A stretch of 64,000 nt of DNA from Haliotis asinina (taxonomy: Eukaryota > Mollusca > Gastropoda > Lepetellida > Haliotidae). Both the position numbers and the translations under genes were made by a program. The first letter of the stretch is position 1. Each line of letters begins with the position of its first letter. Positions 1 to 64,000 of the stretch are shown in pieces. Location of the stretch: the NCBI RefSeq assembly GCF_037392515.1, contig NC_090282.1, positions 35,205,054 through 35,269,053 on the forward strand, read 5' to 3'. The notes beneath the pieces were generated by a model. The model saw nothing but the letters and a program-made list of their open reading frames with translations. It did not search any database and had not been told where the DNA came from.

Positions 1-516
1 TCTATTTTTATGTTTGTTAATTTCAGAATTAAAAAAAACAACATTTGTGCGCTGCTTGATCAAATGTACTATTACGTTTTTATGAAAGTTTATTGTCTTC
101 AAAGACCAACAGCCTCAAGGCATGAAATGCATGAAAATAATGTGATAGTAATGAGCAGTGTGAAAGGTGGAATTGTCAACACTATCTTGATTTGTCATCA
201 GTATTCAGCCTATTGTGTATGTGACAGACTGTGGAAGTGTATCAGTGTTACAGCATCTTGTATCTGTACATCTAGCATATGGATAGCACCTGTCCCACAG
301 TAAACTCATCACCATGGAACGTCCATGTGTTGGAAGTCGTTGTGGCCATCGCGCCCAGTGTGAGTTATTGATCACTCGGCAACACAGACCTCAGAGGATT
401 GGACGCATGTTGTGATAGCATATACTGGGACTGTGTTCCTGTGTACATTCAACTCTGTCGCTATCAGCGATGCACATGTGCTTGGGTGTATATAGATGAA
501 TGGGAGACAAGCATGC

Positions 517-574
517 ATGTATCTGATTACTGTCCTCACCATTGGTCTGATAGCTGCTGTCTCAAATGCTGAAG
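517..574 (+). CDS. KIAA0319L: Exon 1 of the KIAA0319-like gene: signal peptide
   Basis: The ATG at 517 starts MYLITVLTIGLIAAVSNAE, a classic hydrophobic signal peptide ending in a small-residue region. The donor AAG|GTGGGT follows at 575. The exon ends in phase 1 and its last G joins the TT of exon 2 to make a Val codon, so the signal peptide runs straight into PKD1. An ATG at 513 is in another frame and does not give a hydrophobic peptide. The 5' UTR and promoter could not be delimited in 1-516. Confidence 0.8.
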
Positions 575-3500
575 GTGGGTATTGTCAGGTACAGTTTGTA
601 TACCACCATGTACTGTGGATGTTACTGCCAGGTACTGTGAGTGCTACTGCTAGATACTGTGAGTGTTAATGCCAGGTACCGTTCAAATACTGCCAGGTAC
701 TGTGAGTGTTACTGACAGGTACGTGTCTGAATACTGCTAGATACTGTGAGTGTTAATGCCAGGTACTGTTCATATACTGTCAAGTACTGTGGGTGTTACT
801 GATTGGAACTGTGAGTGTTACTGTCAGGTGCTGTTCGAATACTGCCAGGTACTGTAGGTGATACTGGTAGGTACTGTTGGTGAGACTGCCAGGTACGATT
901 GATTACTTACCACCAGGTACTGTGGGTGTTACTGAGGTACTGATTGGATATTGCTAGGTTCTGCTGGTAACACTGCCAGGTACTGTGTTTTGTGTTAGTG
1001 ATGTTATCCACTCCTAAACCATACTGGACGGGCGTGAGCTAACAGTGTCATGAAGAGGCAGAGAGGTGTGTGGGCTGTAGTCTTACAAATCAGAGCGCTT
1101 ACTGTTTGGGATCTGGCTTTTCTCACTGACATTGACTGTCCCTTTTCTCAAGTGAGTCACACAAGGATCCATTATCATGTTTGCTTTTATGATTTGTTAA
1201 TGTATGAATAATATATGCACAAAACTGTAGTCAGACGTCTGTTCTTCCTTGATCGGAAGATGTGTTATTTTGTTTATTTTTTCACTGTGTTGCTTGAATG
1301 GAATGGAGTTAATAAGAACTGGATATAGACGGCAGTAGTTTAAATGCCCTAAGTTTATTTCATTATTAAAATGCAGGAGATTAGCATACTTTAATTGTAT
1401 ATCACTTTCAGCTGATTTTTAAACATCATGCATGTAACAAGCCATTGTGGGGTTTCCGGATACAAGCTGTATGTTTCAGTCAAAATGTGTATGGCTAATT
1501 ATGGTCATGGTGAACCAAAGTTAGTAATCCCTTTGAGTTTGTCGTAACCCCTTTGAGTTTGCCGTAACCATAGTGTTTGTAGTTCTGCAATCATAGGCTC
1601 TTGTGGTTGTTACTCTTTCTCACACTTACTAATGAAAGCTTTCCCACCGTGCAGAAAGATGCAGGAAAGCCCACACTGATTGTGGAAATTAACATCATAA
1701 GCATATTACCTCGCTACTGAATTTTTGAAACAGCAATGAATCTTAGACTATGAAACTGCAACATTTTTACATCAGCGAACTTTGATCTCTACTGCGCATG
1801 CGCATTACAATCTGCACTTCTGTCAAATTTACGAGCAACCATGCATTGCCTCGCATAGAAAATGTATTGAATATGTCAAAATAATTACTGTCAGTCACAG
1901 TTCATATGAATGGAAATTAAACTAAATAAATGTGCACACAAGCATGATGATTATAGCTGCTAAATAACACAACAGAAATACTTTAATAATGGAATATAAC
2001 TTTTGTTCAAACTGGAAAATGGCAACATTAAGTCGAAATGTCCTCTTCCATGTATGCATGCGCAAAATCAAAGTTCAAGGCTTTTCATTTTTTGCTCCAG
2101 TTTTAGTGATTAAAGTTGCCATTTTTACTGTTTCTGTAGGGAGGTATTATGTTTCTGTTGCTATTTTCACAATTAATGTTGGCTTTTCTGCTTTTTTTGC
2201 ACATTCAGAGGGTTTTCTTTGGTAGGCCTGGTAATGTTGTATTGTAGATGATCCCACCACGTTTAATGCTGAAAGATGTAATAAAAACATATATACCTCT
2301 TTTGTAACATCATCTGGCTGCTTCAGCTGGAATCTATGTGTTGGTGCTAAGGATCATATGGTATGAGGTTGGCTTAGTTCATCATGTTCATTGTGGACCT
2401 GAAAATGATAGGACCCATAACCAGTAAATTATGGGCTCTTCAAAAAATCTGATGGCTGTAAATTCATGCCAGTTCTGTCTGACAGTCTGAGGTATACATA
2501 TAGTTCAAGCCAGTTCCTTTGATAAATGTGAGGTGCATACTTATTTTTCGAGTCGTCATTTGGACGAGCTCACTTGCAAAATATCAACTGCCATTTCCAT
2601 ATATTTATATATTTCACCATTTCACCATCTTCCTGTGCTCATGTTTCTTTAACACAAATGAGATAGTGTCCTTTGACCCTGACTACCTGATGAGGCTAAA
2701 TTGCCAAACTCTTGAAATATGCATCGTGTAAAATGATTTATCTTTTACCTGTGATATGGACCAGTCACTAAGCTTGATATGTTATTTTTAGAGCCGTTTG
2801 CTGACAGCAGTTCATCGGCATCATGTTTGTAATTATTTCTCCATGCAGTTGGGTGTGCTGTGAATATGTTTAATGTATTGCAGTAGTTGGAAATTTGTAA
2901 TTTGGAGTTTTTTTGACAGAGCTGCATTACAGCTTGTTACATTATGTTTACTTGTATGAAGTTTTGTTATGGTAGACATATGAAGGATAGCAGAATGTGA
3001 TACATTAATGTCAAAAATGATGTCTGATTGATTCTCTGTTTACTTTTACCACACATGCATGTGAACAATTGTCTTTCCTTTGCATATGCATGTGGCAGAT
3101 GTCACCAGTGGGGCAGGATACACTCCCCTTAATGTGAACACCTGGTATCATCACCAGTTCATGGTAATTCATGAAAACATACCCTGTCATTGTATGTTAC
3201 AATATCAAACTTGATGATGTGATGCAAAGTTCATGATAGTCTGCATTAGAGATCAACTATCCAATGTTCGTTATATAATCAGCACTATAGTTCCACTGTC
3301 CAAAGTTCATGATATGATCTGCACTACAGCTCAACTATCCAAAGTTCATGACGTCTGCAGTACAGCTTCACTATCCAGTGTTCATGATATGATCTGCATT
3401 ATAGTGGCACTATCCAGTGTTCATGATATTATCTGCACTGCGTCTCAACTATCCAATGTTCAAGATATAATCTGCACTACAGCCCAACTATCCCAAGATC

Positions 3501-6500
3501 ATGATGTGATATGCAGTGTACTACCACTATCTAATGTTCATGATATGATCTACACTATAGCTCCACTATCCAGTGTTCATGATATGATCTGCACCATAGC
3601 TCCACTATCCAATGTTCATGATATGATCTGCACTATAGTTCCACTATCCAATGTTCATGTGATCTGCACTATAGCTCCACTATCCAATGTTCATGATATT
3701 TGCACTATAGCTCCACTATCCAATTGTTCAACATCTGATCAACAATATTAGTCAACTCCAAAGTTAGGATGAAGTCAATAGAAAAGGTCAACTATCAAGC
3801 ATGGTTTTATCAATATTCAATACATACGTAGAAATGCCAACCACTCTGAATTTGGTGAAGTTACTCTGATTTCTAAGTACAAAATTTGCTTTGATTTGTC
3901 TTTAAAATTTACTGTTTTTATTTTTTGTAAGGTATTCAATTTCGTAAGTCACAGGTAGTTTAGTTTAGTCAGTACCGGTAATTGCACTCTCAAGCTTAGC
4001 ATGTGGTCATTTTGGTCTTGATTTTTGTATGTTGCATGTTATTGATGATGAAGTTTCATGAATTTTATTCCAGATGCATGTCATAGCCTGTATGCATGAA
4101 ACAAAATGGCAGAGTCAATCACTCTCTCACGCCCAACTCACACTTTCATGAGATTCAGTCATGGCATCTCTGTATATAGTTATGGCAGTTATGGTACTAA
4201 GAGGAAATATAAGGGAACAGGAAATAATGCAATGTAAAATCTTATTGTAACATTTGAATTGTTAATAATGGTATTGTGTTGTATTTCAGTTATACAGTTG
4301 ACAGTATCGGCAGGGGATAACAAGATCATCACACTCCCGGAAAACACAGTCACTCTCTCAGCCTTCGTCCTGCCCAAACCTCTCAAAGGTACGTTACAGT
4401 AGTTATAGGGAGGTCACGATACAAAAGTTTCAGGAATCGATACGTATCACGATACCCATATCATGATTTGCTATGTATCATGATTACCTATTGAACATTA
4501 ACCTTTCATATTTTATCATTTTCTATGAAACAGATGAACAGTTTTTATTCCAAGAGATTAACAAGAGATTTCTAATTTCCCATCTTTGTGCATGAACAAT
4601 AATAAAGAAATACAGTTTGCTCTACCACCATGTATAGTGTAATAAAGCACACTTTCGCCATGAACTATTATAGTTAAAGCACAAGGACGCTTGCGAGGCG
4701 TGACGTTGGTTACATTGTGACGTGATGCAAAAAAGTTTGATTACAAGGGGGCAGACTGGAATAGCGCAGTGACGTCAACTCATTGTGACGTAATGCAAAA
4801 AGTGCACATTATCGTCTGATAAAGTATTGTAGGCGCCTTTGATCTTAGAATCAGTTATAACTTGCAGAACATCAAAACAAATGATACAATTGTAACATGT
4901 AAACGATGCATAAACATATTCAAACTGATACTTTCAAAACCAAATGCATTCAAAACTGTATCGATAATGGTATCATCCTGGAAATCCTATCGATGTATCA
5001 TGGCATCCCTAAATAGTTACCTGTCCTACTGAGTCTGCTTCAGATTGTGTTTGTATTTGAAAGTAGTGGGAGTGGATGTACGTGCAAGTGCTGATAGTGG
5101 TTGCATATGAAAGTATTGGAAGTGGTCGCTCTTGAAAGGGCAGATAGTGGTTTTGCACATTAAAGTGCTGGTACTGGTTGAAAGTACTTGGAGTGGTTGT
5201 GCTGGTGGTTTGTGCAGTTGCAATAGAATGTGCTCTTTGTGCAGTGGAAAACCAATCTAGAATTGGGGAATCAAATTGATTGGGCAGATAATATTACTAG
5301 AGACAGAAACTCCATTCCAACAGATAATGACTCCCTGACTTGATACAGATTGACACCACTTACCAAGCCACTAATAACTGTCCCTACTTACGAGAAATGT
5401 CCAGCAGGTAACAGTTGAGGCCCTGGTCTCCATGTTACTTAACTACGATATTCCTGTAACTGCTTTTGATTTTTAAAAAAAATCAAAACACTAATGTTTT
5501 ACTTGCAGTCAGTAAGCTTGAGATCTTCATAAGGTCTCATGACATCTGGCCTTGATGTACCATGATCAGTTTGTGATCTTTCCATGATCTCCTTGTTATC
5601 TGGCCTGTGATATACTTGTGATCACTTTGTGCTCAAGTTATAATCTAACTGTGTTGTGCTTGTGATCTACACATGATCTATTTGTGATGCGTTTGTTGTC
5701 AACCAGAGATCTCCTGTGCTCAACCTGCATTCATACATTGCTACAAGCTTATATTTATTCCTTATACAGTACGTAGAACAATCAATATAGATCATACAGT
5801 ATCATTACAAAATATCCTATGCTCTGTGATATTCCGGGGGTTTTGTGACTGTTATCATCTATATAAGCATTGCCTTGAGTGTCAAGTCATTCATAACATG
5901 CAAACATTGCCCAAATGATTCAAGCTCAACCCCATACAATATAGCAGTGTAATGTTAGCTGAAGGCAACAGGTGTTGCCACTTAAATCAAAGATGGTGAC
6001 GTACATAACGCTACTGCACAGGTTACGATGCCACCCTTCCTACAGCTGTCTCAATCCACTGCTAGTGCATCATCAATTATTTCTCAGGTTGGCATGTCTC
6101 GTGGTAACTGAATGTATCGAGCAAATGCTCTTGTAATAATCATATTTCAGATATAACGTGTGGGAACTTTTGCTCAAATTTTCAAATTTTAGTAATGGAA
6201 AAGTTTGGAATGTAATAGTCATTGTATCCCTGCTTGTGACATTTGAGCATTTGCTTAAGTTTGATGAATATTTTACAGTTTGTTCAAAGCTGTCATCAGT
6301 AAATCGTATTTCCTATGTAATATACTGAAGAGCAAAGGGTTTTTTTGTCAAGCTTTTAAATAAAAGACATAAACATGAACACTTAATATTATGAAATTTC
6401 ATTTTTCGAAACTTGCTTTTCTTTTGCTGTTCAGTATAATTCTTGGTGATAAAACTGATAAAATCACAAAACTTTACTGTTTAATGTTTTTGAGGTATGA

Positions 6501-9500
6501 AGATCATTTGATAGTTCGTGACTATTTTACTGTTTGTTTTAAGTTTCAAAGGATTAAGGAAAAGTGTTTATGTTGGAAAAAAACACTCCCCAAAATTATA
6601 AGTCAATAAGTATAGGTCTAGGTATTGCACATATAAATAGACCTTGATGGGGAAATGTAGCTATTACCACTAACTCTTGGACCACATAATCCGATCAGTT
6701 GACTTGTTCACGACAAGGAAATCCATTTTAGTTACCTTGTTATCAGTAGCAAGAGGATGGTCAGTCCAAACATTATGTCCAGTCTTGCAAAGTAAAAATG
6801 GCCAATTATTCAATTATTGGTTGGTGTGTAGCATGTGTTGTTAATTTGAACATTGACTTAAACAGTTTACAGGAACAACTGATTTCCCTGAAGTTTTCAT
6901 TGGCATGAAAATAAAAACGGTTTCTGAAGACCAGTTGTAATTAATCAAACAATTTCATGTGTTTGATGAATTATTCACTAATCAGAAATACTTATGTTTA
7001 ATCACAAAATGCCATTAGGTTATAGAACATACTGTTCAATGTATGTTTGTGTTTGTACCCTGCCGCAAGGCAGAACTGGGGACTATGTATTCAGTAGCAT
7101 CTGTCCATCCTTCCGTCCATACCTACGCCCCGTTTCTTGTCCATGTGTACACCCCGTTTCTTGTACGTATGCACGTCCCGTTTCTTGTCCGTACGTACAC
7201 CCCATTTCTTGGTAACGTGATATCTCATGAACTGTTTTTCCCAATATCTTCAAATCTGGTGATTGCTTACATTGGGGAATTATGCAGACACCAGGTGACT
7301 TTGTTGACCGTGACCTTATTTTCAAGGTCACCCCAACTCTTCAACCACTCTTCAAAATCTTGTTAACGCAATAGCTCATGAACTGTTTTACCCAATGTCT
7401 TCAAATTTGGTGACAGCCTACATTGGAGAATTAGGCAGACACCAGTCAATTTGAGTGACCTTGATCTTATTTTCAGTAAGACCCAAACACTGTCTGCAGT
7501 ATATTTATGGAGAAGTGAATCTCACTAGTGACAAGTTAGTGTCATATCTAATTGATCACATCATGTCATTTCAACCTTGTGTGTTTCTAAACCCAATTGC
7601 ACATATATTCCATTTCAGTGTTAAATGTTCTCATCATGATATGGCTGAAATATTGCTGACGTGATGTTAAATACTCACTCTCTCGCTCGCTCACTCACTC
7701 ACTCACTCACTCACTCTAAACCCAATCATGGATCAATTATTTTGGCAACCTGTATGAATAATAATGAAAACCACTATGGGAAAATTGGATATTGGATAAC
7801 AGATATGAAAACCAAATGTCTGGAGTCAATAGGAGTCCACACTGCAATCAGTGTTCTGTGGAGTGACATGTTAATTTAGAATTCTATATTTTAGATAAAA
7901 CATAAAGGAAACTGCAAGCATCATGTAAAGGATCTGGGACATCATATCGTCGTCTCTCAGGTGACATACCTACAGTGACTGTGTTTGTGGATGGTGGCAA
8001 TATTTTATTTTGACATGAAAAATACTTTTCGGACCGAAGCGAAGGAAGTATGTTGCCAGCCTTTGATCGCTTAACTCGATATAAGAAGACTGGTCATTTT
8101 CTATTTCTTTTGCACTGCAGTTTGCCTGTATATGGAGTTTTGTGAAAGTAGTTTGCATATTGACCTAACATTCACATACCACGTTTATCACATTGCTTCA
8201 TTGCATCCTCCATTACATGATAAAAAACTCTACATATACACAGAGAAAAGAGTTAAGCACCCCCGTAATTAAGTAGTTATGACCATGCATTGAACAGCCC
8301 AAATAAATATGACATTTGTTGACACCAATCAACATTAGGTTTGCAATATATGGTCAGTGTTTTAGTGAAACCAGAGCGCCAGAACACAACAAACAATGCA
8401 CGTGCAACAAACTACCCATGCTTTTTCCGAAATGCAGTATGTTCGTGCAGGCGAAATTCACTATTTAATGGGCTTTTTCCAGACGGTTTGTCATTACCAT
8501 AAACAATGGCACGTAGGAGCATGCCCAGACTAATCAAGTTAAGGATCCTCAACGTTCGGGACGTCCCCCTGTGACGTCACATCGTGAAAACAGAGCACTG
8601 ATACGGCTGGCGAGATGTTTGCCCTTTGCGACCAGTACAGTCCTGAAACGTCTTTGGCTTCCAAATCGCCAATTGAGCTCTAAGACTGTTAAGAACCGTT
8701 TGAGGGCTGCTGGATTGGCTTCGAGGAGGGTAATTAGACGTCCTCTGTTGACCAATGACCACAAACAACGGCGACTGATGTGGTGTCGAGCGAGGGAGAA
8801 CTGGAACTTGAGGTCTTGGAGAAGGATCCATTGGTCTGATGAAAGTCGTTTCATGCTGCATCCCAAAGACGGTCGAATGCGGGTCTGGAGGTGTGGAAAT
8901 ACAGCCTATGCTCCTAGGAACATCCTACCAAATGTTCCTTTTCGGGGAGGCTCTGTGATGGTTTGGGGATGCTTTTCACATGATTGCAAGTTGGACCTGC
9001 TGACTATACGGGGCAATTTGACAGGTGCGCGATACATCCAGGAAGTGCTGAAGCCACATGTCGTTCCTCATTTTGACAATCATACTCTTGCTTCCAGGCC
9101 TGTATTTATGGACAACAACGCCAGACCCCATCATTCCATCGCAGTGAACCTTTTTATTCAACAGAATGCTGTGGATAGGTGTGACTGGCCCGCCATGAGT
9201 CCTGATCTCAACCCTATAGAGCACATCTGGGATATCATTGGTCGTCGTGTGCAAGCAAGAGAACCTCCACCACAGAACTTGAATGAATTTGAGGCAGCAC
9301 TGCATGAGGAATGGCAGAGGATACCCATGATTCAGTTTCAGCGTCTTGTTAGGGGTATGCGACGAAGGGTTGGCGCTGTGATCCAGGCAATTGGAGGAAG
9401 TACCCGTTGCTGACTGTAAATTGTTTTGGAGACATTTTGTGAGCTCATGGACAAATGCCATCAGCACATGTTCACCCATAGCTTTACCAGCTCAATAGTG

Positions 9501-11033
9501 TCACAGTATTTCATATGTATGCAAAATTACCCCCTTTAATGGTCAGCTTGTAACACAATAAATGGAACTGTAAATCAGACACTTGTGGTGTTCTTGTGTT
9601 CCCAAGAATGTGTTCTTTGATAACCTATCTTAAATACTCATGTGTATTTCACCACGGTCTGTAAATTTGTGTGTGTTCAACTCAATGACCAAAAACACCG
9701 GGGGGTGCTTAACTTTTTTCTCTGTGTATATATTGTTGAACCTTTGATTACTTGGCCAGCCATACCCTATTGGTGACAACGAATCATCAAACTTGTACCA
9801 TGAGAGTGAATGATGACCAAAGTTTTACATTACTTGTAGGAATTGTCCCACAAACCTTCGTTGTTGCAGGAATGGCTCGTCATGAGTAGACACAGGACCA
9901 ATTATGTTATGGAAACTCTTTTTGAAGTACTTTGTATGGGTGTGTTGCATGTTTCCACCATGCCAAAATCTGTTGAGTGTGGATTTTGAACCTAGATACA
10001 CATTACAGATTCTCTCATGGATTGTTTACCTTGCACACAGGTGCTGTCAGAGAAAACTGGACCATATATTGCAGTGCGGTCAGAGTGTCCATGACCATAT
10101 GCAGATGCAGAATATGTAGATGCTGTGAGAGAGTGATTTGAATGGACTATTAATCAGGGAGAGTATCTATTGTAGTGTTTCACCTGTTTTGATCAATCAG
10201 CATGTCAGCATATTACTTGGTGTTCAAATAAAGTATTGTAACAAGTTCTTAACTTTAACTAACAAAGATAAAGAGACCAAGATATTTAATGTTGTTTCTC
10301 CATGTTGACCTTGTGTGATCATATGTGAGATATGATGTTTAATCTAAAATTCAATTTCACATTCTGTCACCCATTTGTCTAAGGCTTTATCTTTGAGTAT
10401 CCAGTGTATTTATCTCAACCTTGGTAACTACCCCTGGCTGTAGGATGTGAAGCCTTGTGCATTATAGAGTGAGTGGGTGAGTGAGTGAGTTTGGTTTTGC
10501 ACCGCTTTTAGCAGGGGACACCAGAAAATGGGCCTCACACATTGTGCCCATGTGGGGAATCGAACCCAGACCTTCGGTGTGACGAGCGAATGCTTAACCA
10601 GAAGGCTACCCTACTGCCCCAACATTATAGAGCAATCCCATTATTCCCATGTTTGGAAGTTTCAGTATACATGTATAACTAAGGATCTTTGACTTGCTGA
10701 GTCAGCAACAGAATCAAGGCATGTGCTGCAACTTGACTCCACAGGATGTGACACTGTGTATTTGTGTATTTGTATATTGACTATCACAGAAGAACACATT
10801 GTCACTCTGAGGATTTAGCACAGTGACAGACAAATGGGGATATGTATTACTACATCAATGGCTTTTTCGGAGTGCAAGTGTGTCATGTGGAAATGAGGTT
10901 GTAGATCTGTCATGTGGGTGTTATGTGGAAATGAAGTTGTGGATCTGCCATATGCGTGTATGTGTCAAGTGGAAATGAAGTTGTGGATCTGCCATGTGTG
11001 GGTGTGTCATGTGGAAATGAAGTTGTGGATCTG

Positions 11034-11098
<65 letters not shown>

Positions 11099-14000
11099 TG
11101 GGTGTGGGTGTGTGTGTGTTGTGGGTGTGGGTGTGGGTGTGTGTGTTGTGGTGGGTGTTGTGGTGGGTGTTGTGTGTGTTGTGGTGTGTGTGTCGTGTGG
11201 AAATGAAGTTGTTGATCTGCCATGTGTAGGTGTGTCATGTGGAAATGAAGGTATTGTTCTACCAAGTGTAGGTGTGTCATGTGGAAATACAATTGTGGAA
11301 CTGTTATGCTTTGATATGTCAAGTGTAGAAATGCAGACTTTGGTGTGTAATATATGAAATTTATGAATGTGACGTGCAGATGTAGAACTGTCCTTCACAT
11401 GTTGATGTCTCAAATGTGTAAATGCAAGAGTGGACATGTGGCAGCATCATGTCGGGTGTCATTGTCTGAAATGTCTAGATTTTATTGCCTTTTGGAAAAT
11501 GATTTTGTTTTGGAATCAAATGTTCCTGCTGAAGTGAAAGAGTGGAGAAATATTTCATTCGTATTTCTGTTAAATGATTTTGTACTTGTGTCTGTAATAT
11601 CCAGCATTGTTTATGTTATATGTTATATTTACTCAGGTCCTTTTGCATTGTATATATCAGCCTTTTAATCAGAAAGTATTTTTACATTATTTCCAGTATT
11701 TTTTACTTCACAATCTTCGTTGAAGAAAGATGAAAATAGAAATCTCTTTCTGGCTCAGTCAGAAACATAAATAGTTTAATATGTCTAAATAATGCATGGA
11801 GAAGGATGTGTGTTTTTCTTTGGATATATCCTCCGTTATGTATCTAGGTGAGGCAATTACTAACCATATACATTATGCATTATTCAAAGAGAATTTATCA
11901 ACTTGAAATATGAACATAGGCAACTCTGGTGCTGCTTCGAAAAATTACCATGCTGGGATGCCAGCTGTTACTTCTCTGTTTCTGCATTAGTATCAGATTC
12001 TGGATGGTTCATGCTGGAAATACATGAATGTACAATGAGAAATAAAGTTAGTGAAGATACGTTGGTACTGGGACCCATAAATGGTAAATCTACTCAGTAT
12101 GTGGTATAGACAGTTTATCCGAGTTGTAGTAATTAGCCATAAATGGAGAATTAAATTATTGTTGAATCTGGCTTAGTCAATGCGTATTGTGGAAATGATA
12201 GGAATCTGATAAATTAGTAGGTTGAGATAGATGACCGAGGTCTCATAGGTTTCCTGACATAGTCTATTGCCTTCAGCAACCAATGCTTGCAATAAAAGGT
12301 GACTATGTTTGTTGTAAGAGGTGACTAACAGGATCGGGTGGGCTGCGGCTTGCTGACTTGGTTGACATGTCATCGGTTACCAATTGCGCAGATTGATGCT
12401 CATGTTGTTGATCACTGGATTGTCTGGTCCGGACTCGATTATTTACAGACTGCCACCATATAGCTGGAATATTGCTGATTGCAGTGTAAAACAAAACTCA
12501 CTCACTCCTGTTTAATCAGTGGATTTACACATGCTTGTTTCTCAGTAGCCATGGTGAGTAGTCATGGTATTCATTACATTGGTCTGTTTAAAGCTTAAAA
12601 GAAAGTAGGCATACTGACATAAAATATCAAGCTCTTTAAGTTTCATATGGTACTGTATGTGATCTGCTGGTTGTGTTGTTGTAGATGAGGACCCCTATCA
12701 CTATGAATGGTCACTGGTTACCGGCCCTGAGGGATCAGAGACTGGAACCATGGAGGGCAAGAACACGGACACGCTGAAACTGTCTAAAGTATGCACATAG
12801 CAATATCGTTGTACCAGTAAACATTGCATGTTGGTTATGTATTGATGCACATTTAAGAACATCAAATAGAACATAACGATTTAACGCCACCAACATGTTT
12901 ACAATATTCAGTTTCAGCATGACATGGATGAATTGCAGGACTTGATAGGACATTCTTATCTAAACACATATGGATTGTGATCTAATCAGGCAAATGATGC
13001 AACATCAAAATACTTTGTTCTTGTCATTAAATATACTCCCTTTCAAAAGTTCAGACTCACAAGTGTAAAGCTAGCCACTTGCTTCAGGCAACTGTTCTAA
13101 ACTAAATTTTGCAAAATATTCCAGACAGTTTAAAGGTACGGTTGGTTGAACTAATGTATCGTAAAACAAACTTCTGACATTGAAAAGATTATTGTCTTAC
13201 GTTTAATTAATGATAAAAATCAGTGAAACTTTGTGACATTTTAAGAAAACTTTGCACCAGAATTCAGCTGCTCATAAGCTTGATGTTTTCAAAATCTTCT
13301 CAGCAATTTCATGCCTGAACCCTGTCCTCTTCATCTCCATAAGGTTTGCAACAATTAGTGGAGAAATCAATCTTCAATGTAGCAAACATAACATATGGTA
13401 AGCTCTTTAAGTGAGTCTAAACATTTGATGGGAAAGGTGTACTTCCCCTGTGGGCTAAAGATTACACAGTTCAGAACCTGTGATTGTCCGGGGTAGAATA
13501 GGCCTTTAGCAACCCATGCTTGTCGTAAGAGGCGACTAACGAGATCGGGTGGTAAGGGCCACTGACTTGGTTGAAACATGTCATCAGTCCCCAATTGCAC
13601 AGATCAATGCTATTGGTCACTGGATTGTCTGCGCCAGACTCGATTATTTACAGACTGCTGCCGAAGCTGGAATATTGCTGAGTGCAGCGTAAAGCTAAAT
13701 GCACTCACTCACTTATTCAGTTCAGATTCAGAGAGACGTTTATCCTGGTTATAGATCAGGACTTGTGTAAAAGGCATGTTAAAATGAATATCTTGTAAGC
13801 TGCTTTCAACTACATGCAAGACCAGTTATGAAAATATCAAATGACATTAAAATTCATATGAATTTAAAGGAATAAATATTTATGCATATATTTAAATAGT
13901 TGCCTCAATCAATACACCTGAAATAAGGTTTTGCTATCATAGCTACTGTGTGCATGTAAATTTTTATTAAACCAGTTGGGTCAAACATTTTTTTCATTTT

Positions 14001-17000
14001 GCTATGTTAGCTTGAAGAGCGAAGTATGTCAAAATAATGATACGCACGAACACTTTATTTAGTACTGAATAAACTGTGTAACCATGGAAACAGATTTGCC
14101 TGGTGATGTTCTGTGATCTGTAGTACAGGCACACACTGCAGAGAAGATTGGTGTCTGCAGTATTTGCTTACGATCTATTGTTCATGCAAATTATTCCAGT
14201 AATGTAATTGGATTTGTTATTGGAGTTCTTTCTTTTGTCCGTCTCCTCATTGATCAATCACTGGATTGTTTTCATGACTATTAGGTACTGGGAATATATG
14301 TCAAGCAGAAATAAATAAATTGCTAGTGATTCTGGGGCGTTTCACTGAATAAGCATACAACTTTTCTGCATTTGTTTCCATAAACTGAAAATGGATAAAA
14401 CCGTGCCAACTCTCTGACTGTTGTTTCCTAAATGTCTCACAGAATGGAGGGGGGTTGTCTTGCATTACTTTGTTGAACAGTGTCACTGATTTATTGCTGT
14501 CTATAGTTTTGTTTGTGTTTTATAATAAATAATCAGCATAATCATTATATTGACATATTTATGAAGGCTGGATCCATTTTAATTCTTAATTTATGGATCC
14601 ACCAGTTGTATTTTTTCAAAAGTAGGAAAAAAACCTTTTTTCCCTACTCAAAAATGAAATCCTTATCTTTTTATTGGCCCAAAATGTAAACTTACAATAT
14701 CGAGGTTTTTTTAAATGTTTTTTTTGTTGTTCCATGTACACTTCATCAATTGCCAGAAGTAAATATTTGGACGGATATTATGTTGACTGTATTTTTTTCC
14801 CTCCTGCCTTTAGGTTTTCTGAGTACAAAAATATGTAAAGCAAGCAATAAAATTGATCTAGTCTAATAAGACCTGATTGCAGTATGGTTTTCTTCTAGCT
14901 GCTATTTCTAGTTTAAATTTCTATGCTATAAAGTTTTTCACAGAGTACCAGCACACAGATTTTTGAAGTTTATTTTGACACATGAAGACCTGTGTTAGAA
15001 CTGATCATCAGTAACCCATGCTTGTCATGAGAGGAGACTAGCAGGATTGGGTGGTCAGACTTGACTTGGTTGACACATGTCACCATGCCCAATTGCATTG
15101 ATTGATGCTCATGCTTTTGATCACTGGATTGTTTACAGCCTGCCATGCCACCATACAGCTGGAATGTTGATGAGAGCAGCATAAAACTAAACTCGCAGAC
15201 TCACTTCAGTTTATGGTGTCATAATTGCAAAACAATATTGATGTCATTTCTGTCTTGAATGCGCTGCTGTTCATGATCATCAGGCACTGGTTTGCAGCGG
15301 CCATATTTGTTTATGTCTGTCTTCTGTGACATTGGTAGAATATTGTGAGCTGTCATGTTCACTGTGTCCCTCTCTGTTTCAGCTGATAGCTGGACTGTAC
15401 ACACTGAAGATCACGGTAACAGGAGAAAACAAGTATGGTGAAGCTGTCGTCACGGTCACTGTACAGCCTCGTATGTATCTGCCAGTCACTGTCATCTGCT
15501 CCTTCACAACTTTAATGAGTATCTGAATTAAGATTACATTTATTTTCTTCTTCCCACTTGAAGTGATGTGGTAGAACTGTGGCACATTGTACAACTGCAC
15601 CCATGATCAAATCTGATTCCCTCTGGTGTGGAATATTTAACAAAGTGCTGATGGGTAGGAATTTATCCAGAATTCCGAACTAAGTACCTATATCAGCCAA
15701 AAAAAGAAAGAAAAAAAAATCTTTCTGTTTTTTATCTTAACACATTGACTGCCTCTCATAAGTATACTTGTAGTTTCTCATAGATACTACAGTGGTATTT
15801 TGAAATAAGTTTCTCATGTTTCCTCCATTTCCTGGAGTTCTTTGTTACCACCAGCAGAGAGTTGATTTTCGTGCCTGGTAGCAGTCAACATGCTAATTCT
15901 AAATTTCAGAGGGATATAGTTCTTATAATGATATAGTTTTCCTGTGATGATTGTTTCTAAATCTTCAGCTGCACGTAAAAACACCCACCCAGTGGCCATT
16001 ATCAAGCCCAAGACTCAGGTTGTTAAAACGTCCAACTCCGCCATCTTGGATGGTTCAGGTTTGTGGTCTTCAAGTAGCATTAAAATAGAGTCATGATGCA
16101 GTCATATTGTAAAAGATTTTATTGCTGAAATGTTTTGTTGATAGGTCAGAGGAAACAAATGAAATGCTTTCAGCATTATTCAGTGGTTTTTGAAATTTTA
16201 TTGGACCAACAGGCATATGCATTTTTAAAAAATCATGTCTTCTAAAATAAAATTTTTCTTTCTTTTCTTCTTTGTGTTTAGAAAAGCACTGTCCATGGTG
16301 TTAATTATTATAGAGATAATTTGTACAATTTGAACAGTTTCTAACTGTCACCAGCATACTTAACACATTTTCTCAGACACCTTTTAGTTTTACCAAGGTC
16401 AGCTAATCCATTGATAACAGTATACAGAATTTGGTTTATTTTGTGTTCACGTGATTTCATTTCGTGACTGATGAGAGTTAAGAAGTTAATGTGTAACTGT
16501 TGATGAATCATCTCAAAAAATGATGTGGATTTTGATGCAGACAGCACAGATGATGACCGCATCGTCAGCTACCACTGGGATGAGGTGATTGGGCCCCTGC
16601 AGGACCAGAGTGTCCAGGGAGAGGAGGCCATGATCACTCTGAAGAACATGGCCCCTGGCAACTACACCTTCAAGTGAGTACACAACCATCACCACCAACC
16701 AGACCAAGCTGTAGACACAGAAGTTTGGTCCGGGAGGATGCATTTTGTTGCAAGTTAATGTAAACATTCAAGTAAATGAAACCATAAGCAAACATTTGGT
16801 AATATATATATTGTTAACAGTTTGCTTGGGTTCAAATGGGAATGATGAATGAATAAGTAACTCGAAATAGGGATAAGTGCACGTAACATCAATAAGACAC
16901 ATGGTCCCAAAACCTCTGTACCCAACAGGATCTGAAATCTCATGCTTTATGATTGATCCCAGAAAAAGTTGTGTAAGAAACTATCATGTAACATTGTTCT

Positions 17001-20000
17001 GTTATCAGTCGTCACACTGAGGGGTGACAAACAGCTGATGGAACAGCATGGCCATATCCTGACTAGCAGGGAACTGTGATGAGGTGCACCTGAAGCATGC
17101 TGGCACTGTTCCACCAGCTGTTTGTCACCTCAAGGTGTGAAAAATCTTATGCATGTTTTGTGCACTTATCTCCAGTTTGATTTATCATTCACTGTTCTCA
17201 TCTGTAACAGATACCAAATGTGTCCTCAGGTTGGTTCCTTTTTTTTGCAGATTAACTGTGACAGATTCGGATGGGGTGACAAATTCCACAACAGCTAATG
17301 TAACATTTATCAAGGGTAGGTAAAGCTTTAAGGGAGGTTTCTAATAACAATATAAGTAAGATCCTTTCATATAGTATATGCACAATTCCAGTAGGGGAAA
17401 ACATGGAGAAGGATGCTGTGTACGATGATTGTGATAATTCTTTAAAGGGATTAAGTCTCATTAGTGTACTCATATATTTTGTCTGCAAACATATTTTTAA
17501 TCACTTGGCATTATGTTTTTAGGATTTGATAAGACATTATAAGTTGTCCACTAGTCACATCTTTGAGTTAAGTGTTGCACATTACAGAGACGGACTACCC
17601 CCCGAAGGCTAACGCAGGGTCTGATGTGGTGATCCACCTCCCTCAGTCCTCTGTGACGCTATACGGGAACGGTAGCACTGATGATAGAGGAATCACTAGC
17701 TATGAGTGGATCAAAAAGGCGGATGATAAACTTGCTGTAGACATGACGGTAAGAGTGTGAGTGATAGAAGATGAGTTAGTGCTGCTTCCAGCAACTTTCT
17801 AATGGGTGGAGAATCAACTTAACACATTGTGACATTGTTCTCATGATAGGTGATTCTGCCCATGAAGGTCCGGTGTAGAATAGGTGTTCAGCGATCCATG
17901 CTTGCCACGAAAGGCATATGCTTGTCATAAAGAGGTGCTAATGGGATCAGGTGGTCAGACTTGCTGACTTGGGTTGACACATGTCATTGGTTCAGAGTTG
18001 TGCAGATCGATGATCATGCTGTTGATTATTAGATTGTCTGATCCAGACTCGATTATTTACAGACTGCTGACATATAGCTTTAATATTGATGTGTTCGACA
18101 TAAAACTACTCAGTCACTTATAGAGGATTCAAACCTCTGAATATCCCTTGCCACAGTCACTATCATGTGCTTGTGTAGTGCTTAGCTAAATGAATGCCTG
18201 TTGCCACCCTGTTTTCCATTTTACCTTTGTGTACCTGTGAACATAAAACTGGGTTGACATCTGCAAGTGTGTCAAGTGTCTTGGGTTGGTGAGTACATTG
18301 ATGGATCAGTGGGTTGGTGGATGAGTTGTCGGTTGTATTGAGATGTATTCCTGTTTACTTCATGCAGGGTACACGGACAGCATTTCTCCACCTGAACAAT
18401 CTGGAGAAGGGAGACTACACATTTACTCTGAAGGTGATGGACAGCGCAGGCAATGTGGCCACAGCTGATGTGCATGTCTTCGTCAAAGCAGGTAACAAAC
18501 ATGCACACAACTTGCCCTGTTAGTCATTTATGTAAAAATGTATTTACTTTCATGAATTCTTATAAGTGACAAACCTCTGTGTTTAGTTTTAATAGTAATG
18601 ATATTGAGTTCAATCTTTAACTTAATCTCAAGCTTTAGTCAAAGTATATACTGGTTAACAGATTCTTAAAGGGTCAAAACAGCAATTGTAACAACATAAT
18701 CGGTAGCTTTGAAGAAATTTCTGAAATATCTGTGACTGTTAATGAAATAATTATCCTTATGTCAGTGACTGCTTTGATGGTTTCTTTTTTCACAAATATT
18801 GAAGTTTAGACTTAATTTTTATTTTACTGATATGTTTTTGTAGAACTTTCAGGTTGACCATACCATAGAACTGAAATAAGGATTGCAAGGAGATGTTCCT
18901 TTCTTTGTAATATTCCTACCACACACTGTGTCTGTGTAACTACACATAATGTTTCAAACATTGTTTGATCTCATACTTATTTGTCCACTGTAGAAACTAA
19001 CAACCCCCCTGTCGCGAGGACAGCAAAGAAGGTGAAGGTCAGTCTTCCCAGGGAGAACCTCATACTGGACGGCAGCAACAGCACAGATGATCAGAAGATA
19101 GCCTCCTATGCCTGGAAACAAAAAGGGTCAGTTCTCTTGGAGTTGCTTTGGGTCAGTATGTGAGTGTCATGGTGACAGGTGGGTGAGTGGGAGGGTGGGC
19201 ATTTTGATAGGTGGGTTGGTGAGTACATTGATGGATCAGTGGGTTGGTGGATGAGTTGGTGGGCTGGTGAGTGCATTGATGGATCAGTGGGTGGGCGTTT
19301 TGATAGGTGGGTTGGTGAGTACATTGGTGGATCAGTGGGTTGGTGGATGAGTTGGTGGGCTGGTGAGTGCATGGGTGGATCAGTGGGTGAGCGTTTCGAT
19401 AGGTGCGTTGGTGAGTACATTGACGAATCAGTGGGTTGGTGGATGAGTTGGTGGGCAGGTGAGTGCATGGGTGGATCAGTGGGTGGGCGTTTTGATAGAT
19501 GGGTTGGTGAGTACATTGATGGATCAGTGGGTTGGCCAGCTTGTCCATGAACAAGTGAGTGAGTATAATGGTTTCATGCCAGGAAGATCATTTATGGTGA
19601 CCCTGGGAATGGACTTGATGGATTCTGCTCGTGACGGGTAACAAGTTTGAGTATTTAGTTTTTAGCATGCGGAAAGAGAGCTACATTAGCTCGGGCCAAT
19701 GTAGCCAGTGCCTTCATGACAACTCTTTGATTTCAGTTCAGATTTAATGAGTGATTATGAAAACATACATTGAAACGTGACTAAATGCTATTAACCAGTT
19801 GTTATTTTTATTCATAAAGTTTGATGTTACTTATGTCTTCAAGAAAGACAATAGTTCATGATACCTGTTCCGTGAGTCAAATGTTTGTCAGTGTGCATCA
19901 GTTTCCACATATTATGTTGTTGTAACTGCATATTTCAGAGGGCCTACACTGTCCATCCAGAATTCTGATCGTGCTGTTGCCATGGGGACAGGGAAGATAG

Positions 20001-23000
20001 AGGTTGGCGAGTACATCTTCACCCTAACTGTGACAGATGAGGAGGGGGCTAGCAGTTCAGCGGACCTCACTGTGACTGTACATGAAAGTAAGGATGCATC
20101 TGCTCTTAGAGAGTGAAATAGTGAAACTGTTATAAAACCTTCCTTGTGATTGGCACACCCCACCTTCCAAACCTAAAATATTGAATTCAATTTGTATCTG
20201 TGAAAATCTGGGTTAGTCTTCAGGAATCCTTGTTTGTCATTAGATGAATGGGATCAGGTGGTCAGACTCGCTGACATCTTTGACACATACTATTAAATCC
20301 GAATATAGATTGATGCTCATGCTGTTGATCACTTAATTTCTGGTCCAGACTCAATTATTTAGACCTCTGTCGTTAGCTTGAATATTGCTGTGTCTGGTGT
20401 AAAGCTACAAACATGATCAAATCCATTTGTCTTGCTGCATTGTTTAATGACCTTGAGTCATATCTGTCATATCACAGCTATTTCAAGTAAATAAGACAGG
20501 ACTCCTCTCACTGAATACATAAGCATACACCTTCATAAGCTTAAGGCTACATACTGACCCCCTCCTGTGCCCACATGGGTGGTGAGGTAGCCAAGTGGTT
20601 GAGGTGTTAAATCATCATGATGGAGATCTGGGTTCAGTTCCCCACAATGTGTGAAACCCTTACTGGTGTCCCCTGCCATGATCTTGCTAAAAGCATTGTG
20701 AAACCATACTCACTCACTCCTATGCCCACTGTATTAGAATTAAGACTTTTCAATTTTAGTTTCCGACTAAAATAATTCATTTCAATATATAAAAACCTAG
20801 CACAAGGAATAGGTATGTTTTATCTTGTTAATTGTAAGCATGTGTACATCAAAAATAGCCGTAAGGTCTCTTCTCATCAATGGCATCACTGGAAGAATTC
20901 TTTTAAACCAGACTCCAACCAGGCTCCAGTAGCTAATGCAGGAGGGGACAAGGTCGTTTATCTCCCCTTGACAACTGTGACACTCGATGGCTCCAAGTCT
21001 CATGATGATGTTGGTATCAAGTCTTACGACTGGGTGCGTGATGAGAAGAGCTTAGCTGCAGGAGTAAGTACAACTACAAATAGAATCAACTACATGATAA
21101 AGACAGTAGTACTGAAATATGTCATTGAAATGTTCAGTTGATGTCCAGGAATCATCAATGTCTTAAATACACAAGATCTTCAAAATGCACACAAAAGACC
21201 GAACCAGGCAGCTTTTTTGGAAATAAATCTTTCAGGGGCAATGATCACCTGTGGCATTCATATTTTGAAACACACTTTGCCCCAGTTGCAGTCACGACTG
21301 GAATACCCTAAATTGTGCATATTGAGGTTCTGTATATGTTGAATGTATAGTGATGAAATTCTCTCTTCTCTTTTGTTTTGGCCTGAGTTAGCAGTCGTAT
21401 TTTGCACTGACATTTAGCCAAAGTGCAGGGCCAACTATACTTGTAAGTAAGCGTTGTCCCCCCTTCCTCCCTTCAGGATGTAGTGAATGGATCCAACCAT
21501 CAGGCTGTGCTGCAGCTCAGCAATGTCGTGGCAGGCCGCTACATATTCAAATTGTCTGTGGTGGATGCAGCAGGGCTCTCCAGCTCAGACACGGCCTCTG
21601 TCATTGTCAAGGAAGGTTGGTATCACATATATGGCCCCTTGCAATTACTTCACTTTGACTAATAGCAGATGTATTATCATACCGATTTGGCAGATATATG
21701 AATCTTCTATTGAATAAATCATTGTCCAGGCTAGATTGTTTTCAAGTGGTATTCAGGGCAACCAGGGCTACCAATTTTAATTCTTTAAATATATAAGTAA
21801 ACTCTTCATCAAAATAGCTACAAGTGATATTTTTTAGACTGGTTCACTTGCTATATAGCTTATGTCTTAATAGGACATATATCTGTAGCAGTTACCATGA
21901 ACACGTTCTCATGCTGGTGTGTTTCTCAGATCCTCACAAAGGTGACCTCATTGAGATGCTGCTTGATGTAGACATTCAACACTTCACCCAGGAGAACAAA
22001 GTGAGTTGACCATATGCTGTGTCGTATGCTCTATGTTACCTTGCAGACAGTCCTAGCATGCTGTTAAAAGCAAAACTATCCAGTCCCTTTGAAAGAGCAT
22101 GATTACTAGCTTTAACCATAAATAATTATCAGATTTAAGAAATGTATTTGTGACAACTCGTGTAATTCAAATATTAACACAAATCCCGATCATTCAGGCT
22201 TGCACCAAGTTAGTCCTGTGTTGTCATGGTAATGAGGTGCTTAATCATATACGTATGGTACAAATAAACACCCAGTTTTAAGATGTGTGTCTGGCTAAAG
22301 AAACTTGAGTGTTAGGCATAACCAGAATTTGAATTACAAGAAAAAGACCACAAACATACTGTGATAATGTTTTCAGACAAAGTAGGAGACATTATATAAC
22401 ATTCCTTGAGATGAGTTATGTTATCTTATGTTTATCTTTATATAACGATCTACAAAGTGGTGTCTGTAAATGATATTCTCCCACAAACCATATTTTGACA
22501 TCCTACAGTGTAAACACACTCACTGAGCAGTATGTTTTTCCATGTCAAGTGTACTGCATGGGAGATCTAGTCACTAGCTTCTTCAGTTTCATTTTGCAGA
22601 GTTATATCCTGTAGCTGTTCAAAAATCTTTTTTAGTGGCAGATTGGAATTCCAGATTTTCCCTGATAATTGTTTATGGTTTATCAGCAATATTAATAGGT
22701 ATCCCAAGATGCTGAGCATATATGACCTGCATTGATTTGTCCTTTCCCCTCAAAATGAAACTGATCTGCCATGATATAACTGAAGTCCAGTTCAGAGATA
22801 CATTAAACGAAACTCTTTGACTGATGTTATCTGCAGAACAACCTGGTGAACCAGCTCCAGCTGCTGCTTCACAAGTCATCACAAGATGGCGACACCATCA
22901 TCAGTATCCAGCACCTGGGGCAGGACTACACATCAGGACAGTGAGTAAACCAAGCTTCACCACTCAGGTCGTCTGTCATGTCTCATCAGTGGATAAAGTG

Positions 23001-26000
23001 TAATTTGGCATGCAAGGCTCCCCATCCTCCTGTCTTTGGCTGAGATGCACAAATGTTTGGAACACAACCGGTTGTTTTTATTCATGTATATCTAAGATCA
23101 TCAAGTTATTCAAACACACTGAATGTGTGTTTGTGAATTTTGATGTTGAATAAATCATTGAAAAATAGATTCCTCAGTCATCTCATTTGCTTGTTTAATT
23201 TAGGGAAATCTCTTCTCTTACTGTCTGCTTTGTGGTATGATGCCATTCTCTGGCAAGCCAATCAGATGGCTGAAGTGATATATAGCTTGACTTTGAGAGA
23301 ATGTGCCAAGGACAGAAAGTTCATCCTTCGAGTATGTGTATTTTTTGGGTTGAACAGTGATTCAGAAAATGCAGTACATCTAAAGCATTTGAGGGGAAAG
23401 TGATGAGGGAGTGATCTTATCTGTGAAACACTTTCATTTTACTTAGAATATCCAAACTGATAAGCAACAGGTCCTTCCAGAATATCAGAATTTGTTTCAC
23501 TTAATTACAAGATCCTGACCCAGTTTGGAAATTGGTACCAGATGTGGGTTGGGGTTCCACCTTTCATTGGGACCAACAGGTGTTACATTTTCTTTCCAGT
23601 CTTCATATAATGTTTCTGGTGAAGTCTAAACTTGGGAACAAGGAGCAGGTGCGTTCGGGGCCGGAGATGTTGCGTGTTTTGAAGAGGAAGCTGGTATCTG
23701 AGTCCTCAGTAATAGACTACAGAGTCATAAGTTTAGATACAGTTGGTAAGTGCACAAGAGTTATTCCCCTTTCATGATGGCAGGTCGCGATGCTAGAGTA
23801 TTTTCCCCTTATCATTTCTCTTTAATTTGTGTATGGTACTTCAAATCTGTCATGTAGTATTGTCTGTTCATAATGATATTGTTCAAAAACATATTCATAT
23901 TACCTGATCGTTATCATTTGAGAGTACAGTGTGAAAACTTTGTTGGTTCTGAAGGAGACCTTAGAGCAGATGGTAAACAGACTGAGTTATTTTGATCAGA
24001 GCATAAATAAAGTTCCTTAGATCAGATGGTAAATTGACTGGGTTCTTTAGATCAAATAGGAAATAGACTGAGTTCTATAGATCAGATGGTAAGCAAACTG
24101 TGAGCTTCAGATCAGATGGTTGCAGACTAATGTGTTTTCTGATTGATGCTTGATGCACTGTTTACAGTTGTAATGTTTTTGTTCCAGTATGCCAGAACAA
24201 CTGCTCAGGTCATGGTCACTGTGACCTGCACACCAAGAACTGCATCTGTGAAGCATTCTGGATGCAGAATTTCTTCAAGTTATATTTTTTTGAAAAAGAG
24301 AGCAATTGTGGTAAGTGTTGATAGATATTTCTCGTGCTCATCTGTATCAGCAGCAATGTCTGAATTAGTCCACCAACATACCTCACACTAAAGACAAGAA
24401 TCAGCTCAGGACATTTAGTCACTCTTTCAACAACTGTTATCTATGGATTGTTATGAAGTGACACTTTTGAAATAACATTAAGTGAAATTCTGTTTCAACA
24501 TGTACATATTGTTTGAAGACATAGTTGGAGCTGAAGCCACAGTTAGTATGCACCCTACATTTGGGGAGGATTATGTGTACTTGAAGATAGGATTTGAACA
24601 GAGCATGACCCTCAGTATTTTGACTGTAACATACCAGTAAACTTTCTTCTAACTGATTATGCAGTAAGTTTAATGTCTCAAATGAAACAGAGTATTTCAA
24701 CATTTGGTTCAAAGCAGTTGCTTATCCCAACAAAGGTCTGAGGTATGATTCCCTAATCATATTCAGTGTGTGACTACTATATTGAGTCTCTCTCTAAAGG
24801 TACTTGTTCATTCTAAGACATTTTTATTGGTTTCAAGGAAAGTATGATTGACAGAGAAATGTCATTAAACCACCCTTTAATGGTGGCTTGTCATTAATCA
24901 AGTAATGTTTTCTGTATTGCAGATTGGAGCATACTTTACGTTGTGATTGTATGCTTTGTTATAGTCGTTAGTATTGCGGGTGGAACATGGGGTATTATAT
25001 GCTGTTTACGATCAAAAAGGTAAGTCCAGATAATTATGTAATTTGTCTGTGTATGTTTCTGTAGATACTAGAAGTCCAACAGTCCTGTTGATGTGTGCTA
25101 CATATCCTCAGCTAAATGGACTTTGTTGTGAAGAGAAATACAGCTAACAACAGAAGTAACAATTTATAATCATCATGCTATGAGAGCCTCAAATGCAGTG
25201 AAACTTGTTTAACTTAGAGACCCATGAAGGTCCTGGGGTAGAATAGTCCTTCAGCAACCCATGCTTGCCATAAAAGGTGCCTATGCTTGTCGTAAGAGGC
25301 GACTAACGGGATTGGGTGGTCAGGTTTGCTGACTTGGTTGACACGTCATCGGTTCCCAATTGTGTTCAGACTCGATTATTTACAGACTGCTGCCATATAG
25401 CTGGAATATTGCTGAGTGCTGCGTAAAACTTAACTCACTCACTCACTCACTTTAACTTAGACTCAAATAATAATAATGCATTGTTTCCAATTTAAAAGCA
25501 GAGTTTTGAACATTTAAAAAATCCCTGTGTTGGTTGGGCCAGTTTATCTGAATATGACATCGAAATGTGTATGTGAGCTATTGTTTAAGGATAACACAGT
25601 TTTTAATCTTTCCTCTCTGAGAAATAGGACAGTTGTATCAAGTTCATGAGGTTTCACTCAAGCTCTCATATGATCTGGTACAAACTGACAGGTAAATCTT
25701 ACCTGGCAACATCACACTAGATATTTTTGAGTTGATGAATCGTGATAAATGTTTTTCAAACCAGTTTTAGAACGTGATGTTATGTTATAATCTAAGAACC
25801 CAACTGACATGACTGTGCTTGACACATTTAACCAAAATATCATGCGGGTCATGTGACACAGTATCCGAGTTGACATGTATGTCAGAAAGTATTTGTTCGA
25901 AGTGTGGCCCTGGTTGACACCTGTTATATCCTATTCAACATACACTGGACAAAATACTTCATGATATAAGTAAATTTTGAAATTAGGAACAATGATTTAT

Positions 26001-29000
26001 TGATTGAGTGACACACTGATAAAATATCAGTCATGAAAATACCAGTATCCCTAACTTTTTTGTCCAGTATATTTGATCCCAATGAACAATGTTATCATAA
26101 GCAGTGGAAATAGATAGTCTGTTAATGCATTGAAAATAGCCTTGCTGACTGAATAACTTACTGACTTGTGACCCAAAACATTATTTACGTTTGACAAAAC
26201 AACCTTATTGCCATGTGCAGCTAAACAAAAAATCATAATAATTGATCAAGCAGTTAACTTCCAACATAATCTACTCGGTGATGCTTGACAACACGGGCGC
26301 ATGCACACACAAGCATACACACACAAACATACACACACAAACACACAAACACACACACAAACATGCACACACACACAAACATGCACACACAAACATGCAC
26401 ACACAAGCATGCACACACAAGCATGCACACACAAACATACACACACAAGCATACACACACAAACACACACACACAAACATACACACACAAACATACACAC
26501 AAACATACACACACAAACATGCACACACATTCATATCAAAGAGTAAATATTAATCAGGCTATTGTCTGAATATGGATATTGCTGGGATATTGATAGAAGC
26601 GGCTTTACACTAAACTCACTCATTGTTTGACAATAGTAAGTCTGTGTTGAAAGTACAGGAGTTGATTACAGATTGATCCAGTGATCTCCACCTTGTCCAT
26701 GTTTACACCAGAGTGTCCTGTGTTATATTGGTGTTGGTGTATCCCCTGTTTGCTACCAGTTTAGTTTGCTAACTGTTGTTTACAGGACTTACAGGTACTC
26801 TCCAGTCCCAGTTTATCTGTACGTTCATTTACTCAGCTTTGTTTCATCCGCTTATCATCCCCTTGTTCTTATTCACGGTATCATGTGATCAGCTTAATGT
26901 AATCCATGTGCATGAAAACCTCATGATAGTTATCTAGTGAGAAAAATTTGTGAAGAGACTTCTCTATCACTTGAAAATAGTCAGAGAGTAAGAGGTATGC
27001 CCCTTGATGTGATGTTTTCTACTCCTGCATTGTACACTATCATGTTAAATTGGGACAGTGTGGTAGCCAAGTGATTACTTGTCATGCCAAATACTTGGAT
27101 TTGATTCCCCATTATTATGTGTGATGCCCACTTCCTGTGCCCCGTGCTGTAATATTGCTGGATTAGTGATCAAAATGGTGTAAACCTAAGTCTCACCTTA
27201 TGGTTTGTTAGATTCATTGGTAAGAATGATGTAATTTAGAATATCTGGGTATTTTTACCAGAGTCTCCCTGGAAATGTTAATAAGAGCTTTTGAAGGATA
27301 TGATATTAGTGGTAAAGTTCAGAAAATGAGCATGGATAACATTGACTGATTACATTATGAACTGTGACTGATTATATGCAGTAAGAACAAGGGGAGCCCA
27401 CAGAGTGTATTTTGGTGGATGTTGTAGCACTCTGTGCATGTTGGGTAAGGATTCTTTCCTCTGTCGGCACCTGCCTCATCCCTTTGATCCCTCCTTAACC
27501 TGCACCCGTCTCCCTCATCCACAACCTTCACCAAAAATGTGTCCTTCCCCACTCCCAAGTCATCCCTTCTCTCATCCATAATTTGTCCTTCCTGCTTGGT
27601 CCCAGCTTTTACTGTGTGCTGTGATGGGGATTGTATTTATAGTCTTGTGGTTTGTAACAACTACAGGTTTGTTATGCTTATTGACCTGATCTGTTAGTCT
27701 GTAATTGGTATCATGTTTTGAATGGTGAAGTTTCCAGGTGAAGTTTTGTTTGTAATGTGTAAAACGCTCTATGAATCATTAACAAATTCTTTATTCATAT
27801 GGTACATTTCTTGATCAAGGAAGACTTCAGTCATGAAACTGAGCGATTTCATTATAATGATTTGAAAGGACTAGGCAGAATAAGAGTCCATCTGCTCTTC
27901 TAGAAATGTCAAATCATGAATTTATTGAAACCTTTGTAATACTGGAATACCAGTCACTAGACAATTTGAAATGAACAACCAGGCCCTTTCTCTTTTGTAC
28001 TGTTGCAAGATTTTGGACATCTGACATGATCAAGTGCAAAGTGGGAAGATGAGTTAAGAAATACATGAAGAGACGTGTGTTGAAGTCTGTGACCTCGAAG
28101 TTATTGTACTGTATGTTTATCCTAGGTTTATAGACAATAAAAAATTACCATGGGCCTAAAACAGCTCATCTTCAAAAGCACTCAAAACAAGAATTGGCTG
28201 TCAGGGATTTATGGGGCTTATATTCCTGTGTCCTTTATGCATAAAAATTGAAAAGAGATGCAACCAAATTTACTTGTGCATTTGGAGGAACATAGAAAAA
28301 ATCCAAATACTTTTTGTAAAATTACCAATCAAGTAACATTAGTTATCACTGAGTTTGCTACTAGCTTGGTAATGGTACTGTTTACAATGTGATGTTGTGA
28401 TGATCATGATACATTAAACATAACGAGCACAAAATAATATTTAAGTGTCCGAGATCCCCATTTTGTAGCCCAGGACAACTTAAAATTAAGAGTGTGGGTT
28501 CCAGGGACCCTCAGTTACAGGACTGGAGGTACTGGATTTTATTTAGCTTACCTGTGCATTTTGAGTTCTTATTGTAAAGGATTCTTCTTTGATCTTATGG
28601 ACAAAAGCAGATCTTATCCTGTCTGCAGTTTTACACTATTATCCTGATAATTTTTTGATGCATTGTTATCAGGATGAGTGTATTTGTTCCCTGTGAAACT
28701 GGGATTTGATTAGTTCGACCTCTGCTGACCATGAGTTGATATGTGTGGCTTGTGGTAACATAGGAGTTGATGTGTGTGGCCTGGGTTAACACGTGAGTTG
28801 ATGTGTGTGGCCTGTATTAACTTGGGAGTTGATGGGTGTGGATGTGTGTGGCCTGTGGTAACACGGGAGTTGATGTGTGTGGCCTGTGTTAACACGTGAG
28901 TTGATGTGTGTGGCCTGTGTTAACATGGGAGTTGATGGGTGTGGATGGGTGTGACCTGTGGTAACATGGGAGTTGATGTGTGTGGCCTGTGTTAACACGT

Positions 29001-32000
29001 GAGGTGATGTGTGTGGCCTGTATTAACAGAGTTGATGGGTGTGGATGTGTGTGACCTGTGGTAACATGGGAGTTGATGTGTGTGGCCTGTGTTAACATGT
29101 GAGTTGATGAGTGTGGTCTGTATTAACATGAGAGTTGATGGATGTGGATGTGTGTGACCTGTGGTAACACGTGAGTTGATGTGTGTGGCCTGTATTAACA
29201 TGGGAGTTGATGGGTGTGGATGTGTGTGACCTGTGGTAACATGGGAGTTGGTGTGTGTGGCCTGTGTTAACACGTGAGTTGATGTGTGTGGCCTGTATTA
29301 ACATGAGAGTTGATGGGTGTGGATGTGTGTGACCTGTGGTAACACGGGAGTTGATGTGTGTGGCCTGTGTTAACACGTGAGTTGATGTGTGTGGCCTGTA
29401 TTAACATGAGAGTTGATGGGTGTGGATGTGTGTGACCTGTGGTAACATGGGAGTTGATGTGTGTGGCCTGTGTTAACACGTGAGTTGATGTGTGTGGCCT
29501 GTATTAACATGGGAGTTGATGGATGTGGATGTGTGTGACCTGTGGTAACATGGGAGTTGATGTGTGTGGCCTGTGTTAACATGGGAGTTGATGGGTGTGG
29601 ATGTGTTAACATGGGAGTTGATGAGTGTGGCCTGTATTAACATGAGAGTTGATGGGTGTGGATGTGTGTGACCTGTGGTAACATGGGAGTTGATGTGTGT
29701 GGCCTGTGGTAACATGGGAGTTGATGTGTGTGGCCTGTATTAACATGGGAGTTGATGGGTGTGGATGTGTGTGGCCTGTGTTAACATGGGAGTTGATGTG
29801 TGTGGCCTGTGTTAACACGTGAGTTGATGAGTGTGGCCTGTATTAACATGAGAGTTGTTGATGGGTGTGGATGTGTGTGGCCTGTGTTAACATGGGAGTT
29901 GATGTGTGTGGCCTGTGTTAACATGTGAGTTGATGGGTGTGGATGTGTGTGACCTGTGGTAACATGGGAGTTGATGTGTGTGGCCTGTGTTAACATGGGA
30001 GTTGATGGGTGTGGATGTGTGTGACCTGTGGTAACATGGGAGTTGATGTGTGTGGCCTGTGTTAACATGTGAGTTGATGAGTGTGGTCTGTATTAACATG
30101 GGAGTTGATGGGTGTGGATGTGTGTGACCTGTGGTAACATGGGAGTTGATGAGTGTGGCCTGTGTTAACATGGGGGTTGATGTGTGTGGCCTGTGTTAAC
30201 ATGTGAGTTGATGGGTGTGGATGTGTGTGACCTGTGGTAACATGGGAGTTGATGTGTGTGGCCTGTGTTAACACGTGAGTTGATGTGTGTGGCCTGTATT
30301 AACATGGGAGTTGATGGGTGTGGATGTGTGTGACCTGTGGTAACATGGGAGTTGATGTGTGTGGCCTTTGGTAACATGGGAGTTGATGTGTGTGGCCTGT
30401 GTTAACATGGGAGTTGATGTGTGTGGCCTGTGTTAACATGTGAGTTGATGAGTGTGGCCTGTATTAACATGGGAGTTGATGGGTGTGGATGTGTGTGGCC
30501 TGTGTTAACATGTGAGTTGATGAGTGTGGCCTGTGTTAACATGTGAGTTGATGTGTGTGGCCTGTGTTAATATGTGAGTTGATGGGTGTGGATGTGTTTG
30601 ACCTGTGGTAACATGGGAGTTGATGTGTGTGGCCTGTGTTAACATGTGAGTTGATGTGTGTGGCCTGTGTTAACATGTGAGTTGATGAGTGTGGCCTGTA
30701 TTAACATGGGAGTTGATGGGTGTGGATGTGTGTGACCTGTGGTAACATTGGAGTTGATGTGTGTGGCCTGTGTTAACATGTGAGTTGATGTGTGTGGCCT
30801 GTGTTAACATGTGAGTTGATGGGTGTGGATGTGTGTGACCTGTGGTAACATGGGAGTTGATGTGTGTGGCCTGTGTTAACATGGGAGTTGATGTGTGTGG
30901 CCTGTATTAACATGGGAGTTGATGGGTGTGGATGTGTGTGACCTGTGGTAACATGGGAGTTGATGTGTGTGGCCTTTGGTAACATGGGAGTTGATGTGTG
31001 TGGCCTGTGTTAACATGGGAGTTGATGTGTGTGGCCTGTGTTAACATGTGAGTTGATGAGTGTGGCCTGTATTAACATGGGAGTTGATGGGTGTGGATGT
31101 GTGTGGCCTGTGTTAACATGTGAGTTGATGAGTGTGGCCTGTGTTAACATGTGAGTTGATGTGTGTGGCCTGTGTTAATATGTGAGTTGATGGGTGTGGA
31201 TGTGTTTGACCTGTGGTAACATGGGAGTTGATGTGTGTGGCCTGTGTTAACATGTGAGTTGATGTGTGTGGCCTGTGTTAACATGTGAGTTGATGAGTGT
31301 GGCCTGTATTAACATGGGAGTTGATGGGTGTGGATGTGTGTGACCTGTGGTAACATTGGAGTTGATGTGTGTGGCCTGTGTTAACATGTGAGTTGATGTG
31401 TGTGGCCTGTGTTAACATGTGAGTTGATGGGTGTGGATGTGTGTGACCTGTGGTAACATGGGAGTTGATGTGTGTGGCCTGTGTTAACATGGGAGTTGAT
31501 GTGTGTGGCCTGTGTTAACATGTGAGTTGATGGGTGTGGATGTGTGTGACCTGTGGTAACATGGGAGTTGATGTGTGTGGCCTGTGTTAACATGTGAGTT
31601 GATGTGTGTGGCCTGTGTTAACATGGGAGTTGATGTGTGTGGCCTGTGTTAACATGGGAGTTGATGTGTGTGGCCTGTGGTAACATGGGAGTTGATGTGT
31701 GTGGCCTGTGGTAACATGGGAGTTGATGTGTGTGGCCTGTGTTAACGTGGGAGTTGATGTGTGTGGCCTGTGTTAACATGTGAGTTGATGAGTGTGGCCT
31801 GTATTAACATGGGAGTTGATGGGTGTGGATGTGTGCGACCTGTGGTGACATGGGAGTTGATGGGTGTGGCCTGTGTTAACATGTGAGTTGATGAGTGTGG
31901 CCTGTATTAACATGGGAGTTGATGGGTGTGGCCTGTGGTAACATGGGGGTTGATGTGTGTGACCAGTGGTAACATTGGAAGTGATGAGTGGATTCTATGT

Positions 32001-32831
32001 TAGCAAACTGATGATAACTTTATCTGTTGTTAATAGGCAGTTGATGAGTGTATTCTGTGATAACCTGTGTGTTGGTAAACCTAGTCTGATTACATAAAGT
32101 TTAAAGGTGTATCCTCTGTTACTGTGTGTATATTCAGATGCACTTGTTAGTTGATGTTATTCACGTAAACATGTGAGTTGATGGGGAACTTGGTGTTTTG
32201 TCAGGTGCCGATGGAAGTCACGTAAACGACACAGATATTCTCTACTAAGAGAGGTAGATGATGAGGAAGACAAAAATAAGTTAGAACTGATGCCAAAAGG
32301 TGAGTGCTGTGGATTTCCACCATGACAGTGTGACAGATTAACAGGATGTTAAAGTTGTTCTGTCAGTGCCTAGTAAATAATCAAGTGTGGATCAGACAAT
32401 CCAGTGAATGATGTAATGAGCAACTATCCACACCATCAGGGTGCAATGCCAATGCAAGTCCTAGAATGTGACCATACAATCTGTTTTGTTACCTCATAAA
32501 GCCAATGTTGGTAGCTGTACATCTATTTTATCCAGGAATGCCTATGTTGTTAGATGAGATATTTATCACCAGATACTGTGAAAATTGTTGTGGTATGACT
32601 TTACCTGGAATGAGTCAATTGAGACCAAAGGAAGCCATATGTAATAATTCCTGTCATTGCTTTGATGTGATTGCAGGTAAGATCCAGAACAGCAGTGTAA
32701 TGATCTCAGAATCTGACTTCTCAAGTGAGGAGGAGACACTGTTTGTCAACAGCAAAAAACCAAATGGACATATACAGAAACCTCTGAATGGCATCTCCAA
32801 ACAACATTACAAAGCCAAGCTGAAGGCATAG
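517..32831 (+). CDS. KIAA0319L: KIAA0319/KIAA0319L-like five-PKD type I membrane protein, 20 exons
   Basis: Exons: 517-574, 4290-4388, 12685-12788, 15383-15470, 15969-16058, 16541-16673, 17251-17315, 17588-17748, 18368-18491, 18994-19126, 19939-20087, 20912-21063, 21477-21615, 21930-22000, 22837-22940, 23600-23745, 24188-24310, 24923-25019, 32205-32299, 32677-32831. All introns are GT-AG, every phase matches, and the sum is 2286 nt (761 aa + stop). The order is signal peptide, five PKD domains (about aa 20-498), membrane-proximal region, six-Cys EGF-like module (about 606-646), transmembrane helix (about 650-675) and an acidic cytoplasmic tail. This is the KIAA0319 family architecture. Vertebrate members are linked to neuronal migration, and KIAA0319L recycles between the surface and the Golgi and serves as the AAV receptor. 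Vertebrate proteins also carry an N-terminal MANSC domain, which I could not find here. Assignment to one vertebrate paralogue is not possible by eye. Very likely a real, intact gene. Confidence 0.95.
584..1000 (+). repeat. Minisatellite, 21-22 bp unit
   Basis: Roughly 18 diverged copies of a unit like TGCCAGGTACTGTGAGTGTTAC in head-to-tail order. It starts about 10 bp after the exon 1 splice donor. Many units contain CAGGTACTG, which resembles a splice donor. Confidence 0.85.
3230..3727 (+). repeat. Minisatellite, 39 bp unit
   Basis: About 12-13 copies of a unit built from CTATCCAATGTTCATGATAT followed by GATCTGCACTATAGCTCCA. The unit length is a multiple of three and one frame has no stop, which creates a 172-codon open frame (3233-3751) reading as a 13-residue repeat. 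It sits in an intron and has no start context or splice support, so I do not call it a gene. Confidence 0.9.
4290..15470 (+). CDS. KIAA0319L: Exons 2-4: PKD domain 1
   Basis: Three exons (4290-4388, 12685-12788, 15383-15470) encode about aa 20-116. The beta-sandwich pattern is visible: VSAGDNKIITLPENTVTLSA, then YHYEWSLVTGPEG, then GLYTLKITVTGENKYGEA. The exon 2 acceptor is ATTTCAG at 4289 and its donor is AAAG|GTACGT. The 8.3-kb intron between exons 2 and 3 holds a hAT-like element and a Tc1 copy. Confidence 0.92.
4406..5011 (+). mobile_element. hAT-like element, non-autonomous
   Basis: Terminal inverted repeats begin TAGGGAGGTCACGATAC on the left and read, in reverse complement, TAGGGATGCCATGATACATC from the right. 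The inner ends both carry ATCGATA-type palindromic motifs. The flanks AGTAGTTA (398-405 of the 4-kb block, i.e. 4398-4405) and AATAGTTA (5012-5019) agree at 7 of 8 positions, fitting an 8-bp target duplication. No transposase frame is present. The left end is only 17 bp past the exon 2 donor. Confidence 0.65.
5040..5222 (+). repeat. Degenerate short tandem repeat
   Basis: Imperfect units of about 20 bp resembling GAAAGTATTGGAGTGGTTG recur through this stretch. The array is old and poorly aligned. Confidence 0.5.
5223..7080. other. Intron 2 sequence with no recognised feature
   Basis: AT-rich intronic DNA. Short GTGATCT-type words recur around 5520-5720 but do not form a clean array. No exon, RNA gene or element was recognised. 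Confidence 0.5.
7100..7212 (+). repeat. Short tandem repeat, about 21-24 bp unit
   Basis: Four to five units of CCCGTTTCTTGTCCGTACGT and close variants. It abuts the dispersed repeat at 7213-7485. Confidence 0.75.
7213..7485 (+). repeat. Dispersed repeat present as two tandem half-copies
   Basis: Two diverged copies follow one another (about 7213-7360 and 7361-7485). Each has CTCATGAACTGTTTT.CCCAA, then CTTCAAAT.TGGTGA, then GGCAGACACCAG and a TGACCTTGATCTTATTTTCA-type end. I believe similar sequence is widespread in marine mollusc genomes, but could not check. Confidence 0.65.
7636..7718 (+). repeat. SINE 3' tail fragment with (CTCA)n
   Basis: ATGGCTGAAATATTGCTGACG matches the shared 3' tail of the SINEs in this window. 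It ends in a run of CTCACTCACTCA. The 5' part is missing. Confidence 0.65.
8239..9726 (+). mobile_element. Tc1/mariner transposon, TA-flanked, about 1.49 kb
   Basis: The left end CACAGAGAAAAGAGTTAAGC and the right end, read in reverse complement, CACAGAGAAAAAAGTTAAGC form about 28-bp terminal inverted repeats. Both are flanked by TA (8237-8238 and 9727-9728), the Tc1/mariner target site. It lies in intron 2 of the KIAA0319-like gene in the same orientation. The transposase inside is N-terminally damaged. Confidence 0.9.
8517..9413 (+). pseudogene. Tc1-like transposase, catalytic core intact, N-terminus lost
   Basis: The frame is open from 8517 to the stop at 9411-9413. It reads TNQVKDPQRSGRPPVTSHRE, a linker normally found after the first helix-turn-helix, then the second DNA-binding region, then the DDE core. 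Catalytic Asp in WSDESRF (codon 8838-8840), Asp in FMDNNARPH (9111-9113) and Glu in SPDLNPIEHIW (9219-9221) are all present. There are 35 residues between the second Asp and the Glu (DD35E), not the 34 of classical Tc1. An ATG at 8506 gives MARRSMPRLIK in another frame, typical of a Tc1 start. About 45 residues of the first helix-turn-helix appear deleted, with a frame shift at the join. It probably cannot bind its ends normally. Confidence 0.85.
9727..10468. other. Intron 2 sequence with no recognised feature
   Basis: Unique-looking AT-rich intronic DNA between the Tc1 element and a SINE. Nothing recognised. Confidence 0.5.
10469..10622 (-). repeat. tRNA-derived SINE, minus orientation
   Basis: Read on the minus strand, the head GGGTAGCCTTCTGGTTAAGC resembles an A box region and GGGTTCGATTCCCCACATG a B box, as in tRNA-derived SINEs. 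It continues with AATGTGTGAGGCCCATTTTC and GCTAAAAGCGGTGCAAAACC, and ends in a CTCACTCA run. Confidence 0.8.
10880..11340 (+). repeat. Minisatellite (about 39 bp unit) interrupted by a (GT)n microsatellite
   Basis: Units of TGTCATGTGGAAATGAAGTT plus GTGGATCTGCCATGTGTGG occur on both sides of a long GT run (about 11035-11192, with GGGTGT interruptions). All open frames over this stretch on both strands are repeat translations. Confidence 0.9.
12250..12508 (+). repeat. SINE family A copy
   Basis: Core words are CTTCAGCAACCAATGCTTGC, GTGACTAACAGGATCGGGTG, GACTCGATTATTTACAGACT, GCTGGAATATTGCTG and a CTCACTCACTC tail. It is one of about nine copies of this family in the window. Confidence 0.8.
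13479..13713 (+). repeat. SINE family A copy
   Basis: Contains GGGGTAGAATAGGCCTTTAG, CTTGTCGTAAGAGGCGACTA, GACTCGATTATTTACAGACT, AGCTGGAATATTGCTGAGTG and a CACTCACTCAC tail. Confidence 0.8.
13714..14982. other. Intron 3 sequence with no recognised feature
   Basis: AT-rich intronic DNA, with poly-T and poly-A stretches around 14610-14810. No exon or element recognised. Confidence 0.5.
14983..15207 (+). repeat. SINE family A copy, diverged
   Basis: Contains CAGTAACCCATGCTTGTCAT, GAGACTAGCAGGATTGGGTG, ATCACTGGATTGTTTACAGC and a GCATAAAACTAAACTC tail. It ends about 175 bp before exon 4. Confidence 0.75.
15969..17315 (+). CDS. KIAA0319L: Exons 5-7: PKD domain 2
   Basis: Exons 15969-16058, 16541-16673 and 17251-17315 encode about aa 117-212. 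Motifs seen are AILDGSDSTDDDRIVSYHWD, the WD..IGP turn, and LTVTDSDGVTNST. These are the usual PKD signatures (DGS.S.D.d.I..Y.W and Y.f.LTVtD..G). The module is bounded by phase 1 introns on both sides. Confidence 0.95.
17013..17139. mobile_element. Foldback/MITE-like element, 127 bp
   Basis: The ends are about 34-bp inverted repeats. The left is CACACTGAGGGGTGACAAAC then AGCTGATGGAACAG. The right, in reverse complement, is CACACCTTGAGGTGACAAAC then AGCTGGTGGAACAG. It lies in intron 6. No target duplication was evident. Confidence 0.65.
17588..18491 (+). CDS. KIAA0319L: Exons 8-9: PKD domain 3
   Basis: Exons 17588-17748 and 18368-18491 encode about aa 213-307. PPKANAGSDVVIHLPQSSVT opens the domain, GNGSTDDRGITSYEW is the central motif, and GDYTFTLKVMDSAGN is the C-terminal strand. 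Two exons per PKD is also the pattern for PKD4 and PKD5, in contrast to three for PKD1 and PKD2. Confidence 0.95.
17862..18121 (+). repeat. SINE family A copy
   Basis: Contains GGTGTAGAATAGGTGTTCAG, GGTGGTCAGACTTGCTGACT, GACTCGATTATTTACAGACT and a CATAAAACTACTCAGTCAC tail. It lies in intron 8. Confidence 0.75.
18284..18332 (+). repeat. Single copy of the 19.2-kb minisatellite unit
   Basis: GGGTTGGTGAGTACATTGAT, then GGATCAGTGGGTTGGTGGAT and GAGTTG, match the 96-bp array at 19202-19550 almost exactly. This copy is in intron 8, the array in intron 10. Confidence 0.8.
18994..20087 (+). CDS. KIAA0319L: Exons 10-11: PKD domain 4
   Basis: Exons 18994-19126 and 19939-20087 encode about aa 308-401. 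LDGSNSTDDQKIASYAWKQ is followed, after the splice, by GPTLSIQNSDRAVAMGTG and EYIFTLTVTDEEGAS. I end exon 10 at the weak donor AGG|GTCAGT because it keeps the W..GP spacing of other PKD domains. A second, stronger in-phase donor lies 33 nt downstream (AT|GTGAGT, exon end 19159) and would add 11 residues. Confidence 0.9.
19202..19550 (+). repeat. Minisatellite, 96 bp unit, about 3.6 copies
   Basis: The motif TTTTGATAG or its one-base variant recurs at 19202, 19298, 19394 and 19490, exactly 96 bp apart. Each unit carries GGTTGGTGAGTACATTG and GGATCAGTGGGT. Since 96 is a multiple of three, long open frames appear on both strands; none is coding. Confidence 0.95.
20199..20409 (+). repeat. SINE family A copy, decayed
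   Basis: Recognisable words are GAATGGGATCAGGTGGTCAG, GATTGATGCTCATGCTGTTG, GTCCAGACTCAATTATTTAG and GCTTGAATATTGCTG. Internal deletions are present. Confidence 0.65.
20579..20724 (+). repeat. tRNA-derived SINE, plus orientation
   Basis: GAGGTAGCCAAGTGGTTGAG is A-box-like and GGGTTCAGTTCCCCAC is B-box-like. It continues ATGTGTGAAACCC.TACTGGT and GCTAAAAGCATTGTGAAACC, and ends ACTCACTCACTCC. Confidence 0.75.
20912..21615 (+). CDS. KIAA0319L: Exons 12-13: PKD domain 5
   Basis: Exons 20912-21063 and 21477-21615 encode about aa 402-498. Motifs are QAPVANAGGDKVVYLPLTTV, DGSKSHDDVGIKSYDW and GRYIFKLSVVDAAGLSSS. This is the last PKD domain before the membrane-proximal segment. Confidence 0.95.
21930..23745 (+). 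CDS. KIAA0319L: Exons 14-16: membrane-proximal extracellular region
   Basis: Exons 21930-22000, 22837-22940 and 23600-23745 encode about aa 499-605. The sequence includes LIEMLLDVDIQHFTQENK, then NNLVNQLQLLLHKSSQDGDT, then MFLVKSKLGNKEQV and KRKLVSESSVIDYRVISLDT. It has no Cys-rich or PKD pattern. It is the conserved region between PKD5 and the Cys-rich module in this family; its function is not evident from sequence. Confidence 0.9.
23940..24125 (+). repeat. Short minisatellite, about 36-40 bp unit
   Basis: Four to five imperfect units of GATCAGATGGTAAACAGACT followed by GAGTTCTTTA. It ends about 60 bp before exon 17. Confidence 0.75.
24188..24310 (+). CDS. KIAA0319L: Exon 17: six-cysteine EGF-like module
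   Basis: This single exon, bounded by phase 1 introns, encodes CQNNCSGHGHCDLHTKNCIC, then EAFWMQNFF and a final Cys just before the membrane helix. Six cysteines with a CSGHG.C pattern are EGF-like and correspond to the C6 module of KIAA0319 proteins. Confidence 0.9.
24923..32831 (+). CDS. KIAA0319L: Exons 18-20: transmembrane helix and cytoplasmic tail
   Basis: Exon 18 (24923-25019) encodes DWSILYVVIVCFVIVVSIAG and the rest of a single helix, ending CCLRSKR as a stop-transfer signal. A 7.2-kb intron follows. Exon 19 (32205-32299) encodes the basic segment KSRKRHRYSLL, with YSLL fitting a YxxPhi sorting motif, then the acidic VDDEEDKNKLEL. Exon 20 (32677-32831) encodes NSSVMISESDFSSEEETLF, a conserved tail motif rich in likely casein kinase 2 sites. 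The stop is TAG at 32829-32831. Confidence 0.92.
25222..25452 (+). repeat. SINE family A copy, well preserved
   Basis: The best-preserved copy: CTGGGGTAGAATAGTCCTTC, CTTGTCGTAAGAGGCGACTA, GGGATTGGGTGGTCAGGTTT, GACTCGATTATTTACAGACT, GCTGGAATATTGCTGAGTGC and a tail of ACTCACTCACTCACTCAC. Confidence 0.85.
25941..26071. mobile_element. Tc1/mariner-type MITE, copy 1
   Basis: The ends are inverted: CACTGGACAAAATACTTCAT on the left, and AACTTTTTTGTCCAGTATA on the right. Length is about 131 bp with TA at the borders. A second copy lies at 47794-47926. Confidence 0.75.
26298..26530 (+). repeat. CA-rich microsatellite
   Basis: Runs of ACACACAAACATACACACAC with ACAAGCATGCAC variants, period 12-14 bp. 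Long open frames here on both strands are repeat translations (His/Thr-rich or Cys/Val-rich). Confidence 0.95.
26565..26622 (+). repeat. SINE 3' tail fragment
   Basis: GGATATTGCTGGGATATTGA and GCGGCTTTACACTAAACTCA match the shared SINE tail. The head is missing. Confidence 0.55.
27057..27195 (+). repeat. tRNA-derived SINE copy, diverged
   Basis: GTGGTAGCCAAGTGATTAC and TTGGATTTGATTCCCC are A- and B-box-like. GTGCTGTAATATTGCTGGAT belongs to the tail. The CTCA run is lost. Confidence 0.65.
28729..31985 (+). repeat. 3.25-kb nested minisatellite (31-bp and 41-bp units, 103-bp higher order)
   Basis: The 31-bp unit is GAGTTGATGTGTGTGGCCTG plus TGTTAACATGT. A 41-bp variant has an extra GGGTGTGGAT block and reads GTGTGACCTGTGGTAACATG at its end. 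The two combine as 31+31+41 = 103 bp over long stretches. About 30285-30892 and 30893-31500 are a further 608-bp duplication that looks identical. The roughly 70-95 codon frames on the minus strand, recurring at 103-bp spacing, are translations of the repeat. Confidence 0.97.
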
Positions 32832-35800
32832 TGCAGGGCTGCAGGGAGGGAACCAGGAACATGTGATGTGTGCTGGAGAGGCGGGAGGAGCTGCTTCATG
32901 ACCTTGTCACCTTCGGTCGCTAGAACCTGGATGGAGATGTTGGGACACATGCCCCATCACCATCAGCTCCATCTTTAGATTAATACTGATTGACTATCAG
33001 GTCTCTAGCTGTGGTTTTTCAGCCTCAGATGGTCTCAATGAAGGTCTCTGAAATGAGTATTGGAAGGATCCTGTCAAACATGATCAAGGCCAATTTGAGT
33101 CCTGGTGAACTGTTAAAGCTGGATGTCCATCATTGATTATTTCTGCCAACACAGACTTATTGCAACAACTTACATGAACCTTGTGATTTATTCCTGGTGC
33201 AAATTGAAATCCACAGAAGACTATCTCATGATAAACCAAGCATCATCTTCATTATTGCCATGCACATCAATGGGGATTTTATGTTTTTTATGCAATATAT
33301 TGCAGCATTGGGTTACATTCTTTGCACTGGGACCAATATTATTGCAAAGATTGGTCAGGAGGGAATATGCTTACAATGGAGTTATCCTGTAGTCAGTGCA
33401 TCACTGCTGGTGATGGTGAAACATAACTTGTCTCAATACAACCTTGAGACAACACTTCCTTGATAAGTACCTGGACAGAGATTACAGCACCTTCAGGAAG
33501 CATTACAAGCCACCACTTACAAGTACCACTAAACACAGGAGTCACCTATAAATTTACAAAGCATCTATCTTGTACTATTACTAGTACTATTGAAGTTTGA
33601 TACTGGAACATGTACTGAAGCATCTTGCCTTGTAGATGTAAGGTTGTTTAAATCCTTAACCGTCTGTCAGGTTAATCTGGCTCTGGAATGACAGGCTATA
33701 ATTAGATGAGGCCCATACTGCTCAGTTCTAGATTATATGCCATGTTTATTTTAACTTTCTGAAATGGGATCAGTTCATGTTTTTAGGGCTTAAACCACTG
33801 AAATTAGAAACTTGCAATCACATGAACTAAAATTATTCTTCATTTTAAAAATGCATTGCATCCTTTCCTGTTAATTTGTGAAATGTGCAAGGAAAGGTGA
33901 ATTTAGACTTTGAAGGTATTATTTAGATCTCATGTGTTCAAAAGATAAAGGTATTCTGTACTTAATAGTTTATTCAGTAACTATGGCATGTTGGGCTTTA
34001 GTTTTATTGAACACAATAAATAAGAGACACGAAATACTAAGTTTTCTTCCATCTGACTGCAGTGTGAGAGGTATATGTGGAATAACACCCTGGATGTAAC
34101 ATCAATGATGTGAGCCAGACTGTGCCAGATAGTGACTTCCTGAAGACTGTCTTGTCAATATGCGTCAACTATTATTGAATCAGATTAAATAATCAAAGGT
34201 GTACAAGCATTCCAGTGTAAATGAACTTTGAAAGTAATTTTGTGATATTCTTCTCCACACATTTTCATGTGATGTGTTTCTAGATTGATCCTGATACTCC
34301 CACTCAGAGGCATTTCTGACAAAATACTGTGTGCCTGACTGGCTGTTTGATGTAATCACCATACCTTTAGTGTCCAGTGAGACTCTGCTAATCTAGACTT
34401 TGCCACTGTTATAGTCAGACCTTAGCAGCAATCATATGGAAGGATTGTAGTTCAGAAAGGTTCCCTGCAGAAGGACCTTTTCAACAATAATTGTCTGGAA
34501 GGTTTGTGGATTAACAGTGTCCTGACTGGCAGGGTTTCACTGTATATGTCTTTATGCATTTACTTGTAACCTCCCAATGCGGTTCATGAACCTCTAGTAT
34601 GTATATATTCTGGGTCATGATTTTTCTGTGTAATAGGTAAATTTGTCTGTCAACATGCTGTAAAAACTACTGTTCAAGATTTGTACAGGAAGTGTTAGGT
34701 CTTAGAATTTCATCAGTATTTTAGCTCGGGTTGAGTGGGTCCTATCAATAGAGAATAGGATATGACCAGTTCTTCAATACTGCATTCCAATAACTGTGTT
34801 CTTCAGTCTTTCAACTGATTCCTCTTTATGTCAGTGACAAGCTCTGGAACTGTGACCAACTGGATTGGCTTTGAGACATAACATCTCAATGAAAAGAAGG
34901 ATGTCATGTGTTTTGATTTGTATGTGACGGCAAGATTGACATGAAATATTCAGCACTATCAACATTCATAGAACCAATGTCATTGCTAACATCTTTGACA
35001 GGTAGATTTCCCTTTGACGAAATAGAGATATGTATGACAGCAGTGATATAGAAGCCTTCACAGGAGCAAATCACTGATAATACCCTTGATGATAGTAATA
35101 TTTACCTGTGACCTGCAGTTGTTTGATTGTATATGTGGTCGAAGTTTTAGTATGTGACTGTTCTGTGTGCAGTATTGCCCTGTAGAGCAGGCAGTATATA
35201 TATATATATGTGTGTGTGTGTATTTCTGGACTATGTCCAGACTGTATCGTGTGTGACACAGTTGTACAGAATAGAGCATGTATAGGATCTAACATGGTAT
35301 TCTGAAATTTTAACATTGTGAGATTAATAATTGTGAAAAAAAATATCAAAAAACTTTTATGAAATACTCAACCAGTCCCTATTTGGGGATGAGGGAAATT
35401 GTTTCAAAATGTCCCGTTCTTTGTCATTGTTTTGGATGAATGCCACGAGTAACATAAATAAACACTTTTGAATTCACCTTTTGGATATAATTCAGTGTTG
35501 CCATGAGAATATATCATTGATCTGGGAATGACACGGTTTCAGTGTCTGTGACTGATGTGTAGAATGTAGACTGAAAGTTCTCTAGGATCCGACATCTTCT
35601 CCCTGTCCAAGAGGCAGCAGTTGCACCATCACTCAGCACAAATGGGTATACAGTCAGTTTCGTCCTTGTGGAAACTAGTTACTAGTCTTGATACATTCAG
35701 TCTGTAACTTAATCTCTTGTCCAAAGATGGAATTTTGTCCATAACATTTTGGATGTGTGACTTTTGCTAATACTGCATGTGTTGCTGAATTCTACTGAAA

Positions 35801-38800
35801 ATGATACTTCAGGTGTGTATTCTGAGAAAACCCTTCAGCATAAGTTTTTCCTACATATTTTTTAATGTGTCTGGTTTGGGATGCTTCTGATGGATGCTCC
35901 TTGAACAAAATCATAGCACTACAACTGTCATGTATGTTTTTAGTACAGCGGATTGATGGTGCTGTTTGATCTGGCAGATGCTTCTTGAAACACAAGGACA
36001 TTTACTGTCATGACATGTAGGAACTGTCACAGTCCTGCTGGAAATAAGTGATGGTGTTTCTGCCGAGTCCTGGATTTCTATCAGAGATGCCAACCGCTTA
36101 TGATTTTATCATAGTTGTTTCAAATTTTAGCCTCAGACTACACCAATACAATTGCACTAGATATTTTATGAAATTTGAAAAAAATTCATTAAAATTTAGA
36201 TATACCGACTAAAACATATTTTCACTTTTTGCTGATAATTTGGAAATCTGCTGCTGGAGGTACATGTATGTGAAATTAAAGCTTCACTCTTGATTAATGT
36301 CATATTACCTTTCTCAGAATCCATCATGATTTTAGTTGACTACTAATCTTAAATTAAACTTTGTGGCTGGCATCTCTTTTTCAATGTGATGATGGTTCCT
36401 GGAGAATGTGAGGATGGTATGTAGACTAACTGCAATAATAGAGTACAAATTGCCTCATGTCTTGTGATGACTTGTATATAACAAATTTCTATCTTTTTAC
36501 TGTACATAACCCTATTTTGGGAAGATATATTTTGTACACATTCCTCTCAGTACAGTATCAAATGGAGATTAGTTTTTAACCCTATTTTGTCCATGTATTG
36601 GTCTATTTTGGAAACATTTGATATGTTAATTTTTGGTGTTATTTCTGTTTTATTTGGTTCCACATGACTGTCCTGATTTAAGCGTAAAGATGTGTTTGTT
36701 TGTCAAACAAATGTCTTCTGCTACCTTTGGTCCCACTTTGATGTTCATGCAACAGATCACTGTCCTGATAATATTTGGTTTCTGTGAACGGTTTCTGTTA
36801 AATGTTAGGTGAAAGTTTCAAAAGATCAGTTCATTTAGTTTCCATTTTAACCGTCACCCAGTTCCTGTTAACCCAACATGTACAGTTCCTCTTAAGCTCT
36901 TTGAATATTTACACAAACCATGCATTATGAGGTAGCAGAGTTGTTTTTAGAGCAGTGTTTTAAATAGTCTTAATTACAGGAAATCACTTGGGTTTTTTTT
37001 GTGAAGGATGTTTCAATGATTATATTACAGAAATATAAAGAGTATAATTTCACAATTTCACTGTTACAGCAAGCCTTTTGAAAGCTTGTGTCAGTGCATT
37101 AAATTTAAAAATAGGTCAGCATTTAAACTGCCTTCTGCTTAAATGAAAGGAGCCCAGTGTCTCCTCAAGCCAAGATAAATCCCTTACGATTTGGTGCCAC
37201 AATATTGCTTATGAGGGGTTGTTGGATTTACTGAGTAAATGTGTTGGAAACTGTAAACATCAGTACACAACAGCATTGTACCAGGCTTGTAGTGAGACCC
37301 CTGTATCGGTGTGTCGAGCTATTCTTGGATGTCAATAATCTGGTGCTTCATGTCCATCAATACATATATTTTTAAGAAGCCGACATATTTACCTATTTTA
37401 GAAACCCTTGATAAACTTGTAGTAGTATGTCTTTGATGCATTGATGCTTTAAATGACATTTTTTAAATATTTTGTCTCTGTGAAGGTGTAGTTTCAAGTT
37501 ATAGTGAAATACAGAAGACCTTTGAAATTCACTTCTTTCCTGTGATTTTACTGTAGTACTAAAACATGCTTGTTATGTATGGTAAGGTGTGTAAATAACT
37601 CGTCAGAACTTGTATCATGAACTATATGATGCTTGAAAGTAATATGAAAGTATATTAATGTTCTTTTTTAATTACATGATAGCCTTGAACATGGTTGCTA
37701 TACTGACAAGATACATATTGGGCAACCATTACTTATCAATAAGGAGCAAAACACAAGTTAGCATAAGCATTCATGTGTGAATTGTGTATTGTCTTGTGTC
37801 CATGTAATGATTCAAACAGATATTGACACTGGTTTGTAGTTACACAATATGAACACACACATGAAACTATACATGATACTGACCAGACTGAATATGTATA
37901 GAATTCTTATTCTGGATTTAGGATTATGCATGAATTGTATACACCTGGTGCCAAATATTCTGTAATTTCTGAGAGTGTACAGTTCTGACATAATTTCAAG
38001 TTACTGCAGTGTCTTGCTGAAAGCAGTTCAACATATAACTTGTGGCCCACATATGGCAATTAGGGTGTCACAAGAATCTGCTGATAGTTCTACGGGAATC
38101 GACAGATTTTAATAATATTTCTGCCTTGTGCTGTGTCATGGCTGATATCTTCAGAGGAATTTTGCATAATGACCTCCAGTTTGTTTTAGTTGTATAAAAT
38201 GAGCATTCAGTATGGTCAGTGAATTCCTGGCATCGGATGTTTGATGTCATAATCGGCAAAGAATGGGAATTTAATGATGGTTTAAATGTTTTCCATCATA
38301 GCATAGGGTAGAGAAAGATATTTATCTAAGCTGTCTGCTAAAGTTCTGTGTGTTGAAGTATGAAAGACAGTAGATGTTTTCACTTCTTTGTTAGTGATTT
38401 GTTGCTGGCAGTAGTTTGTGATTTGTTCATCTGGATATGTTTACAGCTTATTATAGACAACTGCATAATATATTTACTGTAGACAGAGTTTCTCATCATG
38501 GTTTGTGATGCTGAACGCAGATTTAGAAGTGTCACCATTCATGAGATTAATGTGCATTGTATGTCCCAACAATATGATAATGTTAAAAGAATATTATCAG
38601 AAAAGAAAGACTGAGATAAATGCATGCTAGTGATCTCAAATTGTGGAAACATATCTATATTAACACTGACATAAATGTGCTCAACATTAGGTAGATCTTC
38701 CATAGGATAGAAAGTGCTCATAAGTTTAAGGTATTATTGACGAAGATTCATGCATACAGGTAGGCTTCATTCATTTTCATTTGACAGACAACTAAGGTTT

Positions 38801-40446
38801 GACCACAGTCAGTGCTTTGCTACCTGTTTCTATACCTAGGTTCATGAGATTAGCTGTGAGTGTCACACAAAAGTTGGTAGAGAAAGACTTGTGTCATCTG
38901 ACCTCATCCACAATATGAACATATTATCAGTGTTCACTGCACAAAGAACTGCATTGAATATTAATCCAATTACTACTAACATAACTTTGTGAGATGTGAC
39001 ACTCATTTAGATGTTAAGTTACACCTACAACACAATCTTAGACTTTAAGTAACTGACAGTTTTTGGGGTGAGGACAGGTCTTGTTTGTAAAGACACACAG
39101 GCGGACCCAGTCACCCCCTCATAAAATGGATGAAACTGAACTGTGCAAGCCCCCTTTTTCAAACGCTGTATCCACCATAGAAGACATTGTATCCTTTTAG
39201 TTAGTTTAGTTTTGTATTCACTTCAGTCTTTTTAAGAGTTGGTGTCAGTTTAGTCAATTTAGTTCTAGTCTGTTTGTGACTAAATTACAGTAATCTGCAT
39301 GGGATGAATGTAAAATGATCTCTGTGTTGAAGGTAGATAGGGTTTACTTGTGGGCATGCATGCTTGGTTCATCATCTGGCTGGTTGTGTTCCAGGTGTAC
39401 CATACTACAGAACAGAGAACAAAATATGAATGTCGTTGATTTTATATAATGGTTGTATTTATGTTTATATTTTAATTATAGATGTGTGATTACTAATCCA
39501 TTGTATAGAATCTAATCAGTATGCTAGACAGCTCATTATTCTAAACAGAAGTGAAATACTAAAGTATGTAGATGTTTGTGTTCATTTGTTACTGACAGTC
39601 GTAAATTAATACATGATGATATACACTTGATGCCACTATTAAAGAGTCTACTGAAACTCCAGATTTTAATATTTTCACATTATGTGCTCATTGCATAATG
39701 ACAACAAATAGGTGAAACATAATCCATGTTCACAGCATATTATTCTATTACTGTACAGATCACAGTGTGTAATAATTGGGGACAAACATGTATAAAGCAT
39801 GGTACAGCCAAAATCAGATTTGCTTTTTCCCTGAAGAAAATTTAAGAAGTTGATATTTCGTCTTTCAGGAATCATTGGAACTACTCCTTCAGAAAGTTGT
39901 GATTTATGTTCCTTTTCTGCACATTTGTAATATTATGTTTTCTCCATGACAAATTTAATGTGTTTTTTTACTCTAGTTACAGAGCATCAGTCTTGCTCTG
40001 AAGGAATGTCCAGGGAGCATATCAATTTATTTCAACCAAAGAGCTAGATATTAGCAAAGCTTGAATTGACACATAATCACAGAGTAAAGGATAACACAAT
40101 CAACATCCCAGTGATAACTATTTGTATAATAACAAATCGTTTGTAGCCTTTCTCTGTGCAACTTTTAGTTGAAGGCACTGTCATGAAAAGCATTCCATTA
40201 TTTTGTCCTTGCACATGACTCTGTTTAATATGCCACAGACCAATCAGCCTGTGTACCAAATGCGTGTCATGCCTCTCGCTACTCAACCGTCTGGTGTATA
40301 TTGTACTGCTTGGTTACTGTGTTGCTCAAACAGTGTGCTCCAGTTTGTTTTTACCTATACATTTCATATATGTTTATGTGTTGATTGTATGATTTCCACT
40401 GTACAGATGTGTTAACTATAAATAAATCAGGGACCAAATAAACTCT
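32832..40446 (+). other. Probable 3' UTR and intergenic sequence after the KIAA0319-like gene
   Basis: No exon or gene was recognised on either strand over this stretch. AATAAA signals on the plus strand occur at 34015-34020, 35457-35462, 40421-40426 and 40437-40442, so the 3' UTR could be anywhere from 1.2 to 7.6 kb. A short TA/TG microsatellite sits at 35197-35222. How much is transcribed cannot be told from sequence. Confidence 0.5.
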
Positions 40447-40752
40447 TAATCTCCATCTATGCACGACTTGATTTTATGTTTCAATTGTATGACGAGATTT
40501 TGGAATAAGTAAGATGCTACTCAGAACCAAATGAGATTGTGATGAAGTGAAATGTATAAATGTACATTGGTGGAACAAATAGTATGATGATTACCCCAAA
40601 TGGTCTTATGCATTGGTCCATTGGCTTTCATGTCAAATTGACAAAATCAAATTCAGAACCAGGCTTCAAGAAGGATTGCAGTGTGTTACCTGATGGTGTA
40701 ATGCATGATACACTCATGTATTATGATGGATCTGCTCAGTTTCAGGATGCAT

Positions 40753-40758
40753 TTTATT
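40753..40758 (-). promoter_or_regulatory. Possible poly(A) signal for the mosaic lectin gene
   Basis: AATAAA on the minus strand, 1.4 kb past the TGA at 42167. It would give a 3' UTR that includes a SINE. Other signals may exist; this is only a candidate. Confidence 0.3.
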
Positions 40759-40779
40759 AACGTATCCTCATTTCTTGAA

Positions 40780-40977
40780 CCTGTGAAGATCTGGGTTAGA
40801 ATTGGTCTTCTGCAGCCCAGGCTTGTCATAAGAGGCAACTAACGGGATTGGGTGGTCAGGTTTCCTGGCTTGATTGACATGTCAAATCCCAACTGTAGAG
40901 ATGCTTATGATGTTGATCACCAAATTGTCTGGTCCAGACTCCATTATTTGTTTGGAATATTGCTGTTTAGCATTAAA
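40780..40977 (+). repeat. SINE family A copy, decayed
   Basis: Contains GATCTGGGTTAGAATTGGTC, GCTTGTCATAAGAGGCAACT, GGGATTGGGTGGTCAGGTTT and TCTGGTCCAGACTCCATTAT. The tail is shortened. Confidence 0.7.
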
Positions 40978-42166
40978 TAGCATTTCTTGACCAAGTACAA
41001 CTGAAGAGAACCTAGGGAGGAGATTTTGCCTGGACTAACGTAAAGAGTGGTGTGTTCCAGACCAAATCTCGGCCAGATGTCACTTGCAGGCGATTATAAC
41101 CTTACCAAGATAATGGTCTCACAATTTGTTTTAATAGAACTAGAACAAACACAAATCTAGATTGGCAAATTGTCTTATGTCTGACAAAATATCCATCTGC
41201 AGACCCATTATAAGCAGTAGACATCAGGTAGTGGAAACAACAGTACTCGCTCTACTAGGAAGAGGAAGACGCTGGGCACATGCAGAATGGTGGAGGTGTA
41301 GTTTTACAGATGAGAAACCTGAAAACCTCAGCACTTCGCTGTGGTAAGTCTTTGATTTGGAATGGGAGTTGATATATGAGGACGAGATTATTCAACATGA
41401 AACATCTTTGCAAGGTCCGTCAAAGTTCCATATTACAGGATATGTTAGCACATTCTCAGAGAATTTGCTTGGCATTTCAGCATTTTCTCCTATTGAAGAC
41501 GAGTACAAACCCCAATCTTGAGTTCCCCACAATTTGCACATGCTTCAGAAAAACTGGGTAGAATGGTAGAAGATGACCATGGACCACCAGCAAATACCAG
41601 GTCATTGTAACTGTGTCTTGTGTTACTCAAAAGGTAACCGAGCTACCCTATGTCTTTGGAAAAAGCTGAACAGATATTAGTTATACGTTATATAGGCCTG
41701 AAAAAGGATGGATCAATATTGTTAGTGTTATACACGTCGATGACTGTTACTGTAATAATTCAAGATACACTGGTGAGGAAGAATGTCATTTGGTACATCA
41801 TGAAGGTCAGAGGAGGATATCTGAAAAACGGCAACGAAAATATATAGAATGAATATTTTTCAACAATTGTAAAAGATGTTCTTTGAAAATAACATGAGGA
41901 AATGCTGGGCAGATGAATACCCTTTCTTGAGTTTTGTCTTTTCGTCAGCAAGGTCTTACCTGCAAAGCAAACCCATTCAGTGAAAGTTGCGCAAATGTAC
42001 ATTCTACATGTCCTCTGTTGTGGACGATTCACAGTTTCATGTTCCCTGAAACCATAACGTCATGACAATAAGTATTAGCTCTGATATGTAAATGCCAAAC
42101 GTCTGAGTTGATGCCTACCGAAAGTGCCTTTGTGGAGAGGAAACCTGCAAAGTAAGAATGGTGAGA
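40978..42166. other. No recognised gene between the SINE and the lectin stop codon
   Basis: Short open frames only, none resembling a known domain. It probably includes the 3' UTR of the minus-strand lectin gene. Confidence 0.45.
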
Positions 42167-42366
42167 TCATATGGAAGACCCACCTGGAACACAGTGCTGT
42201 GGTTCTGGAGTCCACATCCCATCTCTACACAGTACGGTGGTGATGTTTTGTCCCCCAGTGAAGTCCCAGCCCGTCCTGCAGGTCAGGACAACTGATGTTC
42301 CTGGAGTAGCCTGGCAACTGGAGGTCAAGGCGTTGGTCAGCAGCCTCAAACAAGGGCAGCTGCTGG
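42167..42366 (-). CDS. Lectin exon 10: sushi/CCP domain, probable last exon
   Basis: It encodes SSCPCLRLLTNALTSSCQAT, GTSVVLTCRTGWDFTGG, TTVLCRDGMWTPEPQHC and VPGGSSI, then TGA. The C..W...C end is the sushi signature. A donor-like CCAG|GTGGGT lies 8 codons before the stop, so an alternative downstream end is possible. Confidence 0.8.
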
Positions 42367-45300
42367 CTGGACAAAAGACACACTATACTTAAGCGCGTAA
42401 TGAACGGTAATAAATATATTAAACCATTATGGGCCTTGATGTTCGAGGCTCTGTTAGCGCTAAGATAATCGTAAGTGCCATACATTAACATAAACATATG
42501 CCTATCTTAGTGCTAAGAGAGCTTTGAAAATCTAGGAACTGAAAAAGTAAAATTTACTTCCTTTAGTTATTGACTGAAACGTTCTGAAACAGGTTTTTGC
42601 TTCTCTTTCTATATGTAAGTTTCTATTTAGAGGCTAAAGAAGTTACCTGCTCATATACATTATCATCGAGATAAAGTAACTGATAAATAAAGCATTTTCA
42701 AGCTGCAATGGTTGGGGTCAATTCCAGGTTTGATTGTATGTATTTATATTTTTCATGGAAATAAAAAATATGGCTGGGTATATTGAAATTTGATGTTTAT
42801 TAAGGTGAGCTACAGATATCTTTGGTACATGCTAATAACATATTAAGACAAAAATGATTACGATAAGTATTTGATTAAACCTTACTTCCAATTCAACGTT
42901 TACAGATGTAATAGTTCTTACCTTCATCTTCAGAATAGTTGGGGCTACATGTATATATGTAGGAGCGGGAAGACATTGGAGATGTGAAAGTCTCAGAGGA
43001 AGCTCGTGATGTCACAGGAGCAGTCGTCATGTCAGTGGGGGACTCGGCGCACGATGGGCTGACAGATCCCGATGTCCTGGGAAGTAGATCGCCACTGTCT
43101 CTTGTACTGGAGCTGGTGATCTCAGAGTAGACTCTAGTGTCTCTAGTGTTTCCATCTGTAGTGTGGCTGACTGGTTCTGATATTCTGGGAAGCAGATCGC
43201 CATTGCCTGTTGTGCTAGAGCTAGTGATTTCAGAGTAGACTCCAGTGCCTCCCGAATCAACATCTACAGTATAGCTGACAGATCCCGATGTCCTGGAAAG
43301 TAGATCGCAACTGTCTGTTGTACTGGAGCTGGTGATCTCAAAGTGGGGTACAGAGTCTTTAGAGTTACCATCTATAGTTTGGCCTCTATAGATGGCATGT
43401 TTGGAGGCCAATGCAGATGTCGGTATTGTGTCTGGGTGGTGTGTGGCGTGAACAGCCTCTGAGACAGGACTGACCATGGATGTCAGTATCGTGGTTGATT
43501 GAGTATTCTTACCGAAGAGCGAGGAAGGACTTACTGACTGTTCATGTAAAGCTGCCAACTGTTGCCTTGTAATTAGTGAGCCGAAGCCTATACTGGACGG
43601 ATCTAAAGACCGAGGATTTGTTGGTTTACTACTGCTTGGATCTACCCGACCCGGGAGACTATGGACCGTATCTGATGTTGATTCAGAATCCAACTGTGTT
43701 GACAAATCCATGCCACTTGGTATCACCAGCGTGGAAGTAGTCCGAACAGATAGTGTTGATGCTGAGATAGACAGTGACCTTGAAACATCGTAAGATGTAT
43801 ACCTAACAGATTCCGGTTGTAATTTCGAGAAATCTTGGGTGACCGAATCAGTACTAACGACTCGTCTTTGCTTTGATGAAGAAAATGATGTCGGACTTTG
43901 GGTTTGAGATGTGCTTGATGTGACAGACGTTTCAAGATCGGATTCTTTGCCTAAAGAAAAAGAATGTAGTTTCTATCATTTTAATAACATGACATTGTGA
44001 AACAATGATTACGCCAATAATAAGTGGCACATCGTATTTTATATCCAATGTTTAACCACAAGTTTATCAATTGTCTCCAATAATTCTACTTGCCACAAGC
44101 AGATTGTGTTAAAGCCTCTTGTCCGTTGTCTCGTGACACCCGCAGCAGAAGAGTGTCGTGTGTGTTGATCCCATTGTACAGAAACTGGTCACAGTCTGTC
44201 GCAAGTTCCTTATCTTCCGCCTTGTCTGTGTCTGTGGAAGTCGAATAAGCTGTTTACAGTTACATGTATCGGCATAATGGGCACAATTACGCTGACTCGC
44301 TGACTTTAACAGTTTTAGAAATGTAGATATCATGGTCAACTAGTAAGTGAGGAGTGAAGGGGTAGGTGACCAAGCAACCACCTGCAGATATGTACAACTT
44401 CTGCAAACGTACATGCACCATAGACAAAGCATCTGATCTGTGACGAGATCTATGACGTGTTGGGAGAACTACAGTTTGCTGTGAGGGCTATGTGACATGC
44501 TGTAAAATCAACACAAACTGAAGCACAAAATACCGACGGCCTGACCAACCTTAGTACTCCCTGGAACACAATTCATTACAGTCTGAGCAATGTTCCTATG
44601 GTTAAGACCTTTTCTTGCCCACTTACCCACATTGTACCACAGCCCGAAGTCCCCTCCTGCACACTTCTGGTCTTCGTGACCGGAACAGGAAGTATTACAG
44701 TGGTCAGGTGTCATCAAATCCACCGAGGCTGGCATTTCTGTGACACAGTAGCAGTCATCACCAGACACCACGGCGAGCTCACTCAGGTTCCCCCGGCACA
44801 GTTCTTTACACAACAAAGCAGTCATGTCATCACTGTCAACAATATGCTCCAGTTCCATAGACGTGAGATGGAGCTCCCTGCAGCCTCTGAAACCTAAGGA
44901 AGAATTCATGTAGCGAAGAACAACAATATAACCATGTGCGACTCATCTGTATGAATCCTCATGTGCTGTTAGAGAACTTACATTTAGTTTAAGATATTAT
45001 CGAAAAATGAATTTGTTAGTTAGGAGCATTATGTCCTTAAAGTCCCATTATAGATGATTTTATTACTAATAGTCAGCTTGCAAAGTGCACAACTCCATCA
45101 TATAATGTATGCCCACAACTTTACCAAAATATTATCATGGTTAAGTATGGGCGCCATTTTAGTTGTCAGCCTCCTTCTCGTATACAAAAAAAAGATAACT
45201 TTGACGCGACAGAAGGTTAACAATCACCATGTTATCCTACCGGATACCCATTCACAGCTCATTGCCAGGCAAACATTTGCCTCCAAACCAGAATAGATCT

Positions 45301-46071
45301 TGCAATATAAATTATATGTGTATCAAACTCTCTGTCTTTATCTTGAATTAAGATGCCTACCACGTTCCTGTTTGCAGATGTATCCCCATGTGGTGCTTGG
45401 AGTTGTGACACAGTCTCTGAGCATGGCACTTTCATCATTCCTGACGAAGCAGCACATAGTAGTAGCAGTACACAGATTGGTGAAGGACGGGTTGTTGTCA
45501 AACAGCACTGGGTCCACCCAACGTAGGGAACCTGACAGAGTGACACCAGTCAGACCAACTAGCCACTGATCCACAGGAGCAAAGAACGGAGATCCTGAAA
45601 CAAGACCTTTGCGTTTGTATTGACTATAAAGGAAGACGGGGCATCATCTTCCTGGCCATTTCCAAAACATACATAGGGTAAATTAAAGAACACTTCAAGA
45701 GGCAATACATCCAGTCATCGTTTGCATCAGTTGAAATAATTAAGGACAAAATCACATGTTGATGAACAAATATCCGTTGTCATATGCAACAAATTGTCAA
45801 AACCACATGCAATCCTTGATCGATCAAATCAACCGCCAAAATGAAAGGTTCTGACTATAAGTAAAGCGTAAACAAATCACGAAAACAAGTATATATGATA
45901 CGATATGATACGAACACAGCCTGACAACATTGTCTCATACTCCCAATAAATGTCTGGATGGTTGTTAAGAAAAGAAGGAGAAATGTTCCACGCTTCAGAA
46001 AGAAAATCACCGTGTTCCAGGATGAAATATTTCTGTATGATCCCAAATTTGATCTTTAGAAAGTTTTATAC

Positions 46072-46126
<55 letters not shown>

Positions 46127-49100
46127 TGTGTGTGTGTATATTCAGTAATCAGCATTAAAATGGGTACATGATTAACTTTGCAAGCATACAGAGTCTAGAG
46201 GTTTCAAGATATTTATATATGTTTGCAGACTTCGAAGATTGGGAACCTCGTATTGTGGTGGCGATGAAGTCCAATTCATCCTGTGATATTACAGACGTGA
46301 GGTAACCGCCCCCCTCGTTGAAACAACCACCATTGTAGACACTGAAGACGTTGGGTGTTGCCACGACGAACTGGTAGAAGTTGCCCCTCCAATATACCCA
46401 GTCTTTTGGGGCGTATTCTAGGCGGGGGACAGCGTTCACTTGCAAATCTAAAAAGATTTTTTTTGTAAGGTTGTGTTGAAAATTTATGCATGCTTTTCTA
46501 AAGTGACATATACATTTTAGACCTTGATCTCACAATCAATACATGTATACTTAAAATCATGATCGGTAGAGTCACAGTTAGAACCTGTATAGTCACACCT
46601 GTATAGTCACAGTCCGTACCTGTATAGTCACAGTCAGTGCATGTATAGTCACAGTCAGCACATGTATAGTCACACCTGTATAGTCGGTCACTAAATGCAT
46701 TGTCACACCTGTATATTCACAGTCATCACCTGTATTGTCACACCTTTGTAGCCACAGTCAGTACCTGTATAGTAGCAGTTGCGAGTGGATCGTGTGTTGC
46801 CCTCATCACGATGCAACAGGTAAGGTCCGGGGATACGCACTCCCTGTTTGTACAGATCTGCACAGCTCCCGGCAACTTCTTCATACCGGCCTGTACACAT
46901 GTATACATATAATTCAGAACTGGTGACAATCACAGTGCTCATTTTTCTTTTACTTTAGTGTCACCAAATTGTTTCAGAGATATACTATTGTAAACATCTT
47001 TCTAATTTCCATCTGCTCTAACCCACCGAACTATTACGGCTTAAACGTTACATTTATATAATTATTGTATTAAAATTGTATTAAAAGGCGTACTACTGGT
47101 GATATTAAACCATACATCCGGTTTCTCCGTCAATATTCGGTTGCTTATAGTAGAATTAAACGTTTGTCCTTCTCTTGGTTTTACTTTTAAAATAGAAATT
47201 TCAAACCATTTTGATTAAATACCCCCTGTACCACTGGCGCCAACGTACCCACATCCAGTAAAGTGAGATACTGTCCTACTACGTCCCCACATGTCTGAGC
47301 CATGTTTCCGGAACACGCGCTGTAACACCGTCTGAAGGAGGTCCTCGACGCTAGCGGTATATTCTGATTGATGAAGCAGTAGCACTGCCCCCTCCAAACA
47401 GCGCCCATGGTGACGTGCTGACCCCGACACACCTGCATACACAACTGCAGGGTCAGGGTGTCGGTCTCCAAGGGAGCCACTGTGCTTAGATATTTGGCGA
47501 AGTACCAAGCATTGTAACAGCCTGTGAAACCTGACAGAAATCAGAAAAGCGATGACCACAATGTTGATGAGCTGATGGGTACTGGATGATAAATTATGCT
47601 TTTATTAAATGAATCAACGAATGGATGTTGCGATAATTCTTAATGTTTACTAAGTAGTCGTAGTTCAAAATCATCAATACATATTTTATGGTTCATGGAT
47701 CTCTTGATTGTCTTGTTTGTTTACAGGCCGCGCGCGGTTGTACGTTTTGGGGCAAATTGTGTGAATTGCAGATGCTGGAGGTAGGGCATAACATATACTG
47801 GACAAAAATAGTTAGGGATATATGTAAATTTGAAATTATGAATAATGATCTATTTATTCAGTCACACACTGATGAAAAGGAAAATGATTAAAATACCATT
47901 ATCCCTAGCTTATTCTGCCCAGTATACTTACACTTAACACAAATACATACTGTCATCACTGCCTTACGTTTGTCCGAATATACAATTTTCATGGCTATTT
48001 TGCCCTTCAGACAAAACATAATTTGTTTCTGGGGATAATAAACACGGGTCTTCTACTGACGTTATATGTTTTACACTTGAGTGTACAGTATTCAAGTCAG
48101 ATCATGGACACCCAAATTGCTCGGTCGAGAGATCCCTTTGAACACTGATGTGGTTCATATAAGCTGCATGAATATAGAAAACAGGGCCATACAGAATGAC
48201 GGTTACCAGTGACTTAGTCGTTTGGGATTTGGGCACATCATATCATAACACACTCATTCGTATCGAGGAAAGTATCATCTTCCATAAAAGCACATATATT
48301 TCAGACAAAACATTTCAGTCTAGAGAAAGATATCCTACACACCTCGGCTCTTCTGGCAGATAAAAGCATAGCTGACACCGCAGTTGACGTTAAATAAACC
48401 TCTGTGATGAGTCCTGAAGATAGCGCACCGGCCACTAGAAGGTTGTGGGTTGTGATCTGCCCACACAGAGTCATTAAACAGGGAGCCGTCTAGCCATAAG
48501 AACACACCTGTGTCCCAGGGGTCTGTCACGCCCAGAAGGACCTGGGAAACGCCCATGGATGTGATGATAGGGGAAATGTAATGTTGTAACACATCCTGAC
48601 TAGCAGACAGCAGTTCGGACTCAACGTGTCTGCAGATGTCGTCTGCTGCTTGCAGTGTCTTCTTGTCGGGAAATACCTTAACGCATCTCTCGTTAGGGAT
48701 CGCCCACCAACCTTGCGGACAGACAGCAGAACCTGCAGAATAGAGAAAACTATACCACGGCTGGACGTTGCAGGAATGATTAAACGCCAGTCGACATGGG
48801 TACAATGTGTGAAGCCCGTTTCTGGTGTCCGCCGTGATATTGCTGGAATATTGGAATATTGATAAAGCGGCGTAAAACAACACATATTAAAAACATCAAA
48901 GACCAGACGATAATAATCTCGACTATCCAAAAACATAAATCCCATTGAGTCGAAAAGGTAAACTCGCGCTGAATTTAATCGAATGGACCACCTGGCGTTG
49001 ATACCAGATGGTAAGCATGTCCTGCCTAAGTCGCTTTGAATGGAATCCGCAGATTTGACAGTCGCTCTGGTGTCGACATTGACAGCGAATTCAATGGTAC

Positions 49101-50056
49101 ACAATGTTCATTATTATACTGGAATTATCTAAAAAGAGAAGTTCAGCTTTACTGGTTGGTATAAATCTGAGAACTTAGTAGGAGCCCTAAAGGTCCTCCT
49201 GTTAGAATTGATCTTCAGCAACCAATGCTTGTCGTAAAAAGCAACAAGCGGGATTTGGTGGTGAGCTGTGACGTGACTGTTGCATGTCATCGTATCCAAA
49301 TTGCGTACATCGATTCTCATGTCAGTCACTGGATTGTATGGACCAGACACGACTGTTTATAGACTGGCATGTTCCCGAAATATTGCTGAGTGTGGCTATG
49401 AACAATAACCAACGAACATATTTCGTAGATACATAACTATGACAAACTGGATATCTCGCCCACGATGCTAGGTTTCATGAAGATCACAATTCTTCCAAGA
49501 GGAATGTGACTTGTGACTGAAGAACCAGAGCCCTTATTCTCGAAACATTCGTAGCCCTAAGAATTCGTAACTTTGATCGTACCCAATGTGTTACGAATAG
49601 GCCTAAGAAGTTCATGGGGCTACGAACGTTCGAGAATAACTAGCCAGAGCCACTAGAGGCTTACGGGACTTTACGAGCTGAGGAACTGATGCAGCACGGG
49701 GCCGAAGCAGGAGGGTGTGTACGTAGCTAGCAAAATCACGTTCACCCCTCTGGTGATAGATGCCAAGAATCTATCGTTACAAGCAGGAAGGCTATGTTGT
49801 AGATAATCCCTGTTACAAGTTAATACAATGTATTTCCGTGAAATATTGGCACGACAATTAGATACGTATATATAGTGAATGCAAAAGGTCTCCTGGAGTA
49901 TGGTAAGCCCGTTGGCTAGACAAGATCTGTTGTGACGAGTGAGTTGATTCACAGTTACTTACCTACCCCCTCGCTGCGTGTTACGAAGAGTGTGAAAATT
50001 CCAACGCTGCACAAAAGGAACACAGCTAATTCCTTGATCGTGCTATTATATAGCAT
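42167..50056 (-). CDS. Mosaic secreted lectin: CTLD-WSC-CTLD-WSC-mucin-sushi, 10 exons
   Basis: Exons, 5' to 3' on the minus strand: 50056-49963, 48732-48343, 47530-47249, 46890-46765, 46447-46247, 45594-45361, 44893-44627, 44249-44097, 43950-42922, 42366-42167. Every intron is phase 1 and the sum is 2976 nt (991 aa + stop). The order is signal peptide, C-type lectin (about aa 32-161), WSC (162-255), a 42-aa two-Cys module (256-297), C-type lectin (298-442), WSC (443-531), a 51-aa segment (532-582), a Ser/Thr-rich mucin-like region (583-925) and sushi/CCP (926-991). WSC and C-type lectin domains bind sugars in other proteins, so a role in surface recognition or mucus is an inference. I do not recognise a named orthologue. 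No transmembrane helix is seen; the gene may end here or continue through a possible donor in the last exon. Confidence 0.85.
42922..43950 (-). CDS. Lectin exon 9: Ser/Thr-rich mucin-like region
   Basis: A single 1029-nt exon rich in Ser and Thr with few cysteines, likely O-glycosylated and acting as an extended stalk. It contains three tandem 36-aa repeats (about 43050-43372), each with EITSSST...GDLLPR.S..VS. The donor GAAG|GTAAGA at 42921 is strong; without splicing, translation would run nine codons to a stop. Confidence 0.85.
43050..43372 (-). repeat. Coding minisatellite in the mucin exon, 108 bp x 3
   Basis: The core encoding EITSSST starts at 108-bp intervals on the minus strand (anchors near 43112, 43220 and 43328). 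Each unit keeps the frame. Confidence 0.9.
44097..44249 (-). CDS. Lectin exon 8: unrecognised 51-aa segment
   Basis: It encodes STSTDTDKAEDKELATDCDQ, FLYNGINTHDTLLLRVSRDN and GQEALTQSAC. It has two cysteines and no family I recognise. The donor must be at GCTT|GTGGCA to keep phase 1; a GTAGAA site 5 bp later would break the frame. Confidence 0.65.
44627..44893 (-). CDS. Lectin exon 7: WSC domain 2
   Basis: It encodes GFRGCRELHLTSMELEHIVD, LLCKELCRGNLSELAVVSG, DDCYCVTEMP, then CNTSCSGHEDQKCAGGDFGL. The last stretch (C.G....CGG-like) is the hallmark of WSC domains. Donor GTGG|GTAAGT. Confidence 0.92.
45361..46447 (-). CDS. Lectin exons 5-6: C-type lectin domain 2
   Basis: Exons 46447-46247 and 45594-45361. 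They encode KDWVYWRGNFYQFVVATPNV, CFNEGGGYLTSVISQDELDF, then APVDQWLVGLTGVTLSG and RWVDPVLFDNN, ending TTWGYICKQE. It is divergent and lacks a recognisable sugar-binding triplet. Unlike domain 1 it is split by an intron. Exon 5 uses a weak donor (CGAG|GTTCCC), the least certain junction in the gene. Confidence 0.82.
46070..46137 (+). repeat. (CGTG)n microsatellite
   Basis: An uninterrupted GCGTGCGTGCGTGCGTGC run ending in GTGTGTGTGT. It lies in intron 5 of the lectin gene. Confidence 0.97.
46580..46790 (+). repeat. Minisatellite, about 21 bp unit
   Basis: Units of CACCTGTATAGTCACAGTCA with variants, about nine copies. Its edge runs into the 3' end of lectin exon 4 (46765). Confidence 0.85.
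46765..46890 (-). CDS. Lectin exon 4: short two-cysteine module
   Basis: A 126-nt exon encodes RYEEVAGSCADLYKQGVRIP, GPYLLHRDEGNTRST and RNCYY. The SCADLYKQG...GPYL stretch faintly resembles the first hairpin of fibrinogen-like domains, but the rest of that fold is missing. Acceptor GTACAG and donor ACAG|GTACTG are good and both phases are 1. Confidence 0.7.
47249..47530 (-). CDS. Lectin exon 3: WSC domain 1
   Basis: It encodes GFTGCYNAWYFAK, then LQLCMQVCRGQHVTMGAVW, GQCYCFINQN, and CYSACSGNMAQTCGDVVGQY. The spacing of C..C, CyC, C...C and C(G)G is that of WSC domains. The exon ends at GTGG|GTACGT; reading through would add about 10 residues and then a poor donor. Confidence 0.88.
47794..47926. 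mobile_element. Tc1/mariner-type MITE, copy 2
   Basis: TATACTGGACAAAAATAGTT plus AGGGATA on the left is mirrored by TATCCCTAGCTTATTCTGCC plus CAGTATA on the right. About 133 bp, in intron 2 of the lectin gene. It matches the copy at 25941-26071 in both ends and interior. Confidence 0.8.
48343..48732 (-). CDS. Lectin exon 2: C-type lectin domain 1
   Basis: One 390-nt exon encodes the whole domain. It opens CPQGWWAIPNERCVKVFPDK, includes VSQVLLGVTDPWDTGVFLW, then ADHNPQPSSGRCAIF, and ends NVNCGVSYAFICQK. Six cysteines fit a long-form fold. The WND calcium motif is changed to FNVNC and there is no clear EPN or QPD triplet, so classical calcium-dependent sugar binding is doubtful. Confidence 0.9.
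48785..48882 (+). repeat. tRNA-derived SINE, 3' part
   Basis: ACAATGTGTGAAGCCCGTTT, GGTGTCCGCCGTGATATTGC and GCGGCGTAAAACAACAC are the 3' half of the tRNA-derived SINE. It starts about 50 bp upstream (gene sense) of lectin exon 2. Confidence 0.75.
49188..49395 (+). repeat. SINE family A copy, decayed
   Basis: Contains TTCAGCAACCAATGCTTGTC, AGCGGGATTTGGTGGTGAG and CACTGGATTGTATGGACCAG, and ends near ATATTGCTGAGTG. In lectin intron 1. Confidence 0.7.
49533..49643. mobile_element. hAT-like MITE with 8-bp target duplication
   Basis: Near-palindromic: CTTATTCTCGAAACATTCGT plus AGCCCTAAG on the left pairs with GGGGCTACGAACGTTCGAGA plus ATAA on the right. It is flanked on both sides by CCAGAGCC (49525-49532 and 49644-49651), an 8-bp duplication as made by hAT transposases. 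In lectin intron 1. Confidence 0.75.
49963..50056 (-). CDS. Lectin exon 1: signal peptide
   Basis: The ATG at 50056 starts MLYNSTIKELAVFLLCSVGI, continuing FTLFVTRSEGV. A hydrophobic core (AVFLLCSVGIFTLFV) follows a short polar start. The donor GTAG|GTAAGT gives phase 1, which matches exon 2. An alternative donor 4 bp earlier (GTAGGT) would be phase 0 and would not fit. Confidence 0.75.
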
Positions 50057-50173
50057 TGTGTTAAGAGCCACCTGACGGCCACCTTCCACTTTCAACCTGA
50101 AATCTGGTTTACGTGTATAGCATAGACCTCAAATGACCATTAATCCTCGGTCGCGCCGCCATGCCATTACAAG

Positions 50174-50241
50174 ATGACCGTGTTTGTTGATCACTTATTG
50201 TGCTGCCTCCTTCTGTTGAGCATCATGAAACGACAGATGAG
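50174..50241 (+). CDS. Possible signal-peptide exon of a divergent plus-strand gene
   Basis: ATG at 50174 opens MTVFVDHLLCCLLLLSIMKR and then QM, a hydrophobic leader, followed at once by a consensus donor GATGAG|GTAAGA (phase 2). It lies 117 bp upstream of the minus-strand lectin start, so the two would share a bidirectional promoter. I found no second exon, so this may be chance. Confidence 0.25.
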
Positions 50242-52297
50242 GTAAGACTGGTAAACACCTGCGGTAATTAACTATCGCTTTTAACAAAGCTATGGCAAAT
50301 CAATCAGAATTAGTGTTATTGATGTCACCGGATTTCTGCACTATTAGGTCTATTAGGTGGTTATATATTTTACTTAAAAGGTATCCTGTTCAGTAGAGGT
50401 CGAGGCGATTGCGATCAGTGACCTTGCTTTCAACCCAAATTACCATAAAACCATGAAGCATGAAAACTGCCTCAAGCAAACAAACAACGTTTAACCACAG
50501 AGTGCTTCTTCGGAAAACAAACGGGAATAGCTTAATCCAGCATCGCATTCAATTGCCGATACAACTACCTATGTCAGTGGTAAACATACGCGCGCAGGCG
50601 TACATCATGAAACATGCTCATAGTCAGTTTAACGTCCAGACAATCAGATGCTTATAATTTCATCTCCATGCACTCTCAAGAAGTGAACAAGTCAGAAAAC
50701 CAAGTTGGATGTGCCACATCTAGGTGATAATGAGAGCTATAGGAGTGCTTCAGTCTGGCATCACGAAGAGTGACATTTCAACGATTCAACGTCCACAGGA
50801 ACAGAACTTTGGCACTTAAGGGGGGCATTTTTAGCAAAATACTCAAGTTAGGCTAAATGAAAGGAGTGAAATGTTTCTCGGGCATCGGCTCGTCACTTAT
50901 ATTTGCGTGCGGAACAATTTCTTATTGCCATTTAAAAAAAAATAATTTTGACCTGGCCGCGTCACGATCATCAGTTTGTCCAAGTGTGATTAACACGTGC
51001 TAAACTTCCCAAGCTGTATTCCTAAGAGAAAGAGAAATAAAAATGCGTCCCTCCCGCGTGACTTTTTTCTATCAAAAATAAAAAAATGTCCTACCGTCAT
51101 CGTCACTTTTGACAAAATTGTACACGAGAAACCCTTATACCCTTATACACCGTTCCCTTGTGACCACCCACCAGTAACGACCTCTGGTCAAATCCGATAG
51201 ATTCTAACTAAGCACCACCGTTACAGGTTCCAGACGACAGCCCTTACAATTTGTACAATACCTTGCAACAGAAGTATGTCTAAGAAAACGCTTCAAAAAC
51301 GTCTACATCATCCATGTCAGACGCCCGAACATCGACGCTGACGTCCGACGTCTGCAGTGACGCCGATAAGGGATATGGAGCATGTAAATGGAAGTCTCAG
51401 CACTTATAAGTCATTTTTCCTTCTTTACCGAGCTGACGGCAGGACGAGTGTCTGCGGCCGCTTGGGTGAACGTTACATCAGGCCATGGTTCTAGAAGGGA
51501 ATCGATTCCAATGGTCTATGTTCATTTGATGACATAATCTCGAGAGTTATTCAGTATATGAAGAGTCCACTATGCTTTGGGTATATGGTCTCTGGCGTCC
51601 ACCCTTCGCCACAGAACATCCACCATGTGCTCGGACATGGCATTGCTGGCTAGTTACACATCAATTCACTAACCAGTCCATCTGTCATTTGTGATACCGT
51701 CCCATACACTGGCATCACTGCCCGCGTACAAATCATATGCTGAGGCATACCGCTCACTGCTATTCGCGGACCTTTTCTGAGAATCGGATGCAAACCCTTG
51801 ATTTGTCAGGATGTAAGACCATCAGGCACAGCTTCAGTTCCTGGTGCTACCTAGCCCATGTCAATCTTTGAGGTCTGTAGTAAGCGATTTGGTCACATCC
51901 TATCAGAGAGATTCTAACAAGAGTTGTAGATTATCCCTGATACTACAAATGAGTCCGTGAGATCTGAAGCATGGCGCAGCTAACACAATAACACGATATT
52001 GTTTTTGCCCGGTCTAGGGATCATTACAACCCTAAGCATTTTGGTCGTAGGAAATGAGTCCTTGGTAAAAAAAGTCCTATTGTAGTAAAGCCTGATTTAG
52101 TTATATTTATTCAACAAGAATGGTTTTAAAATGTGGAAATCACATATAACAGGTTATTATTTTAAATTGCTATCTTTTAAACGTCATCTAAATAAACATG
52201 ATGTGCTCACGGATTAAATATCTAAAATGACCAGTGATCATAGTAAAAACAGTTGAGTCTCAGTATAAGCGTCTCCCCCAGATCTGGTCACTAGTAA
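50242..52297. other. Gene-poor region, possibly holding decayed coding sequence
   Basis: No domain recognised. 50900-51850 is richer in CpG and less AT-rich than its surroundings and has no intact long frame, which could be an old transposon or pseudogene. I could not assign it. Confidence 0.4.
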
Positions 52298-52440
52298 AAG
52301 TGAGCGAGTTAACTTTAGCAATATGCCAACTGGCGGCTGACTGTAGATAATCGAGTCTGGACCAGATAACCAGTGATTAACACCATGTGCATCGATCTGA
52401 GCAATTGGGATACGATGGCATGTGTCAAACATGTTTCTGA
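52298..52440 (-). repeat. SINE family A fragment, minus orientation
   Basis: In reverse complement it shows GTCCAGACTCGATTATCTAC, GATCGATGCACATGGTGTTA and AACTCGCTCAC. Truncated at its 5' end. Confidence 0.7.
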
Positions 52441-53859
52441 CGACGTTTGTTTACCTAAGCAAATTTCGGACGTTTCTTTTTTACCGTACACCGACATGTA
52501 ACGGTTGTTGTAAGAAAGTCAACACTATTTATTCGTAATTTTGTTTTTTTCACTGATTGATTGTCTTATTCATTTTCAGACGTCCGCTTAGCTAAATCAT
52601 CGGTGAGTTCCTCTTTTGACGCACCCATTTTGGCGAGGTGTTCATGAATTATTTCACAGTTCATCAGATGCTGCATTCGGGTTCAACGCCACCATGTCGT
52701 AAACACACTCATCAGTCAGAGGTTCTTTACTAGAGCCTGCACAAAATTTCAGCAGTACTTGTGAAAACACGAAACGTCAAACCATGGAAACGAAACCACA
52801 CTGACTGTTCAACAAAACAGAACAAACACTATATAAAACCATATTAAAGTTTTATTCAGTTCATAATAATAGGATTTATTTTGCCACTCGAAAGTCTAGG
52901 AGAGAAAAAAATCTTAGCTGAGATTGCCTGCTAAAGAATGAAAAAAATGTATAAAAATCTGGAGTTGTTTTTAGCCTACAAAGGCTATATGCATTCTAGG
53001 CTCGTGTATCAAATTTGCCTCAGAGTCACAATATATACATGCCAGGGACTACACCATATGGATCTAGTTGTTCTAACATGACAACATAAGACTCATGCTA
53101 AATCACCGAACACATCACCAACTTGGCGAAACTAAACCGTAGCTAGTTCTTTTCACTACAGGTCTCCATGGAAACACTAAAAGCTTTGAATGGTGGCTTC
53201 CTAATTTTCACTCTGGCACATATCTATCACACACCTAACACTAGCAAGCTGACTTGTGAGATATATACAGTTTATGTACTGATGTTGGGCACTTCATTTC
53301 TAACACAGAGATGCAGAGATATACACGACATGCTATGAGAGGTATTGCAGCAGATTTAGTTGACATTACATTGGAAAACACTATTTGTGATACTCCAGTA
53401 TCCTTAAACAGTTTCAAATACTTTTACAAGCCATTGTTCAACTAAGTTTTGTTACAGTACCCCTTAGTTTTTAGTGTGGTGACCATGAGGCAAACTTGAG
53501 CTACAAGAAGAGTAGCACTGAAGATCACCTACATCTAAAGAGATCTATAAAGGGAACATCTCAAGAAGAGAAAAGTAAATAAAAACCACATTGTCAAAAG
53601 TTGAGTTGTTCCCGCTCATATCAGTGTGGAGCTGAGTTAAAGAGAACCAGGACCTTGCCCTTGACACAGTAATAGGCAGCAAATAAGATTATTTCTTAAA
53701 CTATTCTTGCCCTTTAGTACTGATTATATTTACTACTGATACTCAACAGTTGACCTGATGGAAATATTACATGCAGTTCAGAGCATACAGTTTTCGAAAC
53801 AATTGCATTACTATAATGAATTTAGTCATTGTGCACTCAAACCTGTGTTTATTAAATAA

Positions 53860-54240
53860 TTCAGTTGTTTTACTGTTGGCAATATCAAATAAGCCATGTT
53901 TTACTGTTGGCAATATTAACTGCTCAATGTCTTACTGTTTTACATCAACTAAACCATGTATTACCTCTAGCAATATAAATGAGCCATTCTAGCTGTTGGA
54001 AACATAAAACAGCCATGTTCTACTGTTCGAAATACCAACTGAAAGGTTTACTTTTGTGAATATCAATGGAACAATGTTTTACTGTTTGCAACATCAACTG
54101 AACAATATTTTATTGTTGGTGATATCAACTGAACAATGATTTATTAATGGTGATATAAAATAAGCCAGTGTGTTGAGATAGCAAATGAACATGTTTTACT
54201 GTTTTTATGTGATATCACTAGACTTTGTTTTACTTGTGTT
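53860..54240 (-). repeat. Diverged minisatellite, about 31-34 bp unit
   Basis: On the plus strand, TGTTTTACTGTTGGCAATAT plus CAACTGAACAA recurs about 10 times with many substitutions. It lies in the putative RIM 3' UTR or intergenic sequence. Confidence 0.75.
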
Positions 54241-57200
54241 TCAGGCAAGGCCGCTACTCTCTTCACTTCACTAAATCTGGACTTTGCTTTATATACAGCT
54301 GAACATTAGAGGAACTATTGGGAGTTGATCTGGGAAATGTTCTACATACTTCAGTTGCTGTTTAGACACATACCATGGTAACATAATGTACACAATGAAG
54401 ACAGCAATGTACATAGAATGTACAGAATGATATGAACAATGATATCTGCCATGCATGCACAGACAGACTTATCTCCACATAATGGTCCATTCTCTGTCAC
54501 TCGTGCTCACGGGAAACTAACTTCAATAAATAAAGTATATATTCAAAGAATAAATAAATGAAATGAACTATGATTTAAAAAATCACCAGTTGAACGTGAC
54601 CTTGATACAAAGGATATCATCCAAACTGGATGCTGTCCATTGACAATGGTTGTAACAAATGGGTTTGAGAACAATTTCACAGTGGCAGCTGCATCTGGTA
54701 TGCTGACTGGTTGATTTCTCTTCACCATTGTTAATTAGTCAATCATGCATTGATTAGAGCTAGTTAACCCATACAACTGTGAATCTAGTTAACCCTAACG
54801 ATGATCATCAGTGCAAGACCATGGCATTTCACAATGTCCAGGACTACCTGGAGGAATAGAACATGTCTAGTATTATAGAGAGTATATTGCACACTAGAGA
54901 AATAAAACAAATATCACATGCATTGCAATACTGAGTAATGGACATTATAGTAAACAACTAACAACAGGCACAAAAAGAGAACTAAAGAAAAACAACTTTA
55001 ATGGACAAGGCTTCTAGGAGATGTTGTAAGTTACAACTTAAATTCATTATTTTATTTGAAGAAGTATTTGTGATCTCATTCTGGATACAGCTACTAATCA
55101 TTTTTCCTCATGAAGTCTTAAGACACAATGTCAATTCTCGTTAGATTTATTACTGAAGTCAGTGTTAAATGCAGAGGATCATATACTGACCAAAATCACC
55201 TTCCTTACATCTCAACTTTGACCATTTTTAATTTGTTATCACATCATTTCGGTTATGAGTTTTGATATATTTGAACAGTTTCTAGCAAGACCTTCAACGC
55301 TATCCTATGGATAAGTCCCAGGCCTGAAAACAAACCAGCATAGTGAAACTATGAACTATGCAACTCTGCTGACTGATCATATATTTTACAAAATAATTCA
55401 TAGTTAATTTCATAAACGCTTTGAATACATGTCAAAATTAATAACAAAATATCACAGACTACAACATGATAACATACCACTTAATAATCACACATATTGA
55501 CCTAATCTCTTTATTTCATAACAGCCATTTGTCTTGTGCAGTGACACATGTGACCCAAAAGAAACTACCATCTTGCTCACCAACTTTCCTTTCATTCTGT
55601 GTCACTCACCCCAGTAACTGACTGATGTATGACGTTCAGCATACATATTTTGCACTTATGGTTGAAGACAAAATTCATCTTTTTTTTCATTTTTGATCTC
55701 AAAATATTTTACACATTATCTCAGTCAGTGGTATTTGAAAAGAAAATTGATAACTGGCACTTGTGATAAATTTATTTATTCTCATAATTCATTCAAAATG
55801 CCATATTACCTTTGCCATTGTCTGGTGTTTCAAGGACGATTTGGTATTGCCATTCCCAGTATGTTTATTTAGCATTTCATTCATATCCATTTGTTTTTAC
55901 ATATGGACAATGACAATGTAAATAAACAATACCACCAAATACAATCGCTGGAACCTGAAATGCTTTCCCTTCCTATCGACTGAAGGTTTAGTATCCGATG
56001 TGCTTAATACAGAATCTCTTCACCATATCTTACCTAGAAATTGTTGGCTATGTATTCATATTTATAATAATATGCTTCAAGGTAACAACAAACCAATATC
56101 AAATGCAAAACCTGAATCACGCTTTTCAAAGTCTTAAGACAACATTACTCAACAAGAACCACATGTGATTCTCAAATTTCAAATTGTTAATATCACTACT
56201 CCAAGGTGTAAGAACAGGTTAACTTTAAAGAACAGTAACTATTCAGAGCATAACAAATAAGTAGTCGTATACATAATCCCTGATTTTAATTATTAAAATC
56301 TACAAAATCCAAACGATATTTTCACATCAAAAGGTATTTGTAACCATTTAGTATTTGAATATACAGACAACATATTTTCTAGAACAAATTGTACAAACAT
56401 GCAGTATTCTGAAATGGTAAGATATAATCTAAGTGTAGATATAATCTCAAATAATCAACAAGTACTTATCACTTTGTGGAATGTACGACTAAAAGCAAGC
56501 AATCTTCACAAATGGGTTATGTACTAAACAACATGGTGCCTCTTTCAATAACAATTTAAGCTGTGCATTATATTATTTCATACAACAATATACAATTTTT
56601 GATGTGTTGTGTATAAAAACAAACAATAAGAAAGTTTACATGTAAAATACACATACACTTGGTAAGAAACTATCCAATGCGTAATTGCAAGGGAATTGTC
56701 ACTTGGGGATTCAAATATCAACAAGATTAAAGGGATGTAACTCTTTCACAAATGTACAAGGGGACATAACCAAATACAAATAAATATAAGAGGGCAGATC
56801 AGCTATGGTCTTGCAATGCTGATCCCATATCTTAAGCTAAAGTCTACATCTTCCAACAGCTTCACAAATATCTACAACACTAGGGTACATCTAGGCTAGT
56901 ATCAACAATGTTGTTAAAGAAATCATTAATAAGGCATTAGTAGATAAATGAGTTCCTAGGGAACATGTCAAACATCTCTTGTTTCATGTTTCAAGTAAAT
57001 TTGTCATATTCAACAGCTTTAGCATGCAATATCTAAACTGGCAGTAGGAATAAGCTCTTGCATGAATGGAAAGATACATGCTTTTTATACCATACACAAT
57101 TTGAAAAACTTCGAGGGAAAGAACATTTGTAGATTTTGACATGCTCCCTAATTGTATTCAAGTTGAATGCATGCACATGGAATCTGACCCCCAGAACAAA

Positions 57201-59157
57201 CACTGCACAGGAGATCAGAGGATATTTGGCACCAACAATGTGTGTTCATCTGATTTCAATACACATCCCAGATGCATATGCTGACAGTCCACTACTCATC
57301 TGTGTACAAGGTCGGACATGTAAAATTCCATAGTAAAATCACCAAGAATAGATAAATTTCAAGTGTATCTCTCCACAATTGAACCAGATGGGCTTACAAA
57401 TAATATATAGAATTCATTCAACAAATTATTACGTTTACACCTGTCCAACAGACAACATCAGGTGAAGCGAATACTAAAGTGACATGTAATCAGTTGTTTT
57501 TGGGACCACCTACACTAGTGGTTGTTAAAACCACCTATACAAAATAGTTCTGTTTTCAGGATTTCTTTGTACAAGGAGTAACTACACAAGTATCATCTGG
57601 CAAGTGAAGCCATGGTCCTGATCTTTTATCCATTCACTTTGGGTCACCTATCTTCAATTCTGTTGTTATTCTGCGAAATTGTAACACATGGCTTCAATAT
57701 ACCAATGAGGACTGTAAAACCTCCATTAAGTACCAGCTACACATTCACAAGATTGTGTCAAGTTGTCTCAGAAGCACATTTGACACACACACATATAATC
57801 ACCATGACTAATTATTAAGCACGAGAGAATAACTACCACAATTTAAGGTTGGACGACCAGCAAGTTAAATGATGGGTTATATGGTGTTTCAAATTTATTT
57901 CTTGTGTTTTAATCAAAGAGAGAACCATTGAAAGATGGACTAAAAATCAGCTGAAATTATACACATTTGATAATACAGGAATAGTTTTTATATATTGTTT
58001 ATGAATGTTACTTTTATATTTACAATGTTACACATTTCAGAAAGGGGAATGTCAGGCAACACGACAAAACATCTGCTTTCCTACAGTGAATGTGTATGCA
58101 AGAATAGTCACCAACTCCATGCTGGTACCACCAGTAAGGCTGTTGATTTTCGAAAGGAATGAAGGTTTTGTTTGCTTTAAATTTCATAAAACTGATGATG
58201 TTTCACTTGTGTTTTTCAATCAACTCTTTCCAAATTATCTTGCTAATATCTTCATATGTAAATGAGAATAAACAGTTCATTGACATGACAAAATCTGTAC
58301 TAACTACTGGAGTTAACCTTTATTATCACATGCCAGGATCAAGCTCCTATCAACAATATATGAAGGGTTGTCATTATATCATTATCACCTGGCTGTCTAA
58401 CAACTGAATTATCGGAGATATATTTACAAACATCAGTCAGTATTATGAAATTTGTGAAAACCCGAAAAGAATATGTCATCAGATGAATTTCTTTCAATTT
58501 TTACAAGTTATTTAGTTATGACATTACATTTTTATTCTTTTTTTTTTAATAGCAATTTTGCAATAGAATCGTCTTACTTCAAATATCTTTGCTTCAAAAC
58601 ATGACTTTTTAAAGATCCAAACACAGACCGTTACACTATGATATGATGTCATTGTTCGTATATTTCTTCAATCCACCCATTTTCTTTCTCTTTTTGACAT
58701 TAAAGAAAATCAAATCAATCTTTCCATGATATGAAATAGTTAAACAAAGCCACAAAGAACTCATTTGATAACATCAATAGGTATGTTACTCCTTGTACAG
58801 CTACCAATTACATTTATACAATATAAATTCAAAATCATACATTTGGATTTCTACTTCATTTAAGCAGTCACTTCTACCAAATGTTCAAAATATTGTGACA
58901 GACATGATTAAACCATTGATAAAATGGAAAGGAATTATTTCGTTACTACAGTATGAATAAACTGGACTGTCAACACAGAGCAACACACAAATAATTCGGT
59001 CCAAAATGTAGCTTCTGATTTAAAATACACCATTCTAATACCCTTGAATGATGCTATCACCTTGATAACCATATGTCCCTACAATCACATGTTCCTTGTT
59101 GTCTAGCGTGCTTGCTCTTCATGGTCCCGACTCCCTTACGCACCCATAGCGTGTGTT

Positions 59158-59222
59158 TCTCCATGACAACATGCATAAAACACTCTTGGTTTGTATCTCC
59201 ATGACAACATGCATAAAACAAC
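59158..59222 (+). repeat. 38-bp direct duplication
   Basis: TCTCCATGACAACATGCATA plus AAACA occurs twice, 38 bp apart. Confidence 0.8.
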
Positions 59223-60331
59223 CTTAAGCACAAATTGGTGTAGGAAGAGTACCTAAAAATCCAATCATTAGCAAATGGTGAACCTAGCTATCATCAGGCT
59301 ACATTGATCCTTCTCAAAATTCATCTCAGGTTGCACATATCCCACCATCCTTTGCTTTTCGGAGGTAATGGGATGGAATATATGTATATGTTCCTCGTGA
59401 AGGTGTATTCCTGAGCATATTATTAACCTCTGAGAATCCTCCAACTGAAAGGGCATCTAGGAAGAATACCGCAATGATGACCCAGAAGTTGCTGATACCT
59501 TCCTGAATTGTCTCCCTTTGAAAGTCAACACCCTCCAATGAACATGTATATTGCATTTGAAACTTGAGAAGAAATGGTAACACAGTCAGTTCCCATGGCC
59601 CTGTGCCCCCGCATAACCACTTAACACAAACGCGTATGTCCGGGCACAGGCTCTAAGGGTTAACAACAACATTTGTGACATGACTATGACCCTTCACTGT
59701 ACCCCTATCACATCTATGTCAAATGCTTTATACAAGCAGTGTAGTCTCACCATCAACATCAACAGTAGAAATAACATGATAGTTTGAGCTGAATGAATGT
59801 CAAAACCATCATAAACATATATATCACACATGAACATTCAGAAGAAACTTGCAGTATCGAAGCATCCAGCCAAATCTATATCTTGTACTAACACACTTTA
59901 ATACAAGCCAAGCTGTCTCTTCACACATGATATTGGAGAATAACATGAAATTGTTGAGTTGTCTCCCCCTAGTTAACACTAACAACACCAGTATATGTTT
60001 CACAAAGTATTATTTCTACTTTTCCTACTGAATTATCTACTTTGGGGGCTGGAAATGAAATAGAAAACACTGTTATCAATGATTATTGAAATCATTACAG
60101 AATTAATCTACAAGAATGTGAAAATCATTTCTAATGAAATACACTACAGTAACACATGTTAAAAAAACATTTATTCACTATCCATCTGGGGTACCAGCTT
60201 GCAGCAATCCTGACACAAATCCATCTCAAAACCATGTGATAACACTTTGGCAAAACCAACTCGAAATGTAAGCCAAGAGGAGACAACTCTAGTTTTCAAG
60301 GTAAAGCTAGTGCTACTGTGTCCCACTACTA

Positions 60332-61258
60332 CTAAGAGCGGCCAAAGGCTTCAAGAGATGACGTCGAACCGCGCGATGAAGACTGAGCAAGGCCGGTGGT
60401 GGAAGAATGATGACCCACCAATGAGGAGGTTGTAAACAGTTTGTACCAGCCAATCACAATGTTGCTAAGATCGAGATCTGACAAAAGGATCTGAGCCACT
60501 CCCATAAACACTTTCTTGTCCATCCGACCATAATCGCCCCACACGGTTACCTACAAACAAAAGGAACATTCCGTATCAAAAGTATTGTATTTCTTAATTT
60601 CTGACAACACATCCAAATTCAGTTCAAAAGCAGAAAATCATATGTTGCATGAAAACTGTAACAAAATCTACAATGTTTACCTGTAATATTTTGCCAATGT
60701 ACGACTCAGTAAAGACAAGCTGCTGCTGGTAGAGTGGATCTAGTGTTCTTCTGGCTGTGGTTGTCTTCTGTTTTTCTACACAGGTCTTGCCATCAATGAG
60801 ATAAACCTTCACATAAGGCGCTGCAAAACATGGATAACATATTTTCTCAGAAATTCATACCTTCTTAATTCATATATCTTCCCTTTCACAAAGTGTGATG
60901 TGTTGTCTGATTTAACTCATCAAATTTTAGTTGAACAAAAAAAGAAATTGCATCTAGTAACTTGAATTGCTATTCCAAACTGCATATTCCTGTTTAAGAT
61001 GTTCTTTAAACATAACTATTTTCGTGGATATACTTCGTACCTGGAAGAACTCTGGCTCCAGGTTTTGATAACAATCCACGGGCGCGGATGACCTCAACCT
61101 CTAGATGACCTTTCCTGTCATACAAACCAAGCTGAATCTCGCCAAGGCACGGAGATCCAAGGACCTGTCTGCCAACCAACTGGGATGGCCCCAACCCATC
61201 TACAAAATCTCCAAACTGGCCCTCAGGACCAAGACGTGCATGGGTTGGTAGCCAAAGT
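60332..61258 (-). CDS. Rim: RIM C2B domain and C-terminus
   Basis: Exons 61258-61041, 60820-60681 and 60550-60332. The first carries GPEGQFGDFVDGLGPSQLVG, typical of the sequence just before C2B, and the first strands. The last ends SSSRGSTSSLEAFGRS. The length and end are close to those of vertebrate RIM1/2. Confidence 0.95.
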
Positions 61259-63946
61259 CTGAAAGAAGAAACATGCATTTTCAGACCTGAAGCTAAACTT
61301 ATCAAGTGTTTCAAGATACTTGCACTGATCACAAGCAATATACTTTAGTATGCTTATCCTGATGAAAAATACACAACGGCCAAATATGTGTCATGTAATA
61401 TTTGCAAGGGTGTCTGAACAATAATAACTGTCTGACTTCTTTATGGACAAAAACGGTTCATACTCTTTAAAAAGCTCTACTTTTTCATACTTTAAAAAAT
61501 CTCATCTCCATTGCAAAATTGTGACTATATCATCACAACCTCTTGCTCCCTGGTGGCACCTGTCAGAAACTCAAGACATATGAACTGTTAACCTGAAGAA
61601 ACATGGTAGCGGTATGTGCCTTGTGTTGATGGAGGTGTAGAAAGGTTGGCACAGGGGGATACTTACACACTTGAGGAGTCACTACTAATGCTGCCAATAC
61701 TTCCATCTGTGGAGTCCTTACTGGCTTGTTTAGACATTCCACCACGGAGATCCACAGGACCAACCTCCTCACTTCGCTGGAAGGAACTCTTCTTTTTCTT
61801 TTCTGAAAGAGGTAAACTAATTAAGTGAGGTGATGAAGTAAGCTGATTGTAAGAAGTTACATGCAATCGCAGGGTAGAACATTAGTATACAGTGAGTATG
61901 ATTTTACAGCATGGAAGATGAATCTATAGACAAATGTTCCCTCTGAAGCCATATGTTACTCTCAACCATGCAGTTAAGACTGGCTTGATTCCAGATCCTG
62001 AGATTCAACCAACCTGCCAGCTGTGTGGCACTGCTGCTTCGTCGATTGAGACCAACCAGCGATGCCACTTTGTGGCCGAGACTAGGCCGACGTTTTCGAC
62101 CCTCTGTCACTGATGACGACACAGCTGAGTCTGACATGCTGCCATCATTCCGGTCATAGTTCTGACTGTCGTTAGCGGTGCTGCGGGCAGCCTGCTGACG
62201 TCGAGGCATGGTGGTTCTGCTCTCCATCTTTGAGGTGAATTCACTACAATGAAAGTGAGTCAGTGAGTGAGTATGGTTTCACGCCACTTTCAGTCATATT
62301 GCAGCAGTATCATGGCGGGGGACAAAAGAAAGGGGCTTCACACATTGTGCCCAATTTAGGGTATTGAACCCAGGTCTTTGGTGTGACGAGGAAATGCTTT
62401 AACTACTAGGCAACCACACCGCTCACTAGACTGAAAGGCATTAGGAATGAAACACTAACCTATCCTAAAAACAAAACAAAACAAAAAAATGCAGAAATTC
62501 TGCATCAGCATTTTGTTGCCCACAAATAGCTATTTTAATTTATTAGGGTATAAAGAACACAAAACGCAACTGATTACTATTCTAAACTTAGGGTATGTTA
62601 TATCATTGAATACCTGATTTAGCGATCAGGAGTTTAAGCAACTTGAAACTTCAGTCATAAGGGCAAAATGAGTTTACTGACAGGATTCACTTCTTACCTG
62701 AGTCGCCTGTGTGGACGCTCTGACTGTGTAGATCTGACACTGATGGTGCTAACCTTGGACACCTCAGACATGTCACTTGTCTCTGACACATCACTTGCAA
62801 CATCGTCCGACACCTCCGGGCTGAATTCTAAAATGTAACAAAATATATAAACTTTCTGGTTTCAAATCAGTGTTACAAAACTTAATTACTGTAAATATTA
62901 TTAGGAAAGTTTGCAAAGATCTTATAGGTCTAGACTATTAGAAAATCAGGGAAGGCACACTTGCATTGTCATTTTTCAGCAAAAGCTTGATTCCTGTAAA
63001 CTTATGACCATTTACGGAATATTACCAGAGTGCGTTCTGATGTTAAAAACAGTAACAATAAGTTCAAAATTTTAGGATATGCTAGTTTTAAAACATCTGT
63101 GTACCAGCATTGATACTAGTTGTGAAAGTCTGTTTAAACCAACTTTACATTTTCCATATGAGACAAGCTTTACTAACACCACTCAAATTGCAAATAACCA
63201 GTGAATTATTTAGATTATCTGATAATGTAGTTTTCATTTCCCATCTGCCAGTAAGGATTATAAAATAGGTTTAGTGAACAAAACAGTAAATCAAGCCTGT
63301 CAAGTTTTCACCTCTGGCAGAAAGCTAAGCTATTAGTATAATAATTACTCACCTTTTGCTCTGCGCCCTCTATGGCTTCTCTCAGGGTCGCGTCCCCTTT
63401 CGTATCCTCGATCCATACCTCTGTCTCTCATTCTATCCCCACGATCCCGATCTATATCCATCCTGCGGTCTTTCCTGTCTCTTGATTTGGACCTGATATA
63501 AGAGTGAACAATTTATTATTGAGCTATTACAGTAAATCTAAATCGAAACATGTTAATTAGCCACAAAAATACAGTACATGTGTTCTGAGTTACTTGTGAT
63601 AACACATCCATGTCAAGGATGTCAACAGGAGGAAATGTGAATTAAGGTATAACATGTTTGAAGACAGTGAAAGAGTTCCAATGATATTTCACTTATATCA
63701 TGTCACTGGTAGGAAAGTCTAAAGTCACAGCTTAATAAACATACAGTATTTGACTAACTGTTGCCCCTACGAGGGCCACTAATCAATGTGAGCGAAGACA
63801 GGTGTCCCTTAGCTGGACATACCTGTCTACATCTCTTCTGGAGTAGTAGGCCTCACTGTCAGACAGTGGTATATTTCCAGAGCCATGCTGACCCATCTTT
63901 ATCTTCATCTTCATCATACGAGCTCTCTCTTCGAGGTCTTGTGTTA
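60332..63946 (-). CDS. Rim: RIM (regulating synaptic membrane exocytosis) homologue, 3' part, 8 exons
   Basis: Exons in the window, 5' to 3': 63946-63823, 63492-63353, 62827-62698, 62243-62014, 61802-61667, 61258-61041, 60820-60681, 60550-60332. Splice phases match and 444 codons precede the TAG at 60332-60334. RIM proteins are active-zone scaffolds that tether calcium channels and vesicles through Rab3, Munc13, RIM-BP and liprin. The zinc finger, PDZ and C2A parts lie beyond base 64000 if present. Here there is a low-complexity Arg/Asp linker, Ser-rich segments including SDVSETSDMSEVSKVST and GHKVASLVGLNRRSSSATQL, then the C-terminal C2B domain (LEVEVIRARGL, APYVKVYLID, RTLDPLYQQQLVF, VTVWGDYGRMD, FMGVAQILLSDLDLS, IGWYKLF). 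RIM C2 domains lack calcium-binding residues in known members. Invertebrates usually have one RIM gene. Confidence 0.95.
61667..62243 (-). CDS. Rim: RIM exons with the conserved GHK..LVGL..RSSSA segment
   Basis: Exon 62243-62014 carries PRRQQAARSTANDSQNYDRN and RRPSLGHKVASLVGLNRRSS. Exon 61802-61667 encodes KKKKSSFQRSEEVGPVDLRG and SKQASKDSTDGSIGSISSDS. These precede C2B in RIM proteins, and their basic, Ser-rich nature offers phosphorylation sites. Confidence 0.88.
62255..62432 (-). repeat. tRNA-derived SINE, minus orientation
   Basis: On the minus strand: GCGGTGTGGTTGCCTAGTAG (A-box side), CTGGGTTCAATACCC (B-box side), CACAATGTGTGAAGCCCC and GTGGCGTGAAACCATACTCA with a CTCACTGACTCAC tail. 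It lies in the RIM intron right upstream of exon 62243-62014. Confidence 0.8.
62698..63946 (-). CDS. Rim: RIM linker exons: acidic/basic and Ser-rich segments
   Basis: Exon 63946-63823 encodes TQDLEERARMMKMKIKMGQH and IPLSDSEAYYSRRDVDR. Exon 63492-63353 is a run of alternating Arg and Asp (RDRKDRRMDIDRDRGDRMRD and more). Exon 62827-62698 encodes the conserved VSDDVASDVSETSDMSEVSK and STQSERP. Low complexity suggests disorder and alternative splicing, as in other RIM genes. Confidence 0.88.
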
Positions 63947-64000
63947 CTGCAATCAAAATCTGGCACTAAGAACTGTGCTACTATAGTAAAGTGTAGTACC

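Follow-up and report, generated by a model that had tools for sequence, protein, structure and literature searches.

A candidate Haliotis asinina gene for an extracellular mosaic protein with two C-type lectin-like and two WSC domains

On the minus strand of a 64,000-nucleotide stretch of the Haliotis asinina genome (contig NC_090282.1 of assembly GCF_037392515.1; "the window" below means this whole analysed stretch), we describe what is probably one intact gene of an animal. It would encode an extracellular mosaic protein with a role in recognition or adhesion, built by exon shuffling and by partial tandem duplication of 1-1 exons. The predicted protein would consist of a signal peptide, two copies of a unit made of a C-type lectin-like domain (CTLD), a WSC domain and a short cysteine module, then a Ser/Thr-rich stalk, which is probably O-glycosylated, and, close to the C-terminus, a sushi module. 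The protein would most likely be secreted or exposed at the surface. There, the stalk would hold the CTLDs and the WSC domains at a distance from the cell, and these domains would bind their ligands, glycans or proteins, without the calcium-dependent sugar site usual in CTLDs.

The gene model has ten exons, running from 50056 to 42167 (Table 1), and its spliced reading comprises 986 open codons, rather than the 991 amino acids given in a preliminary description of this DNA. That description had also placed all nine introns in phase 1, and here we agree with it: phase 1 is found at nine of nine introns with the frame open throughout, and all eight internal exons have lengths divisible by three. 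The GC content is 0.502 over the ten exons vs. 0.378 over the nine introns. Around the Ser/Thr-rich exon, the stop-to-stop frame of 359 codons is the longest in the window, and among 60 simulated 64-kb sequences (Markov-1) the longest frame had 239 codons. Judged by its sequence, the gene is believable, and the reading of its style of assembly appears sound; we infer that its transcripts are spliced as modelled.

Table 1 Exons of the gene model and two associated features, in positions of the window.
Feature	Positions	Strand	Description
Exon 1	49963..50056	-	Start codon and signal-peptide-like segment (by eye); ends in phase 1; ORF
Exon 2	48343..48732	-	CTLD1, single 1-1 exon; Pfam Lectin_C E 6.8e-7 alone; PDB CTLD matches
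Exon 3	47249..47530	-	WSC1, single 1-1 exon; Pfam WSC E 2.4e-9 alone
Exon 4	46765..46890	-	Short Cys module, 1-1 exon
Exon 5	46247..46447	-	CTLD2, first half; donor GTTCCC 0.3 bits, acceptor 1.5 bits
Exon 6	45361..45594	-	CTLD2, second half; range of the langerin alignment
Exon 7	44627..44893	-	WSC2; Pfam WSC E 3e-11 alone; PDB 7pz2_A E 0.015
Exon 8	44094..44231	-	Short module 2, with a weak likeness to exon 4; donor of the GC-AG type
Exon 9	42922..43950	-	Ser/Thr-rich stalk, 344 residues, about three 36-residue repeats
Exon 10	42167..42366	-	Sushi module to TGA 42169-42167; 42184-42366 if donor 42184/42183 is used
Candidate exon 11	40077..40177	-	Putative C-terminal tail, hydrophobic, ending in a stop; AATAAA lies about 45 bases further
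Minisatellite	46566..46773	.	Includes the exon 4 donor; donor-like sites recur from there into intron 4; Tandem Repeats Finder

Both lectin-like domains are recognised by sequence comparison. Lectin_C (PF00059) matches the whole product in two stretches (E 2e-8, 35.3 bits vs. a cutoff of 22.6), and the CTLD1 exon alone, at 30.4 bits, is also above the cutoff; among PDB sequences, CTLD1 matches snaclecs, aggrecan and CLEC4F. CTLD2 alone matched no Pfam family, and with product residues 1-598 as the query it matched langerin chains in the PDB over residues 307-398 (E 7.1e-5 to 4.6e-4). A model of CTLD1 alone was poor, with a mean pLDDT of 41.6. C-type lectins that bind sugars in a calcium-dependent manner carry an EPN or QPD motif plus WND. 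The strings EPN, QPD and WND are absent from both CTLDs, and in the alignment of CTLD1 to CLEC4F, NPQ replaces QPD and FN-V replaces WND, which upholds the earlier claim that the lectin domains lack a calcium/sugar motif.

The WSC family (PF01822) likewise matches the whole product in two stretches (E 2.8e-17), and the two exons alone score 37.7 (WSC1) and 43.8 bits (WSC2) vs. a cutoff of 27.8. In the PDB, WSC2 matched chain 7pz2_A, which we take to be yeast Wsc1, and Kremen chains at E 1.2-1.6; a scan of viral contigs with WSC2 returned no relative. Eight cysteines are present in both domains, and at the CGG position, located by eye, WSC1 has CGD and WSC2 has CAGG; aromatic residues number 12 of 95 in WSC1 and 5 of 90 in WSC2. 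According to the available part of PMC9024836, eight conserved cysteines and the CGG motif are the hallmark of the domain, its fold is that of the PAN domain, and carbohydrate binding has been reported for fungal WSC proteins. Surface aromatics matter in yeast Wsc1, and its structure, as far as the same text describes it, has no evident glycan pocket (PMC9024836); this makes it less likely that the WSC pair binds sugars, although the aromatic counts and the missing pocket are no more than leads. The earlier ideas that ligand binding rests on the WSC pair and that the product is a mucus protein found no support in our analysis. Our proposal that the CTLD and WSC domains may bind a ligand draws on analogy, in that binding to Wnts has been reported for the corresponding two domains, CTL and WSC, of polycystin-1 (PMC9672506, in part).

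The order of the domains reads better as a CTLD-WSC-short module unit present twice, with a weak likeness between the two short modules. After each CTLD there follow a WSC domain and then a 1-1 exon, 126 bases long in one unit and 138 in the other, whose two cysteines lie approximately 30 residues apart. WSC1 and WSC2 align with a raw score of 95 (tblastn E 1.3e-5) and CTLD1 and CTLD2 with a raw score of 59 (tblastn E 0.33), and in both comparisons 0 of 2000 shuffles scored as high. From these alignments we infer, fairly firmly, a duplication of the CTLD-WSC block. The short modules of exons 4 and 8 are 28% identical, and their score of 32 was reached by 62 of 5000 shuffles in one direction and by 45 of 5000 in the other. 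When the six frames were tiled into 1015 windows, each no longer than 47 residues, three windows scored at least 32, two within the stalk repeats of the gene itself and one within a transposase frame, and the exon 8 window of that tiling scored 29. Exon 4 scores higher against a repeat of the Ser/Thr stalk (43058-43344), at 43, a value reached by 2 of 2000 shuffles in one test and 4 of 2000 in another, than against exon 8, at 32. What had been called an unknown segment, exon 8, weakly resembles the short module of exon 4.

Exon 4 had no match in Pfam (E up to 10), the PDB (E up to 10) or NCBIfam (E up to 1), and within the same limits exon 8 matched only PDB chain dTor_3x57R (E 0.14). A possible resemblance between the short module and the beginning of fibrinogen-like domains was considered and set aside, having no sequence support. 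A model derived from the aligned modules, in which a short helix is followed by a hairpin of two strands, was poor (mean pLDDT 57.8), and neither it nor the model of CTLD1 serves as evidence here. Within the 64-kb window, tblastn of the product found internal repeats only and no second copy of the gene.

If intron phases were independent, at phase frequencies of 0.25-0.3, nine phase 1 introns out of nine would have a chance of 4e-6 to 2e-5, which is the wrong expectation because the shuffled domains of metazoans belong to class 1-1, as do CTLD, WSC and sushi. Class 1-1 is the class of the domain types of metazoan exon shuffling according to the available part of PMC8001218, and the proto-splice-site argument given there predicts glycine codons at such junctions; in our model, the junction codon is glycine in six of nine cases. 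Exon shuffling of 1-1 modules, which the preliminary description took as the setting of this gene, fits; however, it is usual for animal extracellular mosaics, and it does not distinguish this gene from them.

Exon 9 encodes the stalk, whose repeats form a 108-bp array at 43058-43344. Secreted mucins have long repeats rich in Pro, Thr and Ser. The earlier label of mucin is generous for this segment, which has 37.5% Ser and Thr and 6.1% Pro. The idea that the stalk repeats are under purifying selection was not supported: in the three pairs, the differing codons were divided 7/18, 0/17 and 7/16 between synonymous and non-synonymous. The sushi exon alone matches Sushi (PF00084) with E 0.0015 and 19.3 bits, just below the cutoff of 20.7, and the family is not listed for the whole product. 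In the domain chain first proposed, Pfam thus supports the two WSC and the two lectin domains, whereas the sushi module lies below the cutoff and its exon may not be the last.

The 3′ end of the gene can be read in two ways. Directly after the sushi codons lies a phase 1 donor-like site, CAG/GTGGGT, which at 11.0 bits is above every donor of the model; on this strand, 5 of 3803 GT score at least 11.0 bits. The 986-residue reading ends at a TGA 14 bases beyond this site, and from the sequence the stop may be intronic. We give slightly less than an even chance to a secreted protein with the sushi module as its end, as in the preliminary description, which would serve in mucus or haemolymph as a soluble recognition protein. 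The in-frame stop after the sushi codons favors such an ending, as do the next 9.1 kb of the strand, in which no Pfam family was found at E up to 1, whereas the strong donor-like site just ahead of the stop and the distance to the nearest A(A/T)TAAA hexamers, approximately 1.0 and 1.4 kb below the stop (41135 and 40758), weigh against it. The 9.1 kb above the gene on the same strand were equally free of Pfam families at this limit; run as a control over the gene itself, the flank scan detected the WSC domains and CTLD1 and missed CTLD2 and sushi.

It is possible, although we consider it rather doubtful, that a tenth phase 1 intron (42183-40178) joins the sushi module to a further exon at 40177-40077, which would give a protein of 1014 residues with a hydrophobic tail, GPI-anchored or otherwise held in the membrane. 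The donor-like site of such rare strength would supply the 5′ border of this intron, but it can also be the relic of an older exon border. A phase 1 acceptor of 5.5 bits, 2.0 kb further on, would open candidate exon 11 and yield VPSTKSCTEKGYKRFVIIQIVITGMLIVLSFTL, followed by a stop and then by AATAAA. Among the acceptors of at least 5 bits (686 on the minus strand and 514 on the plus strand), this is the sole one whose reading ends in such a hydrophobic tail with a poly(A) hexamer close by; on the plus strand, the tail without the hexamer follows a further two acceptors. Approximately 0.01 such candidates would be expected by chance among the 39 acceptors of at least 5 bits in the 4 kb below the sushi module, but this expectation is too favorable, because the filters were chosen after the candidate had been seen, and the 5-bit limit would lose three of the nine acceptors of the gene model. 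Moreover, the GC content of candidate exon 11 (0.347) is lower than that of all other exons and close to that of the introns. A strict search for downstream exons (acceptor of at least 6 bits, donor of at least 4) found none, at an acceptor limit that five of the nine model acceptors would fail, and looser limits gave 35 internal candidates, none of which appeared domain-like by eye.

The splice sites of the model were scored with a rough consensus matrix entered from general knowledge. Seven of the nine donors reach at least 5.5 bits, including that of exon 1 (TAG/GTAAGT, 10.3 bits), and the exceptions are those of intron 5 (GTTCCC, 0.3 bits) and intron 8 (GCAAGT, 3.5 bits); acceptors range from 1.5 to 8.6 bits, with three of nine below 4 bits. 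The intron 5 donor is nearly random, as 1574 of the 3803 GT on the same strand score equally well or better, and with a donor of 0.3 bits this junction rests on the continuity of the lectin domain across it. Other phase 1 donors around the start of intron 5 score 4.2 bits or less; those upstream would shorten CTLD2, and use of one further down, after 46190 (1.1 bits), would lengthen the reading by 19 codons. The two poor donors both fall in the second half of the gene, as might be expected if the model had joined parts of two genes, or old copies of exons, with CTLD1-WSC1, for example, transcribed apart from the rest, but phase 1 and the frame are kept at every junction over 986 codons and across nine introns of 143-1230 bases, and we regard such a merger as very unlikely.

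The reading of an intact mosaic gene can be compared with several known systems. Kremen carries kringle and CUB domains, Wsc1 bears its WSC domain on a membrane sensor, and to our knowledge neither has a CTLD. The eight-cysteine WSC domain is what Kremen and fungal Wsc1 have in common with our product (PMC9024836, in part). The extracellular region of human PKD1 also pairs WSC and CTLD, according to the available parts of two papers on the polycystin-1/sea urchin REJ family (PMC9672506, PMC1934368). Unlike polycystin-1, the product is small and has a Ser/Thr stalk, and none of LRR, PKD, REJ, GPS and PLAT was found in it with Pfam at E up to 10; it is therefore not a member of the polycystin-1 family.

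A further likeness, in domain content, is to bivalve proteins. CTLD proteins with extra domains (CTLDcps), including WSC and sushi, have already been published from bivalves (PMC10140915, in part); like our product, they combine CTLDs with further domains, WSC and sushi among them, in orders specific to particular lineages, and the likeness drawn here is one of domain content rather than of exact order. In the part of that paper available, the bivalve-specific CTLDcps are uncharacterised and an immune role is presumed by its authors (PMC10140915). A mussel transcriptome that lists a WSC protein among gill transcripts (PMC4581086, in part) was the sole paper found to combine the terms WSC domain, C-type lectin and mollusc. 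Our literature search found no paper with PF01822 together with PF00059 and none with the exact domain order of the product. Our analysis does not establish the novelty of that order, and the protein is a mosaic in a known style of animal surface proteins.

Ten neighboring frames of the window were scanned, four of which had no match at E up to 0.1; the others point to an animal genome. On the plus strand, parts of a K319L-like PKD-domain gene lie at 15242-21138, where four frames match, three of them above the cutoff. The minus strand at 60627-60854 encodes a C2 domain of a RIM-type synaptic gene, with RIM1 the closest in the PDB (E 1.1e-15). The window also contains a 298-codon open frame for a Tc1/Tc3-type transposase at 8517-9410 and a minisatellite array of approximately 3.2 kb, with periods of 31 and 103 bases, at 28733-31990.

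A different minisatellite includes the donor of exon 4 (Table 1). Between 46765 and 46599, there are seven donor-like sites scoring 5.5 to 9.5 bits, vs. a strand-wide density of approximately 4 per kb for donor-like sites of at least 5 bits. One alternative donor for exon 4, after 46744 (7.9 bits, phase 1), would add seven in-frame codons and one cysteine; of the others, two are open but in phase 0, and three lie beyond stops. If the main reading of the gene is true, the repetition of these sites beside exon 4 would make it simple to test whether splice variants of lectin genes can arise from minisatellites.

In its boldest form, which we consider quite unlikely, the gene would encode a GPI-anchored receptor with two CTLD-WSC units on a glycosylated, repeat-bearing stalk, which would recognise ligands without calcium-site lectin chemistry and in which the minisatellite, by multiplying the exon 4 donor, would tune the length between the units. 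If the main reading of an intact mosaic gene is true, a compact recognition protein, pairing CTLD and WSC in the manner of polycystin-1 but lacking its other parts, would have been made from a duplicated two-domain unit by way of phase 1 introns. Should that reading not hold, the gene would be one more member of the large CTLD repertoire of animals.
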